A DNA stretch of 45,820 nucleotides, taken from the IMG/VR virus record IMGVR_UViG_3300007512_002803, positions 1 through 45,820 of that record; one strand, given 5' to 3'. Both the position numbers and the translations under genes were made by a program. Shown in pieces: positions 1 to 45,820 of this stretch. The notes beneath the pieces are model-generated. The model did no database searches. It was not told the origin of the DNA and was given only the letters and a program-made list of their open reading frames with translations. Numbering within the stretch: position 1 is the first letter of the stretch; the number at the start of each line of letters is the position of its first letter. This stretch comes from a virus.

Positions 1-432
1 ATTGCCAACGAAAATAAAGGGCATAACATCATCAAAGCAGCATGCTACTCGTTCGGAGAAGAAATTAGAATTGCGGGTTTCGAAAACAGGCTGCCCTACG
101 AAAGGATGCCTGAATTTTACCACTCTATTGATGTTGCCGTGTGCGCCTCGAGGCACGAAGGTGCACCTAATTCTATGCTAGAGGCCGGGTTGTGCGGTAC
201 TCCGATAATTACTACGCGCGTTGGCCAAATCCAGGAAATGGTCACGGATGGTCATAATGGTTTCTTTTGTGAGCGTAATAGCATGGATATTGCAAAAAAA
301 ATAGCTAAGCTTAGAGATGATAGACAGCTCTATGATGCAATGTCTAAAAACATATCTGAGACCAGTCACGAGTATGCCGAGTTGGCCGTAAAGCAGTGGA
401 GGGATTTCTTCGAGGAGGCCATCGGTGTTTAA
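1..432 (+). CDS. GT-B glycosyltransferase (GT4-like), C-terminal part
   Basis: The frame is open from the first base of the window, so this is the 3' end of a longer gene; 143 residues are visible. It looks like the nucleotide-sugar-binding half of a family 4 GT-B glycosyltransferase. The E-x7-E motif of that family is seen as E53 to E61 (RHEGAPNSMLEAGLCGTPII), followed by a typical V-x-E-M-V-x-D-G-x-N-G-F turn. Such enzymes transfer a sugar from a nucleotide donor to a growing glycan in the cytoplasm. The next gene starts inside its last codons, which points to translational coupling. The donor and acceptor sugars cannot be inferred. The internal ATG at 106 is not a credible start because it would remove half of the domain. 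Confidence 0.85.
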   Translation: MANENKGHNIIKAACYSFGEEIRIAGFENRLPYERMPEFYHSIDVAVCASRHEGAPNSMLEAGLCGTPIITTRVGQIQEMVTDGHNGFFCERNSMDIAKKIAKLRDDRQLYDAMSKNISETSHEYAELAVKQWRDFFEEAIGV

Positions 433-1171
433 CAGCCCATTCCAGCCGGTCGCTACATCTTCCGATGCACTGCAGCTATTGCCGATACCCTCGCCGGAGT
501 GGCAAAAAAAATTCACAGATTTGATGCAAGACGAGTATCTTTCGAGGAAATACAATCGCGACCGTCGCATACGAGATCACTACCAATACCTTCGCGATTT
601 ATGCCCCACTATATTTGATGCACAGGATGCGTGCAACTTAAAAGTGGTAGACATAGGACCAGGTCCCGGTGAGTTACTAGAAATTGCTAGAGACTTAGGC
701 TATAAGGCAGTTGGCTATGATGCAAAATTAGAAGATTGCGAAATGGGAGTCCCTTACATAGCATTGAGTGCTATGATGGCAGAAAGACAACAGTTGAACA
801 TCGAATACTGCGGCTTTGAAACGATCTTGCCTAACCTGCCAATAGAAGACGCATCGACCTTTTTGATTAATAGTCGTGGATCCATTGAGCAAGTATTCAA
901 AGGTCACTTGTTGGGTGTACCTCATAGAGAGCATCACGATGCTAGACGGATGACTTGGAGCATGTCAGCCGAGATGCTAGGCGACTTTAAAAATCTTTTC
1001 AGCGAAGCAGCTAGAATATTGGTGCCAGGCGGATATTTTCTAATTCACGGTAATGGAGCTACGAACATAGATGATTATCATCGAATGATCGTGCAGATCG
1101 TAGAGCAGAACCCAGTTTTAGTGTGTGACGGTACAGACAATCAGACTCTTCATAGAGTGAGAAAAACGTGA
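425..1171 (+). CDS. SAM-dependent class I methyltransferase
   Basis: 248 residues, starting with GTG and overlapping the upstream glycosyltransferase by 8 bases. Residues 74-88 (VVDIGPGPGELLEIA) form the glycine-rich SAM-binding motif I of class I methyltransferases, and Y-D at about 98-99 fits the acidic end of strand 2. Later, ARILVPGGYFLIHGNG matches the post-motif strand seen when a methyltransferase domain follows a Rossmann fold. The substrate is unknown; among glycosyltransferases it is most simply a sugar O- or N-methyltransferase. It is one of four methyltransferase-like genes in the island, which suggests a heavily methylated product. Confidence 0.75.
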   Translation: MFNSPFQPVATSSDALQLLPIPSPEWQKKFTDLMQDEYLSRKYNRDRRIRDHYQYLRDLCPTIFDAQDACNLKVVDIGPGPGELLEIARDLGYKAVGYDAKLEDCEMGVPYIALSAMMAERQQLNIEYCGFETILPNLPIEDASTFLINSRGSIEQVFKGHLLGVPHREHHDARRMTWSMSAEMLGDFKNLFSEAARILVPGGYFLIHGNGATNIDDYHRMIVQIVEQNPVLVCDGTDNQTLHRVRKT

Positions 1172-2013
1172 TATTCTATCCCCGCCCAGAGCAAGACGTC
1201 GCAGAATATACACTCGCCGTCATCGCTAGCAATAACGTGTATCAATATCTTCATCAACATGTTTTTTTTCTGTTAGCACGCGAGATAAAATTTAAGAATT
1301 TGGTTATCGGCGATGCCGGGCTTCTAGATGAGCAGAAGCATGGGTTACAGAATGCGCTAGGAGATCGGGTCAGTTTTATTGATTTCGAGACCAAAAACTA
1401 CGAAACAGATTTTAAAACGCAGAGCGACGAATATAGAAAAATAATTGATAACAGGATCGGTTTTTTGCGAGAGCTATTTTCGAACAGTGAAATTGACAAA
1501 GTATTGCAACTGGATGCCGACACGGCAATCATTCAAAACGATTTTAGAATGCTAGACAAAGATACGGACGTGAGCCTGACAGTCCGGCCGGTAACTCCTT
1601 ACGACCACATCTTAGGACAGTACCAAGTTGACTACCCTAATTGCGGCGTAATATTTTGGAATAACCCTAAGCAGTGTATCGATTTTTTGGATCATTGGGA
1701 ACTCTATAAAAACAGCAACCCTCCGAAGGGAGGACAGTATGAACAGAATTATTTTTTGCATGCATGCCTAGGAGAAGAGTTTCGCGCATTAAAAGTACAA
1801 AAAATACACTGTGCGTATTATAACTGCTACAATGCTGATTGGATTAATCCCCATACCTCGATATTACACTACAAAGGTAATAGCAGATTATTCGGCGCTG
1901 GCGGTGGCGCGTTTGAGGATAGAAGCGATTATTTGAACGAAAGGATTTTTGGAAAAAAGATTAGATTTAATTTCGAACCCTCAAGCGAAGAAAAGGTAAA
2001 CACAGATGAATAA
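1168..2013 (+). CDS. GT-A type glycosyltransferase
   Basis: 281 residues, GTG start in a four-base GTGA overlap with the previous gene. D116-A-D118 in the context VLQLDADTAII is the DxD metal and nucleotide-sugar site of GT-A glycosyltransferases, as in family 8 and related enzymes. The region after it (PNCGVIFWNN, then a late H in ILHYKGNSR) resembles the acceptor side and the C-terminal histidine of family 8-like proteins. No signal peptide or membrane segment is visible, so it probably acts in the cytoplasm. Donor and acceptor are unknown. The fold call is fairly secure; the family number is not. Confidence 0.7.
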   Translation: MIFYPRPEQDVAEYTLAVIASNNVYQYLHQHVFFLLAREIKFKNLVIGDAGLLDEQKHGLQNALGDRVSFIDFETKNYETDFKTQSDEYRKIIDNRIGFLRELFSNSEIDKVLQLDADTAIIQNDFRMLDKDTDVSLTVRPVTPYDHILGQYQVDYPNCGVIFWNNPKQCIDFLDHWELYKNSNPPKGGQYEQNYFLHACLGEEFRALKVQKIHCAYYNCYNADWINPHTSILHYKGNSRLFGAGGGAFEDRSDYLNERIFGKKIRFNFEPSSEEKVNTDE

Positions 2014-2362
2014 AGTAAAAACTGTTTTTTGTGACATCGATGGAACCCTGTTGCTCCATCATGGCGACCTACATAGACAGATGATATGTGATCCGGTGCT
2101 GTTAGAAGGAACAAAAGAAAAATTAGTCGAATGGGACAGAAAAGGGTATAACATAATTCTCACGACTGGAAGAAGAGAATCCTGTAGAAAAACAACCGAA
2201 GAACAACTGGATCAAGTTGGCATTTTTTACGACCAACTCATAATGGGTTTAGGCGGAGGCCATCGCGTATTAATAAACGATCTAAAACCAAACTCAGATA
2301 ACCCAACGGCTGCTTCTGTAACAGTCAAAAGAAACGAAGGAATTAAAGATGTTGAAATTTGA
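2006..2362 (+). CDS. Small HAD-family phosphatase
   Basis: 118 residues, overlapping the upstream gene by 8 bases. HAD motif I is seen as D10-I-D12-G-T-L, motif II as the T53/T54 region before GRRES, and an acidic motif IV near R-V-L-I-N-D92. It has almost no cap domain, like small phosphatases in sugar and polysaccharide clusters. With a SIS isomerase, a nucleotidyltransferase-kinase fusion and transketolase downstream, a role removing phosphate from a heptose or other sugar phosphate (the GmhB step) is attractive. GmhB proteins are usually about 180 residues and this one is shorter, so that role is inferred from context only. Confidence 0.7.
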   Translation: MNKVKTVFCDIDGTLLLHHGDLHRQMICDPVLLEGTKEKLVEWDRKGYNIILTTGRRESCRKTTEEQLDQVGIFYDQLIMGLGGGHRVLINDLKPNSDNPTAASVTVKRNEGIKDVEI

Positions 2363-2825
2363 GCATGTAAAAGACGAATCGATAAGAGAAGCGCTACGGG
2401 ACTATAAGGGCAAGATTGATGAAAAAAAGCCTGATGAACTTTCTTTAAGCACTTATAAGGTTGAAAAGCCGTGGGGGCACGAGATCTGGTTGGAGATGAA
2501 CGAATTTTATGCTTTAAAGCTCATCCACTTCAAGCAAGGAAATAGATGCAGTTTACAGCTTCATGAACGAAAACTTGAGTCTGTGTATGTTTTGAGCGGA
2601 GAAGCAGAAGTGTTTCTAGAAAACGAAGAAGGTAACATGGAATCTAAGGTTTATGGACCGGGCACCGGCTGGACAGTACCCACAGGGAAAAAGCACAGAG
2701 TTTACGCAAGAACAGACTTCACGATCTTAGAAGCACAATCGCCACACCTAAACGACATCATCAGATTTCAAGATGATAATCAGAGATCATCTGGTACCAT
2801 CAAGGCGGAGCATGAAGGCAACTGA
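2349..2825 (+). CDS. Cupin protein, mannose-6-phosphate isomerase type II-like
   Basis: 158 residues; the ATG overlaps the HAD gene by 14 bases. It has the single-domain cupin signature of the phosphomannose isomerase half of type II PMI/GMP proteins: K-P-W-G-H-E near residue 40, S-L-Q-L-H-E (the metal-binding histidine region), V-L-S-G-E-A-E, and P-T-G-K-K-H-R, ending with D-I-I-R-F-Q-D-D, which matches the family's E-D-I-x-R-x-x-D-D close. It could interconvert ketose and aldose sugar phosphates. Cupins of this type are also found as uncharacterised parts of glycan clusters, so the exact substrate is open. Confidence 0.7.
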   Translation: MLKFEHVKDESIREALRDYKGKIDEKKPDELSLSTYKVEKPWGHEIWLEMNEFYALKLIHFKQGNRCSLQLHERKLESVYVLSGEAEVFLENEEGNMESKVYGPGTGWTVPTGKKHRVYARTDFTILEAQSPHLNDIIRFQDDNQRSSGTIKAEHEGN

Positions 2826-4377
2826 TTATAAGTTGTGCATCTTGGCTGCCGGCAAAGGTACCAGGAATACGACTTACCAAAACCTGCATAAATCATTGCT
2901 GCCTCTAGGAAATAGACCGGTCATTTCTCGCATCATAGAGTTGGTGCCAGAACACGTGCCTGTAGTCATCGCAGTAGGTTACAAGAGCGAACAAGTCAAA
3001 GCATGCTTGAGCTACATATTCCCCAATAGAGAGATAGAGTTTGTCGACATAGAAAACTTTGCCGGTACTGCTAGCGGTCCCGGTCTGAGCCTGCTTGGTT
3101 GCAAAGAATATTTGCAGTGTCCTTTCATATTGTTAGGAGCCGATACTTTGGTTAGCCCAACAGAGCATGTGCTCATTCCAAACAAAGACTGGATCGGCGT
3201 GGGCAGCTGCTCCCGGTGGTGTGATAATACAGGCACATATTGTTTATACGATGAAGAAAAAGGCTTTTATTACGGAGAACAAAAAGGCGGATGGGAAGAA
3301 TGGGACAACTGCTTTATAGGTCTCGCCGGCATCAATGATTATGAAAAATTTTGGCAAAGCCTAGAAGACACTACTCTGATCGAAGGAGAGCACCAAATAC
3401 TCAACGGATTTACAAATCTGCAATCCACAAAAATAAAATTCGAATCTTGGAGAGACACTGGCAATAACATGAGTTACTCTTATGCGCGCAAAGAATACGA
3501 AGAGGTAGTCGAACCAAAATCTGACGAAGCCATTTACATCGATGGCAGCAAAGTCATGAAGTACTTCGATGATGCAAAAAAAGCAGCAGACAGAATTCTT
3601 CGATCCGATATATTGCAGCCGTACGTCCCACCGGTAATAAAGTTAGATTCTCACATTTATGGATATGAGTATATTCCGGGAACAAGGTTTTCTGATCTCT
3701 GCAATGTTCGATTGCTGGCTAGCTTTTTTGATTTTGTAAGAAAAATGTACTTAGATACAAGCTGCTCCTATAATGAAAAAGATTTCAGAAATAATTGTAC
3801 TAAAATGTACCAAGAGAAGACTTACGATAGAGTTAGAACGCACGATGAGTTAGATCGATTGGATTCGGTTGAGACTATCAACGGTAAACTAGTTCGCCCC
3901 ATTCACGACATGCTAGACGAAGTTGATTGGGACAATATTGTAGAAAGCGCAATCCCTGTAGTACTACATGGCGACATGTCTCCTGAAAACATAATCTATG
4001 ATTCTAGAAATGGTGAGTTCATTTTAATCGACTGGCGTGACAGGTTTGGGGGCGATCTTCATACAGGGGACGTTTATTACGATTTATGTAAATTAGATCA
4101 TGCCCTCTTGGTAAACGGAGAAGTAGTCAGAAAAAAGAGATTTAAGGTCTCTGTCCACGGTGTATCATCGTCAATAGAGATCGATATCAGATCTAACCTT
4201 GTAGATGCAAGAAGACTGCTAGAGTCCTTCTGTAATAACAACGGATTAGATTTCGAACACGTAAAATTATTGACAGCACTTACTTTGTTGAATATATCAT
4301 CGGTTCATAGCGATAAGAGTTTCAACAGGTTTTTATTCCTATACGGAAAACTACTTTTATCCGAGGCCTTAAATTAA
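2812..4377 (+). CDS. Sugar nucleotidyltransferase fused to APH/choline-kinase-like kinase
   Basis: 521 residues from the chosen ATG. That ATG lies 14 bases inside the previous gene and follows an AAGGCGGAG ribosome site; an earlier in-frame ATG at 2773 would add 13 unconserved residues. The N-terminal 230 or so residues are a nucleotidyltransferase: LAAGKGTR at 11-18 is the NTP-binding loop, followed by K-S-L-L-P-L-G-N-R-P. The C-terminal half is an aminoglycoside-phosphotransferase/choline-kinase fold: H386-G-D388-M-S-P-E-N-I-I is the catalytic loop and I-D407-W-R-D the metal site. One chain could phosphorylate a sugar or alcohol and then activate it as an NDP derivative. With the SIS gene directly downstream (stop and start abutting), NDP-heptose synthesis is one reading; a LicA/LicC-like amino-alcohol route is another. 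Confidence 0.8.
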   Translation: MKATDYKLCILAAGKGTRNTTYQNLHKSLLPLGNRPVISRIIELVPEHVPVVIAVGYKSEQVKACLSYIFPNREIEFVDIENFAGTASGPGLSLLGCKEYLQCPFILLGADTLVSPTEHVLIPNKDWIGVGSCSRWCDNTGTYCLYDEEKGFYYGEQKGGWEEWDNCFIGLAGINDYEKFWQSLEDTTLIEGEHQILNGFTNLQSTKIKFESWRDTGNNMSYSYARKEYEEVVEPKSDEAIYIDGSKVMKYFDDAKKAADRILRSDILQPYVPPVIKLDSHIYGYEYIPGTRFSDLCNVRLLASFFDFVRKMYLDTSCSYNEKDFRNNCTKMYQEKTYDRVRTHDELDRLDSVETINGKLVRPIHDMLDEVDWDNIVESAIPVVLHGDMSPENIIYDSRNGEFILIDWRDRFGGDLHTGDVYYDLCKLDHALLVNGEVVRKKRFKVSVHGVSSSIEIDIRSNLVDARRLLESFCNNNGLDFEHVKLLTALTLLNISSVHSDKSFNRFLFLYGKLLLSEALN

Positions 4378-5019
4378 ATGCAAACCTTAGAGACACTGAT
4401 CGATCTATACAAGAAAGAATCTGCTGCAGTATTCAGCAGCGTATCCAATGCTGAAATAATAGATTTCGTTGAAGTAGTATGGAAGACTTATCAGTCTGGA
4501 GGGACCGTATTTTCCTGTGGAAATGGTGGCAACGCAGGTTTTGTGGCCAACCTAGTATCTGACTTTGCACTTCACCCATTCGTAGGAGAGGATAAATCTA
4601 AAGCTATTAAGGCAGATAATAGGCTAGCTGTAATCGATCTCTGCGCCTCAAGCACCATGGTGACGGGGCTCCTCAACGACCTGGGTCCAGAATATATTTT
4701 TAGTGGGCAAATTGAAGTATATGCTAAGCCGGGAGATTTGATCATAGGATTTTCTGGCTCCGGCAATTCAGCAAATATTTTAGAAGCCTTTAAGAAAGGC
4801 AGAGAAAGGGGCACAGCTAATGTATTAATAACACGTAAACCGCGCATAAAATGTAGCCCACTCTGTGATGTTGTGGTTGAAGTCCCAGGCACATCTGTGT
4901 ATCCTGGCCAGACTGGAAAAAACGATAACAACTTTCATTTCGAAGATTGTTTGGCTAAAATAACCCATTTAGCAACTGGGATACTAAAAGGTAGAATTCA
5001 GGATGAGCTTCGATGTTGA
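4378..5019 (+). CDS. SIS-domain sugar isomerase, phosphoheptose isomerase (GmhA)-like
   Basis: 213 residues; ATG directly follows the TAA of the kinase fusion. The SIS fold is clear: F-S-C-G-N-G-G-N-A-G-F at 45-55 and G-F-S-G-S-G-N-S at 124-131 are the phosphosugar-binding loops, with a late F-E-D-C-L-A-K-I-T-H helix. This subgroup is usually annotated as D-sedoheptulose-7-phosphate isomerase in lipopolysaccharide clusters. By eye, the residues matching the E. coli GmhA catalytic Glu and His are not clearly kept (Asp and Leu at the aligned places), so the substrate should be treated as a phosphosugar, probably a heptose but not proven. Confidence 0.75.
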   Translation: MQTLETLIDLYKKESAAVFSSVSNAEIIDFVEVVWKTYQSGGTVFSCGNGGNAGFVANLVSDFALHPFVGEDKSKAIKADNRLAVIDLCASSTMVTGLLNDLGPEYIFSGQIEVYAKPGDLIIGFSGSGNSANILEAFKKGRERGTANVLITRKPRIKCSPLCDVVVEVPGTSVYPGQTGKNDNNFHFEDCLAKITHLATGILKGRIQDELRC

Positions 5020-5067
5020 AAAGTTTAGAATGCGCGTTTTTAAGTTTACGAGAAACTAAGGAATAAA

Positions 5068-5760
5068 ATGTACAGTTTAGGGCTAAATAAGAACTTTATT
5101 TTCGTTCATATACCCAAAACAGGCGGCGGAAGCATAAAAAATCATTTGATACATACGACCAAAAGAGAAAATTTATTCTATCCTAAGGATGGCACAATAA
5201 ATTCTAAAGCTGGTCAACTTTACCACGCACGCTTAGAGCACTATAAGAGCAGGCAGTTTGTCGACAGATTCGTCGTTGATAATATTGATGAGTTCTATAA
5301 GTTTACTTCGATTAGAAATCCATGGGAAAGAATGGTGTCTCTTTATCATTTTAGAAAGGGTGGTACAGATACAGCAGCTGATGTAGAAAATAAATCGTCG
5401 GATGTCATTGAAAAAAGAATAATTGATGATAAGTGGCCTATAGGAAAAAACCCAACTCTTAAAAACGATATAAGCTTCATCGATTGGGTCAAGAATTACC
5501 AAGAAAATATCAATGCAACTGAACTAACACAGTATCTAGATTTTTTTGATGCTCGAGCGATGTCAAAGATAGTCAGGTTAGAAAGCCTCGATGAAGACTT
5601 TAATGACGTCTGTGACGAATTGGGCATTCGAAAAAAGCCGCTATTAAAAATTCATGCCTCACAGCACGAGCACTACAGCGAATACTACAACAACGCTACA
5701 AAGGACATAGTTTATAAGCTGTTCGAAAAAGACATTGATTATTTTAGATATGAATTCTAG
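5068..5760 (+). CDS. PAPS-dependent sulfotransferase (Sulfotransfer_2 type)
   Basis: 230 residues. The 5'-phosphosulfate loop of sulfotransferases is seen at F12-V-H-I-P-K-T-G-G20, and the 3'-phosphate site at S81-I-R83-N-P-W-E-R. These are the two defining motifs of carbohydrate sulfotransferases using PAPS. No PAPS synthesis gene is visible, so the donor would come from the host. A 48-base gap precedes the gene, with AGGAATAAA as ribosome site. In this setting the likely job is to add sulfate to a sugar of the glycan made by the surrounding genes. There is no transmembrane anchor, so it probably acts on a cytoplasmic acceptor. Confidence 0.85.
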   Translation: MYSLGLNKNFIFVHIPKTGGGSIKNHLIHTTKRENLFYPKDGTINSKAGQLYHARLEHYKSRQFVDRFVVDNIDEFYKFTSIRNPWERMVSLYHFRKGGTDTAADVENKSSDVIEKRIIDDKWPIGKNPTLKNDISFIDWVKNYQENINATELTQYLDFFDARAMSKIVRLESLDEDFNDVCDELGIRKKPLLKIHASQHEHYSEYYNNATKDIVYKLFEKDIDYFRYEF

Positions 5761-5780
5761 AAAATGGCTCTAAGAAAAAG

Positions 5781-6569
5781 ATGACAAAACGTTCAATAAA
5801 AGCCGATGAATTGAGAAGAGTCGTTTTGGAAATGATCCATGCATCGGGATCGGGTCACGTAGGAGGATCCTTTTCCATTGCAGAAATCGTTGCATGTCTC
5901 TACAACAATTTTGATCTTAAAACCGGTAAAGAAGATAAACTTATTTTATCGAAAGGCCACGCCGTACCTGCAGTCTATGCGGCACTTCATTTATTAGGAG
6001 AGATCGATGATCAAGAACTTAGTTCTTTTAGACAGATCGATTCAAGGTTACAAGGCCATCCTGACAAAGTCAGACTTCCAAACGTAGTTGCAACAACAGG
6101 CTCGTTAGGCCAAGGCCTGAGCATAGCAATTGGCCACGCTTTAGCTCATAAAATTCTAAAAAACGACAGAAAGGTTTTTTGCATAGTCGGCGATGGAGAG
6201 ATGCAAGAAGGTCAAGTATGGGAATCTATCATGCTAGCACCGAAGTTCGAATTAGATAACTTGTGTATGGTCATTGATTTGAACGGAGCCCAAAACGATG
6301 GAAATGTCGACGACGTTTTGCCTTTAGGCATAGGACAACCGGTACAAAGCAAGATAAAAGCTTTTGGGTGGGATACGCACATAATAGATGGCCACGATTT
6401 AAGTTCGATCCAGAGTTTGATTACCACTCACTGCAGTGGAGCGCCTCGCTGCATCGTAGCAAAGACGCAGAAGGGGAAAGGGGTTTCTTTTATGGAAAGT
6501 TTCGAATGGCATGCGAAAGCTCCCAACAAGGAACAATACGATCGAGCGATCAAAGAACTAAATCGATGA
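5781..6569 (+). CDS. Transketolase, N-terminal (TPP-binding) subunit
   Basis: 262 residues, equivalent to the first third of a full transketolase. It shows S-G-S-G-H-V-G-G near 22-29, L-S-K-G-H at 56-60, T-G-S-L-G-Q-G at 106-112, and the thiamine diphosphate motif G137-D-G-E-M-Q-E-G-Q-V-W-E. The companion subunit follows with an ATGA overlap, so the pair is a two-gene transketolase as in some archaea and glycan clusters. Transketolase moves two-carbon units between sugar phosphates and can make sedoheptulose 7-phosphate, the substrate of GmhA-type isomerases. That links it to the SIS gene at 4378. Confidence 0.9.
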   Translation: MTKRSIKADELRRVVLEMIHASGSGHVGGSFSIAEIVACLYNNFDLKTGKEDKLILSKGHAVPAVYAALHLLGEIDDQELSSFRQIDSRLQGHPDKVRLPNVVATTGSLGQGLSIAIGHALAHKILKNDRKVFCIVGDGEMQEGQVWESIMLAPKFELDNLCMVIDLNGAQNDGNVDDVLPLGIGQPVQSKIKAFGWDTHIIDGHDLSSIQSLITTHCSGAPRCIVAKTQKGKGVSFMESFEWHAKAPNKEQYDRAIKELNR

Positions 6570-7513
6570 GCCTCAAAGCTACTAGGGATGGTTTTGGAGA
6601 AGCGATGGTGGATCTTGCCACGAGAGACGAGCGGCTGGTTGTTTTGAGCGCCGATCTTTCTAAAGCTACAAAAACTGCAGCTTTTGCAAAAGCATTTCCG
6701 GAAAGGTTTTTCGAATGTGGGATAGCGGAATGTAACGCGATTGGAATAGCGTCGGGTCTTTCTGAAAACGGTTTCTACCCTGTGTTTTCCTCTTTTGCTT
6801 CATTCCTAACAGGCAAGTACGACGTGATCAGGGTATCTCTTGCATATTCGAATGCCACTGTCCTATTAGTTGGTACTCACGCAGGAATGGCAATCGGCAA
6901 AGATGGGGTAACTCAAATGGGCTTAGAAGACGTCTCGCTCATGCGCGCACTTCCTAACATGAAAGTCTACCAACCGGCAACTGCAAATCAAACCAAGCAG
7001 ATGCTACGTGAAATTATTAAGCAGCCCGGCCCATCATACATTAGGATCGGCCGCCAGGCTGTAGCTGAACTTTTTGATGAAAAATCAAATATCGATCTGG
7101 GAAGTGCACAAGTGATATCAGATGATGGTGATGTCGATGTGTGCTTAGTCACATCCGGTTGTGTGTTACATGACGTCATGGATGCAGCCAAAGAGCTGAG
7201 AGCACAAAGCAAAAGGGTATCAGTCTTGAACATACATACCATAAAACCACTTGACGTCGCGGCCATAGAAAAGTACGCCAGAAAGGCAAAATTAGTCGCT
7301 GTTGTGGAAGATCATAGCATCATCGGCGGCCTAGGCTCAGCAGTGTGTGAAACGCTAGCAGAAACATATCCGTGCAGCGTTTTGCGCATCGGCCTAAACG
7401 ACGAATTTCCAGAGTCTGCTCCTCCGAATGATCTCTATGAAAAATACGGATTAGATTCTCGAGGTATTGTAAAAAAAGTCCAACAAAAGATCTGCCCCGA
7501 CCCGGGAGGGTAA
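6566..7513 (+). CDS. Transketolase, C-terminal subunit
   Basis: 315 residues from the ATG at 6566, which overlaps the stop of the N-terminal subunit in ATGA; the frame is open further upstream, but that stretch overlaps the partner gene and is not conserved-looking. It holds the pyrimidine-binding domain, with C-G-I-A-E55-C-N as the glutamate that activates thiamine diphosphate and S-S-F-A-S-F-L as the next block. A C-terminal domain follows (V-C-L-V-T-S-G-C-V, then V-V-E-D-H-S-I-I-G-G-L-G), as in DXS and transketolase C-termini. It should form a heterodimer or heterotetramer with the preceding product. A DXS-like reaction is less likely given the split layout. Confidence 0.9.
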   Translation: MSLKATRDGFGEAMVDLATRDERLVVLSADLSKATKTAAFAKAFPERFFECGIAECNAIGIASGLSENGFYPVFSSFASFLTGKYDVIRVSLAYSNATVLLVGTHAGMAIGKDGVTQMGLEDVSLMRALPNMKVYQPATANQTKQMLREIIKQPGPSYIRIGRQAVAELFDEKSNIDLGSAQVISDDGDVDVCLVTSGCVLHDVMDAAKELRAQSKRVSVLNIHTIKPLDVAAIEKYARKAKLVAVVEDHSIIGGLGSAVCETLAETYPCSVLRIGLNDEFPESAPPNDLYEKYGLDSRGIVKKVQQKICPDPGG

Positions 7514-7514
7514 G

Positions 7515-8672
7515 TTGCCACTACTACAAAAAAGAGAACGCTGCGTAGCTTGTCGTGCCGACCAATTCGAGGAAATTGTTACCTTTGACAGTTTTCCAGT
7601 TTACATGGGCGTTTCCACGAATGCAGACAAGAAAAACGACTTGTATGCAGATATGCTATGGGGATCTTGCACAAATTGTGGATTGGTCCAATTAATCAAT
7701 CTGATTGATTTAGAGATACTGTATCACAAAGGTCACAATCCTGCAATCGGCAAAACATGGGAGCGACACCATCGAGTGCTGGCCGAATTTATCAGAAGAC
7801 ATTCGGGTCAAAATATTTTAGAAATTGGAGGAGGAAATCTAAAGCTGGCAAACAACGTGTTGGAAGACAACTCTGAATTATTGTCTTATGACGTCTGTGA
7901 CAAGAATGAGTATGCTCACAGAAACTCGGACGATAGGATAAGATTTCATAAGGCCTTCTTTAGTGACAGTCTAAGCAAGGACATCAAATGCGATACCGTA
8001 GTCCATTCTCATTTGCTAGAGCACATCTACGATCCGATGTCCTTCCTAGTAGAGATTAATCAAGTACTTTTGTTGAACCAAAAAATGGTTTTTGCTGTTC
8101 CTGACGTAGGGATGTTGATCGAAAAGAAATACACAAACAGCATGAATTTTGAGCATACTTTTTACATAGACGAGCTAATTGTTGCTAACATGCTTAGCAC
8201 CACAGGGTTCATTGTTGATGAGATACAGCGGTTCAACGGGGACATCATGTTCATTGCAGCATCGAAGGCAAGAAACGTCCATGAAGTTCCGTCGTTGACA
8301 GGAGAGCCTGGACGGTATGCATATTCTGTCATCAATGTAACAGATTTTGTCAATTTTCACCAAAATGTAATAAATGCGTTAAATGACGTCATCAAAAACA
8401 GAGATGCATACGTTTTTGGTGCGCACATCTTTACCCAGTTTCTCTTATCATTCGGACTTAATACAGAAAAAATAATTTCCGTTTTGGACAATGACCCAGG
8501 CAAGATAGGCCACCGACTCTACGGGACCGATCTGCACGTAACATCACCCAAAGAGCTAAAGGATCAAAATGAGCCGGTTGTAATCTTACGAGCCGCTCAA
8601 TACAATGATGAAATAAGAAAGGACATAGAGGAAAACATTAATGAGAAAGTAAGATTCGTTACCGGCGAGTAA
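7515..8672 (+). CDS. Zinc-finger C-methyltransferase-like protein (NovU/TylC3 type)
   Basis: 385 residues with a TTG start, supported by a strong GGGAGGG ribosome site just upstream and by the first zinc cysteines lying only ten residues in. Three parts are seen: an N-terminal zinc-binding segment with C10-x2-C13 and C52-x2-C55, a SAM-binding methyltransferase core (N-I-L-E-I-G-G-G-N near 100, then H-S-H-L-L-E-H-I-Y-D-P), and a C-terminal Rossmann-like domain with V-F-G-A-H and V-L-D-N-D-P-G-K-I-G. This three-part layout is that of sugar C-methyltransferases acting on NDP-ketosugars, for making branched deoxysugars. The actual substrate is unknown. Confidence 0.8.
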   Translation: MPLLQKRERCVACRADQFEEIVTFDSFPVYMGVSTNADKKNDLYADMLWGSCTNCGLVQLINLIDLEILYHKGHNPAIGKTWERHHRVLAEFIRRHSGQNILEIGGGNLKLANNVLEDNSELLSYDVCDKNEYAHRNSDDRIRFHKAFFSDSLSKDIKCDTVVHSHLLEHIYDPMSFLVEINQVLLLNQKMVFAVPDVGMLIEKKYTNSMNFEHTFYIDELIVANMLSTTGFIVDEIQRFNGDIMFIAASKARNVHEVPSLTGEPGRYAYSVINVTDFVNFHQNVINALNDVIKNRDAYVFGAHIFTQFLLSFGLNTEKIISVLDNDPGKIGHRLYGTDLHVTSPKELKDQNEPVVILRAAQYNDEIRKDIEENINEKVRFVTGE

Positions 8673-8714
8673 TACGATCGCTCTTATTACAAGAATCGAA
8701 GGAGGCAACAAAAG

Positions 8715-9551
8715 ATGAGAGTAGCAGTTTGTTTGTTTGGCTTAGTGGGAAACGTTACAGCGAAGTCAGGGGTTGGCAATTCCGATGAAAAAATGCTGGA
8801 CGTTGCTATCAAAAAGTATAACAAAAATATTATTAGCCTAAACGATGTCGATGTTTTTTTACACACGTGGGATACTTCTATGGAGAAAGAAGTTCGAGAT
8901 GCTTTCCATCCGATGGATGCTGTCTTTCAAGAACAGAAGGTGTTTGATATCCCATCTTATGTTCAAGCAAAAGGTGCCCTCAATCCCGAGAAAAGAAAAC
9001 AGAATCATTATAGCATGTGGTACTCTATCAAGCAATCCGTAGCTCTAAAGCGCCAATGGGAAGAAAAGAATAAATTCCAATATGACTGTGTTATGATTGG
9101 AAGATTTGACACTGCTTGGGAAATTCCCGTGGATTTTTCTTCTTTTGACATGAATAAAGTCTATACCGGCCGGTGGTGTAAGCTGCTTCAGGATGGCGTG
9201 GATATTTTTGACGCCGGACGCGGCCCATATTTTCAGATTGAAGATCAACTCGACATGTCTCAAGTAAAGCATGTTCATAAGTTTGACGGCGATGTTCTGA
9301 ATCAAGGTCTTTCTTGTTTGTGGTTTTTTGGAAATTCTAAAGATATGGAAGAGTTTTCTTTGTTGTATGATCATCTAGACACATACGCCAAACCAGGGCA
9401 GTGCCCAACAATGGAAAATACTATTTCAAGCCACAGACTTTCTGAGTATCATTTAAAACAGTTGGGGTTATATGACAACCTAATTCGAGTTTTCCACTCT
9501 TCCACGGACTTCACCATGATAAGGATGAAGTATTTTGGGTCAAAAAAATAG
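8715..9551 (+). CDS. Putative glycosyltransferase-like protein of unknown family
   Basis: 278 residues with an AAGGAGG ribosome site, the clearest in this part of the window. I do not recognise a named family with confidence. It begins with a short hydrophobic strand (M-R-V-A-V-C-L-F-G-L), then V-D-V-F-L-H-T-W-D, and in the middle V-M-I-G-R-F-D-T-A-W. This pattern (an opening strand, D-x-F-x-x-T-W, then R-x-D) is seen in GT-A-like proteins of glycan clusters, where R-x-D sits at the donor site. No membrane segment is seen. The gene lies between a C-methyltransferase and an FkbM-type methyltransferase, which fits a glycan role. Confidence 0.5.
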   Translation: MRVAVCLFGLVGNVTAKSGVGNSDEKMLDVAIKKYNKNIISLNDVDVFLHTWDTSMEKEVRDAFHPMDAVFQEQKVFDIPSYVQAKGALNPEKRKQNHYSMWYSIKQSVALKRQWEEKNKFQYDCVMIGRFDTAWEIPVDFSSFDMNKVYTGRWCKLLQDGVDIFDAGRGPYFQIEDQLDMSQVKHVHKFDGDVLNQGLSCLWFFGNSKDMEEFSLLYDHLDTYAKPGQCPTMENTISSHRLSEYHLKQLGLYDNLIRVFHSSTDFTMIRMKYFGSKK

Positions 9552-9557
9552 AGTACG

Positions 9558-10154
9558 ATGAATGAATTAAAAAAAGTTGGCAAAAAAATATGCATTGATG
9601 CCGGAGCTCACATAGGCCAGTCTATAGACCGACTTCGCTCTAGATTTCAAGGAGAAGAGATCGAAATTTATTCCTTCGAACCCCACCCTAGATGTTTTCT
9701 AGCTGCAAAAACTAGAGCCAATAAAAACACGCACGTCGAAAATAAAGCAGTGTGGATTGAAGATGGAGAAATAGAATTTTATTGTGATGCCTTGGATTTA
9801 AACACCGATCGCCCTCTCCCGGGAGAAGCATCGACGATGTTCGAAGTTAAAACCAAGGAAAGATCACTCCCAGGACAATTTGATGCCGGTAGCAAAATAT
9901 CTGTGTCTTCATTTGATTTTAGCGCATGGCTAAAGAATAACTTTTCGAAAGAGGATTTTATTCATATCAAAATGGACATCGAGGGCGCTGAGTATCAAGT
10001 TTTAAAAAAGATGGCAAAAGATAATACGCTTTCTTATGTAAACGAATTAGATGTAGAGTTTCATTGGCAGGCGATCCAATTACCAAAGCACGAACATGAT
10101 GAGGTGGTCGAAATGCTTTCTAAGTTCAAAGTCAGCGTGACGATTCACGAGTAG
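9558..10154 (+). CDS. FkbM-family SAM methyltransferase
   Basis: 198 residues. It has the FkbM layout: C-I-D-A-G-A-H-I-G-Q-S at about 12-22 as SAM motif I, I-Y-S-F-E-P-H-P as the strand 2 acidic motif, and H-I-K-M-D-I-E-G-A-E-Y near residue 140, a hallmark of this family. FkbM enzymes O-methylate sugars and polyketides. It sits seven bases after the preceding gene and is followed by another methyltransferase-like gene. It could methylate a glycan hydroxyl, or perhaps the phosphonate alcohol made further downstream; that second idea is speculation. Confidence 0.85.
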   Translation: MNELKKVGKKICIDAGAHIGQSIDRLRSRFQGEEIEIYSFEPHPRCFLAAKTRANKNTHVENKAVWIEDGEIEFYCDALDLNTDRPLPGEASTMFEVKTKERSLPGQFDAGSKISVSSFDFSAWLKNNFSKEDFIHIKMDIEGAEYQVLKKMAKDNTLSYVNELDVEFHWQAIQLPKHEHDEVVEMLSKFKVSVTIHE

Positions 10155-10165
10155 GGCACCGCTCA

Positions 10166-10789
10166 ATGGGTATTCATAAAAAAGATCTTGTGTTAATTGA
10201 TAAGGCATTAGCAGCACAGAATAAAGATTTTCAAGATTTAAGCATGTGTGAACTGGGAAGCCAATCATTGAGAGGAGAGCTATCAGAAGCCTTCAAGAGC
10301 CCTAAAGAATATTTTCAATCGATAGGGTGCAAGCATGTATCAATTGATCTAAATGGCGAACGCAATGCTTTGCAGATAAATCTCAATCATGATCTTAGAA
10401 AAAATTATCCTATGTTTATGGGCCACTTCGATATGATAACCAACTTCGGAACATCTGAGCACGTGTTAGATCAATATCAATGTTGGAAAAATATTCATGA
10501 CTTAGTGAAGACAGGCGGATCAGTAGTAAACTCAGTACCAGAAGTAAATTCCTGGCCCAACCATTGTCAATATTATTATGATCTTACCTTTTTTCAAGAA
10601 CTCTGTGAAAAGTGTGACTATCAAATCGTTCAGAATTCAGTCTATGAAAACACTGAAAAAACTTCCTTAAATTTAATTGAGTGTGTCTTTATCAAACAGA
10701 TAGATGTGCCATTCATGAGCAGAGAAGAGTTTAGCATACTCACGATAATAAAAACCAACTTTTCAGATCCAGAGCAGTGGGGATATTGA
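10166..10789 (+). CDS. Methyltransferase-like protein
   Basis: 207 residues. A class I methyltransferase fold is suggested by M-C-E-L-G-S-Q near residue 28 (motif I), H-V-S-I-D-L-N-G (acidic end of strand 2), F-D-M-I-T-N-F-G-T-S-E-H-V (strand 4), and L-V-K-T-G-G-S-V-V-N-S-V-P (strand 5). Motif I is less glycine-rich than usual, so SAM binding is likely but not certain. The stop codon overlaps the ATG of the sulfatase-fold gene (TGATG), indicating coupled translation. Confidence 0.6.
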   Translation: MGIHKKDLVLIDKALAAQNKDFQDLSMCELGSQSLRGELSEAFKSPKEYFQSIGCKHVSIDLNGERNALQINLNHDLRKNYPMFMGHFDMITNFGTSEHVLDQYQCWKNIHDLVKTGGSVVNSVPEVNSWPNHCQYYYDLTFFQELCEKCDYQIVQNSVYENTEKTSLNLIECVFIKQIDVPFMSREEFSILTIIKTNFSDPEQWGY

Positions 10790-12225
10790 TGGAACACGAC
10801 ATATTCTGTGTAGCAACGGACCGACTTACAACCCATAGGATGGCTATATACGGTGGGTACAACATATTTCCTAACATTGACAAGATAGCAAAAAAAGGCA
10901 CGATATTCAAGCATCCTGTCGCGTGTTCAGCTTCTACGCTCTCTTGCCATGCCTGTGAATGGACTGGCAAGAATCCCTGGGAGCTCCATGACGAAATGGG
11001 AGTCCCTTACGAAAACAGAGACTACGACGTCCCAATCTCAGTCAGCAAGTCCTTGTTTACGGATCTGATCGAAATGGGTTACGATGTCAACTTAGTCTTC
11101 ATGCACAAGCCCGATAAGTACTTTCCTAGTTCGTATCAACAGATAATCCCTATATTCCAAGACGCCGGAGTCAACGTGCACGGGATTCCCGAGTGGGACA
11201 TCCCCCAAGGGTCTGGCATCAACAGAGCCAAGCACCTGATGTACTGTGCAGAGATCATCGAAAAAAATCGAAAAGCGGGTAAAAAGTCTTTCGTCTGGAC
11301 CAAGATAGCAGGAATGTATCAATCTCAAGATTCTGATGGAGCTATGATCCATTTAGGTCACAAATACCACTCGTATGCCGGGCAAACTCGAGTCACGAGA
11401 GATGACGTATGGCAGTGTGCACTAGACGAAGCCATAGGGAAGTTTCTAGAGTATTTCGGTTACGGTTCCCCTGATTCGACTTGTCCAGAAGTCGTTTTTT
11501 CCTCGGACCACGGTGCTTGGTACGGTGAGCGCGGTAACGTATACTACGGTTATGACTTACACGAAGAGATCATCCGAGTGCCTTTGATATCCTCATTCAG
11601 GCTACAACCGGATGGCACTCGCATTCAAGAAGGGCGATTTGCCACGATAGTGGATGAGCCGTTTAGCATGCGTAGATTCAGGGATTTCATTACCGAGAAA
11701 TACAGACCAGAAGTCGATAAAGAGGAGTTGATATATGCTGAGACGCTATTTCCGGGCCAAGTAGTCAGCTCTCCAGGCAGTAAGCACTCCAAGTCTAAAA
11801 CTTGCGTTAGAAAGGGGAAGTACAAGTACATTTACAACCCATTCGGCGAGGACGGCATGTCGGAAGTTCCCACTGAAGAGTTGTATGATATAGAATACGA
11901 TCCTCACGAGAAATTTAATCTGGCTAATCATAAAAACGAATGGTTCGACTGTTCTCGATCGGATCCGACAGTTGCATGCGACGGAAAGAGCGGCCTCAGA
12001 TACTGCGATGTCCTGTCTAGGTTCCACAGCGACGTCAACATCGTGACCAGCCCAGAAGACCCGCCTGAGGCCGAATACTGCACTAAAAAGAATCCCAACG
12101 AATCGGGTTCCGGAGAGAGGACCGGTTGGTCTGAAGTACAAGATGTATTGAACATTCTAAGAGCCGAAGTTAAAGATTTATGGTACAGGACCGGCAGAGC
12201 GAATTTTTATAGAGAGATGACATGA
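10789..12225 (+). CDS. Sulfatase-fold (alkaline phosphatase superfamily) hydrolase or transferase
   Basis: 478 residues from the ATG at 10789, which overlaps the previous stop in TGATG; an upstream GTG at 10777 is possible but less suited. Several sulfatase-superfamily blocks are seen: an early V-A-T-D11-R metal strand, Y-G-G-Y-N-x-F-P-N-I-D-K, the nucleophile region ending in T59-G60, S-S-D-H-G near 239-243, and [15 protein letters not shown] late, matching the L-Y-D-L-x-x-D-P-x-E-x-x-N-L signature of sulfatases. Aligned back from T-G, the nucleophile position is T50, not a formylglycine cysteine. Threonine-nucleophile members include phosphoethanolamine and phosphoglycerol transferases and some hydrolases. 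It has no membrane anchor. Its stop overlaps the start of the PEP mutase gene, so a role with phosphonate or phosphate esters is plausible. Confidence 0.75.
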
Positions 12226-13523
12226 GGAACAAGACGGTTTATGTGGGCATGTGTGCAGATCTTCTGCACGAGGGCCATTTGAACATTTTAAAGACGGCTT
12301 CTGAATTAGGCGACGTCACAGTCGGACTTTTAACCGATGAAGCAGTTGCTTCTTACAAGAGGGTACCTGCTCAAAACTTTAAAGCCCGTGCAGCCCTGGT
12401 CGGCAGCCTGAGGTTTGTGTCTAAAGTGGTGCCGCAAGACTCGCTGAGTTACATAGACAATTTGCGACTCCTACGACCAGATTTTGTGGTACACGGCGAT
12501 GATTGGAAGACGGGAGTACAGCAAAGGATACGTCGCGAAGTGATTAACGTCTTAGAAGAGTGGGCCGGTCAATTAGTAGAAGTTCCTTATACCGTCGGGG
12601 TATCATCGACACTCCTCGGTGAAAAGGTTCGTAGCATTGGAATTACGCCGGGAGAAAGACTCAAGAAACTAAGGTTGCTACTACAAAACAAAGGCATCGT
12701 AAGGGCCATAGAGACGCATAACGGGTTGACAGGATTGATCGCTGAAAAGACTTCCGCAGAGTTCAATGGAGACCTTCGAGAGTTCGATGCCATGTGGCTA
12801 AGTAGCTTAACACACTCAGCATCTCGTGGAAAGCCGGACATCCAATACGTGGATATAACTCTGATGTCTCAAACTATTGGAGAGATATTTGAGATCACTA
12901 CTAAGCCCATGATAGTCGACGCTGATAATGGCGGATTGACGGAGCACTTTCGGCTCATGGTAAAAACCCTGGAACGCTTGGGAGTCTCAGCAGTCATCAT
13001 AGAGGATAAGACTGGGATCAAAAGAAACTCCTTGTTCGGTACTAGCGTAGAACAAACACAGGCAGACGTTCAAGACTTTTCTTCCAAGATTTCAGCTGGT
13101 AAAAGAGCGCAGGTTTCCGATGGGTTCATGATCATTGCTAGGATAGAAAGCCTGATCTTAGGCAACGGCTTAGAAGATGCCCTCAGCCGCGCGTACGCGT
13201 ACATTGAAGCAGGCGTGGATGCTATTATGATTCATAGCAAGTCAGACGTTGCAGACGAGATCCTGGCTTTTCTAAAAGAGTTTAGAAGCCGAGATCAAGA
13301 TACACCGGTTGTAGTGGTACCTTCTACCTACAGTCGGATTACCGAAACCGAACTGAGTGCAGCAGGCGCAAACTTAGTGATATATGCAAACCACCTCTTG
13401 CGCAGCGCGTACCCTGTCATGGTTTCTACGGCTCGTTCAATACTGGAAAACGAGAGATCACACGAAGCCAGCCCAGCATGCATTTCTATCGGTGAAATAA
13501 TCAGGCTCATCGGTGATTTTTAG
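12222..13523 (+). CDS. pepM: Cytidylyltransferase-PEP phosphomutase fusion
   Basis: 433 residues, start in an ATGA overlap. Residues 1 to about 135 are a cytidylyltransferase of the glycerol-3-phosphate/phosphocholine type: H16-E-G-H19 is the HxGH site, and Y-T-V-G-V-S-S-T replaces the usual R-T-x-G-I-S-T-T. Residues about 150-433 are PEP mutase: F-D-A-M-W-L-S-S, V232-D-A-D-N-G-G for the metal-binding aspartates, and E261-D-K-T-G-I-K-R-N-S, the E-D-K-x5-N-S signature that separates PEP mutase from isocitrate-lyase relatives. The mutase turns PEP into phosphonopyruvate, forming the C-P bond; the cytidylyltransferase would later load the finished phosphonate onto CMP. The next three genes supply the middle steps. 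Confidence 0.93.
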
Positions 13524-13525
13524 TC

Positions 13526-13939
13526 ATGACCGGCACGATGGCAGAATTGACTAACTTAGGTGTCCTAAAAAATCACACTTTTTTTAGTGGCGTTCCTGAC
13601 AGTTTACTTGCTGTTTTTATTGATGCTATCAAAGACAGGAAAGAGGCTCAACACGTTCCGGCTGTCAACGAAGCACACGCGATCGCAATTGCATTCGGTG
13701 CCATGTTAGCCGGCGAAGATGCGTGCGTGTATCTCCAAAACTCCGGGTTGGGCAACATCATTAATCCCATTACCAGTCTTTGCATGCCCGCGCAGATTTA
13801 CCCGTTTTTGATCATCGGTCATCGTCACACTCTGGAGCAACACCTTATAATGGGCGAGCTAGACGAGAAGATCATGGCGCTTTTAGGGTATCCACAAGAC
13901 AGGTACTTTCTCGTCCACGGCGACAATAATGAAAAGTAG
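13526..13939 (+). CDS. Phosphonopyruvate decarboxylase, alpha (PYR domain) subunit
   Basis: 137 residues, two bases after the PEP mutase stop. It matches the N-terminal pyrimidine-binding domain of thiamine diphosphate-dependent phosphonopyruvate or sulfopyruvate decarboxylases: F-S-G-V-P-D-S at 20-26, V-N-E49-A-H-A-I-A-I-A with the cofactor-activating glutamate, and L-Q-N-S-G-L-G-N-I-I-N-P, a block typical of this group. The enzyme decarboxylates phosphonopyruvate to phosphonoacetaldehyde, which pulls the unfavourable mutase reaction forward. The usual single-chain enzyme is about 380 residues; here the two halves are separate genes totalling 294. Sulfopyruvate decarboxylase is the alternative, but PEP mutase next door argues for phosphonate. 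Confidence 0.88.
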   Translation: MTGTMAELTNLGVLKNHTFFSGVPDSLLAVFIDAIKDRKEAQHVPAVNEAHAIAIAFGAMLAGEDACVYLQNSGLGNIINPITSLCMPAQIYPFLIIGHRHTLEQHLIMGELDEKIMALLGYPQDRYFLVHGDNNEK

Positions 13940-14402
13940 ATCTCAAGCGATCGAGGAAGTGTTCGAAACCCACGGTTCTAGTGCGATATATATAGTATCG
14001 ACAGGTTACCTTTCTAGAGCGGTGCATTCCTCACGGCCGACAGATCCTAACATATTTTACATGAAAGGCAGCATGGGTCTTGCACCCGGGATCGGTTTGG
14101 GTATTTCTTTGAATTCTGACGCAGACGTTGTTGTTCTGTCTGGAGATGCATCACTATTGATGCACTTGGGGCTTACTCACACCATTAGAGATTTTGCTAG
14201 AGGCAACTTGCATCTTTACGTTTTTGACAACGGGTGCCACGAATCGGTAGGTGGACAATTGTGTGCTAGCCTGGAACCTGCTTACCCAGGCGTACAAAAG
14301 ATAATTTTTATCAACAAGGAAGGAAAGACTCCACGCGTAAAAATAGGTTTCAAAGAGAACGCCGATCAGCTAAAAAAAATTCTAGCACAAGCATCGATAT
14401 AA
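13929..14402 (+). CDS. Phosphonopyruvate decarboxylase, beta (TPP-binding) subunit
   Basis: 157 residues, overlapping the alpha subunit by 11 bases in the +1 frame with its own ATG. The thiamine diphosphate diphosphate-binding motif is seen as G72-D-A and then, after the usual spacing, F-D-N101-G-C-H-E-S-V-G-G-Q. M-K-G-S-M-G-L-A-P-G-I-G-L-G-I-S before it is typical of the PP domain in this enzyme group. It should pair with the preceding product to form the active site at the subunit boundary, like the two-chain sulfopyruvate decarboxylase of archaea. A sequencing frameshift of one long gene cannot be ruled out, but the clean ATG and overlap favour two real subunits. Confidence 0.87.
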   Translation: MKSRSQAIEEVFETHGSSAIYIVSTGYLSRAVHSSRPTDPNIFYMKGSMGLAPGIGLGISLNSDADVVVLSGDASLLMHLGLTHTIRDFARGNLHLYVFDNGCHESVGGQLCASLEPAYPGVQKIIFINKEGKTPRVKIGFKENADQLKKILAQASI

Positions 14403-14403
14403 A

Positions 14404-15180
14404 ATGTTGTTAGTTTGTTCTAAGTCGACGCGAGAGTTTTTCCCTCACATTAAAAATGCCAGGATTATTTCTAGACGATTAGATCTGAAAATAGTAGAAG
14501 AGACCGGCCAACATCACGACATACTCGCTGTCGGCGGTGGAGCAGTCATCGATGCTGCAAAAATTCTATCTGCGGACCCCATTGTGTGTTATCCCACTAC
14601 AGCTGCCGGGTCATCATGCACTATGCATTCTGTGGTATGGGACCAAGATCGAAAAATATCCGTAAAAAGATTCGTTCCTAAGGAGGTGATCGTAGAGCCA
14701 GAGTTTCTCAAGAATCTGCCGAAAGAAATCGTTTTTGAGACCAAAGTTGATCTTGTGGCACATTGTTTCGATTCATTGTTTTCGAAACGAAGCACTCCTA
14801 AAAGCAGAAAACTGGCCGAAGCTGCTTTGGAAATGTTAGAGGACAGGAATTTGAGTAACGAGTCACTCATTATCGCCGGTAATTTGGCTGGAAGAGCGAT
14901 ACAGATTACTCCGACAACGATCTTGCATTCTCTATCTTATCCATTGACCGGTCATTATGGCATCCGCCACGGCCGAGCATTGTCGTTTTTTTTGCCAGCT
15001 CTTTCTGATTACATGGGATTCGAATTCGAAAAATATTTTGTAGAGGATTTCGATAAAGTGCCCAGTCATATCGATATTGAAGATTGTTTGAGGGGTGCGA
15101 TGTCTTACGATAAGATAAACGATTTTCGATCTAGAGATCAACTAAATTTTCAATTTTTAAAGAATCTTTTATGTTTGTGA
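14404..15180 (+). CDS. Iron-alcohol-dehydrogenase-type phosphonoacetaldehyde reductase (short)
   Basis: 258 residues; starts one base after the decarboxylase stop. Group III alcohol dehydrogenase motifs are present: A-V-G-G-G-A-V-I-D-A-A-K at 42-53 for NAD(P), Y-P-T-T-A-A-G-S-S at 63-71, D116-L-V-A-H120 and H175-S-L-S-Y-P-L-T-G-H184-Y-G-I-R-H189-G for metal. Its place after PEP mutase and phosphonopyruvate decarboxylase predicts reduction of phosphonoacetaldehyde to 2-hydroxyethylphosphonate. The family is usually about 370-400 residues; this one lacks much of the N-terminal nucleotide-binding part and the last helices. It may be a trimmed but working phage version. Confidence 0.82.
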   Translation: MLLVCSKSTREFFPHIKNARIISRRLDLKIVEETGQHHDILAVGGGAVIDAAKILSADPIVCYPTTAAGSSCTMHSVVWDQDRKISVKRFVPKEVIVEPEFLKNLPKEIVFETKVDLVAHCFDSLFSKRSTPKSRKLAEAALEMLEDRNLSNESLIIAGNLAGRAIQITPTTILHSLSYPLTGHYGIRHGRALSFFLPALSDYMGFEFEKYFVEDFDKVPSHIDIEDCLRGAMSYDKINDFRSRDQLNFQFLKNLLCL

Positions 15181-15222
15181 TAAGCAACGATATCGAGTTG
15201 ACAAAGTCAGCGGATTAGTAAT

Positions 15223-16257
15223 ATGAAGTGTTTTTTGGAAGTATATGATGAACGGTATAGAGACAGGCTGGCGTTCATAGATGTAATATGCGAAGAACTC
15301 AAAGAATCGCACGGTATCACGTTTGTGAGTGATCCGAGCAAGTGTGATGTTTTTATCACGCAACAGGTTTCTTATGCTCCTAATTTGGACAGCTGCTTAA
15401 GCCAAAAAAGAGATGTAGTCATTTTCGAAGTAAACGATTCGGCATCTATCAAAAATGATGAATTACGAAAAGCAATAAAAAACCAGCAAGTAAAAGGCTT
15501 CTTTAAAATAACCAACTTTAGAAATAGGGAAAACCACAACAAACACACATCAGGTGATGCACGATTTCATGCAAATTTTATAAATGAGTACGAAGAATTA
15601 TGCGAAACGAAGGAACAAAACGTGACCTTCACAGACCAGGAGTTGAGAAAGATTCACTGCGCATTGCCGGCGTTTATAAATTTTAGATTTGATAATATAC
15701 GAAACGCAAATGGGCTGTCTAACAAAGATAGAAAAGTAGATGTGAACTTTGCAGGAACTACAGACTACACAAGGAACAAGAATTATGTAAACCTGCCTGA
15801 AGAAGATCCCAAGCTTAATTTACCAAAACTGATTAGTGCACACAGGCTGCGTGCGATTAATGAGATAGCAAAAACTACACAAAAGCTGAATTTGACATCT
15901 ATCATCGTAGACCATAAACCGATGTCGCAACCGGAGTATTGGAACACTCTTTACAATTCTAAGCTGTGCGTTTCTCCATGGGGGTTTGGGGCATACAACT
16001 GGAGAGATTATGAATCAATATACTTGGGTGCATTGTTGATTAAACCAAATACTGACTTCCTGGAGTCGTACTGCGATCTTTACAAATCAGGCATAAATTA
16101 CGTGGCATGTAATCATAATTTCTCAAATCTACAAGAAATTATTACGGACTGTTTAGAAAATTTTGATTCGTATACGCGCATAAGGGAAAACGCTGCTGCA
16201 ACACTGAGCAGCCATTGTGATAAAAAAAAGGTCGCCAAAAATTTGCTGCACAACTAA
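15223..16257 (+). CDS. Exostosin/GT-B-like glycosyltransferase (putative)
   Basis: 344 residues after a 42-base gap. The N-terminal half is unrecognised. The C-terminal half has L-C-V-S-P-W-G-F-G-A-Y-N-W-R-D-Y-E-S-I-Y-L-G-A-L-L (shown here residue by residue, about 245-270), a pattern like the donor-binding E-containing loop of exostosin and related GT-B proteins, where a conserved R-x-x-E follows S-P-x-G. This supports a glycosyltransferase role; the sugar is unknown. The ribosome site is weak. It is the first gene after the phosphonate cassette and may add the phosphonate-bearing unit or a later sugar. Confidence 0.6.
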   Translation: MKCFLEVYDERYRDRLAFIDVICEELKESHGITFVSDPSKCDVFITQQVSYAPNLDSCLSQKRDVVIFEVNDSASIKNDELRKAIKNQQVKGFFKITNFRNRENHNKHTSGDARFHANFINEYEELCETKEQNVTFTDQELRKIHCALPAFINFRFDNIRNANGLSNKDRKVDVNFAGTTDYTRNKNYVNLPEEDPKLNLPKLISAHRLRAINEIAKTTQKLNLTSIIVDHKPMSQPEYWNTLYNSKLCVSPWGFGAYNWRDYESIYLGALLIKPNTDFLESYCDLYKSGINYVACNHNFSNLQEIITDCLENFDSYTRIRENAAATLSSHCDKKKVAKNLLHN

Positions 16258-16305
16258 AGAGTTGTGTACTCTAATTTATATTAGAAGAGTGAAGGTTGTT
16301 TGAGC

Positions 16306-17148
16306 ATGTATGATATTGGAATCATCGGTAACGGTTTTGTAGGCTCTGCCATAGCTAGTGGCTTCGCTCTGCACGCCAACATCAAAATTTATGATGTGGA
16401 TACCACCAGGTCTACTCATTCTTTGGACGAAGTGGTAAACGAAAGCGATTTCGTCTTCATAAGTGTTCCTACGCCCATGGAAGATGTCTTAGGCGGTTCG
16501 ATCGATTTGACTATCATGGATGACGTGATCGAAAGAGTGCACGAATCTTATGTTGGCACCGAAGTGGTTTTTGTCATCAAATCGACAGTGGTTCCAGGGA
16601 CTGTGGAACGATATATGGAAAAATATCCACGATTAGAGTTCGTCTTTAACCCAGAGTTTTTGACCGAAAGATCTGCTAGACTGGACTTCATCAATGCATC
16701 TAGGATAATACTAGGAGGGAGCTCGGACTCTAGCAACAGGGTAGAAAAACTATATCGGTGTCGATTTCCTCACACTAAGATGATAAAAACAGACGTTACT
16801 ACAGCCCAATTCATCAAGTACATGGCGAACTGTTTTTTTTCTACTAAAGTATCGTTCATGAATGAAATGAAGCAAGGCGCCGATCGTCTGAAGTGTGATT
16901 GGAATGCCGTCATGAACGGCTTCATTTCTGACGGCCGGATCGGCAATTCACACTTAGATGTGCCCGGACACGACGGCCAAAACGGCTTTGGAGGAAAGTG
17001 TTTTCCCAAAGATCTGAATGCGTTCATTACGCTCTTCGAAACCATAGAAGTAGCACCAACAGTCATGAAGGCCGTCTGGGAAAAGAACGTTGAAGTACGA
17101 GAAGAGTTCGATTGGGCCAAGATCGAAGGGGCTGTTTCCAAAAAGTGA
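16306..17148 (+). CDS. UDP-glucose/GDP-mannose dehydrogenase family protein, short form
   Basis: 280 residues from the ATG at 16306; a TTG at 16300 would add two residues and is an alternative. The NAD site is I-G-I-I-G-N-G-F-V-G at 4-13, and the catalytic cysteine is in G-F-G-G-K-C232-F-P-K-D, the family signature. S-V-P-T-P and K-S-T-V-V-P-G-T are also as expected. Normal members are about 400-450 residues and end in a UDP-sugar-binding domain; here the protein stops soon after the catalytic loop. It probably oxidises C6 of a nucleotide sugar to a uronic acid, but loss of the last domain could change partner or substrate. Two NAD-dependent epimerases follow. Confidence 0.82.
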   Translation: MYDIGIIGNGFVGSAIASGFALHANIKIYDVDTTRSTHSLDEVVNESDFVFISVPTPMEDVLGGSIDLTIMDDVIERVHESYVGTEVVFVIKSTVVPGTVERYMEKYPRLEFVFNPEFLTERSARLDFINASRIILGGSSDSSNRVEKLYRCRFPHTKMIKTDVTTAQFIKYMANCFFSTKVSFMNEMKQGADRLKCDWNAVMNGFISDGRIGNSHLDVPGHDGQNGFGGKCFPKDLNAFITLFETIEVAPTVMKAVWEKNVEVREEFDWAKIEGAVSKK

Positions 17149-18038
17149 GAGCGGTAGTTACCGGCGGATGCGGGTTCATCGGCAGCCACATCGTGGATGA
17201 ATTGGTGAAGTTGGGTCACGATGTCATCGTCATCGACGACTTGTCCGCTCCTCAAAACGAAGAATTTTTTTACAACTCGAAAGCTGCTTATCACCACTTT
17301 GATGTCTCTAAAGACGACTGCGGTCGTCTATTTTCCGGAGCAGATGTTGTCTTTCATCTAGCAGCGCGCAGTCGAATACAGCCGACCATCGACTCCCCCG
17401 GAGAGTGCTTCGAGGTGAACGTGATAGGCACTCAAAGGGTTCTAGAGTGGGCCAAGCAGAATCACATCAAAAAAGTCATATATTCTAGCACATCATCGTT
17501 GTACGGGAGGGATAACGAGATTCCGTTTCGCCCTAATATGACGACTGGATGCCTGAACCCCTATTCTTTGTCCAAGTGGATGGGAGAATTGACCTGTAAG
17601 CTATACACACAGCTGTACGCAGTAGATACCATAGTGCTTAGGTACTTCAACGTATACGGCCCAAGGGAGCCGCTAAAAGGCAGTTACGCACCTGTCATAG
17701 GCCTTTTCAAGAGGCAATACAAAAGCGGGCAGCCTATGTCCGTAGTAGGGGACGGCGAGCAACGCAGAGATTTTACGTATATTGCGGATGTTGTTGATGC
17801 CAATATTCTTGCAATGGATGGAAGACAAGAAGGTCACTCTGTATATAACATCGGTACCGGTTATAATTACTCCATCAATCAAATCGCAGAGATGATCGGA
17901 GGCATCGACGCGACCACCACAAAGATACCAGAACGCCCGGCTGAAGCGAGAGAGACTCTCGCTGATGTTACCAAAACGATTAGAGAACTGGGATGGAAAC
18001 CGAAGCATCGATTGGAAGATAGGATATTACAATATTGA
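17145..18038 (+). CDS. NAD-dependent sugar epimerase/dehydratase
   Basis: 297 residues from GTG at 17145, in a four-base overlap with the previous stop; an ATG further upstream at 17112 would add residues with no family match. It is an extended short-chain dehydrogenase: T6-G-G-C-G-F-I-G-S for NAD, a Y140-x3-K144 catalytic pair in N-P-Y-S-L-S-K, and R-Y-F-N-V-Y-G-P-R-E for substrate. This layout fits UDP-glucose 4-epimerase, UDP-GlcNAc(A) epimerase or UDP-glucuronate decarboxylase. The dehydrogenase just upstream makes a uronic-acid substrate likely, but the reaction cannot be fixed by eye. Confidence 0.85.
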   Translation: MRAVVTGGCGFIGSHIVDELVKLGHDVIVIDDLSAPQNEEFFYNSKAAYHHFDVSKDDCGRLFSGADVVFHLAARSRIQPTIDSPGECFEVNVIGTQRVLEWAKQNHIKKVIYSSTSSLYGRDNEIPFRPNMTTGCLNPYSLSKWMGELTCKLYTQLYAVDTIVLRYFNVYGPREPLKGSYAPVIGLFKRQYKSGQPMSVVGDGEQRRDFTYIADVVDANILAMDGRQEGHSVYNIGTGYNYSINQIAEMIGGIDATTTKIPERPAEARETLADVTKTIRELGWKPKHRLEDRILQY

Positions 18039-18991
18039 AAAAAACGAAAAAAGTGTTAGTAACTGGCGGGTTAGGATTCATAGGTTCTAATCTGACTCAG
18101 CAATTGGCGACGACTGACATCAAAGTCGTAGTGGTCGACAATCTCTCATCGTGTAGAAAAGATTGTGTAGAATTTAAAACGCAGCTTGATAACGTGGAGT
18201 TCGTAGAAGGGTGTTTTTCTGAGGACGGCATTCTAGAGAGGGTAAAATCAGGAGAATTTGATACCATTTTTCACTTGGCAGCGATTCCGAGAGTCAGTTA
18301 TTCAGTCGAAGAGCCTTATAAGACTACTGACGTTAACGTCGGAAGAACGGTCAAACTCTTGGAGGCGTGTGCTGGAAATGTAAGACGGTTTGTATTCTCT
18401 TCGTCATCCTCAGTCTATGGAGGCGCAGACGTACTTCCTACGCCAACATCACACGCTAGAACTCCCAAATCTCCCTATGCCTGGCAAAAGAGCTGCATCG
18501 AAGATGCCATTCGAATGTTCTGCCAATTGTACGAATTAGATGCCGTGTGCCTGAGGTACTTCAATGTATTCGGCCCCGGACAATTTGGTGGATCCGCCTA
18601 CTCGACTGCAGTTTCTGCATGGTGCCATGCCATCAAGAACGGGAGCAAGCTCAGGAAGGATGGCTCTGGAGAACAATCGCGAGATATGTGCTACGTCGAT
18701 AATGTTGTTAGCGCTAACCTCTTGGCTATGAAATCAGAATACAAGTTTGCTGGAGAAGCTTTTAATGTTGCGTGCGGAGACAGAACGTCCAATAATCAGA
18801 TATTAGATTTCTTTACAGAAAAATTTGGAAAGCTGAACATCGATCAAGCTCCTCCGCGTGCGGGCGATGTAATGCATACTCAAGCTGACGTATCCGACAC
18901 GACTGCCGTACTCGGGTACCAACCAAAGGTGAAATTTTGGGAAGGCCTGGAAAGAACTCTGGAATGGTGGGGTCTTTCGGATAAATCATGA
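18035..18991 (+). CDS. NAD-dependent sugar epimerase/dehydratase (second)
   Basis: 318 residues with a TTG start in a TTGA overlap with the previous stop. T10-G-G-L-G-F-I-G-S is the NAD loop; Y148-x3-K152 in S-P-Y-A-W-Q-K is the catalytic pair; R-Y-F-N-V-F-G-P-G-Q follows. It is a paralogue-like neighbour of the previous gene but clearly diverged, so the two probably act on different sugars or at successive steps. F-R/Q-R-A/P-x-R-A-G-D-V-M-H-T near the end (P-P-R-A-G-D-V) is typical of UDP-GlcNAc or UDP-glucuronate epimerases. Confidence 0.85.
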   Translation: MKKTKKVLVTGGLGFIGSNLTQQLATTDIKVVVVDNLSSCRKDCVEFKTQLDNVEFVEGCFSEDGILERVKSGEFDTIFHLAAIPRVSYSVEEPYKTTDVNVGRTVKLLEACAGNVRRFVFSSSSSVYGGADVLPTPTSHARTPKSPYAWQKSCIEDAIRMFCQLYELDAVCLRYFNVFGPGQFGGSAYSTAVSAWCHAIKNGSKLRKDGSGEQSRDMCYVDNVVSANLLAMKSEYKFAGEAFNVACGDRTSNNQILDFFTEKFGKLNIDQAPPRAGDVMHTQADVSDTTAVLGYQPKVKFWEGLERTLEWWGLSDKS

Positions 18992-19836
18992 ACGACGCAA
19001 ACATTGGTTCTACAACAATTTTCCCTACAGGAAAACCCCACGTGTCCTATTCAGAAGTGAGAAACTGGAAGGAGTGTCCCTACAGGCATAAATTGCTACA
19101 AATAGATAAGATAGACGTTTTTGAGCCCTCGCCATATTTGGATTTTGGGACTCAAGTGCATGAAGGCTGTGAAGCTTATCTGAACACTGGCAAAATTCCT
19201 AAAGATGAACTGACTGAAAACATTCGTGCTGCATGGGAAGAAAATGGCTTTGATGATCCTGAGTGGGTAAAGAAACAGCCAGGGTGGTACAAATATCATC
19301 CTGTAGAAGAATGGTGTTCATGGGCCAACAATATGTGGGATGATGTGCCGAGGTTTCTTGATGAAACTTTTCCGGGTTGGGAAGTTGTCGCAGCGGAGCA
19401 CGAATTGTATGAAGAGATTGAAGGAAAAGAAGTCAAATTTAAAGGCTTCATAGATGCCATAATCAAGGTACCAAGAAAGAATGGTACATGGAAGTATTGG
19501 ATCTTAGATTGGAAGACTGCAAAGTCTTATGGGTGGGATCGCAGAAAAAAACAGGATTTCTTGACGCAGGCTCAAATAATTCTCTATAAACACTATTGGG
19601 CAGCAAAAAACGATATTCTACTAAAGGATATAGGCTGCGGTTTTATTTTGCTAAAAAGAGGTGGCACTCCCGGTAACATGTGTGATCTATTGAAGATATC
19701 CTCAGGCCCAAAATCTACCGAAAAATCTTTGAAACTAGTAAACAATATGATCAGTTCAGTAAAGCGAGGCATGTTTTTTAAAAATCGTGATTCCTGTCTG
19801 TTTTGTGCATTCAAAGACACTGAGCACTGTACCTAG
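18988..19836 (+). CDS. PD-(D/E)XK nuclease, Cas4/RecB-like, probable 4Fe-4S
   Basis: 282 residues, ATGA overlap with the epimerase gene. It has the RecB-family nuclease order: S-Y-S-E-V-R-N-W-K-E-C30-P-Y-R, a conserved H58 in G-T-Q-V-H-E, D156 in G-F-I-D-A-I, and D174-W-K176 as the D-x-K pair. At the C terminus C270-x2-C273-x7-C281, together with C30, makes the four-cysteine pattern that holds a 4Fe-4S cluster in Cas4 and AddB. Such enzymes are DNA exonucleases in phage recombination or DNA processing. It is not a glycan gene, although it is translationally coupled to one; there is no cas1, cas2 or CRISPR array nearby. Confidence 0.85.
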   Translation: MNDANIGSTTIFPTGKPHVSYSEVRNWKECPYRHKLLQIDKIDVFEPSPYLDFGTQVHEGCEAYLNTGKIPKDELTENIRAAWEENGFDDPEWVKKQPGWYKYHPVEEWCSWANNMWDDVPRFLDETFPGWEVVAAEHELYEEIEGKEVKFKGFIDAIIKVPRKNGTWKYWILDWKTAKSYGWDRRKKQDFLTQAQIILYKHYWAAKNDILLKDIGCGFILLKRGGTPGNMCDLLKISSGPKSTEKSLKLVNNMISSVKRGMFFKNRDSCLFCAFKDTEHCT

Positions 19837-19870
19837 TTTTACTTGATTAAAAAGCACCATAGAATTCAAT

Positions 19871-21127
19871 ATGCAACATAAATTTAAGATCCTGATGCTG
19901 TCTGATCATGCTCTGAGCACGTCCGGCGTCGGCTGCCAGAGTCGATATCTGATAAATGGGCTGATCGATAAAGGGTGCTGGACAGTAAGACAGTTCGGCG
20001 CCGCTGTCAAGCACACAGATTACAATACGACGGTCGTCAATGACGATTTTATTATAAAGCCCATCGATGGTTTCGGCGATCGCGATTTGTTGATCCAGAC
20101 TCTTGCCATGGAAAATCCGGATGTGCTGCTTATTTTTACCGATCCTAGGTTTTTTGTTTGGCTCTTTGAGATGGAAGACGAGATTCGTCAGGTGTGTCCG
20201 ATAGCTTATTGGCACGTCTGGGACAACTTTCCTAGCCCTACTTATAACCGGGCATTTTACGATTCTACCGACCTGATAAACTGTCACTCTTACTTGACTT
20301 ACAAGATAGTTTCTGAGATGGCTCCTGGAAGAACTAATTTTATTCCGCACTCGCTTCCAGAGGAAGTTTTTTATCCGCTCAAGGAACATGACAGGACGAT
20401 ACGCAGGATAGAAGCGATCGGCGAAAGTCGTGCAAAAGATTTCGTACTCTTTTGGGTGAACAGAAATGCCAGAAGAAAGCGGCCAAATGATCTACTGTGG
20501 GGCTGGTCGTTATTTATGGAGAAATTAAAAGAGAAGCATGGGAGATCCGATGCTACTCTGTTGCTACATACTGATCCCAACGATCAAGAAGGCCCTAATT
20601 TGCTTGCAACAACCGATCATTTAGGAATCAAAGATAGTGTAGTTTTTTCTAACGATCGAGTGGATTTTGATCAAATGAATGTCATGCATAACATTACTGA
20701 CGCATGCATCAATGTATCTTATGCCGAAGGCTTCGGCCTTTCGACTCTAGAAGCAATGCAATGTGGAAACCCGATCATAGCAGCCAAGACAGGCGGATTA
20801 ACCAGGCAGGTGGTGGATCATCGAGATGGATCTGAAAATGGCGTAGCTTTAGATATAGAATTTAAATCGCTTGTGGGTTCGCAGGGAGTGCCGTTTATTT
20901 ACGAAGATTACTGCAGCGCTCAATCCATAGCCGATGCGATCATGAAGCTATACGAGATGCCAAAAGCGGAGCTTCGCGCGTTAGGGCGTAAAGCAAAAAG
21001 TTATGTCGAAAGCGAATTCAATCACCAAGACACGATCGATCGATGGCATGAGACCCTTCTAGGGTTAGTAAACACAGAGAAGAGTCATAAGCCTAGGCGT
21101 TGGTCCTTTAGTGAGGTGAAGTGTTGA
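19871..21127 (+). CDS. GT-B glycosyltransferase, family 4-like
   Basis: 418 residues. The N-terminal domain opens with I-L-M-L-S-D-H-A-L-S-T-S-G-V-G, a usual GT4 start with a flexible glycine loop. The donor-binding E-x7-E is E286-G-F-G-L-S-T-L-E294-A-M, followed by C-G-N-P-I-I-A-A-K-T-G-G. It transfers a sugar from a nucleotide donor; specificity is unknown. A 34-base gap with no clear ribosome site precedes it. The next gene, also GT4-like, overlaps its stop, so the two probably act in sequence on the same glycan. Confidence 0.85.
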   Translation: MQHKFKILMLSDHALSTSGVGCQSRYLINGLIDKGCWTVRQFGAAVKHTDYNTTVVNDDFIIKPIDGFGDRDLLIQTLAMENPDVLLIFTDPRFFVWLFEMEDEIRQVCPIAYWHVWDNFPSPTYNRAFYDSTDLINCHSYLTYKIVSEMAPGRTNFIPHSLPEEVFYPLKEHDRTIRRIEAIGESRAKDFVLFWVNRNARRKRPNDLLWGWSLFMEKLKEKHGRSDATLLLHTDPNDQEGPNLLATTDHLGIKDSVVFSNDRVDFDQMNVMHNITDACINVSYAEGFGLSTLEAMQCGNPIIAAKTGGLTRQVVDHRDGSENGVALDIEFKSLVGSQGVPFIYEDYCSAQSIADAIMKLYEMPKAELRALGRKAKSYVESEFNHQDTIDRWHETLLGLVNTEKSHKPRRWSFSEVKC

Positions 21128-22287
21128 AAAACGTAGTAGTACGAGCCCCTTTATTGAGTAAATCTGGGTACGGAGAGCACAGTCGACAGCTGTTTAAATA
21201 CCTTTTGACTAAGCCTAACTTAAACGTAGTTACTCAAGTAGTCCCATGGGGAATCACGCCCTGGGATGTGAGCAGCACTGCTTTTAATAGTTTAGGACCC
21301 GAAGCAATGAAGAGGAGTACAACATCTCCCGATCAAAAGTTCGATATCTCCTTTCAGGTTCAATTACCAAACGAATGGGATCCTTCTTTAGCTGCTTTCA
21401 ATGTAGGCGTCACAGCCGGGGTAGAGACAGATAAATGTAACCCAATTTGGACTGCAGTGCATTGTAATAAGATGGATTTAGTAATAGTTCCTTCTTTGCA
21501 CACCAAAAAGACCTTTGAGGCCTCTGCTACGTGCACGACACCGATCACAGTAGTTCCAGAGTCCTATTTCTGGGAGCTCAATGAGGAGCCAGCTCCCCTG
21601 GAGATCGATCTCAAAACTGATTTTAATTTTTTGTCCGTAGGAGTCCTGACGGGGATGACGCCTCCTACTGATAGAAAAAACCTGTTTTATCTCATCAAAT
21701 GGTTTGTGGAAGAATTCAAGGGTGATCCCGACGTCGGCCTGATCATCAAAACCAATCGAGGACGCGAGACGGCGATCGATAGAATGCTCACAGAGGCAAT
21801 CCTAAAGAAGTTGCTAGATGAAATAAACCACGAAGGGTTACCAAAGGTGTATCTTTTGCACGGAGATCTCACAAGAGGCGAGATGAACTCATTGTATCGC
21901 CACGATAAAGTAAAGGCGCTAATTTCAACCACGCGCGGCGAAGGTTTTGGGCTACCGTTTCTTGAAGCTTCAGTAGCCGGTTTGCCGGTTATGGCCACGA
22001 ACTGGTCCGCCCACACAGAGTTTCTTAACAGCGGAAGATGGATCAAGATAGATTACGACCTGAGAGAGATAGATGCCTCCCGCCAGGACAACAATGTTTT
22101 CGTACCACATGCTAGATGGGCAGAAGCAAAGGAAGAAGCTGTAAAGAAAGCACTTAGAAAGTTTAAAAATAGTCATGATGTCCCTAGGGAATGGGCGGCC
22201 CAACTAGCAGAAAAATTAAAAAAATCACACTCAGAGAAGGCCGTATTTTTACAATACGAAGCCGCCCTTTGCGATGTCTTAGCATGA
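21124..22287 (+). CDS. GT-B glycosyltransferase, family 4-like (second)
   Basis: 387 residues from TTG at 21124, chosen because it makes a TTGA overlap and sits five bases after GAGGTG; the GTG at 21121 is the alternative. The protein opens with V-V-V-R-A-P-L-L-S-K-S-G-Y-G-E-H-S-R, a GT4-like acceptor loop, and carries E273-G-F-G-L-P-F-L-E281-A-S for the donor. V-G-V-T-A-G-V-E-T-D-K in the first domain is shared with phage and cluster glycosyltransferases that act after a first sugar is in place. No membrane segment is seen. Its stop overlaps the start of a small membrane protein. Confidence 0.83.
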   Translation: MKNVVVRAPLLSKSGYGEHSRQLFKYLLTKPNLNVVTQVVPWGITPWDVSSTAFNSLGPEAMKRSTTSPDQKFDISFQVQLPNEWDPSLAAFNVGVTAGVETDKCNPIWTAVHCNKMDLVIVPSLHTKKTFEASATCTTPITVVPESYFWELNEEPAPLEIDLKTDFNFLSVGVLTGMTPPTDRKNLFYLIKWFVEEFKGDPDVGLIIKTNRGRETAIDRMLTEAILKKLLDEINHEGLPKVYLLHGDLTRGEMNSLYRHDKVKALISTTRGEGFGLPFLEASVAGLPVMATNWSAHTEFLNSGRWIKIDYDLREIDASRQDNNVFVPHARWAEAKEEAVKKALRKFKNSHDVPREWAAQLAEKLKKSHSEKAVFLQYEAALCDVLA

Positions 22288-22598
22288 TATACATGTATTC
22301 TAGCATTGTGCTGGCTGTAATGTTAGCAGTTTCCACTTATTACGCATTTAAGTTTGCATTTTTGATTTTAAAGTTTCAAGAAGCGCTAGAAGATTCTTTA
22401 GAAGTGATTGATGCAAAATACTCGTCAATTTCTGCCATATGTGAACGACCGCTATTTTTTGATAGCCCCGAAGTGAGAAACGTTTTAAGCGATATTAGAG
22501 AAACTAGGGATTCGTTGCATAGGGTGGCTATCGTTCTGTCAAAGGATTTTGATGCAGAAGACGCCGTAGAAGAAACCAGGATTAATGATAGTGCCTAA
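22284..22598 (+). CDS. Small single-span membrane protein, unknown function
   Basis: 104 residues from ATG at 22284 (ATGA overlap); the open frame extends to 22191 but that part overlaps the glycosyltransferase. Residues about 4-32 form one long hydrophobic stretch (S-S-I-V-L-A-V-M-L-A-V-S-T-Y-Y-A and on), with no cleavage site evident, so it looks like an N-terminal anchor. The rest is charged and likely helical, with a short coiled-coil look (L-E-D-S-L-E-V-I-D-A-K). It overlaps the sigma factor start by 14 bases. I do not recognise it. Possible roles are an inner-membrane anchor for a phage complex or a small regulator; neither is shown. Confidence 0.65.
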   Translation: MIYMYSSIVLAVMLAVSTYYAFKFAFLILKFQEALEDSLEVIDAKYSSISAICERPLFFDSPEVRNVLSDIRETRDSLHRVAIVLSKDFDAEDAVEETRINDSA

Positions 22599-23322
22599 AG
22601 GTAGAAGAAAAATAAGGCGTACGCCCGGCAAGCCCAGAAACATGTATTTTAGTGCCGATACCCAGGCAGCCATTGAAAAGTATCAAAAATTAGAATGCGA
22701 TGATGGAAAGCGTACGCTCTATGTGGCTGAGATCCTACCAGCATTCAACAAATTGTCTGAGAATTTAATTTTTGTATATGGATTTAAGTCTCCCTTTGCG
22801 TCTTTTGAAGAGTTAAAGTCAGATTGTGTTTCTTTTTTGTACGAGTCGCTCTATAAATGGTCGCCTGAAAAAGGCACTAAAGCGTTCTCATATTATAACG
22901 TGGTGGCCAAAAATTGGTTGATAGTCAATTGTCGACAGCACAAAAAGATCAGCAGCCGTCATGTGAGCATAGACGATCCAGCTGGCATGACATCTTCACA
23001 ACAAGCTGCATTCGAAAATCACGACTTTGTTCCTGCGCCCGATGAGATGATGATCAAGTCTCAACGAAAAGATTTAGTACTAAAATTGCTGGATGAGATG
23101 CGAGTGAAGCTTACTAACGAGAACGAATTGTTGTGTTTGCAAGCAATAGAAACCCTGTTTGCTTCGATAGAACAGTTGGATTTATTGAATAAACGGGCAG
23201 TCTTGATATACATTCGTGAAATTTCTGGATTAGACAAAAAGCAGATGTCTAAGGCGATGTCGGCCATCAGGCGACATTACAGAAAAATGTCGGGCCCGCA
23301 AGGAGTGTTTGATTTTTTTTAG
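22585..23322 (+). CDS. gp55-like sigma factor for late transcription
   Basis: 245 residues, ATG inside the upstream gene. The core F-E-E-L-K-S-D-C-V-S-F-L-Y-E-S-L-Y-K-W followed by S-P-E-K-G-T-K-A-F-S-Y-Y-N-V-V-A-K-N-W-L-I is the sigma region 2-like block found in T4 gp55 and its relatives, which direct host RNA polymerase to late promoters. T4 gp55 is 185 residues; this one has extra sequence at both ends. It probably switches on the structural genes that follow. No exact T4 late -10 (TATAAATA) was found before a gene start here, so its promoter may differ in this phage. Confidence 0.85.
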   Translation: MIVPKGRRKIRRTPGKPRNMYFSADTQAAIEKYQKLECDDGKRTLYVAEILPAFNKLSENLIFVYGFKSPFASFEELKSDCVSFLYESLYKWSPEKGTKAFSYYNVVAKNWLIVNCRQHKKISSRHVSIDDPAGMTSSQQAAFENHDFVPAPDEMMIKSQRKDLVLKLLDEMRVKLTNENELLCLQAIETLFASIEQLDLLNKRAVLIYIREISGLDKKQMSKAMSAIRRHYRKMSGPQGVFDFF

Positions 23323-23330
23323 GAAACCAG

Positions 23331-23696
23331 ATGAGTAAATTAGATAAGCTGTTAGACGGCCAAAGAAAGAGTGAGGAGAAGATCAAGGATTTTGCAGATC
23401 TGTTGGATGATCTAACCGCTACGAAGGACAAAAAGAAATCGCTGTGGAAGGAGATATATGAGAACGCTGTTTCGGATCGCGAGCGGGCTTCCATCTTGTT
23501 TACTGAAGCGTTCAAAGAGATGACAGGTGCCGCTAGCGAGCATACAACGCTGGGCCCCATCATGACGAAGTATTTAGAAAGGATGTGCAAGTCTAATGAT
23601 CAGATTCTATCGTTGGCCGAAATGATCTCGAAGGCCGAAAAAGCAGAAGAAAACGTTAACCCAGACGAGCTGTTCGCAAAGATTTCTGGGGGATAG
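23331..23696 (+). CDS. Small helical protein of unknown function
   Basis: 121 residues with an AGGAAACC ribosome site. It is rich in charged residues and almost wholly helical by composition, with no cysteine pair or membrane segment. A notable block is L-W-K-E-I-Y-E-N-A-V-S-D-R-E-R-A near 40-55, then K-Y-L-E-R-M-C-K-S-N-D-Q-I-L near 85-98. I do not recognise the family. It sits between the late sigma factor and the first baseplate gene; a helper of late transcription or of tail assembly would fit the place, but nothing in the sequence proves it. Confidence 0.6.
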   Translation: MSKLDKLLDGQRKSEEKIKDFADLLDDLTATKDKKKSLWKEIYENAVSDRERASILFTEAFKEMTGAASEHTTLGPIMTKYLERMCKSNDQILSLAEMISKAEKAEENVNPDELFAKISGG

Positions 23697-23698
23697 AA

Positions 23699-25417
23699 GT
23701 GCCTGCTTTCGACCCAGAAAAGGCTGCGGCCGGTATACCACAAGACTCTGCAGATATTCCTGTAGGCAGCGGGTCTCAAAGGATGTTCCAGCGCGCTGTC
23801 GTCGTCGACGTCTTAGGGGACCTCTCCCTGTGGACCGAAGAGCAGTTTGAGAAATTACAAGAAAGATTGACAGAGGAAGCAGCAGCTCGGAGCGCTGAGG
23901 CGCCGCCACCAGACTTAGGGTATTTGGACGATTTGAGAGACGCGCCCAGAAACTCCATCTTGGCTAGACTGATAACCCCGCCTAGCAAAGGCCGTAACGA
24001 GTTCGGGCTGCACGTGTTCATGCCGTTCTTTTCTTCTCATTTCTGTCTTCCGTGTAAACCTGGAGAGGTAGTATGGGTATTCTTTGAAGATCCCACCTTC
24101 CCTGGGAGTACTGGGTACTGGGTAACTCGTCTCCCAGCCCACGAAGTAAATGTTGAAGATGCCAACTACACTCATTATGATCGTTGGGCTGATCCTACCA
24201 CCCTACAAGCTACAAAAGCTTTTCTGGATAAGGACAACAAAGTAATTAAATCGTTTAACCCCGGGTTTCCTAACGGGCCTGTATACGTGCTCCCGGATCA
24301 ATCTCAATACACCTTGTTTGCCGCTGACGCTTTTGAGAAGATCGTGGCCCAATCGATAGAGGCCATCTCTTTCACAATTGAGCCAATCCCCAGGTATACG
24401 AAACGACCAGGAGACCTGGTTTTGCAAGGTTCACACAATGCTACGATCGTTTTGGGAACCGGCCGAGGGTATAACGATACGGATGCCATTGATGCCGACC
24501 CGGCTAAACGCAAGTCTAATGCTATGCCTGCTGCCCAGCTCAAGCCTGGCCACGGTGCCATTGATTTGGTCGTTGGGCGCGGGAGACTGAATGTTGAGTT
24601 GGATACACTGGCCGGTGCGCCTACTGCTCCCTCTGCATGGCCGTTGAACCAAGGCACTGATTTGATCAAGGGCCCCGGAGAAAAGCCCGCCAGAACCGAG
24701 CCGCAAGTGGTCATGAATGCGCGCCAGACCTTTGAGGCCAATAAGAATCCAGAGCAGTTAGACGAGAAGATAACCAATAGACTGTATAATGCTAGCGAAG
24801 GTGATCCGGACTTTGTCAATGACGCAGCACGCTTGTACCTGACTATGAAATCGGATCCAGACAAGGATTTCAGTTTGATAGGGCCTCAGATTCCGGGATT
24901 ATTCAATGGAAATGCTCCGCAAGCCACGGATGCTGCAGCGTCTGTTCTTAAGGCAGATGAGGTTCGAATCATCGCCCGGAAGACCGGCGCTAAATCTCCC
25001 ACGGAAGCCGCCCAGCCTGTTGGTAAAAACAAGAGAGAGCAGCCGATCATCGGCAGCATCCGCCTGATCAAAGAGGGCGCCCTCGACGACGATGCTGCAT
25101 GCATTTACATGCTTCCGGATGGAACGGTTCAAGTGAGCGGCAAGAAGATACAGATAGGCCGAGCCAAATCAGATGGCGGCCAGAAGACTGACGGCGATGG
25201 CCAGCCGTACATAATGTACCAAGAACTAGAGGAGCTATGGCAAGCACTGTGCGATTCCATCGACGCGTTTTGTAATGAAGCATTGAAAAATACGACTCCG
25301 GGTTACGGTGCTCCTTCGCCTCAACTCACGGCAGCTGCAGCCCAATTACAGTTGGACGTAGCAGGTCTCAAGCCTGAGATACAAAAGGTAAAATCCAAGA
25401 GGATTTTCGGAGAATGA
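23699..25417 (+). CDS. Baseplate hub/spike-like virion protein (gp5-type OB domain)
   Basis: 572 residues, GTG start after G-G-G-G-A-T. Near residue 100-125, M-P-F-F-S-S-H-F-C-L-P-C-K-P-G-E-V-V-W-V-F-F-E is the P-x-x-S-x-x-x-x-x-P-x-x-G-E-x-V-W-V block of the OB-fold region found in T4 gp5-like and VgrG-like spike proteins of large phages. The C-terminal end has a helical stretch and closes with K-S-K-R-I-F-G-E, also usual in this group. No lysozyme domain is seen. It should form part of the central baseplate spike. gp25- and gp6-like genes downstream support this. Confidence 0.7.
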   Translation: MPAFDPEKAAAGIPQDSADIPVGSGSQRMFQRAVVVDVLGDLSLWTEEQFEKLQERLTEEAAARSAEAPPPDLGYLDDLRDAPRNSILARLITPPSKGRNEFGLHVFMPFFSSHFCLPCKPGEVVWVFFEDPTFPGSTGYWVTRLPAHEVNVEDANYTHYDRWADPTTLQATKAFLDKDNKVIKSFNPGFPNGPVYVLPDQSQYTLFAADAFEKIVAQSIEAISFTIEPIPRYTKRPGDLVLQGSHNATIVLGTGRGYNDTDAIDADPAKRKSNAMPAAQLKPGHGAIDLVVGRGRLNVELDTLAGAPTAPSAWPLNQGTDLIKGPGEKPARTEPQVVMNARQTFEANKNPEQLDEKITNRLYNASEGDPDFVNDAARLYLTMKSDPDKDFSLIGPQIPGLFNGNAPQATDAAASVLKADEVRIIARKTGAKSPTEAAQPVGKNKREQPIIGSIRLIKEGALDDDAACIYMLPDGTVQVSGKKIQIGRAKSDGGQKTDGDGQPYIMYQELEELWQALCDSIDAFCNEALKNTTPGYGAPSPQLTAAAAQLQLDVAGLKPEIQKVKSKRIFGE

Positions 25418-25420
25418 TAG

Positions 25421-25882
25421 ATGCCACTGAGTTCTGCTAAAGTACTTCTAGAACAAGACTTGGAGGCTGCATATGTGCGCTCCATGGAAGCTGGCGCCGA
25501 AACAGGCGCATCCCCAGAGGATATTATTATTAACATGTCTAATGACATCGCGTTTGCGATCAATGAGTTTGTTTTGGCAGCAAAGGTGACTACAGAGGTA
25601 GTGACATTTTCACAAGCATCTCAAATTGATGGCAAACCAGATCCTTCACAGGCACAAGCGGATTCAGCTGGAGGCATGACAACCAGCGATGGAAAGGGCA
25701 CAGGCGAAGGTACTGCGACAGGGATAGCCAAAGTCAAAAACGCTCTGTGGAGAAGTTCTAACAGAAAAGACGACGAAGGCGAGATTCTTAGGTCGGTGGG
25801 CAATGGAATGTTCGAAGTAAAATTTAAAGATTCGATAGAGATATTATCTCATGCAGACCTGGAGCCTGTGGTAGAGGAATGA
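25421..25882 (+). CDS. Small virion-associated protein with repeat domain copy A
   Basis: 153 residues, ATG four bases after the spike stop with a GGAGAA site. Residues about 9-64 (L-L-E-Q-D-L-E-A-A-Y-V and on, ending A-K-V-T-T-E-V) are one copy of a 50-residue helical domain that occurs twice more in the next gene. The middle is low in complexity (G-T-G-E-G-T-A-T-G), and the last 45 residues look like a small SH3-like beta domain (G-N-G-M-F-E-V-K-F). The family is not recognised. The location between spike and gp25 suggests a hub or sheath-initiator part. Confidence 0.65.
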   Translation: MPLSSAKVLLEQDLEAAYVRSMEAGAETGASPEDIIINMSNDIAFAINEFVLAAKVTTEVVTFSQASQIDGKPDPSQAQADSAGGMTTSDGKGTGEGTATGIAKVKNALWRSSNRKDDEGEILRSVGNGMFEVKFKDSIEILSHADLEPVVEE

Positions 25883-26352
25883 TAAAAATGTAGGAGGTAA
25901 CTCGTGCCATTTGTAACAGGCTTGTTAGAGCTCCCAAAGAGTTTGGAAGTAGCATACATAAAATCAAAAGATAACGGCAGCACTGGCGAGATGCCCGCTG
26001 AAGAAAACATTCGGATCCTTTCTGAGGATTTGGGTGATGCGATCCATGCATATGCTGCTACGGTGCAAGTTGCTACAGTCGATACCATCGAGCCTGGCCA
26101 GAGCGCCGTCGGGCCTGCCGGTAGTGGAACCTATAATGCTCCTGGAACGGGAGCTGGCATAGGCACCGTACGGTTTGAAGATCCTGCTATCAATACACTT
26201 AAGATGGACATCCAAATGGCACTTTTGCAGGTTAAAAACGATGGAACAGCTGGCCAGCCCCCTCCGATGATCATCAAAAATCTGTCGCGAGCTATGGCAA
26301 CTGCGATTCATAAGTTTGCTATTGCGGCCATAGTAGAGACTGATGTTATAGT
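25445..26352 (+). repeat. Three diverged copies of a ~50-residue domain across two genes
   Basis: Copies lie at about 25445-25612, 25922-26091 and 26195-26352. Shared features are an opening amphipathic helix with a hydrophobic pair before K or R, a P-x-x-x-I turn (P-E-D-I-I, P-A-E-E-N-I, P-P-M-I-I), an N/S-L-S-x-A/D run, then A-I-x-x-F/Y-x-x-x-x-x-V. The copies are seen only in protein; DNA identity is low, so the duplications are old. Confidence 0.65.
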
Positions 26353-26455
26353 AGCGCCTGGTGTTGTGATCGTGGGTTATATGACCCCTGCACCAGCTCC
26401 GCTTCCTGCCACTTCGATGCCGGGTTTAGGCCAAGGCACTGGTAATCTGTCCTGA
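25904..26455 (+). CDS. Virion-associated protein with repeat domain copies B and C
   Basis: 183 residues, GTG start after a strong TAGGAGG site. Residues about 7-62 and 98-150 each match the domain of the upstream gene, so this protein is an internal duplication. Both copies pair a helix (S-L-E-V-A-Y-I-K or D-I-Q-M-A-L-L-Q) with a second helix ending in a valine- or isoleucine-rich strand (Q-V-A-T-V-D-T, A-I-V-E-T-D-V). A Gly/Ala/Pro linker joins them, and the end is P-G-L-G-Q-G-T-G-N. Function is unknown; a small tail-hub role is likely from place. Confidence 0.65.
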   Translation: MPFVTGLLELPKSLEVAYIKSKDNGSTGEMPAEENIRILSEDLGDAIHAYAATVQVATVDTIEPGQSAVGPAGSGTYNAPGTGAGIGTVRFEDPAINTLKMDIQMALLQVKNDGTAGQPPPMIIKNLSRAMATAIHKFAIAAIVETDVIVAPGVVIVGYMTPAPAPLPATSMPGLGQGTGNLS

Positions 26456-26545
26456 GAATCTTTGCGTGATCGCGTTTCATAATTTGCAATTATGTAGTCT
26501 CAACACACTTCAAGACCAAAATAGTTATTATTGAAGAGGTTTGCT
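26456..26545 (+). other. 90-base gap before the gp25-like gene, with a perfect hairpin
   Basis: This is the second-longest gap between genes. It holds CATAATT-TGC-AATTATG at 26478-26494, a perfect seven-pair stem with a three-base loop, and ends in the GAAGAGG ribosome site at 26533-26539. No T-run follows the stem, so it is not a typical terminator; it could be an operator, a processing site or chance. A promoter for the baseplate genes could be here, but no clear -10 is seen. Confidence 0.4.
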
Positions 26546-27043
26546 GTGAGTCAATTACCGATAACCAAAAAATATGATTTCCAATCTGTTGGAAGGTTAG
26601 ATGTTGATTTTCAAGCTGGCCTTATCGATAAAGCATTAGGCAAGCCAGTAGGAATAAAGACGCCCATGGAACTCAGCCGGATGGGGTCCTCCGGCCCTTT
26701 TAAGATGCATGATAATCTGGCTAGCCAAATCAAAGATAATTTTCGCAACATGCTGGCCACGAACTATGGCGATCGGGCAGTACTATACGATTTTGGAGCA
26801 AACTTACAAGAACTGTGTTTTGAGTTAGGAACCGAGGAGGGCGACGTGCGTGCGATCAATAACATCCGGCGTACTACAGAGAAGTATATGCCTTATGTTA
26901 CATTAAACACTTTTGAGCCCATCACAAGATCGAATGAGTCTGGATCAGGCCTGGCAGTCATTGGGGTAAGGGTTATTTATTCCGTACCTAAGGCAGGCCT
27001 ACAAGATCAGGGGGTCGAGGTAATCATCTATGCAGCAGGATAA
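26546..27043 (+). CDS. gp25/W-like baseplate wedge protein
   Basis: 165 residues from GTG at 26546, chosen because GAAGAGG lies six bases upstream; an in-frame TTG at 26531 would put that site inside the gene. The fold matches T4 gp25 / P2 W: I-K-D-N-F-R-N-M-L-A-T-N-Y-G-D-R near 60-75 (the usual I-x-x-x-L-x-T-x-x-G-E-R), L-Y-D-F-G-A-N-L, and T-T-E-K-Y-M-P-Y-V-T-L late. The protein joins the inner baseplate wedge to the sheath and tube. The gp6/J-type gene follows after five bases, the normal order in contractile-tail phages. Confidence 0.88.
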   Translation: MSQLPITKKYDFQSVGRLDVDFQAGLIDKALGKPVGIKTPMELSRMGSSGPFKMHDNLASQIKDNFRNMLATNYGDRAVLYDFGANLQELCFELGTEEGDVRAINNIRRTTEKYMPYVTLNTFEPITRSNESGSGLAVIGVRVIYSVPKAGLQDQGVEVIIYAAG

Positions 27044-27048
27044 AAATT

Positions 27049-28893
27049 ATGGCCATAAGCATTAAGAAGAAGCTGCGAAAGGCTTCCAACAGAAGCTTTT
27101 TAGCGAAAGATTTCGAAGCCTTTCGCAGCGAACTCATAAATCATGCACGCACGTTCTTTCCGGATAAGATCCAAGATTTTTCTGAAGCATCTGTGGGCGG
27201 CCTGCTGGTAGATATGGCCGCAACAGTAGGAGATTCTTTATCCTATTATCTAGACCACCAGTTCAGAGAACTAGATCCATTCAAAGCTGTCGAGCCGGAT
27301 AACATTAGAATGCACCTTAAAAACTCTGGTGTCGACATGTACGGAGCTACCCCGGCAACGGTATTGCTCAAGTTTTTCTTTCGAATAGACGCTGAAAAGG
27401 CCGCAGGAGGATATCGTCCTAATATTAAGAACCTGCCGGTCGTCCTGCAAGGCACCACAGCGAAATCAGCAGATGGCATCACTTTTACTACGGAAGAGGA
27501 TCTAGACTTTGCTGAAACTGATTCGATAGGCAATTTGGTGTGCGATTATGTTGTAAAAGAAACGACAGCAGCCGGCATACCCACACTATACGAGGTCAGT
27601 AAGGAAGTGGAAGCAAATTCAGGCTCACAGACGTCTGAAACGTTTGCTATTTCGAATAGCCATGTGCCCTTCCGGCAGATAATACTATCCAACGAGAACA
27701 TATCAACCATCCTATCGGTAACCGATGCAGAAGGGAATGAGTATTACGAAGTGGCTTCTCTGAGCCAAGATACAGTTTTCAATGCCGTCAAAAACGTTCA
27801 AGCAGACGACGACTTAGTACGAAGCAACCTAGAGATCACGCCGGCGCCTAGGCGGTTTGTAAGAACTTTTGATCCAACGAACAAACTGACTACCTTGCAA
27901 TTCGGTGCCGGTGATGCTGACACTTTAGATGACGATGTGCTTCCAGACCCCAGCGAATTAGCATTACCACTCTACGGTAAGACTAACTTTCAAAGATTTA
28001 GCATAGACCCAAATTCTTTATTACGCACCCATACGCTTGGCATTGCCCCCAAGAACACTACGCTGACTGTGACATATCGCTATGGCGGTGGCTTGACGCA
28101 CAATGCTACTTCCAACTCCATCGTAGAAATAGAAACTCTCCAATTAGAATTTAGAAAAACTACGCGTCCCACGAGTGCACTGACCGTAAGGCAGACTATG
28201 GGAGTCGTCAATCCCGATTCAGCTGTAGGAGGCTCGTTAGCCCCTACGCTGGATGAACTCAAGCAGTTAATTCCTATCGCTAAGCAGAGTCAGTCTAGAG
28301 TGGTCACAAGAGAAGATCTACTAGCAAGGATCTATACGATGCCAGCTCGTTTCGGAAGAGTCTATCGGGCAAGCATTACGCCCAATCCGGTAAACCCACT
28401 GTCGGCATTGATTTATTTGGCTTCCCTTGACAGAGATAATAATCTGACTTACGCTCCAGACACGCTCAAGAAGAACTTGAGCAATTATTTAAATGAGTTC
28501 CGGTTGATTTCTGATGCGTTCGATATTCTTGATGTGCAAATCAATAACTTTGGCGTGCGATATTCCATTATTGTTGCAGAGAATGTTAACAAGGTGCAGT
28601 TATTACAACAGGTCAACAATAGAATAGCCGACGCGCTGCAGAGAAAATACTTTCAGATCGATCAACCGTTGATCGTGGATGACATTACTAACGTTATCAT
28701 TAACACAGATTATGTAATATCTTTGATCGATCTGAAAGTTTTCCCCAGGACTGGTACGATAGACGAGAGGTCGTACTCCTCGTCTAGTTTCCCTTTCGAT
28801 AGAAGTACTAAAAATGGTATCATTTTTGGGCCCATTGGCTCAATATTCGAACTAAAATTTCCTGCAGACGATATAATTGGTACAGCATCATGA
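27049..28893 (+). CDS. gp6/J-like baseplate wedge protein
   Basis: 614 residues with AGGA about nine bases before the ATG. The N-terminal region (I-Q-D-F-S-E-A-S-V-G-G-L-L-V-D-M-A-A and Y-Y-L-D-H-Q-F-R-E near 45-75) is the usual start of T4 gp6-like and baseplate J-like proteins of large phages. V-V-T-R-E-D-L-L-A-R-I-Y-T-M-P near 420-435 is the J-type block, and L-N-E-F-R-L-I-S-D-A-F-D-I-L-D follows. It forms the wedge dimers around the hub. An inverted repeat lies near its 5' end (27072-27129). Confidence 0.87.
   Translation: MAISIKKKLRKASNRSFLAKDFEAFRSELINHARTFFPDKIQDFSEASVGGLLVDMAATVGDSLSYYLDHQFRELDPFKAVEPDNIRMHLKNSGVDMYGATPATVLLKFFFRIDAEKAAGGYRPNIKNLPVVLQGTTAKSADGITFTTEEDLDFAETDSIGNLVCDYVVKETTAAGIPTLYEVSKEVEANSGSQTSETFAISNSHVPFRQIILSNENISTILSVTDAEGNEYYEVASLSQDTVFNAVKNVQADDDLVRSNLEITPAPRRFVRTFDPTNKLTTLQFGAGDADTLDDDVLPDPSELALPLYGKTNFQRFSIDPNSLLRTHTLGIAPKNTTLTVTYRYGGGLTHNATSNSIVEIETLQLEFRKTTRPTSALTVRQTMGVVNPDSAVGGSLAPTLDELKQLIPIAKQSQSRVVTREDLLARIYTMPARFGRVYRASITPNPVNPLSALIYLASLDRDNNLTYAPDTLKKNLSNYLNEFRLISDAFDILDVQINNFGVRYSIIVAENVNKVQLLQQVNNRIADALQRKYFQIDQPLIVDDITNVIINTDYVISLIDLKVFPRTGTIDERSYSSSSFPFDRSTKNGIIFGPIGSIFELKFPADDIIGTAS
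27072..27129. repeat. Perfect 15-base inverted repeat inside the gp6-like gene
   Basis: The left arm is 27072-27086 (GCTGCGAAAGGCTTC) and the right arm 27115-27129 is its exact reverse complement; the spacer is 28 bases. The stem begins 23 bases after the ATG, close enough to fold over the early coding region of the mRNA. The repeat lies in coding DNA and encodes K-A-S-N-R and F-E-A-F-R-S. Confidence 0.8.
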
Positions 28894-30446
28894 AAATATT
28901 TTGTACTGCAAGTTCCGATACGTACATTACTGACAAGATAATAGAAAGCAGATTCAGGGCCGAGGATGCCAACGTCGGTCGCGCTGCGACTCTAGACCTC
29001 TTTAAGTTATGGGGAGAGACCACGCTCAACGGATCTGGTAGCCTGAATGAAATATCGAGGCTGTTGGTAAAGTTTGATTATCAACAGCTGTACGATCTCA
29101 CTGCTTCGAAGGCTGATCTTAATTCGGCTGGGTTCTCGGCTAAATTAAAGTTATTTGATATAAGGGCCGGCAACGCAGTGCCGGCCAATTTTAATGTAGC
29201 CGTTTTTCCTTTGTCACAGGCCTTCGACGAAGGAGTAGGAAAAAACGTAATTTCTTTTGCAGATTTAGATTCTGCTAATTTTATAACTGCATCGTATGCG
29301 AACGCTACTGCCGCTGCCTGGCATGCATCTGGAGCGGACGCAGTTGGAGTACTCGGCGCTTCTAATTTAGACATTTTTTCGCAAGCTAATTTTAGCGACG
29401 GCGCCGGCCAAGTAGGGATTTTTGGTAGTCAAAAATTCGTTAATGGCACAGAAAATTTGACAGTAGATGTAACGAAATTGGTCTCGGCCACTATTGCCAA
29501 ACAGATGCCAGATCACGGATTCAGGATATCTTTTAGCGGAAGCGATGAGTCTGATACTAAGACTAGGTTCGTAAAGAGGTTTGCTTCTAGGCACGTGTCG
29601 GATCCTCTCATACGTCCTAGAATTGAAGTTTCATTTGACGATAGTTTTCAAGATAATCATTCTAACTTTTTTTTCGACCTGTCAGGCTCTTTATTCCTCA
29701 ATTCTTACGAAAGATCATCAGCAGCTAATCTAGTTTCTGGATCGGCTTTGACCCCCATCACCGGTACCGACTGCCTCTTCCTAAAACTGCGTTCAGGAAG
29801 CTTTTCATATATTACTTCTGCTTCTCAGTACTCAGCGGGCACCTATGACCCAGCGAGAGAAAATTTTGTAACTGGAGTCTATTCAGCCAGTTTTGCGCTG
29901 CCCTCTAATGATGCCACAAACGTGAGTGCAAACTGGTCATTGGCCAAATTCCTTCAACTGAGCGGATCGATAACTTTTGATGAGTTCTGGTATTCCTTGG
30001 ATGGGATGGTAGGGTTTCACACTGGATCTCTCAAGGTGGAGAAGTCTGCTACATATTCGGCTAATTTTACGCCCCAAGAACCTAACATTCATGTCACTAA
30101 TACTAAGAGCGAATACAAGCTAGATGACCAAGTTAGAATTCGCATCTTCGGTAGAGACCTCAAAGCAGAACAGTCGATGCCAGTCAAGCGACCCATAAGT
30201 CTGCCGCCGGTGATATTCGAAGAGGTATACTACAGAGTCAAAGACGTTAATAGCGGTCGAATAATAATAGATTTTGGAGAGGCTGATAACTCAACAAGGG
30301 TGTCTACTGATTCGAAAGGGATGTTCTTTGATTTTCACATGAGCGTACTACCAGTGGGCCGGGTTTATGAGTTTGATTTTCTTGTAGTGAATAGGGGAGT
30401 ACGAACCATCACCAAGGATGCCCAGTCCAGATTCACGGTGAGGTAA
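28890..30446 (+). CDS. Virion structural protein, 518 residues, beta-rich
   Basis: Start in an ATGA overlap with the gp6-like gene. The first 260 or so residues resemble a DNRLRE-type beta domain: S-S-D-T-Y-I-T-D-K near 8-16, then repeated hydrophobic strands and I-R-P-R-I-E-V-S-F-D at about 248. The last part (V-F-E-E-V-Y-Y-R-V, then R-V-Y-E-F-D-F-L-V) looks immunoglobulin-like. No catalytic motif is seen. The position directly after gp6 and before the LamG proteins suggests a baseplate-periphery or fibre-connector protein. Confidence 0.6.
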   Translation: MKIFCTASSDTYITDKIIESRFRAEDANVGRAATLDLFKLWGETTLNGSGSLNEISRLLVKFDYQQLYDLTASKADLNSAGFSAKLKLFDIRAGNAVPANFNVAVFPLSQAFDEGVGKNVISFADLDSANFITASYANATAAAWHASGADAVGVLGASNLDIFSQANFSDGAGQVGIFGSQKFVNGTENLTVDVTKLVSATIAKQMPDHGFRISFSGSDESDTKTRFVKRFASRHVSDPLIRPRIEVSFDDSFQDNHSNFFFDLSGSLFLNSYERSSAANLVSGSALTPITGTDCLFLKLRSGSFSYITSASQYSAGTYDPARENFVTGVYSASFALPSNDATNVSANWSLAKFLQLSGSITFDEFWYSLDGMVGFHTGSLKVEKSATYSANFTPQEPNIHVTNTKSEYKLDDQVRIRIFGRDLKAEQSMPVKRPISLPPVIFEEVYYRVKDVNSGRIIIDFGEADNSTRVSTDSKGMFFDFHMSVLPVGRVYEFDFLVVNRGVRTITKDAQSRFTVR

Positions 30447-30449
30447 AGC

Positions 30450-33400
30450 ATGTCGAAAAGCAAAAATGCTTTCGAAGATGTCCTTTTCAGGCCTAGCGTC
30501 ATAAGAAACCTAAGGCAAGGTGGCACCAAGGTAGCCAATGTAACTCTGGCCGGCACTAGCGTTGACGAGGCATCCTTGCTAGCAAACCTGAGTGGAACAT
30601 ACATGTATGATCCGCCTGGAAGCCCCCTTAAAAACACGCAGCAGCTCAATGTAGATTTTTCTAAGTTCGAAAATCATACCTTTTTCAACTCTGCAGAAAT
30701 GAAGGTTCAAACCGCTTTTGATAAAGTGATCAACGGGTATCCGTTTGATGGTACTAAAGCAGAGTACCAAGCATACATCGAATCTTTATCCGGGTTCGAA
30801 AAGTACGTATTAGAGCAGTTTCCGAAGCACAAAGGGTACCTCAATTTCAAGAGAGAAGATACAGATAGCAATCCCATAAACAATTATCTTTCGGTTAAGA
30901 CGCTAAAAGGAGTCACGGCACTTTCAACTGATACACCGCGTTCCGGCCAGTACGTGATGGCCGACCTAAGTCTGGGCACATCGCCTTTTACAGTAGAAAT
31001 GCAGCTCGTCGTTCCGGCTGCTAGCAATGATAATAACGTCATACTACAGAAAACCAGTCAACTAGTAGGCAACGGAAATACTCATGGCTTGACCATCGCT
31101 TTATCGGCATCATCCGACGCTACCACCGGCAACGTTTTGGCAATGCTAACGTCAGGATCTACTTTTATAAGCGCTAGTGTGCAGATAAAAAAAGGTCAAT
31201 TTCAACACATTGCCACAATCTACGATAGAAACATAACCGGTCGTTTAAAGATGTATGTGGACGGAAGGTTAGCGTCCACGTCTAGTATCGGCGAATTCGG
31301 ATCTTTCGACATTCTGGATTCTAACATCACGATAGCTAGCGGGTCTAAACATGCGTTCGGATCTTTGTATGAATTTACGCCCAGCGTTCAATTGTCTGGA
31401 GCTATGGACGAGCTAAGGATCTTCGAATCTGTAAGATCTAGACAGCAACTCAATAAATTCTCACAGCGGACCATATTTCCTCCGGCTGATAAGAGTTTAA
31501 AGCTATACTTTAAATTCAATGAGCCGTCTGGAAGTTTTTCTAGCACGGTAAACCAGGGCTTGATCTTAGATTATAGCGGATATGGATTACACACTCATGT
31601 CACCATGGGCTCTGGTGAATCCTTCGACATGTCATTGAGATCGACAGCTTCTCTGGCTACACCGCTCGTAGGCGAGAGTCCGTCTAGTGCTCCAATATTG
31701 TTTCCGTCGTTTCCTTCTGTTACATCGTTAGGGAATAAGCTGCTGACGTCGGCAAGCCAATACGATTTTAACAACCCTAATTTGATTGTCAAGCTCATTC
31801 CCAAGCATTACTTGACAGATGCTCAACAATTTCAAGGGTTGTTAAACGAGAACGGAGACATTTCAGAAAACTATTCTTATACGACAGACCTGCCTGGCGG
31901 CGGCCGGATACAGTCTGCCCAGATCATCGCTTCTTTACTGTATTTGTGGGCGGAGACCTTCGATGAAGTGAAGATGTTCGTTGACTCATTTGGGAAATTA
32001 CTCAAAGTAGATTATCTGAGCGATCAAACAATCAGTGATCAACTGCTGCCTTTCCTGGCAAAGTATTACGGTTTTAACCTTCCCAATTCTTATGCTGACG
32101 CTAGCATGGATCAATACTATGATGGCGACGATCTGACTGTCAATAAGGCAGCCTCATCGAAATCCTTACAGACCATACAAAACACCATCTGGCGCCGAGT
32201 GCTAACTGACCTGCCTGAGTTACTACGCACGAGAGGTACGCGCAACTCCATAGAGCAACTGTTCAGAAGCATGGGCATCTCTTCGGACGGAGTATTCAGG
32301 ATCAAGGAGTACGGCGGTAGCAAGACTAAGAAGATAACTGATACATACGAAAAAAGAACCCAAGTAGCCGCAATGCTGGATTTTTCGGGCACCCTTAATT
32401 CGCAAGGCACAATCGGCGCTTCTGGAAAGGATACTACGCGTCCCTTGATCCAGTCTTATTTTTTGTCAGGAACTCGAGTCGAGCCAGGCGCGCCAAAAAT
32501 ACGCGGGACCATGGTCAAGGGCCAATCAAATGCAGTAGGCGACGGCCTGTTTACGAGCGGCTCCTGGACCATGGAGGGACTGTTCAAGATGGAGTCTGCC
32601 TTGAGCCATCCCATTACACAGAGCCTGATGAGATTGCAGACGACAGGCAGCCAAGCAGCCTCTGTGTCCAACAACTGGCTGATATTTAATGTTCTTGCCT
32701 TCAAACCAGTTTATAATAGAAACACCGGATCAATCGCCCTGTACGGACGTCCGACAGGCGGTACCGCAGCGCCAACACTGGTTCTCAACTTGACTGGCGT
32801 CAATGTATTCGATGGCCGGAAGTGGCACGTATCATTTGGAAGGTGTAGAAACGATCAGACCGGATCTTACGTTTCATCCAGCTATTTCCTTAGGGCCGGA
32901 CAGATGGGCCCGACTCAAATGAGGGAGTATCATGAAACTCGTAAGCTGTTTGACGACTCAGGTGACAACGTCTTAAACACAGTCAGCAGCACCACCAACG
33001 CTTCAGGCTCGTTCATGGCGGTCGGAAGTCAGAGTTTGGGCTATGATTCCTCTTTAGCAGATGGAGGGTTCTTGAACAGCAGTTCTACGACTGCGGCGAG
33101 AAACGTGATATTTTCTGGAAAGGCCTCTGGAATCAGGTTTTTCAGTAAAGAGATATCGCAACAAGGCACTTTGCAACACATTCGTAATTTTGCATCTTTG
33201 GGAGTAGAAAATCCCAACGTCAATTTCAACTTCAATACTTCTGATAGTGGTTCCTTCGAAAGACTCAGGGTCAACCTGTCCTGCGATCAGCCCATTACCA
33301 AATCAAGTGATGCAGGCTTGATCCGCGTATTTGACTTCAGCCAGAACAAGCTGCATGCTTCTGGCACTGGTTTCACCTATGTTGGTGCTGCTGCGGGCCT

Positions 33401-34013
33401 TGGTGCACAGCAGGTCATCAAGCCGGAAAGGTTCGATTACGTCATTCTCTCCCCTAGGTTTGCGTTAGCATTTGAGCCCAACAAAGTGAGGATCCGAAGC
33501 TTTGATCGGGCCGAGAACGTAAGAAAAAATCCAGCAGGCGTATCTTTTGCTCCCTTGCACGCCATCCCGGAGAACGAGCAACCCAAGGATGACAGGAGGT
33601 TGTCGATCGAGGTATCTTCTGTGCAGGCTTTGAACGATGACATTGCTAATATTTTTGCAACACTCAACTATTTGGACAATGCCATTGGAGATCCTGAGCT
33701 AGTCTTCTCAGAACAATACAAAGACTTAGCACACCTTCGATTAATTTATTTTAACAGATTGACAGATAAGATGTCTTTAACGAAGTTTTTTGACTTCTTT
33801 AAATGGTTTGACCAGTCTGTAGGAGGCTTGATAGAGGAGATGATCCCTAGTACTACCGATTATTTAGGGACCCACTTCATCGTGGAGAGTCACATGCTCG
33901 AGCGCGCCAAGTTCACGTACAAGTACAGTGACATGTATGTGGGCGTGGTCGACCGACGCGAAGCTTCTGTGATATTCTTGCAGCAGTTCTTGGGAAACAT
34001 AAGGAAGTTCTAG
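30450..34013 (+). CDS. Large tail protein with two LamG-like domains and a P2 gpI-like block
   Basis: 1187 residues with a GAGGTAAAG ribosome site. Residues about 150-330 form a LamG/concanavalin-like domain (F-T-V-E-M-Q-L-V near 177; M-D-E-L-R-I-F near 317), and a second one is likely at about 700-895. Between them, L-P-F-L-A-K-Y-Y-G-F near 533 and L-P-E-L-L-R-T-R-G-T-R-N-S-I-E-Q-L-F near 588, then K-E-Y-G-G, form a block like that of tail proteins related to P2 gpI, which link baseplate and fibre. With W-like and J-like genes upstream, the order W-J-(x)-I-like recalls P2. Its LamG domains may bind glycans. Confidence 0.7.
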   Translation: MSKSKNAFEDVLFRPSVIRNLRQGGTKVANVTLAGTSVDEASLLANLSGTYMYDPPGSPLKNTQQLNVDFSKFENHTFFNSAEMKVQTAFDKVINGYPFDGTKAEYQAYIESLSGFEKYVLEQFPKHKGYLNFKREDTDSNPINNYLSVKTLKGVTALSTDTPRSGQYVMADLSLGTSPFTVEMQLVVPAASNDNNVILQKTSQLVGNGNTHGLTIALSASSDATTGNVLAMLTSGSTFISASVQIKKGQFQHIATIYDRNITGRLKMYVDGRLASTSSIGEFGSFDILDSNITIASGSKHAFGSLYEFTPSVQLSGAMDELRIFESVRSRQQLNKFSQRTIFPPADKSLKLYFKFNEPSGSFSSTVNQGLILDYSGYGLHTHVTMGSGESFDMSLRSTASLATPLVGESPSSAPILFPSFPSVTSLGNKLLTSASQYDFNNPNLIVKLIPKHYLTDAQQFQGLLNENGDISENYSYTTDLPGGGRIQSAQIIASLLYLWAETFDEVKMFVDSFGKLLKVDYLSDQTISDQLLPFLAKYYGFNLPNSYADASMDQYYDGDDLTVNKAASSKSLQTIQNTIWRRVLTDLPELLRTRGTRNSIEQLFRSMGISSDGVFRIKEYGGSKTKKITDTYEKRTQVAAMLDFSGTLNSQGTIGASGKDTTRPLIQSYFLSGTRVEPGAPKIRGTMVKGQSNAVGDGLFTSGSWTMEGLFKMESALSHPITQSLMRLQTTGSQAASVSNNWLIFNVLAFKPVYNRNTGSIALYGRPTGGTAAPTLVLNLTGVNVFDGRKWHVSFGRCRNDQTGSYVSSSYFLRAGQMGPTQMREYHETRKLFDDSGDNVLNTVSSTTNASGSFMAVGSQSLGYDSSLADGGFLNSSSTTAARNVIFSGKASGIRFFSKEISQQGTLQHIRNFASLGVENPNVNFNFNTSDSGSFERLRVNLSCDQPITKSSDAGLIRVFDFSQNKLHASGTGFTYVGAAAGLGAQQVIKPERFDYVILSPRFALAFEPNKVRIRSFDRAENVRKNPAGVSFAPLHAIPENEQPKDDRRLSIEVSSVQALNDDIANIFATLNYLDNAIGDPELVFSEQYKDLAHLRLIYFNRLTDKMSLTKFFDFFKWFDQSVGGLIEEMIPSTTDYLGTHFIVESHMLERAKFTYKYSDMYVGVVDRREASVIFLQQFLGNIRKF

Positions 34014-36011
34014 ATGGGAAAGTATCGATATGCGAGAGCAAACGGTGAATTCATCACTAGCGAAATCCTGGAAAGAGTCCAATCGGTCACCCCAGGCTTC
34101 TTTACTGTTGACCAGTCTTATGATCTGACGAAGACTTTCGTCTCTGGTACGCACGGGGATGTCAACAGTTTCGTTAGCAGCCAGATTTCCGGCTATGCTG
34201 GTTCGGGTAATTTAGCAGGTTGGTGGCGGCTAAACAAAGACGTATCCTCGAAGGGGAGCGTCACAGATAGCAGTGGAAAGGGACGCACTGGGACGTTCGA
34301 CGCCGTCGGGGATCGGCCGGCATACTCCACAGCACTCTATCCCTCTGCTTACATCCAGAAGTCCAGCTACACTTTTGATGCCTCTGACGATGCGATCAAC
34401 ATCGGCACAGCAGCAACCTGGAATGCCATTATCGGCGATGATATCGCCGCCGGCGCCACTCAAAAAATGTCATTTGCTGCATGGGTATATAGGTCGGTCG
34501 CGGCAGGATCCGCGCGTCGCGTCATTGATTTTGGCAATTATGACGTGGCTGTGAGTGACACCCCTGGGGGAATTCAATTCAAGACAGTATGGAATGGCAG
34601 CAATGCGTACTGGTATGCCCCAACTGTCTCGTTGTCAACTTGGTACCACCTTGTCGTTACCTATGATGCCAGCAGTGCAGCCAATGATCCGATCATCTAC
34701 CTCGACGGCATCTCCCAATCTTTGTCAGAATCAGGGACCGCCCCCGCGGGAGCGTGGAACGGCATCAAGGTCCAAGCTTGTTATATAGGCAACAGTTCGA
34801 TAGGCACCGCGTCCTGGAGGGGTAACTTAGCAGACGTAGCAGTTTGGAATAGAGTCCTTACCCCTTCTGAGGTTGCCCACCTCTACGGCGCCTCTAGCAA
34901 TGGTGCCTTTCGTGAAGTGCGGAACTTCGACCGAACGTCTCCCGAGAACGATACGCGTGCGCTAGGCATAAACAGCACTTCTAGAGGATTGAATACAGGC
35001 ATCCCTGCAGACATCCTAGAGGGCTTCCGCCAAGGCGTCAACGTGGTCAACTTTAAGCAGCTAGGGAACTACCTGGGCTTCAAGATCCGGCCCAACAGCG
35101 GCTTCGTTACGACTCTGGACAAGAAAGACGTGTCCACTCGAGTTTTCAACGACCAAATATCGGCTCAGTCACTGAGTAAGGCTTATCCGGTCGGCCCGAC
35201 GAAAGTCGACTCGAACGGCCAGGAGTTAGCATACAAGTATCAGCCCATTCAGAGCGGCTCTACTCCCCTCACTTCCACGCCCGGACAGTTGGGCGCCAGA
35301 TTGACGAACGACATGGAGCATCGAGACCTAGGTCAGAACGATGTGTACACCGATTGGGACGGCTTCGAGCCTTTCGAAGACACTCTGGACCTGGACCCTA
35401 CGGCGATCATCACAAAGGATCCGGATTCGCTGGTCTTGCCCAGACAGCTGGTGGTACAGACGAGCAATGAGCTGAATGACGGTGCCATCGAGCCGCTGAT
35501 CATTCGAAAGAAGATCGACGGCAGCAGCCTGGAGATGCCATTCTATGCTCACGACGTCAGAGCGTCTTTGGGCGGCATGACGGATCCCTGGCTGAGGTCC
35601 ATGCAGATCGTCGCAGGCTGGGACCTGGACGAGCCGACGGCCGGCGCTGCTCCGTTCTTGGATTCCCCGGAGATGTTTGCAACGCTCTGGACCACTGCCA
35701 GCGTCGCAGCCAGCGAAGATCCCCCGGCAGCTGCTTATAAGACGTATACTCTGACGCCCTACGTGGACATGCCGGGCTCGTTTTCGACAGCCTTTGCCAC
35801 GATCGAGCCCTTCGTGGATTACATGAACGATCGCGAAAAAGAGTACACTACTAACGCAGTCTCCACTGAGATCTCTGACATCCTGATTGCCAGCGGCTCC
35901 TTCGAAGACGCCGACACCAGGACCTACGACAAGATGGCACCAGCCGGCTTCGTCTTCGACAACAATCCGATCGGCATCGACTCGATCGCATACGGAGGCT
36001 TGAAGAAGTAA
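34014..36011 (+). CDS. Virion protein with LamG domain
   Basis: 665 residues; ATG directly follows the previous stop, with AAGGA eight bases upstream. Residues about 69-292 are a full LamG/concanavalin-like jelly roll: L-A-G-W-W-R-L-N-K, M-S-F-A-A-W-V-Y-R, W-Y-H-L-V-V-T-Y-D, I-Y-L-D-G, and L-A-D-V-A-V-W-N-R-V-L-T-P-S-E-V. The C-terminal 370 residues are unrecognised. Likely a fibre or baseplate-surface protein that binds sugar. GC content rises in its second half. Confidence 0.7.
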   Translation: MGKYRYARANGEFITSEILERVQSVTPGFFTVDQSYDLTKTFVSGTHGDVNSFVSSQISGYAGSGNLAGWWRLNKDVSSKGSVTDSSGKGRTGTFDAVGDRPAYSTALYPSAYIQKSSYTFDASDDAINIGTAATWNAIIGDDIAAGATQKMSFAAWVYRSVAAGSARRVIDFGNYDVAVSDTPGGIQFKTVWNGSNAYWYAPTVSLSTWYHLVVTYDASSAANDPIIYLDGISQSLSESGTAPAGAWNGIKVQACYIGNSSIGTASWRGNLADVAVWNRVLTPSEVAHLYGASSNGAFREVRNFDRTSPENDTRALGINSTSRGLNTGIPADILEGFRQGVNVVNFKQLGNYLGFKIRPNSGFVTTLDKKDVSTRVFNDQISAQSLSKAYPVGPTKVDSNGQELAYKYQPIQSGSTPLTSTPGQLGARLTNDMEHRDLGQNDVYTDWDGFEPFEDTLDLDPTAIITKDPDSLVLPRQLVVQTSNELNDGAIEPLIIRKKIDGSSLEMPFYAHDVRASLGGMTDPWLRSMQIVAGWDLDEPTAGAAPFLDSPEMFATLWTTASVAASEDPPAAAYKTYTLTPYVDMPGSFSTAFATIEPFVDYMNDREKEYTTNAVSTEISDILIASGSFEDADTRTYDKMAPAGFVFDNNPIGIDSIAYGGLKK

Positions 36012-39000
36012 TGGGAAGAGCCAATCGTGATAAGCCTTATGACCTGACTCAAGCCTGGATGGGCAACGTTGAAACCAGCGCTGCAGATGCATACAATGAA
36101 TACGGCCCGGCAGATGCCCTGACTCTGTGGGTGCGCATGAAACCTGATACGCCGGTGGATCTGGGGCCCAACAAACTGTCTCCAACGTACACTTCGGCTA
36201 ATACTCGTTCGAACAAGCGGTTGATAGGCAACGTACGTTATGATGCAGCAACATTTAGCGACTCCACAGGATATAACGCTGAGGTGTACGGCGCGTCGGG
36301 CGAGCTAGACATGACCCTAGCTCCGGATACTGCCAGCTATAACGGTTCCGATCTTCCATTTTCGATCAGCATGTGGGTCAACTTCCAAGACCTCGCCTCG
36401 ATCCAATACCTGTTTACCAAGAACAGTCCTGATGTCCCGGCAGGCGCCCACTTACCGGCGTATTACGCTTACACCACCTCTCTTCAAGACGGCTCGCCAG
36501 TAAGAATAGGCTTTTATCTAGGCGACGACGACCAGACTGCTTACAACCACATCACTGTACGCGCTGCTGGACTGGGCATCTCTGCCGCCGACCCAGCCGA
36601 TTCGACCTACCAAGAGGACGTGTGGCACCATTTGGCTTTTACTTACGATGGTAGTGACAATGCCACCACCGGGGTCGATGGCATCTATGGAATGAAGATT
36701 TATCTCAACGGCGCGGAAGTAAAGGATTACAGCCTTCGCATGCGAGTAGGGTCTTATCAAGGCATGGTGGCAGCGTACAGTAAGCCTCTGCACATCGGCG
36801 CTTATGAAATGGGCACCGACGAACTCGATGGTCAAGTGGCTGAGTTTGCTGCATGGAAGAATAAGGAACTCACAGCGCTCGAGGTCCGTAAGATCTACGA
36901 TACGACCAGAGTCGGTTATCAGGTCACGTCCGGTTTCCTAAACAACCCTCCGCGTACTCTGCTGCAAGAGCGCGACTGCCACACAGGGAGCTATCCTGCC
37001 ACCGCCCGCACCGGGGACCCAGATTTTACTGGCCGCGGCAGCGTGGCTTTCAATGATACCAAGACCGTCGTGTTTTTCAGCTCGTATGCCAAGGCGCAGA
37101 TCCGGTTCAAAGGCCTGCCGCGGGACCTATCCCGCTCCTCGGCGCCCCACATCGATCTGACGGGCTCCAAGGCCGGCAGTCGCGGCAAAGCCCGGTTCGA
37201 GTTTCAACGGGGCCAATACCAGCAGGCCTACGCTCACTCGACCCTGGTCGACATCTCTGCTGCTCTGTATAGGCCGCTGACTACCAATGATGTGGCCTAC
37301 GAATTCACCAAGGCCGTCAACACTGCCAACCTAGGCATGACTGCCCACCTCAGCGGAACCGTTGTGGAACTGCGCCAGTCTGCTCCTATGACGGGCTCGC
37401 AAGCTCATGGCAACCTGATCCTGACGGGCACAGCTATACGCGATCCCCACCGGTTGCCAGTTGAGGTTAGGCAGTTTTACCAAGTAGGCCCGCAGAACTA
37501 TCGCTACCCTCTCTTGTTGTCGACAGCGTCCGTCCATTCAACGGATCGCATTGCCACTCCGAACACGCTTCCGAATCTAGAAGCCCCGGGTATCATGATG
37601 CCTGGCGTCAGTGACGTAGGTCTTAAATTTACGCCAGGAGAGAGCTTGACTCCCTTCGACGATGCACGCGTGTACATCGACCCGGAAGATGCGTTTTACA
37701 CCCAAGGCACGGCACCAAGCATACTGCCGGGCTTCGACCAGCGGTTGAGTGATAAGACTATTTTGACGTTCGATGTGTCCGCAGCAACTCCTACAGAAGT
37801 GTATTTTTCTACCGGATCTAGTTCAGATCCAGAGTCCAATCTTCCTAATCCTGACACTGCCACTGTGGTTTCCCGGTACACCCCCGCGTGCATCCAAGGC
37901 CGGCCGTCCAACTGGGATGAGGATACAGGCTACATTACGATCCCGTTGATAAACGCCGGGGCCTCTTATGAGGGCCGCTGGATTTCGGTGCTCGACGCCA
38001 ACGGGGCCCTCATCGAGCTTTACGACACGTCCGGCGTTCTACAAGAGACGTATACCGCAGCTGCTTCTAACAACGTTGCACTGAAAGAGTTTGCACGCAA
38101 CGGCACCAACGACCAAGAGACTGCAGAGAATTTAGTTTACGTGATAAACCGTGCTTCTGCGTATTTCTGGGCCCTTTGGTACGTTGATGTCGCCTCCTCA
38201 AAGGTCCCCGTCCAGATATATAATAAGGCGGAGTCAGTACTGTACATGCCAGACTCAAAGGGTGCCCCTGGCAGTGCGGCATGGGAAGCTGTCAACACTA
38301 AGGCTGCAGTGTGGAAGTACAGCACCGGTTGGGCAGCCGTAACGGACTACTGGACTGCAACCAGCTTTAAGGTCACGCACGAACCCAACAGCGGCCTGGC
38401 TTATTACAACTTCGTTGGCAAGAAGTGGGAGATCATAGGGAGTGCCGTAACCGGCAGCAAGGTTGATTACTACAGCGCAGACTCTTCAGTTCGAACCAGT
38501 AGCACGCTGGCAGTCTGTCCGCCGCAAGTGATCAAAAGAGCCTGGCGCTTTATGAGTCAATCAACATCGACTCCGACTTACTTGCCGACTTACTTGCATT
38601 TGGACAAGCTCAATAAATCGATAGGCAGTCCGAGCAACCATGCTGGCTTCCCTCTCGCAGAGCAGTTCAATGCAACTGGCAGCCAATTGCTGGAGCTGAG
38701 CGGAACGCTGACCGCACCGTTTTTGCTGCAAAAAGTCCAGCTGAAGTTTTCTGCTTCCTTGACAAACTACCCGTTTTTCGACAGCACTAACCCCGCGCTG
38801 GTGCCAGCGCAGGCCCAAAATGCTAGTTTCATGCTACTGTTGCAAAGAGAGACCAGCCTGCTGCACAATAGCTCGAGCGGCTACATAGAGCTTGTTCATT
38901 GGCCCGGTGAACTCACGCCGGGGTGGGATTATATCACGAGCGGTACTGTGTTTCCTTACACGAATGATAAGAGGGTAGTCTGGCAGGGCCGCATGGGCCT

Positions 39001-40882
39001 GCTCGCAGCCGGCTCAGACGAGACGCAGATCAGCACAAAGTATCCAGGGCTGTATTCGTCTTGTGATCTTTGGGAGGTGGCGACGGACTCCGACGCACAT
39101 CCTGATGGTAGTGTCACTGGTAGTTTTATGCTGCGTGCAGACTGCCGCACGCCTGCACCCGTTCCCAGGCCGGCTCCTGCGTATGCGTTGCGAGGAAATC
39201 GCAACAGCGGCGGTGGCTTCAGAGCGTACTTCGGGCGGACTCAAGGAGGCCGCGATCTGTACAGTTTGGACGACGGAAGATCCTACGTCAGAGCAGCTCC
39301 TGGCGGCGAAGTGATCGGACTAACTACTGCCCCTGCTGCCTCGGGCGCCGCTGGCTCCCAGTACGGCGATCCCGGCATCTCCATCTACAAGAAGGATTCC
39401 GAAGTCAGCCCCTTCCTGCTGTTGCCTACAGACAAGCTGATCCTCGCATACGTCAACCAACAGATGCCTGGTACCGGCACTGCAAGCCCGGTGACTTATC
39501 CGGCAGGCCGTTCGGAGTCCGAAACGGCGCGCGCCGCGAACGTCCTTGCCACAGGACGGGCCGAGCTGACCCTCTTCGGCGACATGGTGCGCGATGCCAA
39601 GCCGATCTCTCCGAGTCTCAACCAGCCGCTCACTTCGGATGCCATCCACGAGGACGTGCGAGATGACGTCAGCCCTTACGGCGAGGCACTCTGCCTGGAT
39701 CAGTTCATCGTGGAGCCGTTGACCAGTTATCGCGGCTCCTACTTGGACAACCTCATAGGCGGCGGCCCCATGTTCTCCGGAGCAGGCACGTCCATATTTT
39801 CTGTGCCATCCAACGAAGACCTGGCTTCCGGCCGAGCTCGCCGCGTGGTCTCGTCGGTCGTCGACGGCGAAGCCGGCATCACAGGCAGCCTGCAGCGCTT
39901 CGTTCGTCTAGTCAATGATGATCGAAACGCACCGAAGGTGGGCGGAGGCTCGACGGAGGCCTTAGGCAATGCCACTCCGCCGGCAGAGATCCGCGCGGTG
40001 ATGAGACGTGTTTACTACGACTCCACCGTTCCCAACTTGCGACTGATAGTTAGTGCTACTGCAGAGCCGATGATGTACGGTGCCTCCGCAGGAGCCGCTT
40101 CGCCCGGTGGATCCCCTCCGACAGCAAACATTTTGTCTCTGGCTGGTCTAGGTGTACAGAATAACCCGAAGGCTTGGAACGCATCTTCACAGGCGTGGCC
40201 GTTTCGATTTCCTTTCGATGGAGCATATGCTCGATTGCCCAGGTTTTCGACCATCCAAGGTATCATGCTCGACCCGGATGGCAGCGGCCAGGCGGTCGAC
40301 ACTGTTTTGTATTATACGTTAGGGGCCGATTTGAACGAATCGGGAAAGGTGTATGCAATCTTAGCTAATGACGGTTCTACTACGCTAGCAACAGGCGGTG
40401 CCCAGTTGGTGCTCAAGGGCATGTTCGGCATCGGAGACTATTACAAGTACCCCATCTCCCTCGAGAAAGACACCGGCGCCGGCGGCGCCACAACGGCTTA
40501 CGGCAACATGATCCTCCTGCGCGGCTTCAAGTACGGCCTCATCAATGCTGTGCCGATGTCGCCGTCTGCCGTCTTCCGTGCAGACACCTGCGGCCAATTC
40601 CGGGACATGCTCGAGCCTCTTCCGCAGGCTAGGTACTACGAAGACGACGGGGCCATCGACATCACGGATCCGCCCGTTTTCATAACATTCTATAGCAGAG
40701 ATGGCAGCCCGGGCGTATCGCCGGATACCACGAACTCTCAAAACCTAGACATGTATGCCACGTCTTCTGTGCCTTATTTCGATCTGGAGCCTGGCATAGG
40801 ACCCTACCCTTACGGGCGTGATCGCTCCACCGTCCAACCTGACTTGGATCCGGACGAAGACGTCGAACTCATTTATAGCTGA
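36011..40882 (+). CDS. Giant virion protein with N-terminal LamG domain
   Basis: 1623 residues, start in a TAATG overlap. Residues about 100-297 are another LamG domain (F-S-I-S-M-W-V-N-F, W-H-H-L-A-F-T-Y-D, I-Y-L-N-G-A-E-V, V-A-E-F-A-A-W-K-N-K-E-L). The remaining 1300 residues are beta-rich with no family I recognise. It is the largest gene in the window and is GC-rich compared with the glycan island. It is probably a long fibre or baseplate appendage. No enzyme motif is visible. Confidence 0.65.
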   Translation: MGRANRDKPYDLTQAWMGNVETSAADAYNEYGPADALTLWVRMKPDTPVDLGPNKLSPTYTSANTRSNKRLIGNVRYDAATFSDSTGYNAEVYGASGELDMTLAPDTASYNGSDLPFSISMWVNFQDLASIQYLFTKNSPDVPAGAHLPAYYAYTTSLQDGSPVRIGFYLGDDDQTAYNHITVRAAGLGISAADPADSTYQEDVWHHLAFTYDGSDNATTGVDGIYGMKIYLNGAEVKDYSLRMRVGSYQGMVAAYSKPLHIGAYEMGTDELDGQVAEFAAWKNKELTALEVRKIYDTTRVGYQVTSGFLNNPPRTLLQERDCHTGSYPATARTGDPDFTGRGSVAFNDTKTVVFFSSYAKAQIRFKGLPRDLSRSSAPHIDLTGSKAGSRGKARFEFQRGQYQQAYAHSTLVDISAALYRPLTTNDVAYEFTKAVNTANLGMTAHLSGTVVELRQSAPMTGSQAHGNLILTGTAIRDPHRLPVEVRQFYQVGPQNYRYPLLLSTASVHSTDRIATPNTLPNLEAPGIMMPGVSDVGLKFTPGESLTPFDDARVYIDPEDAFYTQGTAPSILPGFDQRLSDKTILTFDVSAATPTEVYFSTGSSSDPESNLPNPDTATVVSRYTPACIQGRPSNWDEDTGYITIPLINAGASYEGRWISVLDANGALIELYDTSGVLQETYTAAASNNVALKEFARNGTNDQETAENLVYVINRASAYFWALWYVDVASSKVPVQIYNKAESVLYMPDSKGAPGSAAWEAVNTKAAVWKYSTGWAAVTDYWTATSFKVTHEPNSGLAYYNFVGKKWEIIGSAVTGSKVDYYSADSSVRTSSTLAVCPPQVIKRAWRFMSQSTSTPTYLPTYLHLDKLNKSIGSPSNHAGFPLAEQFNATGSQLLELSGTLTAPFLLQKVQLKFSASLTNYPFFDSTNPALVPAQAQNASFMLLLQRETSLLHNSSSGYIELVHWPGELTPGWDYITSGTVFPYTNDKRVVWQGRMGLLAAGSDETQISTKYPGLYSSCDLWEVATDSDAHPDGSVTGSFMLRADCRTPAPVPRPAPAYALRGNRNSGGGFRAYFGRTQGGRDLYSLDDGRSYVRAAPGGEVIGLTTAPAASGAAGSQYGDPGISIYKKDSEVSPFLLLPTDKLILAYVNQQMPGTGTASPVTYPAGRSESETARAANVLATGRAELTLFGDMVRDAKPISPSLNQPLTSDAIHEDVRDDVSPYGEALCLDQFIVEPLTSYRGSYLDNLIGGGPMFSGAGTSIFSVPSNEDLASGRARRVVSSVVDGEAGITGSLQRFVRLVNDDRNAPKVGGGSTEALGNATPPAEIRAVMRRVYYDSTVPNLRLIVSATAEPMMYGASAGAASPGGSPPTANILSLAGLGVQNNPKAWNASSQAWPFRFPFDGAYARLPRFSTIQGIMLDPDGSGQAVDTVLYYTLGADLNESGKVYAILANDGSTTLATGGAQLVLKGMFGIGDYYKYPISLEKDTGAGGATTAYGNMILLRGFKYGLINAVPMSPSAVFRADTCGQFRDMLEPLPQARYYEDDGAIDITDPPVFITFYSRDGSPGVSPDTTNSQNLDMYATSSVPYFDLEPGIGPYPYGRDRSTVQPDLDPDEDVELIYS

Positions 40883-40883
40883 G

Positions 40884-43800
40884 ATGACGACCAAACTCTC
40901 AAAATCTCAACTGCGGCAGCAAGCCATAATAAAAGTCTTCAATGAGCAGCGCCAACGTTACGTCACTGTACAGGTGCCATCCGGCTTGACCGTCGGTGCC
41001 GGTGATTCTGAATTCACGAACGGCATAAGACTGTACGGCCCGATAGAGTTCAAGACGACCACAGCCCCTGAAGCAACGAGCATGAAGCTCTATGCAGTCG
41101 GTAGCACTCTGTATTTCAACGGCAGCGAAGTGGGATCAGGCGGCGGTGGAGGTGCCCCTGTCGATGCCCAGTATGTAACGCTGGCCACCGATTCGACGTT
41201 GACCAACGAGCGCGTGCTCACCGCAGGTTCCAACATCACCATCACAGACGGAGGTGCCGGCAGCACAGTCACCATCGCCGCTAGTGCTGGAGCAGGCGGC
41301 TGGACCGATGATGGAACTGATGTTCGTCTGACGACAGCCACTGATCAGGTGGGAATCGGCACAGCCAGCCCAGGCACCAAACTGGAGGTCGAAGTCGCTG
41401 ACAGTGAGAATCTCGGCGGCCTTCTCATAGACTTCAATGAGACCGGAAGTTACAATGCACTCGAGATCGATTCAGAATCTACCGCCTCTTATGCTGCATG
41501 GATTCACGGAAAATATCCGTTATGGTGCCAGCAAGACATCTCAGGCGGCCGCGCCATCACAGTCTCTAGAAACATCGCCGAGGCCGGATCGTACCCATTA
41601 GCTCAATTTGTTGATGATCACACTTCTAATACTCAAACCACTGTAAAAATCCAGCAGGACGGCACCGGTGACATCCTTAATTTGTTCGACGGCGCGACCG
41701 AAGTTCTCACCGTGCTGGATGGTGGTAACGTTGGGATCGGTACAGACGCTCCTAGTACCACGCTTCATGTAGTAGGCGATGCGGTCACCATCGGTAACGG
41801 CGCCACAGGCCCAGGCGAGATCAGGCTGTTGGAAGACACCGATCTAGGTAGCTACTACGCCGGTTTCAAGGCCGGCAACTTGACCGAGAATACTGTCTAT
41901 GAAATGCCAACAGCCTATCCAGCTTCTAACAAGGTTCTTCAATCCGACAGCTCAGGTGTGCTTACATGGGTGATAGAACGGGATCTGGACAATGTAGGCT
42001 GGACAGCACCTGGCACCGGTGAGATCGCTACTACCGGTTCAGTTGCAATCGGAGTCGCAACCAGCCCAGCAGAGCGTTTAGAAGTCAAAGATGCCAACGG
42101 TACCGCAACGACGGTTCAAGTCAATAATACAAGCACCGGCGATCCGCAATTCTCGTTGGCAGTTGCGGGTACCAAGAAATGCACGTGGGGCATTGATAAC
42201 GATGATAGCGACAAGTTCAAGCTAGGAACCACTGCATGTTCGACAGGAACAGTACTGACGATCGATTTCGATTACGGGTATGCTGGGTTCGGTACCGAGA
42301 CTCCTGCTGAGGCTTTAGAGGTCGAGACCGGTGCAGCTGGTCAGACGACCACCACGATCCAGGTCAGTAATACAGCAACGACCGGAGACCCACAGCTGGC
42401 ATTTGCGCTGTCAGGTACCAAAAAGTTCACCATGGGCGTGGACGACAGTGACAGCGACAAGTTCAAGATCGGAACTACAGCATGCAGCACGAGTACTAGG
42501 CTAACAATCGATGCTGACGGGGTGATCACGGTTCGTGGTTACACAGGGGGGACCGCCGGCAGTGCAGTATCGTCTTTTGATAAAAACCTGGTGATCGGAG
42601 GCGCTTATAACCAGTCCTACAACAGCGGTGATGCTGTTCTTCTTTGGATAGGCGATTATTCCAATGATGGCGGAGACGACGTCTACCCAATTTACGTAGA
42701 AGACGAAAACAACAACGTCGCCTTTTACTTGAATGGTGGCACTAGTGCGGATGCCGGGAGGGCTTACTTTGGCGGCCAACTAGGTATTGCAGCTAGTTCT
42801 CCCATGAACAGAGTCCAAGTCAACCACTCAGGCTCGAATGGCGACGATGGCATCCTGATCGTCAGGTCAGATCCGACGACTGCGGATGGTGACCTCTTGG
42901 GAGGTATTGGGTTCGATAGTACGGATGGTAATGTTCCTAGTTCCATCACAGAGGCGGCTGCATTCATAGCAGCCTATGCGGCAGAAGCCCACAGCACCGG
43001 CGACAAGGGCGGTGATCTGGTTTTCGGCACGACGACGATCGACGACAATGATGACACCACATCTCATGAGTGGATGCGCATTCTAGATTCCGGTGAAGTT
43101 GGTATAGGCACGGCCTCTCCCCAGACAAAGCTCACAATAGAAGGAGCTGTGACACTGAAGGAGCAATCCGCCGCCGATTCAGATACGGCCGCTTACGGTC
43201 AGATTTGGGTCAAGGACGACACTCCAAACACCTTGTATTTTACCGATGACGATGGGACTGACCATCGCCTTGGTGCTGGCACTGTCACGTCGGGCAGCTT
43301 TAACGTCCCGTCTCCGTCCGAATTTGTCACGACCGCCTCGCTATCCATCGCCGGCGGGGAGGGATTCTCTTATACAGCAGATTCCGTCGGTACTGATACA
43401 TACTTCTTCGTCTCTGGTTCTATAGATTCCAGAGGCTCTTCAACAAAGGGGACTGCTGTTTTTGGCGGAGACGTGGTTGTTTCTGGTACGCTAAGCGTCA
43501 ACAGATCCGACGCCGGCAGCTACAGCATGGTTACCATAACCACTGACGGCAAGCTTGGTATAGGCACCGACAATCCAGGCAACAAGCTTTCCGTCGGCGG
43601 CAACATGGATTTGGGAGAATATCTTTATCACAAAAACGACCAAGATACCTACATTCGATTCCAGAGCGATGATATCGACATCCAAGCCGGCGGCGTCGAT
43701 CTTATCAAGATGTCAGAAGACGGTGCTAATACGCAGGTTCTCATTCTATCTGGCGGTGCCGCAGCCTCCGCTAACGAGGCTTCGTACACGGACACCAACT

Positions 43801-44423
43801 TTTTCGTATCAGGATCTGGTGGCTCTAAGGATACATCTACGAGGGGCACCGCTGTCTTTGGTGGTGACGTTGTCATTTCAGGCACCCTGCACGGAGGGAC
43901 TCCTCTCAAGATCGCGGGCGGCATGGAAGTTACGGGCACCATGGAGCTCAAACCCTCGGCCGGCGGAGTAGCGATAGTTAGAAACCCTCACGGGCCCGTC
44001 AAGTTATTTGCAAGCTCTGCTTTGAAGCTAGGATCCAACATAGGTACCATAGACTTGTTGGATCTAGGCGACGGTGCCGCAGGGCAGGTGTTGATGAAAG
44101 GCCAAGGCACCCTAGCGGAACGCTCTGTAGAGCTCAACTCGCCGGGCACTCTGTTCTTCACGGGTTCGGTAGGCGGAGCTTTTTTTAAGGGCCCAATGGA
44201 CGTCGACGGCAACATTGTTCCTCATGCCGACAACGCTTACGATTTAGGAGCAGCGTCAAGAAGATTTCGCAATATTTATACAGGGGACTTGCACCTCCAG
44301 AACGAGAGAGGCCATTGGCAGATCATTGAGGAGAGGGATTACCTGTGTGTGGTGAACAGATTGACAGGCAAACGATACAAGATGATGTTGGAGCCGATAG
44401 ACGACGATGAGCAAAACGGGTGA
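40884..44423 (+). CDS. Repeat-rich tail fibre protein
   Basis: 1179 residues from ATG at 40884, one base after the previous stop; an open frame from 40818 overlaps the upstream gene and is not used. The protein is built of fibre repeats: seven G-I-G-T-x-x-P-like turns, a tandem pair of about 50 residues near 408-457 and 488-543, and two F-x-S-G-S modules near 839 and 970. The end has N-A-Y-D-L-G-A-A-S-R-R-F-R-N-I-Y-T-G-D-L-H, a close match to the fibre tip seen in many marine T4-like phages, then R-L-T-G-K-R-Y-K-M. It should trimerise and point outward for host contact. Confidence 0.75.
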   Translation: MTTKLSKSQLRQQAIIKVFNEQRQRYVTVQVPSGLTVGAGDSEFTNGIRLYGPIEFKTTTAPEATSMKLYAVGSTLYFNGSEVGSGGGGGAPVDAQYVTLATDSTLTNERVLTAGSNITITDGGAGSTVTIAASAGAGGWTDDGTDVRLTTATDQVGIGTASPGTKLEVEVADSENLGGLLIDFNETGSYNALEIDSESTASYAAWIHGKYPLWCQQDISGGRAITVSRNIAEAGSYPLAQFVDDHTSNTQTTVKIQQDGTGDILNLFDGATEVLTVLDGGNVGIGTDAPSTTLHVVGDAVTIGNGATGPGEIRLLEDTDLGSYYAGFKAGNLTENTVYEMPTAYPASNKVLQSDSSGVLTWVIERDLDNVGWTAPGTGEIATTGSVAIGVATSPAERLEVKDANGTATTVQVNNTSTGDPQFSLAVAGTKKCTWGIDNDDSDKFKLGTTACSTGTVLTIDFDYGYAGFGTETPAEALEVETGAAGQTTTTIQVSNTATTGDPQLAFALSGTKKFTMGVDDSDSDKFKIGTTACSTSTRLTIDADGVITVRGYTGGTAGSAVSSFDKNLVIGGAYNQSYNSGDAVLLWIGDYSNDGGDDVYPIYVEDENNNVAFYLNGGTSADAGRAYFGGQLGIAASSPMNRVQVNHSGSNGDDGILIVRSDPTTADGDLLGGIGFDSTDGNVPSSITEAAAFIAAYAAEAHSTGDKGGDLVFGTTTIDDNDDTTSHEWMRILDSGEVGIGTASPQTKLTIEGAVTLKEQSAADSDTAAYGQIWVKDDTPNTLYFTDDDGTDHRLGAGTVTSGSFNVPSPSEFVTTASLSIAGGEGFSYTADSVGTDTYFFVSGSIDSRGSSTKGTAVFGGDVVVSGTLSVNRSDAGSYSMVTITTDGKLGIGTDNPGNKLSVGGNMDLGEYLYHKNDQDTYIRFQSDDIDIQAGGVDLIKMSEDGANTQVLILSGGAAASANEASYTDTNFFVSGSGGSKDTSTRGTAVFGGDVVISGTLHGGTPLKIAGGMEVTGTMELKPSAGGVAIVRNPHGPVKLFASSALKLGSNIGTIDLLDLGDGAAGQVLMKGQGTLAERSVELNSPGTLFFTGSVGGAFFKGPMDVDGNIVPHADNAYDLGAASRRFRNIYTGDLHLQNERGHWQIIEERDYLCVVNRLTGKRYKMMLEPIDDDEQNG
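41351..43600 (+). repeat. G-I-G-T-x-x-P turns and a tandem 50-residue repeat in the fibre
   Basis: Seven related turns are seen in protein: GIGTASPGTKLEV, GIGTDAPSTTLHV, AIGVATSPAERLEV, GFGTETPAEALEV, GIAASSPMNRVQV, GIGTASPQTKLTI, GIGTDNPGNKLSV. The two long repeats lie at about 42109-42255 and 42349-42513; both contain T-G-D-P-Q, then K-K, D-S-D-K-F-K, and G-T-T-A-C-S-T. The cysteine is kept in both. Confidence 0.8.
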
Positions 44424-44640
44424 AAAGATATTCGTCACTCATGACTTATCCCTTGCAGCATACTTGCTGATGAAGGGTCTGACCCTGAAGTCTGCCAAGA
44501 AGGTGGCTGGCAAGTTCGAGTTCCAATACTACGATCCGGATGATCGTGCGGACGCCCTGTCGCTGGAGTTCATAGGATCAGACTTTGCCACGTACGACGG
44601 CTACGTGCGCACCCTGCGCGGCATGCTGAACCGAAAATAG
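44407..44640 (+). CDS. DUF5659-like small protein
   Basis: 77 residues, overlapping the fibre gene by 17 bases. The order F-V-T-H-D-L-S-L-A-A-Y-L-L-M-K-G, then K-F-E-F-Q-Y-Y-D-P-D-D and a C-terminal helix, matches the DUF5659 type, small proteins found in phages and bacteria with no known role. Coupling to the fibre gene suggests a fibre-linked job such as folding or tip binding, but this is inference from place only. Confidence 0.6.
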   Translation: MSKTGEKIFVTHDLSLAAYLLMKGLTLKSAKKVAGKFEFQYYDPDDRADALSLEFIGSDFATYDGYVRTLRGMLNRK

Positions 44641-44676
44641 TTCGATAAAAAAGCGTCGATCTGCATACTTACTTTC

Positions 44677-44708
44677 GAAGCCGCCTGGCTTCCGTTTTTC
44701 CCGTTTTT
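44677..44708 (+). terminator. Probable intrinsic terminator
   Basis: GAAGCC-GCCT-GGCTTC at 44677-44692 is a perfect six-pair stem with a four-base loop, followed by T-runs at 44695-44699 and 44704-44708. It lies 36 bases after the DUF5659-like gene in the longest gap of the window, a sensible end for the baseplate-fibre operon. Confidence 0.65.
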
Positions 44709-44831
44709 ACCCTTACAACGTCCGTCATCGTTAGCAACCTTTTTTGGTTCCGTCGCTTCGATCTGGTAATGGCTTTTAGAGTAGCGTTAGTTCTCGTTTG
44801 AGAAAATAAACAACTAACACGGAGAAATAAA
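44709..44831 (+). promoter_or_regulatory. Leader of the last fibre gene with nested inverted repeat
   Basis: GTTAGTT at 44786-44792 and AACTAAC at 44812-44818 are reverse complements, and within them TTCTC-GTTT-GAGAA (44791-44804) is a five-pair hairpin. GGAG at 44821-44824 is the ribosome site. After a terminator, a new promoter is expected here; I cannot point to a sure -10, though AAAATAAA at 44803-44810 is AT-rich. Confidence 0.4.
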
Positions 44832-45820
44832 ATGGGTTTAATTTTTAATCATGCATCAGGTTCTGCAAACCTGAAAATGGGCGGCGGCAGCGCTACTGGC
44901 GTATTCAATGCTCTCGCCTTCTCGGGTTCTGCATGTTTCCAACCTGGCCACAACGGGGCCGCAGGTGACATAGGCAGCGAACAATCATTCACAACACTTG
45001 TCGCTAAGCATCCAGACGCAGCATACGTCTTTAGTGGCTCAGTAGGTGGCAAAAACAAGACCGTCTTCCTCGGCGACGTCGTCATCTCGGGCTCTCTGAC
45101 GAAGTCCGGCGGCGGAGCTGTCGACGGTACTGGGGCGGCTAGCCGCGTTGCTTACTGGACAGACACAGACACTATATCCTACAGCAACAACCTTACCTGG
45201 AACAACTCCGACCTCGGACTGGGGTCCGGCATCGGTCTTACATTCGCTACGGATGAAAAGATTGAATCAGATGGCACTGATCTGTCTATTACAGTTGGCG
45301 CAGGTGGTGACATCAACATTCCAGCCGACATCGGTCTGACCTTCGGAGACGATGGGGAAAAGATTGAAGGTGACGGCACCAATCTGTCGATCGCTTCTAG
45401 CGGTGAGCTCGATCTTACGGCAGACGGACTGATAGACGTCAACGGTTCTGCCAACCTTGACGTTGATATAGCTGGAACGATCGCCATTGATGGTACATCT
45501 ACTGTCTCAATCCAAGGGGCCGGTGCTACAGACCTCACTACATCCTCAGGTGCTGTTACAATCGATGGCGCCGGCGGCGTTAGTATCGCTGGTAATGCAG
45601 CTGAAGTCGATATCACAACTACTGGTGCACTTGATGTGAACGTTGGATCTGTCGACCTAGACTCAACTGCTGGCATTGCAATGGATGGTACTACGGTCTC
45701 TATCGATGGTACTGATGACTCTAACCTCACTGTAACAGGTGCAGGTAAGCATTTGTCAGTATTGCTTGCTGGTGGCGGAGACCAAAACCTAACCATCAGT
45801 TCTGCAGGTACAGCAGCAGA
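44832..45820 (+). CDS. Repeat-rich fibre or structural protein, 3' end beyond the window
   Basis: Open from ATG at 44832 to the last base with no stop, so at least 329 residues. The ribosome site is GGAG seven bases upstream. The start M-G-L-I-F-N-H-A-S-G-S-A-N-L-K-M is followed by V-F-S-G-S-V-G-G-K and F-L-G-D-V-V-I-S-G-S-L, a module also found twice in the fibre gene at 40884. Then two copies of G-L-T-F-x-x-D-x-E-K-I-E-x-D-G-T-x-L-S-I and a run of beta-helix-like D-I/V repeats, ending D-D-S-N-L-T-V-T-G-A-G-K, a motif common in structural proteins of marine phages. It is likely a second fibre protein. Confidence 0.75.
   Translation, partial: MGLIFNHASGSANLKMGGGSATGVFNALAFSGSACFQPGHNGAAGDIGSEQSFTTLVAKHPDAAYVFSGSVGGKNKTVFLGDVVISGSLTKSGGGAVDGTGAASRVAYWTDTDTISYSNNLTWNNSDLGLGSGIGLTFATDEKIESDGTDLSITVGAGGDINIPADIGLTFGDDGEKIEGDGTNLSIASSGELDLTADGLIDVNGSANLDVDIAGTIAIDGTSTVSIQGAGATDLTTSSGAVTIDGAGGVSIAGNAAEVDITTTGALDVNVGSVDLDSTAGIAMDGTTVSIDGTDDSNLTVTGAGKHLSVLLAGGGDQNLTISSAGTAA

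Follow-up and report, generated by a model that had tools for sequence, protein, structure and literature searches.

A recurrent operon of marine viruses that looks built for making and activating an unusual surface-glycan sugar

Does the gene cluster at positions 2006-7513 of the window (the whole analysed stretch of 45,820 nucleotides, IMG/VR virus record IMGVR_UViG_3300007512_002803) encode a viral route to an activated heptose, or to some other sugar? A preliminary description had noted transketolase subunits, a SIS isomerase, a kinase-nucleotidyltransferase fusion and a small HAD phosphatase here, and had proposed that together they lead to NDP-heptose. Profile matches placed all of these proteins in the interval (Table 1), along with a cupin and a sulfotransferase that had gone unmentioned. 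The genes are near-contiguous on the plus strand in the order HAD-cupin-NT/APH-SIS-sulfotransferase-TktN-TktC, with an ATGA overlap between TktN and TktC. The sulfotransferase gene is an insertion between SIS and TktN, missing at that place in all other copies of the operon.

Table 1. Features of the operon and the gene that follows it (positions in the window).
Feature	Position	Strand	Support
HAD phosphatase, small, PNKP-like, 118 aa	2006..2362	+	weak Pfam matches, PDB Pnkp1
Cupin, mannose-6-phosphate isomerase C-terminal (MannoseP_isomer) type, 158 aa	2349..2825	+	PF01050 3.4e-9
Nucleotidyltransferase-APH kinase fusion (NT-APH), 521 aa from ATG at 2812	2812..4377	+	PF12804 (NTP_transf_3) + PF01636 (APH)
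SIS-domain isomerase, GmhA fold, changed metal site	4378..5019	+	SIS_2 9e-10
Sulfotransferase (Sulfotransfer_2)	5068..5760	+	PF03567 8.9e-14
TktN, transketolase N-terminal subunit (Transketolase_N)	5781..6569	+	PF00456 5.7e-37
TktC, transketolase C-terminal subunit (Transket_pyr + Transketolase_C)	6566..7513	+	PF02779 1.8e-40, PF02780 1.7e-26
C-methyltransferase, Methyltransf_14 type	7515..8672	+	PF13489, PF08484

We observed the same genes, in conserved order, well beyond this window. The order HAD-cupin-NT/APH-SIS-TktN-TktC was repeated in nine other viral-type loci, one of them from a bacterial bin, while two more viral loci (L004 and L007) kept the components of the set in a more dispersed arrangement. 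The relatives, L004 and L007 included, span six SIS lineages with identity below about 70%. HAD is the first operon gene in the other viral loci as well (49-64% identical), and the cupin is 50-61% identical in 11 other loci. The module was also present in a Pelagibacterales chromosome (G490), where cupin, NT-APH, SIS, TktN and TktC are 33-41% identical, the NT/APH-SIS-TktN-TktC order is the same and the HAD is of the KdsC type. Detection of the relatives of SIS and NT-APH required alignments; single-protein scans of the viral contigs with either protein gave no matches.

TktC was found in 12 of the 13 loci with SIS, and the contig of the thirteenth (L016) ends inside TktN. A GatZ/KbaZ-like aldolase, on the other hand, was found in one of the 13 loci with SIS compared to all 14 loci without it (Fisher 7e-7, a guide only, since the rows of the table are related). 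This near-exclusion suggests that the C-C bond step is exchangeable and that SIS travels with the transketolase. Every locus had a phosphatase of one of two unrelated HAD types (the call in L149 is weak), as would be expected if the phosphatase step is required. An alternative fusion set of the same domains, an APH kinase adjoining an NT-HAD fusion, was seen in L002, L005 and L006. Judged from these comparisons, the grouping of the operon genes is more than chance and supports one pathway: the recurring six-gene order and the co-occurrence of SIS with the transketolase point to C2 transfer, isomerisation, dephosphorylation, kinase action and nucleotidylation.

Some of the components were also seen apart from the full set. 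Enterococcus phage 9183 carries HAD and NT-APH without the other operon genes, thus these two genes alone are no sign of heptose. HAD and NT-APH could be a general activation unit independent of SIS and the transketolase. Since SIS is missing from the aldolase-type clusters, NT-APH may act on several different substrates. Downstream of TktC, 10 of the 12 loci that reach past this gene had an AroE-like gene; the window has none, so its end product may differ. The place held by the AroE-like gene in other phages is occupied in the window by the C-methyltransferase gene, whose relatives adjoin NT-APH in L034 and L148, share a locus with it in L032, L149 and L151, and are frequent companions of NT-APH in bacterial clusters. 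A 3-amino-5-hydroxybenzoate-type pathway, which combines a split transketolase with an AroE-like enzyme, was considered due to the AroE-like gene and dropped due to its absence from the window; among the neighbours, moreover, nothing resembling a DAHP synthase or a dehydroquinate synthase was noticed.

The preliminary description had cautioned that the SIS protein lacks some catalytic residues of E. coli GmhA, and the alignment confirmed this. The metal site reads N/D/E/H compared to H/E/Q/H in GmhA; the changes H61N, E65D and Q172E (E. coli numbering) occur in all 12 copies, with T120G and D169F as further changes, while H180 and the phosphate-site serines S121/S124 are kept. The four zinc ligands of GmhA are reported as completely conserved across orthologues; of two variants of the B. 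pseudomallei enzyme, H64Q had 14% of the activity left and Q175E reportedly had none (PMC5705639). TIGR00441 was the best NCBIfam match of the SIS protein, with 70 bits against a curated cut-off of 209.45 that was not reached. The best PDB matches of the fold were GmhA structures (query-normalised TM reaching 0.77). In the tree the SIS copies formed a clade of their own (100/100, stem 1.86); the bootstrap was unsettled and the deeper nodes, including any link to GmhA proteins tied to HldE or HddA, had no clear order. The clade stood apart from the heptose isomerases and grouped with no characterised non-heptose isomerase either, which goes only part of the way to the refutation named in the preliminary description. 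A KdsD/GutQ (arabinose 5-phosphate isomerase) identity was rejected for the very long distance in the tree. As far as sequence and fold can tell, the SIS protein shares the fold of GmhA but probably falls outside the GmhA orthologues: the zinc ligands and the curated cut-off disagree, the tree gives it a clade of its own, and only the fold agrees; the heptose label is not established.

A second caution, that the kinase is of the APH type, was borne out as well. The motif HGDxxxxN is intact (H385, G386 and D387 invariant, N392 nearly always present) and the downstream metal-binding Asp (D406) is invariant, the IDWR motif is kept, and GHMP or PfkB matches were absent among the scanned proteins between 425 and 17148. 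By its sequence motifs, the kinase is of the APH type and of neither the GHMP (HddA) nor the PfkB (HldE) type. In the nucleotidyltransferase domain the signature GxGxR...K is intact, with G13, G15, R17 and K26 invariant. The AlphaFold model of the fusion (pLDDT 88) placed this domain closest to the IPCT/LicC/MurU/HddC folds and slightly closer to cytidylyltransferases for alcohol phosphates, its matches among these being PntC, CTP:inositol-1-phosphate cytidylyltransferase (about 0.75, TM to target) and LicC (0.75), compared to about 0.66 for MurU and 0.68 for HddC. The HAD protein has motif I DIDGT and motif II TTGR. Its Pfam support is weak (HAD_PNKP 9.5e-6, just under the cut-off), and against the PDB it matched Pnkp1 with 2.2e-6 and GmhB with only 0.13; by these matches it resembles Pnkp-type phosphatases more than GmhB.

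The transketolase subunits keep all the ThDP and catalytic residues of the residue table (H26, H66, H100, D155, E160, N185, H261 and E411), and TktC also keeps R358, R520, H461 and D469. The separate subunits and conserved catalytic residues are shared with split bacterial transketolases. The compared split enzymes, however, keep His at the donor-site position H473 of E. coli TktA, while all 11 tabulated operon TktC copies have Gln; the Pelagibacterales copy reads TQ at this site by eye.

We consider it fairly probable that the operon is a dedicated NDP-sugar route that resembles the GDP-heptose and GDP-octose pathways and uses a separate enzyme set. TktN/TktC would move a two-carbon unit onto an aldose phosphate, and SIS would convert the resulting ketose phosphate to an aldose phosphate; the cupin, a possible sugar isomerase/epimerase, would perhaps adjust a centre. 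HAD would then strip the terminal phosphate before APH phosphorylates the anomeric hydroxyl, in the order of MupP and AmgK, or else the kinase would precede HAD, as for heptose. The NT domain would add the nucleotide, and the activated sugar would be destined for the glycan of the surrounding glycosyltransferase island. From the gene set we infer every one of these reactions, as well as the step order, the nucleotide and the chain length, for which C7 or C8 is favoured and C5/C6 possible. A bolder version, which we think less likely than not, is a pathway common to viruses and SAR11-type bacteria that leads to an undescribed activated sugar, perhaps an octose or a long-chain sugar with a branch. 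It would use a transketolase and an isomerase of the GmhA fold in which the residues that face the substrate changed in concert, with the GatZ/KbaZ-like aldolase as a swap for the C-C bond step.

The NDP-heptose reading of the preliminary description is a special case of such a dedicated pathway: the transketolase would make sedoheptulose 7-phosphate, SIS heptose 7-phosphate, and HAD with NT-APH the NDP-heptose. What held of it is the module of four activities, which is one and conserved; the heptose product found no such support, as the types of SIS, kinase and HAD differ, and we regard it as rather unlikely. In its favour are the fold of SIS, the TIGR00441 match, the kept S121/S124 and H180, and the fact that sedoheptulose 7-phosphate is a standard transketolase product. 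Caulobacter phage Cr30 has a SIS with D/E at 65/172 that is annotated as phosphoheptose isomerase, and only one small gene separates it from a gene annotated as heptose kinase; on their own, these two changes are therefore compatible with heptose. Yet H61N, E65D and Q172E strike three zinc ligands that are reported as conserved in GmhA (PMC5705639), the SIS score is far from the cut-off and its clade separate, and the operon has no orthologue of HddA, HldE, GmhB or HddC. Moreover, sedoheptulose 7-phosphate is a housekeeping metabolite, so a route to heptose would not need a transketolase of its own with an altered donor site. Other heptose candidates were rejected. The cytidylyltransferase-PEP mutase fusion at 12222-13523, whose N-terminus scored 60/181 bits on the HldE adenylyltransferase model (below cut-off), was ruled out by the fused PEP mutase and the phosphonopyruvate decarboxylase halves that follow; the 'phosphoheptose isomerases' of S-CAM1 and Sf-CH8 are 107-116 aa long, the Sf-CH8 one reads HAD-like, and neither carries heptose evidence.

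Readings that give the fusion a life of its own fared worse. NT-APH could be LicA/LicC-like and turn an alcohol or polyol into a CDP-derivative, with SIS and the transketolase making only the polyol precursor or another sugar. The TM order of the NT folds and the AroE-like dehydrogenases that accompany many copies fit this, and choline kinases are among the APH kinases; but the fold-score differences are small, the PDB profile search gave no close kinase relative, and no choline-type transporter or transferase was seen adjoining NT-APH, which makes the idea improbable. Still harder to credit is a loose island, in which the transketolase and SIS are separate from the NT-APH pathway and frequent exchange keeps surface-glycan genes together. 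The island is indeed full of unrelated glycan genes, and in L004 and L007 several genes separate NT-APH from cupin-SIS-TktN-TktC. Against this stand the strict six-gene order with overlapping genes in several SIS lineages and the same NT/APH-SIS-TktN-TktC order in the bacterial copy.

The dedicated NDP-sugar route has partial counterparts among known systems. The GDP-D-glycero-D-manno-heptose pathway (GmhA, HddA, GmhB, HddC) likewise has a SIS-fold ketose-phosphate isomerase, a 1-kinase, a HAD phosphatase and a nucleotidyltransferase, and Cr30, with GmhA and heptose kinase, is by annotation a phage-borne example. In the operon, however, SIS is not a GmhA orthologue, the kinase is APH rather than GHMP, HAD is PNKP/KdsC-like rather than GmhB, NT is fused to the kinase, and a dedicated transketolase and a cupin are added. 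LmbN of the lincomycin pathway has the SIS fold. In the GDP-octose route of lincomycin, too, a dedicated enzyme forms a C-C bond before an isomerase, a kinase, a phosphatase and a nucleotidyltransferase act (LmbR/LmbN/LmbP/LmbK/LmbO; PMC4351081), but the first enzyme is a transaldolase while that of the operon is a transketolase, and guanylyltransferase and kinase are separate proteins. LicA/LicC choline activation shares the LicC-like cytidylyltransferase fold with the operon NT and has an APH-fold kinase, LicA, while its substrate is choline and HAD, SIS and transketolase are absent. MupP is a HAD phosphatase, AmgK an APH-type anomeric kinase and MurU a nucleotidyltransferase. The same three activities in a row thus recur in MupP-AmgK-MurU (PMC5371407), which recycles MurNAc 6-phosphate with unfused enzymes and has no SIS or transketolase. 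Literature searches that paired transketolase with phosphoheptose isomerase, with capsules or with pelagiphages returned nothing.

Glycan islands of marine phages are large, and most ideas about their chemistry are guesses based on annotation. In the present case conservation delimits an operon with a counterpart on a Pelagibacterales chromosome, and concrete predictions at the enzyme level follow from it. Common to marine viruses and a SAR11-type bacterium, the operon looks, from its gene content, built for making and activating an unusual surface-glycan sugar. If true, this would add a transketolase-based branch to the few known long-chain NDP-sugar pathways and would offer a tractable entry to surface sugars common to uncultured phages and abundant ocean bacteria.

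The window, a virus record of IMG/VR, derives from a contractile-tailed phage, as indicated by baseplate wedge homologues at 26.5-28.9 kb, and its first 22 kb form a glycan-gene island. The genes of the operon overlap or abut for the most part. The preliminary description had correctly named transketolase subunits, a SIS isomerase, a kinase-nucleotidyltransferase fusion (NT-APH) and a HAD phosphatase; the domains of all operon genes were confirmed by family searches, that of the HAD weakly. A cupin and a sulfotransferase inside the interval had been left out.

Coordinates of the operon and related features (L-numbers are compared loci in other viruses or in cellular genomes)
Feature	Position	Remark
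Operon	window 2006-7513, + strand throughout	order HAD, cupin, NT-APH, SIS, sulfotransferase, TktN, TktC
GatZ/KbaZ-like aldolase	L017:13971-14921; L002:16539-17483; L006:10563-11504; L036:7426-8592; L146-L152	in NT-APH clusters
NT-HAD fusion (HAD of same family)	L002:11509-12567; L005:5002-6057; L006:13041-14093	beside separate APH-like kinase
Second, distant TktN/TktC pair	L004:6261-7998	upstream of NT-APH; 36% and 31% identical to window
AroE-like dehydrogenase	L011:11303-11935 and same place in L017-L021, L026, L028; L013:9320-10087; L014:11885-12688	directly after operon in most relatives

Further viral contigs were found through cupin, SIS and NT-APH alignments. Nine loci had the exact order HAD-cupin-NT/APH-SIS-TktN-TktC: L016-L021, L026, L028 and the pair L011/L012, taken as one; L016 stops within TktN. 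L028 is assigned to a bacterial bin (TMED198), yet its neighbour genes are like those of L017 and L018. In L004 and L007, cupin-SIS-TktN-TktC were kept together and NT-APH was located several genes off. By pairwise identity, there were about seven SIS lineages under roughly 70% identity, the window being one. The operon is present in phages of unlike base composition, since the G+C content is 47% in the window versus 29-39% in the relatives. The Pelagibacterales genome G490 (locus L134) carries consecutive cupin, KdsC-like HAD, NT-APH, SIS, TktN and TktC genes, with 33-41% identity to the window for all but the HAD. The transketolase-type operon was not found in the named-phage collection (best SIS matches 26-29% identical, best cupin match 36%), nor was it described in the non-subscription literature that was searched.

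The preliminary description interpreted the operon as a possible route to activated heptose, with a SIS protein of the type of GmhA, the D-sedoheptulose 7-phosphate isomerase. With respect to fold this stands: the predicted fold is that of GmhA (model pLDDT 86), and the best structure matches were GmhA without exception. The metal site and the score speak against it. As the description had cautioned, some GmhA residues are missing: all 12 copies have N, D and E in place of the zinc ligands H61, E65 and Q172 (E. coli numbering), with H180, D94, S121 and S124 kept, and the score was 70 bits versus the curated TIGR00441 cut-off of 209 bits. A study of B. pseudomallei GmhA describes the residues matching H61, E65, Q172 and H180 as zinc ligands that are invariant among orthologues, and reports 14% activity for the H64Q mutant and an inactive Q175E mutant (PMC5705639). 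In the tree that the description had proposed, the SIS copies formed one clade of their own on a long stem, with bootstrap not settled. The E65D and Q172E changes are compatible with sedoheptulose 7-phosphate as substrate, since a phage Cr30 protein annotated as phosphoheptose isomerase has the same D and E; an annotated heptose kinase is the next gene but one. Among the sequences compared, H61N and a conserved PGQxGxNxxNFxxED segment were specific to the operon SIS group.

The 'phosphoheptose isomerase' annotations in phages Sf-CH8 (L099:4658-5008) and S-CAM1 (L114:5718-6041) belong to proteins of just 107-116 aa, the former HAD-like in appearance, and are likely misannotations. PHROG 1238, which bears the same name, weakly matches the window HAD.

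In the operon transketolase (E. coli TktA numbering), the ThDP and catalytic residues are unchanged and R358 and R520, which hold the acceptor phosphate in transketolase structures, are kept. His473 of TktC, near the donor, is Gln in 11 of the 11 operon copies tabulated, and G490 has TQ at this place (by eye); the His is present in the second L004 pair, which lost H461, and in four other split transketolases. This residue pattern suggests changed donor use by the operon enzyme. The L007 TktN (L007:6530-7885; 452 aa in total) has a C-terminal extension that is methyltransferase-like by eye.

NT-APH was present in 29 loci, 27 of which entered co-occurrence tests; Fisher values are guides only, because the rows are related and the loci of limited extent. 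SIS and TktC co-occurred, and in other NT-APH loci both SIS and transketolase were mostly replaced by a GatZ/KbaZ-like aldolase (PF08013), whose clusters occur in viruses, Pelagibacterales (SAR11-type bacteria), Legionella, Roizmanbacteria and an archaeon. A single HAD type, PNKP-like or KdsC-like, was seen per locus (27/27, both together in none), the PNKP-like assignment in L149 being weak at 16 bits. The simplest reading is one pathway in which the C-C bond step can be exchanged, the isomerase goes with transketolase, a phosphatase is required and the kinase-nucleotidyltransferase stays constant. L002, L005 and L006 also have a separate APH-like kinase (judged by eye) adjoining an NT-HAD fusion, which is a second way to join the same three activities as HAD and NT-APH. 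Enterococcus phage 9183 (L003:7642-9617) has a HAD and NT-APH pair amid nucleotide-metabolism genes, without SIS or transketolase.

Both the nucleotidyltransferase and the kinase motifs of NT-APH are invariant. The modeled nucleotidyltransferase part (pLDDT 88) most resembled IPCT/LicC-type cytidylyltransferases, followed closely by MurU and HddC, a predicted-fold ranking that does not decide the substrate. The profile search gave no close PDB relative for the kinase part.

An AroE-like gene was observed in 10 of the 12 transketolase-type loci reaching beyond TktC, the window and G490 being without it. Its product keeps the catalytic Lys and Asp and has HI0607 as the closest solved structure; a sugar substrate has precedent, since the 5-ketofructose reductase 7cok is of the same family (see also PMC7954740). 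In the window, this place is occupied by a C-methyltransferase, relatives of which occur together with NT-APH in a number of bacterial clusters. Elsewhere, window 12222-15180 holds phosphonate genes: a fusion of cytidylyltransferase and PEP mutase, which at 369 bits exceeds the TIGR02320 cut-off, a phosphonopyruvate decarboxylase split into two subunits, and an iron alcohol dehydrogenase that is short; this gene content suggests a glycan decorated with hydroxyethylphosphonate. The UDP-glucose dehydrogenase-like protein at 16300-17148 (282 aa) has Pfam matches to the first two domains only and seems to be without the C-terminal one.

The heptose proposal was upheld in part. The most likely reading, which we hold to be fairly probable, is that the operon encodes a dedicated NDP-sugar pathway; heptose is one possible product, and in our judgment an unlikely one. 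In its logic, the proposed pathway is matched best by that of the lincomycin octose, in which transaldolase, isomerase, kinase, phosphatase and guanylyltransferase act in succession (PMC4351081).

Follow-up and report, generated by a model that had tools for sequence, protein, structure and literature searches.

A predicted CMP-phosphonate cassette with a candidate transferase gene on a tailed-phage contig

The 45,820-nt stretch of viral DNA analysed here (the window) carries four genes, nearly touching or overlapping, whose homology supports a predicted route from PEP to CMP-activated 2-hydroxyethylphosphonate (HEP) (Table 1). We consider it probable that this is a virus-adapted pathway which, together with a soluble transferase encoded upstream, makes a phosphonoglycan. 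The first-pass annotation had called the four adjacent phosphonate genes, the PEP mutase motif E-D-K-x5-N-S and the route itself; all four ORFs were recovered in place on the plus strand, the motif was found in the ORF1 translation, and the route agrees with what the ORFs resemble. The span given was correct for these four genes but too short, because the gene upstream overlaps the start of pepM by four bases. Missing from that account were a candidate transferase, the split and compact forms of the viral enzymes, and a wider viral family with methylphosphonate-synthase homologues.

We infer what substrate each enzyme takes, the reaction of the transferase, its acceptor and any benefit, within the following scheme. 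PEP mutase would convert PEP to phosphonopyruvate, the split thiamine enzyme would turn this into phosphonoacetaldehyde, the compact dehydrogenase would yield HEP, and the fused cytidylyltransferase would make CMP-HEP. The upstream protein would then take up the phosphonyl group covalently on a threonine and pass it to a sugar supplied by the surrounding glycan genes, and the resulting phosphonoglycan would coat the virion or infected cells, a surface that it might, as the first-pass annotation suggested, protect.

Table 1. Features of the window and the matches that identify them
Feature	Position	Strand	Basis or remark
Probable sugar-nucleotide supply: HAD-like, cupin, nucleotidyltransferase-kinase, GmhA-like isomerase, sulfotransferase, transketolase (two ORFs)	2006-7513	+	HAD under Pfam cut-offs
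Alkaline-phosphatase/sulfatase-superfamily protein, 482 aa; candidate CMP-HEP-dependent phosphonate transferase	10777-12225	+	PF00884
CMP-phosphonate cassette	12222-15180	+	four ORFs
ORF1, cytidylyltransferase-PEP mutase fusion (pepM), Fom1-like	12222-13523	+	TIGR02320, PF01467, 5x3d, 5unc, 1m1b
ORF2, predicted phosphonopyruvate decarboxylase alpha subunit (N-terminal part)	13526-13939	+	TIGR03297 positions 3-117 of 360
ORF3, predicted phosphonopyruvate decarboxylase beta subunit (C-terminal, thiamine diphosphate part)	13929-14402	+	TIGR03297 positions 172-289 of 360, PF02775
ORF4, compact metal-dependent alcohol dehydrogenase, 258 aa; presumed phosphonoacetaldehyde reductase	14404-15180	+	PF25137, PF00465, TIGR03405
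Conserved protein	15223-16257	+	no Pfam match; 65% identical in L010
Short UDP-sugar dehydrogenase	16300-17148	+	PF03721, PF00984
NAD-dependent sugar epimerase/dehydratase, two genes	17112-18038, 18035-18991	+	PF01370
Two glycosyltransferases	19871-22287	+	PF00534; first also phrog_2170
Phage baseplate-wedge genes	26531-27043, 27049-28893	+	phrog_43; phrog_219 (gp6-like); mark the contig's phage side

Enzymes of the cassette

ORF1 passed the curated cut-off of the PEP mutase model TIGR02320 (369.1 bits vs 319.55), and its N-terminal domain that of PF01467, CTP_transf_like (39.1 bits vs 21). The CTP:phosphonate cytidylyltransferase domain takes up residues ~2-138 and PEP mutase ~144-431. The best PDB match of the first domain is 5x3d (E 1.8e-51; 81 of 137 residues identical, 59%), which we take to be the cytidylyltransferase domain of Fom1, while the second part matches the PEP mutase structures 5unc and 1m1b. 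Judged by domain order and closest solved relative, ORF1 is probably a Fom1-type bifunctional enzyme and is predicted to cytidylylate HEP; Fom1 is described as making CMP-HEP (PMC6697681). The E, D, K, N and S of the EDK-x5-NS motif, the criterion for PEP mutase used in PMC8931226, are invariant across 9 aligned viral copies. The fusion alone is not unusual because it is common in bacteria: PMC6697681 reports it to PF01467 for 23.6% of Ppm proteins, and we found it to be widespread in bacteria and archaea, with at least 526 confirmed matches.

TIGR03297 is the best NCBIfam model for both ORF2 (94.1 bits) and ORF3 (91.9 bits), and both fall under its full-length cut-off of 312.5 bits because each covers about one third of the model. 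ORF3 scored above the PF02775 cut-off; ORF2 reached 23.4 bits against PF02776, under the cut-off of 26.8. Because the protein is split, we describe it as working like the decarboxylase and not as a strict TIGR03297 equivalog member. ORF4 exceeded the cut-offs of PF25137 (45.1 bits vs 27) and PF00465 (32.3 vs 31.3), and its best NCBIfam model, TIGR03405 (phosphonate-associated Fe-ADH, PsrA), matched at 91.8 bits, under the cut-off of 423.7. Since decarboxylase and dehydrogenase both lie under their full-length model cut-offs, it is context that assigns their substrates. The decarboxylase is followed by a dehydrogenase and not by a transaminase, and a Pfam scan of 26 ORFs of the window, from 106 to 22284, gave no aminotransferase-family match. 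Residues G44-G46, D50, D116, H175 and H189 are invariant in 29 viral dehydrogenase sequences; H120, invariant in a smaller set of 9, varies among the 29. D116, H175, H189 and H120 are presumably the metal ligands.

The dN/dS ratio was 0.05-0.28 in the 17 computable of 20 pair comparisons among viral pepM, decarboxylase-beta and dehydrogenase genes, the three saturated pairs all being between the window and L035; purifying selection acts on the related viral copies. A promoter and terminator scan was uninformative (18 promoter-like sites vs 16.6 expected; 11 terminator-like vs 7.5).

Viral relatives and phage origin

All four activities were present in 28 of the 31 non-redundant viral records with a PEP mutase, and this co-occurrence is not chance. 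The exceptions are L022, with no alpha-half match and a distant 610-residue ORF as its beta match, L033, with no dehydrogenase match, and L023, which ends early. The cytidylyltransferase is a separate ORF in five of the 28, and the dehydrogenase of L025 is broken into two ORFs. These counts omit L013, L015, L017 and L038 as redundant (equal coordinates and scores), L044, which had no PEP mutase match, and L045, L046 and L048-L051, which matched the cytidylyltransferase only. The additional loci inspected were a selection, with L201, L202, L204, L205, L207 and L209 outside it. For the PEP mutase tree, rows of <400 residues were excluded and L030 was trimmed to its fusion part; for the dehydrogenase tree, viral rows of <200 and cellular rows of <320 residues were excluded.

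The viral form of the cassette is distinctive. The decarboxylase is split in 27 of the 28 records with all four activities, whereas 78 of 80 cellular loci have it as one ORF, and the dehydrogenase has 207-289 residues in 26 of the 28 vs 326-434 in 69 of the 80, about 100 residues shorter than its cellular relatives. ORF4 matched 32 phage records, none of them spanning 80% of its length and all at <60% identity, and the decarboxylase beta ORF matched one, MT837901. This record and MT836947, GenBank 'Bacteriophage sp.' entries both marked UNVERIFIED, carry the fusion, and by their sequences the layout looks more like cellular loci: MT836947 has a one-ORF decarboxylase, and in MT837901 a 281-residue ORF matching the beta half lies upstream. 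Both were left out of the viral counts.

The cassette might also be bacterial DNA, either as a contaminant or joined to phage DNA in a chimeric contig, as IMG/VR can include non-viral contigs and the fusion is so widespread among cells; we give this almost no credence, and reject it for the window lineage. The closest relative, the 106 kb L035/L010 contig, has the same junctions as the window and carries both the Gp23 (T4-type capsid) and gp6-like genes. The gp6-like phrog_219 was found in 7 of 36 viral records vs 0 of 14 controls, and the split and compact enzymes likewise set the viral loci apart from the 80 cellular ones. It can therefore be deduced from the shared junctions and the seven baseplate-wedge records that the contig is not a chimera; a chimera was what the first-pass annotation had said would count against its reading. 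Both the gp6-like and the Gp23 gene are missing from 29 of the 36. Of these T4-type markers, the window, a 45.8 kb fragment, has the gp6-like gene; Gp23 is absent from it but present on the collinear L035 contig. The two baseplate-wedge genes are 54% and 64% identical, in the same order, in L139. The terminase model phrog_2 matched 9 of the 36 records and was not used as evidence because 11 of the 14 control genomes match too.

The proposed phage structural and sugar setting is borne out, with sugar genes on both sides of the cassette and the baseplate-wedge matches beyond; the family of the second glycosyltransferase is present in 13 of the clustered loci, window included. This setting argues against phosphonate modifying the phage DNA in place of a glycan. 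Phages do hypermodify DNA, and Vibrio phage Va2 has a divergent PEP mutase beside nucleotide-metabolism genes, but since sugar genes surround the window cassette and baseplate genes lie near it, we regard that as highly improbable.

Candidate transferases and side genes

The upstream protein belongs to the alkaline-phosphatase/sulfatase superfamily (PF00884, 31.5 bits vs cut-off 25). In a phmmer alignment with the sulfatase 5g2v, its T54 falls at the nucleophile Ser and H58 at the motif Arg, taking these to be the roles of the two residues in the 5g2v motif. Formylglycine-type sulfatases need a C/S-x-P-S-R motif for formylglycine formation; it is absent here, with T-L-S-C-H at that place. The protein is apparently soluble (highest 19-residue hydropathy 0.7). 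A pattern-limited scan found relatives on the L035 contig only, and an AlphaFold model from a 12-row mixed alignment was discarded (pLDDT 35.6).

A second family adjoins pepM in 10 of the 31 viral records (one a fragment), is fused to it in L030, and in L157/L158 overlaps the gene of a cytidylyltransferase that stands alone. Its model (pLDDT 84.7) aligned with the sulfatase 7stv at Z 22.2 over 302 residues (rmsd 3.5), and Foldseek matches included the phosphoglycerol transferase GacH (6dgm, E 6.3e-05); model and fold search place it in the same superfamily. A profile search of the PDB gave no credible match, nor did Pfam and NCBIfam, and tblastn of the phage-record collection found no relative. 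D15, T54, D244 and H245 of the upstream protein are invariant in an alignment with this family, but there is no profile similarity between the two (hhalign probability 0.5%), and they therefore share only superfamily-level motifs. GacH/LtaS-type glycan phosphotransferases, which have a threonine nucleophile, a membrane anchor and lipid donors, share the fold of the second family and have, like the viral proteins, Thr in the nucleophile position. Unlike them, the viral transferase-like proteins checked have no membrane segment, and the modelled one begins at the first strand of the fold. We know of no alkaline-phosphatase-superfamily enzyme that uses a CMP-activated donor.

From gene context we infer that a glycan or protein receives the phosphonate from CMP-HEP. 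Attachment to a glycan is a reasonable reading, supported by the CMP/CDP-dependent transferase families that related viruses carry next to pepM or close by: LicD occurs in 12 of the 36 records, fused to a cytidylyltransferase in L047, and CDP-glycerol-type transferases adjoin pepM in L014 and L024. An alternative that we think rather unlikely keeps CMP-HEP as the product but makes the upstream protein a sugar hydrolase resembling sulfatases or phosphodiesterases; another gene, such as a glycosyltransferase or the conserved gene behind ORF4, would then attach the phosphonate. PF00884 includes many hydrolases, the upstream protein's listed relatives of solved structure are sulfatases, and that conserved gene, with no Pfam match, is retained in L010. 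Against this stand the Thr and His at the sulfatase nucleophile and Arg positions, the overlap with pepM, and the fusion and overlap seen for the second family.

The steps are also those that open the fosfomycin pathway, and in L010 a B12-dependent radical SAM gene directly follows the dehydrogenase, so a free small-molecule phosphonate (fosfomycin-like or an antimetabolite) acting on the host or on rivals might be made instead of a surface decoration. We judge this very unlikely, given that in many records the cassette lies amid transferase families and sugar genes and that the Pfam scan of the same 26 window ORFs gave no radical SAM family match. Reading the L010 protein as a Fom3 is not supported: its best models are PhpK (100.7 bits vs cut-off 600) and HpnJ, far under cut-off, and its PDB matches are other radical SAM enzymes.

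Three viral contigs, relatives of the window, carry a methylphosphonate-synthase homologue. The full-length copy in L022 matches 6b9s (MpnS, E 1.3e-78) at 268.1 bits vs 212.2 for 6b9r (HEP dioxygenase). By sequence this copy is nearer to MpnS and is a predicted methylphosphonate synthase. No others turned up in a pattern scan of the viral contigs, and none in tblastn of the phage-record collection.

Known systems and biological meaning

In Streptomyces fosfomycin biosynthesis, Fom2 is the decarboxylase and FomC the dehydrogenase. Together with Fom1 they provide the same four activities with the same fusion domain order; the window cassette differs in its phage genome, split decarboxylase, shorter dehydrogenase and attached candidate transferase gene. 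Marine T4-like phages such as P-SSM2, which presumably carries an LPS/O-antigen-like gene island, also have sugar genes in a tailed-phage genome; among the matches listed, P-SSM2 and P-SSM5 match the cytidylyltransferase domain (query residues 1-142 only) and not PEP mutase.

Bacterial Pnt clusters with nucleotidyltransferase-fused Ppm, as presented in PMC6697681, combine CMP activation with nearby LicD-like or glycosyl transferases, as here. The PntC characterised there belongs to PF12804 and prefers AEP, whereas the fused domain of the window is PF01467 and the dehydrogenase would point to HEP; cellular relatives also differ in their one-ORF Ppd and full-length dehydrogenase. PMC8931226 describes PepM, Ppd and a dehydrogenase leading to HEP, and MpnS to methylphosphonate, beside glycan genes in Prochlorococcus and SAR11, a cellular pathway in contrast to the phage-carried one. 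Borg archaeal extrachromosomal elements, which are not tailed phages, have a likely PEP mutase-cytidylyltransferase fusion in a glycoconjugate region, with a CTP:phosphoglutamine cytidylyltransferase named (PMC12660748). Our literature search, with preprints and most subscription papers outside its reach, found no paper on phage phosphonate biosynthesis; the available text of PMC13188868 gives viral phosphonate-degradation genes, not biosynthesis.

More broadly, we suggest, tentatively and at somewhat less than even confidence, that tailed phages own a long-established, streamlined phosphonate pathway and a new class of soluble alkaline-phosphatase-superfamily transferases that take phosphonates from CMP donors to glycans or proteins, clothing virions or hosts in phosphonoglycans, and that some lineages take HEP on to methylphosphonate. 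If true, this marine methane precursor would have a direct genetic source in viruses. The phosphonates of marine microbes have been proposed to lower the death rate through viral lysis and grazing (PMC8931226), and the same pathway in phages allows this idea to be tested from the viral side: the coat may be something that phages mimic, mask or exploit.

The pathway genes and their phage setting

The four cassette genes described in the first-pass annotation are real, intact and on one strand, and they overlap or almost touch. The PEP mutase (pepM) assignment was borne out by a TIGR02320 score of 369.1 bits (cut-off 319.55) and an EDK-x5-NS motif. The claimed fusion to a cytidylyltransferase is seen in the N-terminal domain of the first ORF, for which the best solved relative (E 1.8e-51; 81 of 137 aligned residues identical) is 5x3d, which we take to be the cytidylyltransferase domain of Fom1. 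The second and third ORFs match the two parts of phosphonopyruvate decarboxylase, as had been proposed, and the fourth is a short member of the metal alcohol dehydrogenases. The predicted route to CMP-activated 2-hydroxyethylphosphonate (HEP) is likely.

The phage setting proposed for the cassette also held. The window carries a match to the baseplate-wedge model phrog_219 (gp6-like, a label that we take to be the T4 gene name). The closest relative, a 106 kb contig holding two loci from the sequence scans, L010 and L035, has a PEP mutase 77% identical to that of the window. From the sugar genes up to and including the baseplate genes, its genes run in the same order as in the window, apart from some missing or swapped sugar genes and a radical SAM gene added after the dehydrogenase. 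As far as tested, the records carrying the cassette are phages. The gp6-like model matched 7 of 36 records (the window and the contigs of L011, L021, L025, L027, L030 and L035) and the Gp23 capsid model 2 of 36 (the contigs of L021 and L035), with no match to either model among 14 controls; the other 29 records matched neither and are viral by IMG/VR's call. In the phage collection, the nearest relatives of the L010/L035 capsid protein and the window gp6-like protein are Flavobacterium phage immuto, Microcystis phage Mel-JY01 and an uncultured 484 kb phage, pointing to Flavobacterium and Microcystis phages at only 30-48% identity.

A first scan gave 9 viral contigs and a second, alignment-based scan 41 loci; four redundant records were removed before counting. 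PEP mutase was found in 31 records, the window included, and all four activities in 28 of these, with the cytidylyltransferase a separate ORF in 5 of the 28. L022 had no match to the decarboxylase alpha half, and its beta match was a 610-residue ORF farther off; L033 had no dehydrogenase match; and the L023 contig stops within the next gene. Scanning with the dehydrogenase alignment added at least nine records with a PEP mutase-like gene nearby, taking the like pair L198/L199 as one. The PEP mutase match was weaker in L185, L187 and L198 (8.5e-34 to 1.5e-43), and L187 had no decarboxylase match. The annotated PEP mutase of the cultured Vibrio phage Va2 (L212, MW073017) is divergent and scores 89 bits, and the phage's decarboxylase-like gene is a single ORF scoring 152 bits; both scores are under cut-off. 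The PEP mutase label thus has precedent in a phage. By reading, the Va2 motif is EDK-x6-NS, and the two genes flank ribonucleotide reductase genes.

Viral and cellular forms of the enzymes

The cellular set comprised the best 80 of at least 526 confirmed matches in a genome scan. The decarboxylase is one ORF in 78 of these 80 loci, and the contig ends inside it in the other two. A dehydrogenase is present in 70 of the 80, with 326-434 residues in 69 and the other cut by the contig end. Among the 28 viral four-activity records, the decarboxylase is split in 27 and the dehydrogenase has 207-289 residues in 26. The exceptions are L040, whose decarboxylase is a single ORF and whose dehydrogenase has 331 residues (a length also found in L188, outside the 28), and L025, where the dehydrogenase is broken and reads as two ORFs.

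All 29 viral rows of the dehydrogenase tree lie to the same side of one branch (support 76), and 24 of them form one clade (support 100). For PEP mutase, the window's row is placed in a group (support 96) with one archaeal and 17 other viral rows; on this tree the viral label requires at least three changes. We read this as a single, ancient streamlining of the dehydrogenase in viruses, with some exchange of the PEP mutase. Viral gene-pair comparisons gave dN/dS of 0.05-0.28 in 17 of 20; in the other three, all window-L035 pairs, synonymous sites were saturated.

Candidate transferases beside pepM

One ORF outside the gene set of the first-pass annotation shares four bases with the start of pepM. 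PF00884 (31.5 bits, cut-off 25) places its product in the sulfatase/alkaline-phosphatase superfamily, with Thr at what we take to be the sulfatase nucleophile position and His at what we take to be the motif Arg; no membrane-like segment was seen in it. In related viruses a transferase that is probably CMP- or CDP-dependent often occupies the slot adjoining pepM, and this pattern makes the window protein our candidate for transferring the phosphonate. Transfer to a glycan or protein by this superfamily protein is plausible as a candidate role, to which we give even chances.

A second viral family of the superfamily, whose complete members have 338-408 residues, lies directly beside pepM in 10 of 31 records, a count that takes in L018 (a fragment) and L023 (cut by the contig end); in L030 it is fused to pepM. 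This family had no credible match in Pfam or NCBIfam, and its profile matched no ORF of the 80 cellular loci. Its confident structure model (pLDDT 84.7) has a sulfatase fold, with Z 22.2 across 302 residues against 7stv, and its Foldseek matches include YejM and the phosphoglycerol transferase GacH. Residues D9, T37, D209 and H210, invariant in 13 sequences, align with D15, T54, D244 and H245 of the window protein. However, profile-profile comparison shows no direct similarity between the window protein and this family, which counts against the transferase reading. LicD occurs in 12 of 36 records, adjoining pepM in L011 and more distant in some others, and CDP-glycerol-type transferases adjoin pepM in L014 and L024.

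Cytidylyltransferases were also seen in other arrangements, including a fusion to LicD in L047. A second-family gene overlaps a lone cytidylyltransferase gene in L157 and L158, and in L159 a viral alkaline-phosphatase-superfamily protein lies near, not adjoining, a stand-alone one; none of these three loci had a PEP mutase match. They possibly represent a separate CMP/CDP-dependent decoration system.

Pathway variants, sugar genes and earlier accounts

Coordinates of the cassette, its neighbours and related genes
Record	Position	Feature
Window	2006-7513	Two-ORF transketolase, GmhA-like isomerase, HAD-like protein, nucleotidyltransferase-kinase
Window	10777-12225	Transferase candidate
Window	12222-15180	Cassette
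Window	16300-17148	UDP-sugar dehydrogenase
L022	2921-4303	Methylphosphonate synthase homologue
L025	8608-9999	Methylphosphonate synthase homologue
L027	932-2323	Methylphosphonate synthase homologue
L010	10944-12464	B12-dependent (B12-binding) radical SAM gene, directly after dehydrogenase (L010/L035)
L101	6637-7995	Methylphosphonate-synthase-like ORF
L061	9408-10775	Methylphosphonate-synthase-like ORF
L026	2008-2862	Sialic-acid-synthase-like gene
L028	9159-10007	Sialic-acid-synthase-like gene
L047	12369-13457	Cytidylyltransferase fused to LicD-type transferase
L157	6001-7427	Second-family gene
Va2	5953-7257	PEP mutase
Va2	1152-2252	Decarboxylase-like gene

The methylphosphonate synthase homologues (460-463 residues) overlap the pepM start in all three viral contigs, and L025 and L027 also have the gp6-like gene. 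That of L022 matches 6b9s at E 1.3e-78 and 268 bits, versus 212 bits for the HEP dioxygenase 6b9r. L101 and L061 are archaeal contigs; their methylphosphonate-synthase-like ORFs lie near a fused PEP mutase, the one in L101 being very close to the viral homologue profile (E 7.4e-161). The sequence cluster of the L010 radical SAM gene covers seven loci.

The first group of window sugar genes is possibly a phage-made supply of activated heptose. UDP-sugar dehydrogenases are usually longer than the 282 residues of the one in the window, which resembles the cassette's dehydrogenase in being compact. By reading, the sialic-acid-synthase-like genes of the viral contigs L026 and L028 lie directly upstream of pepM.

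Bacteria are already known to use CMP activation and to have fusions of a cytidylyltransferase with PEP mutase (PMC6697681); HEP and methylphosphonate genes adjoin glycan genes in marine bacteria, where the products are proposed to lower viral lysis and grazing (PMC8931226); and a likely PEP mutase-cytidylyltransferase fusion is described in a Borg (PMC12660748). In the literature searched, which lacks most subscription papers, no description of phages with phosphonate biosynthesis was found. The cassette is real, phage-borne, conserved and streamlined, and is a new version of an already known pathway.
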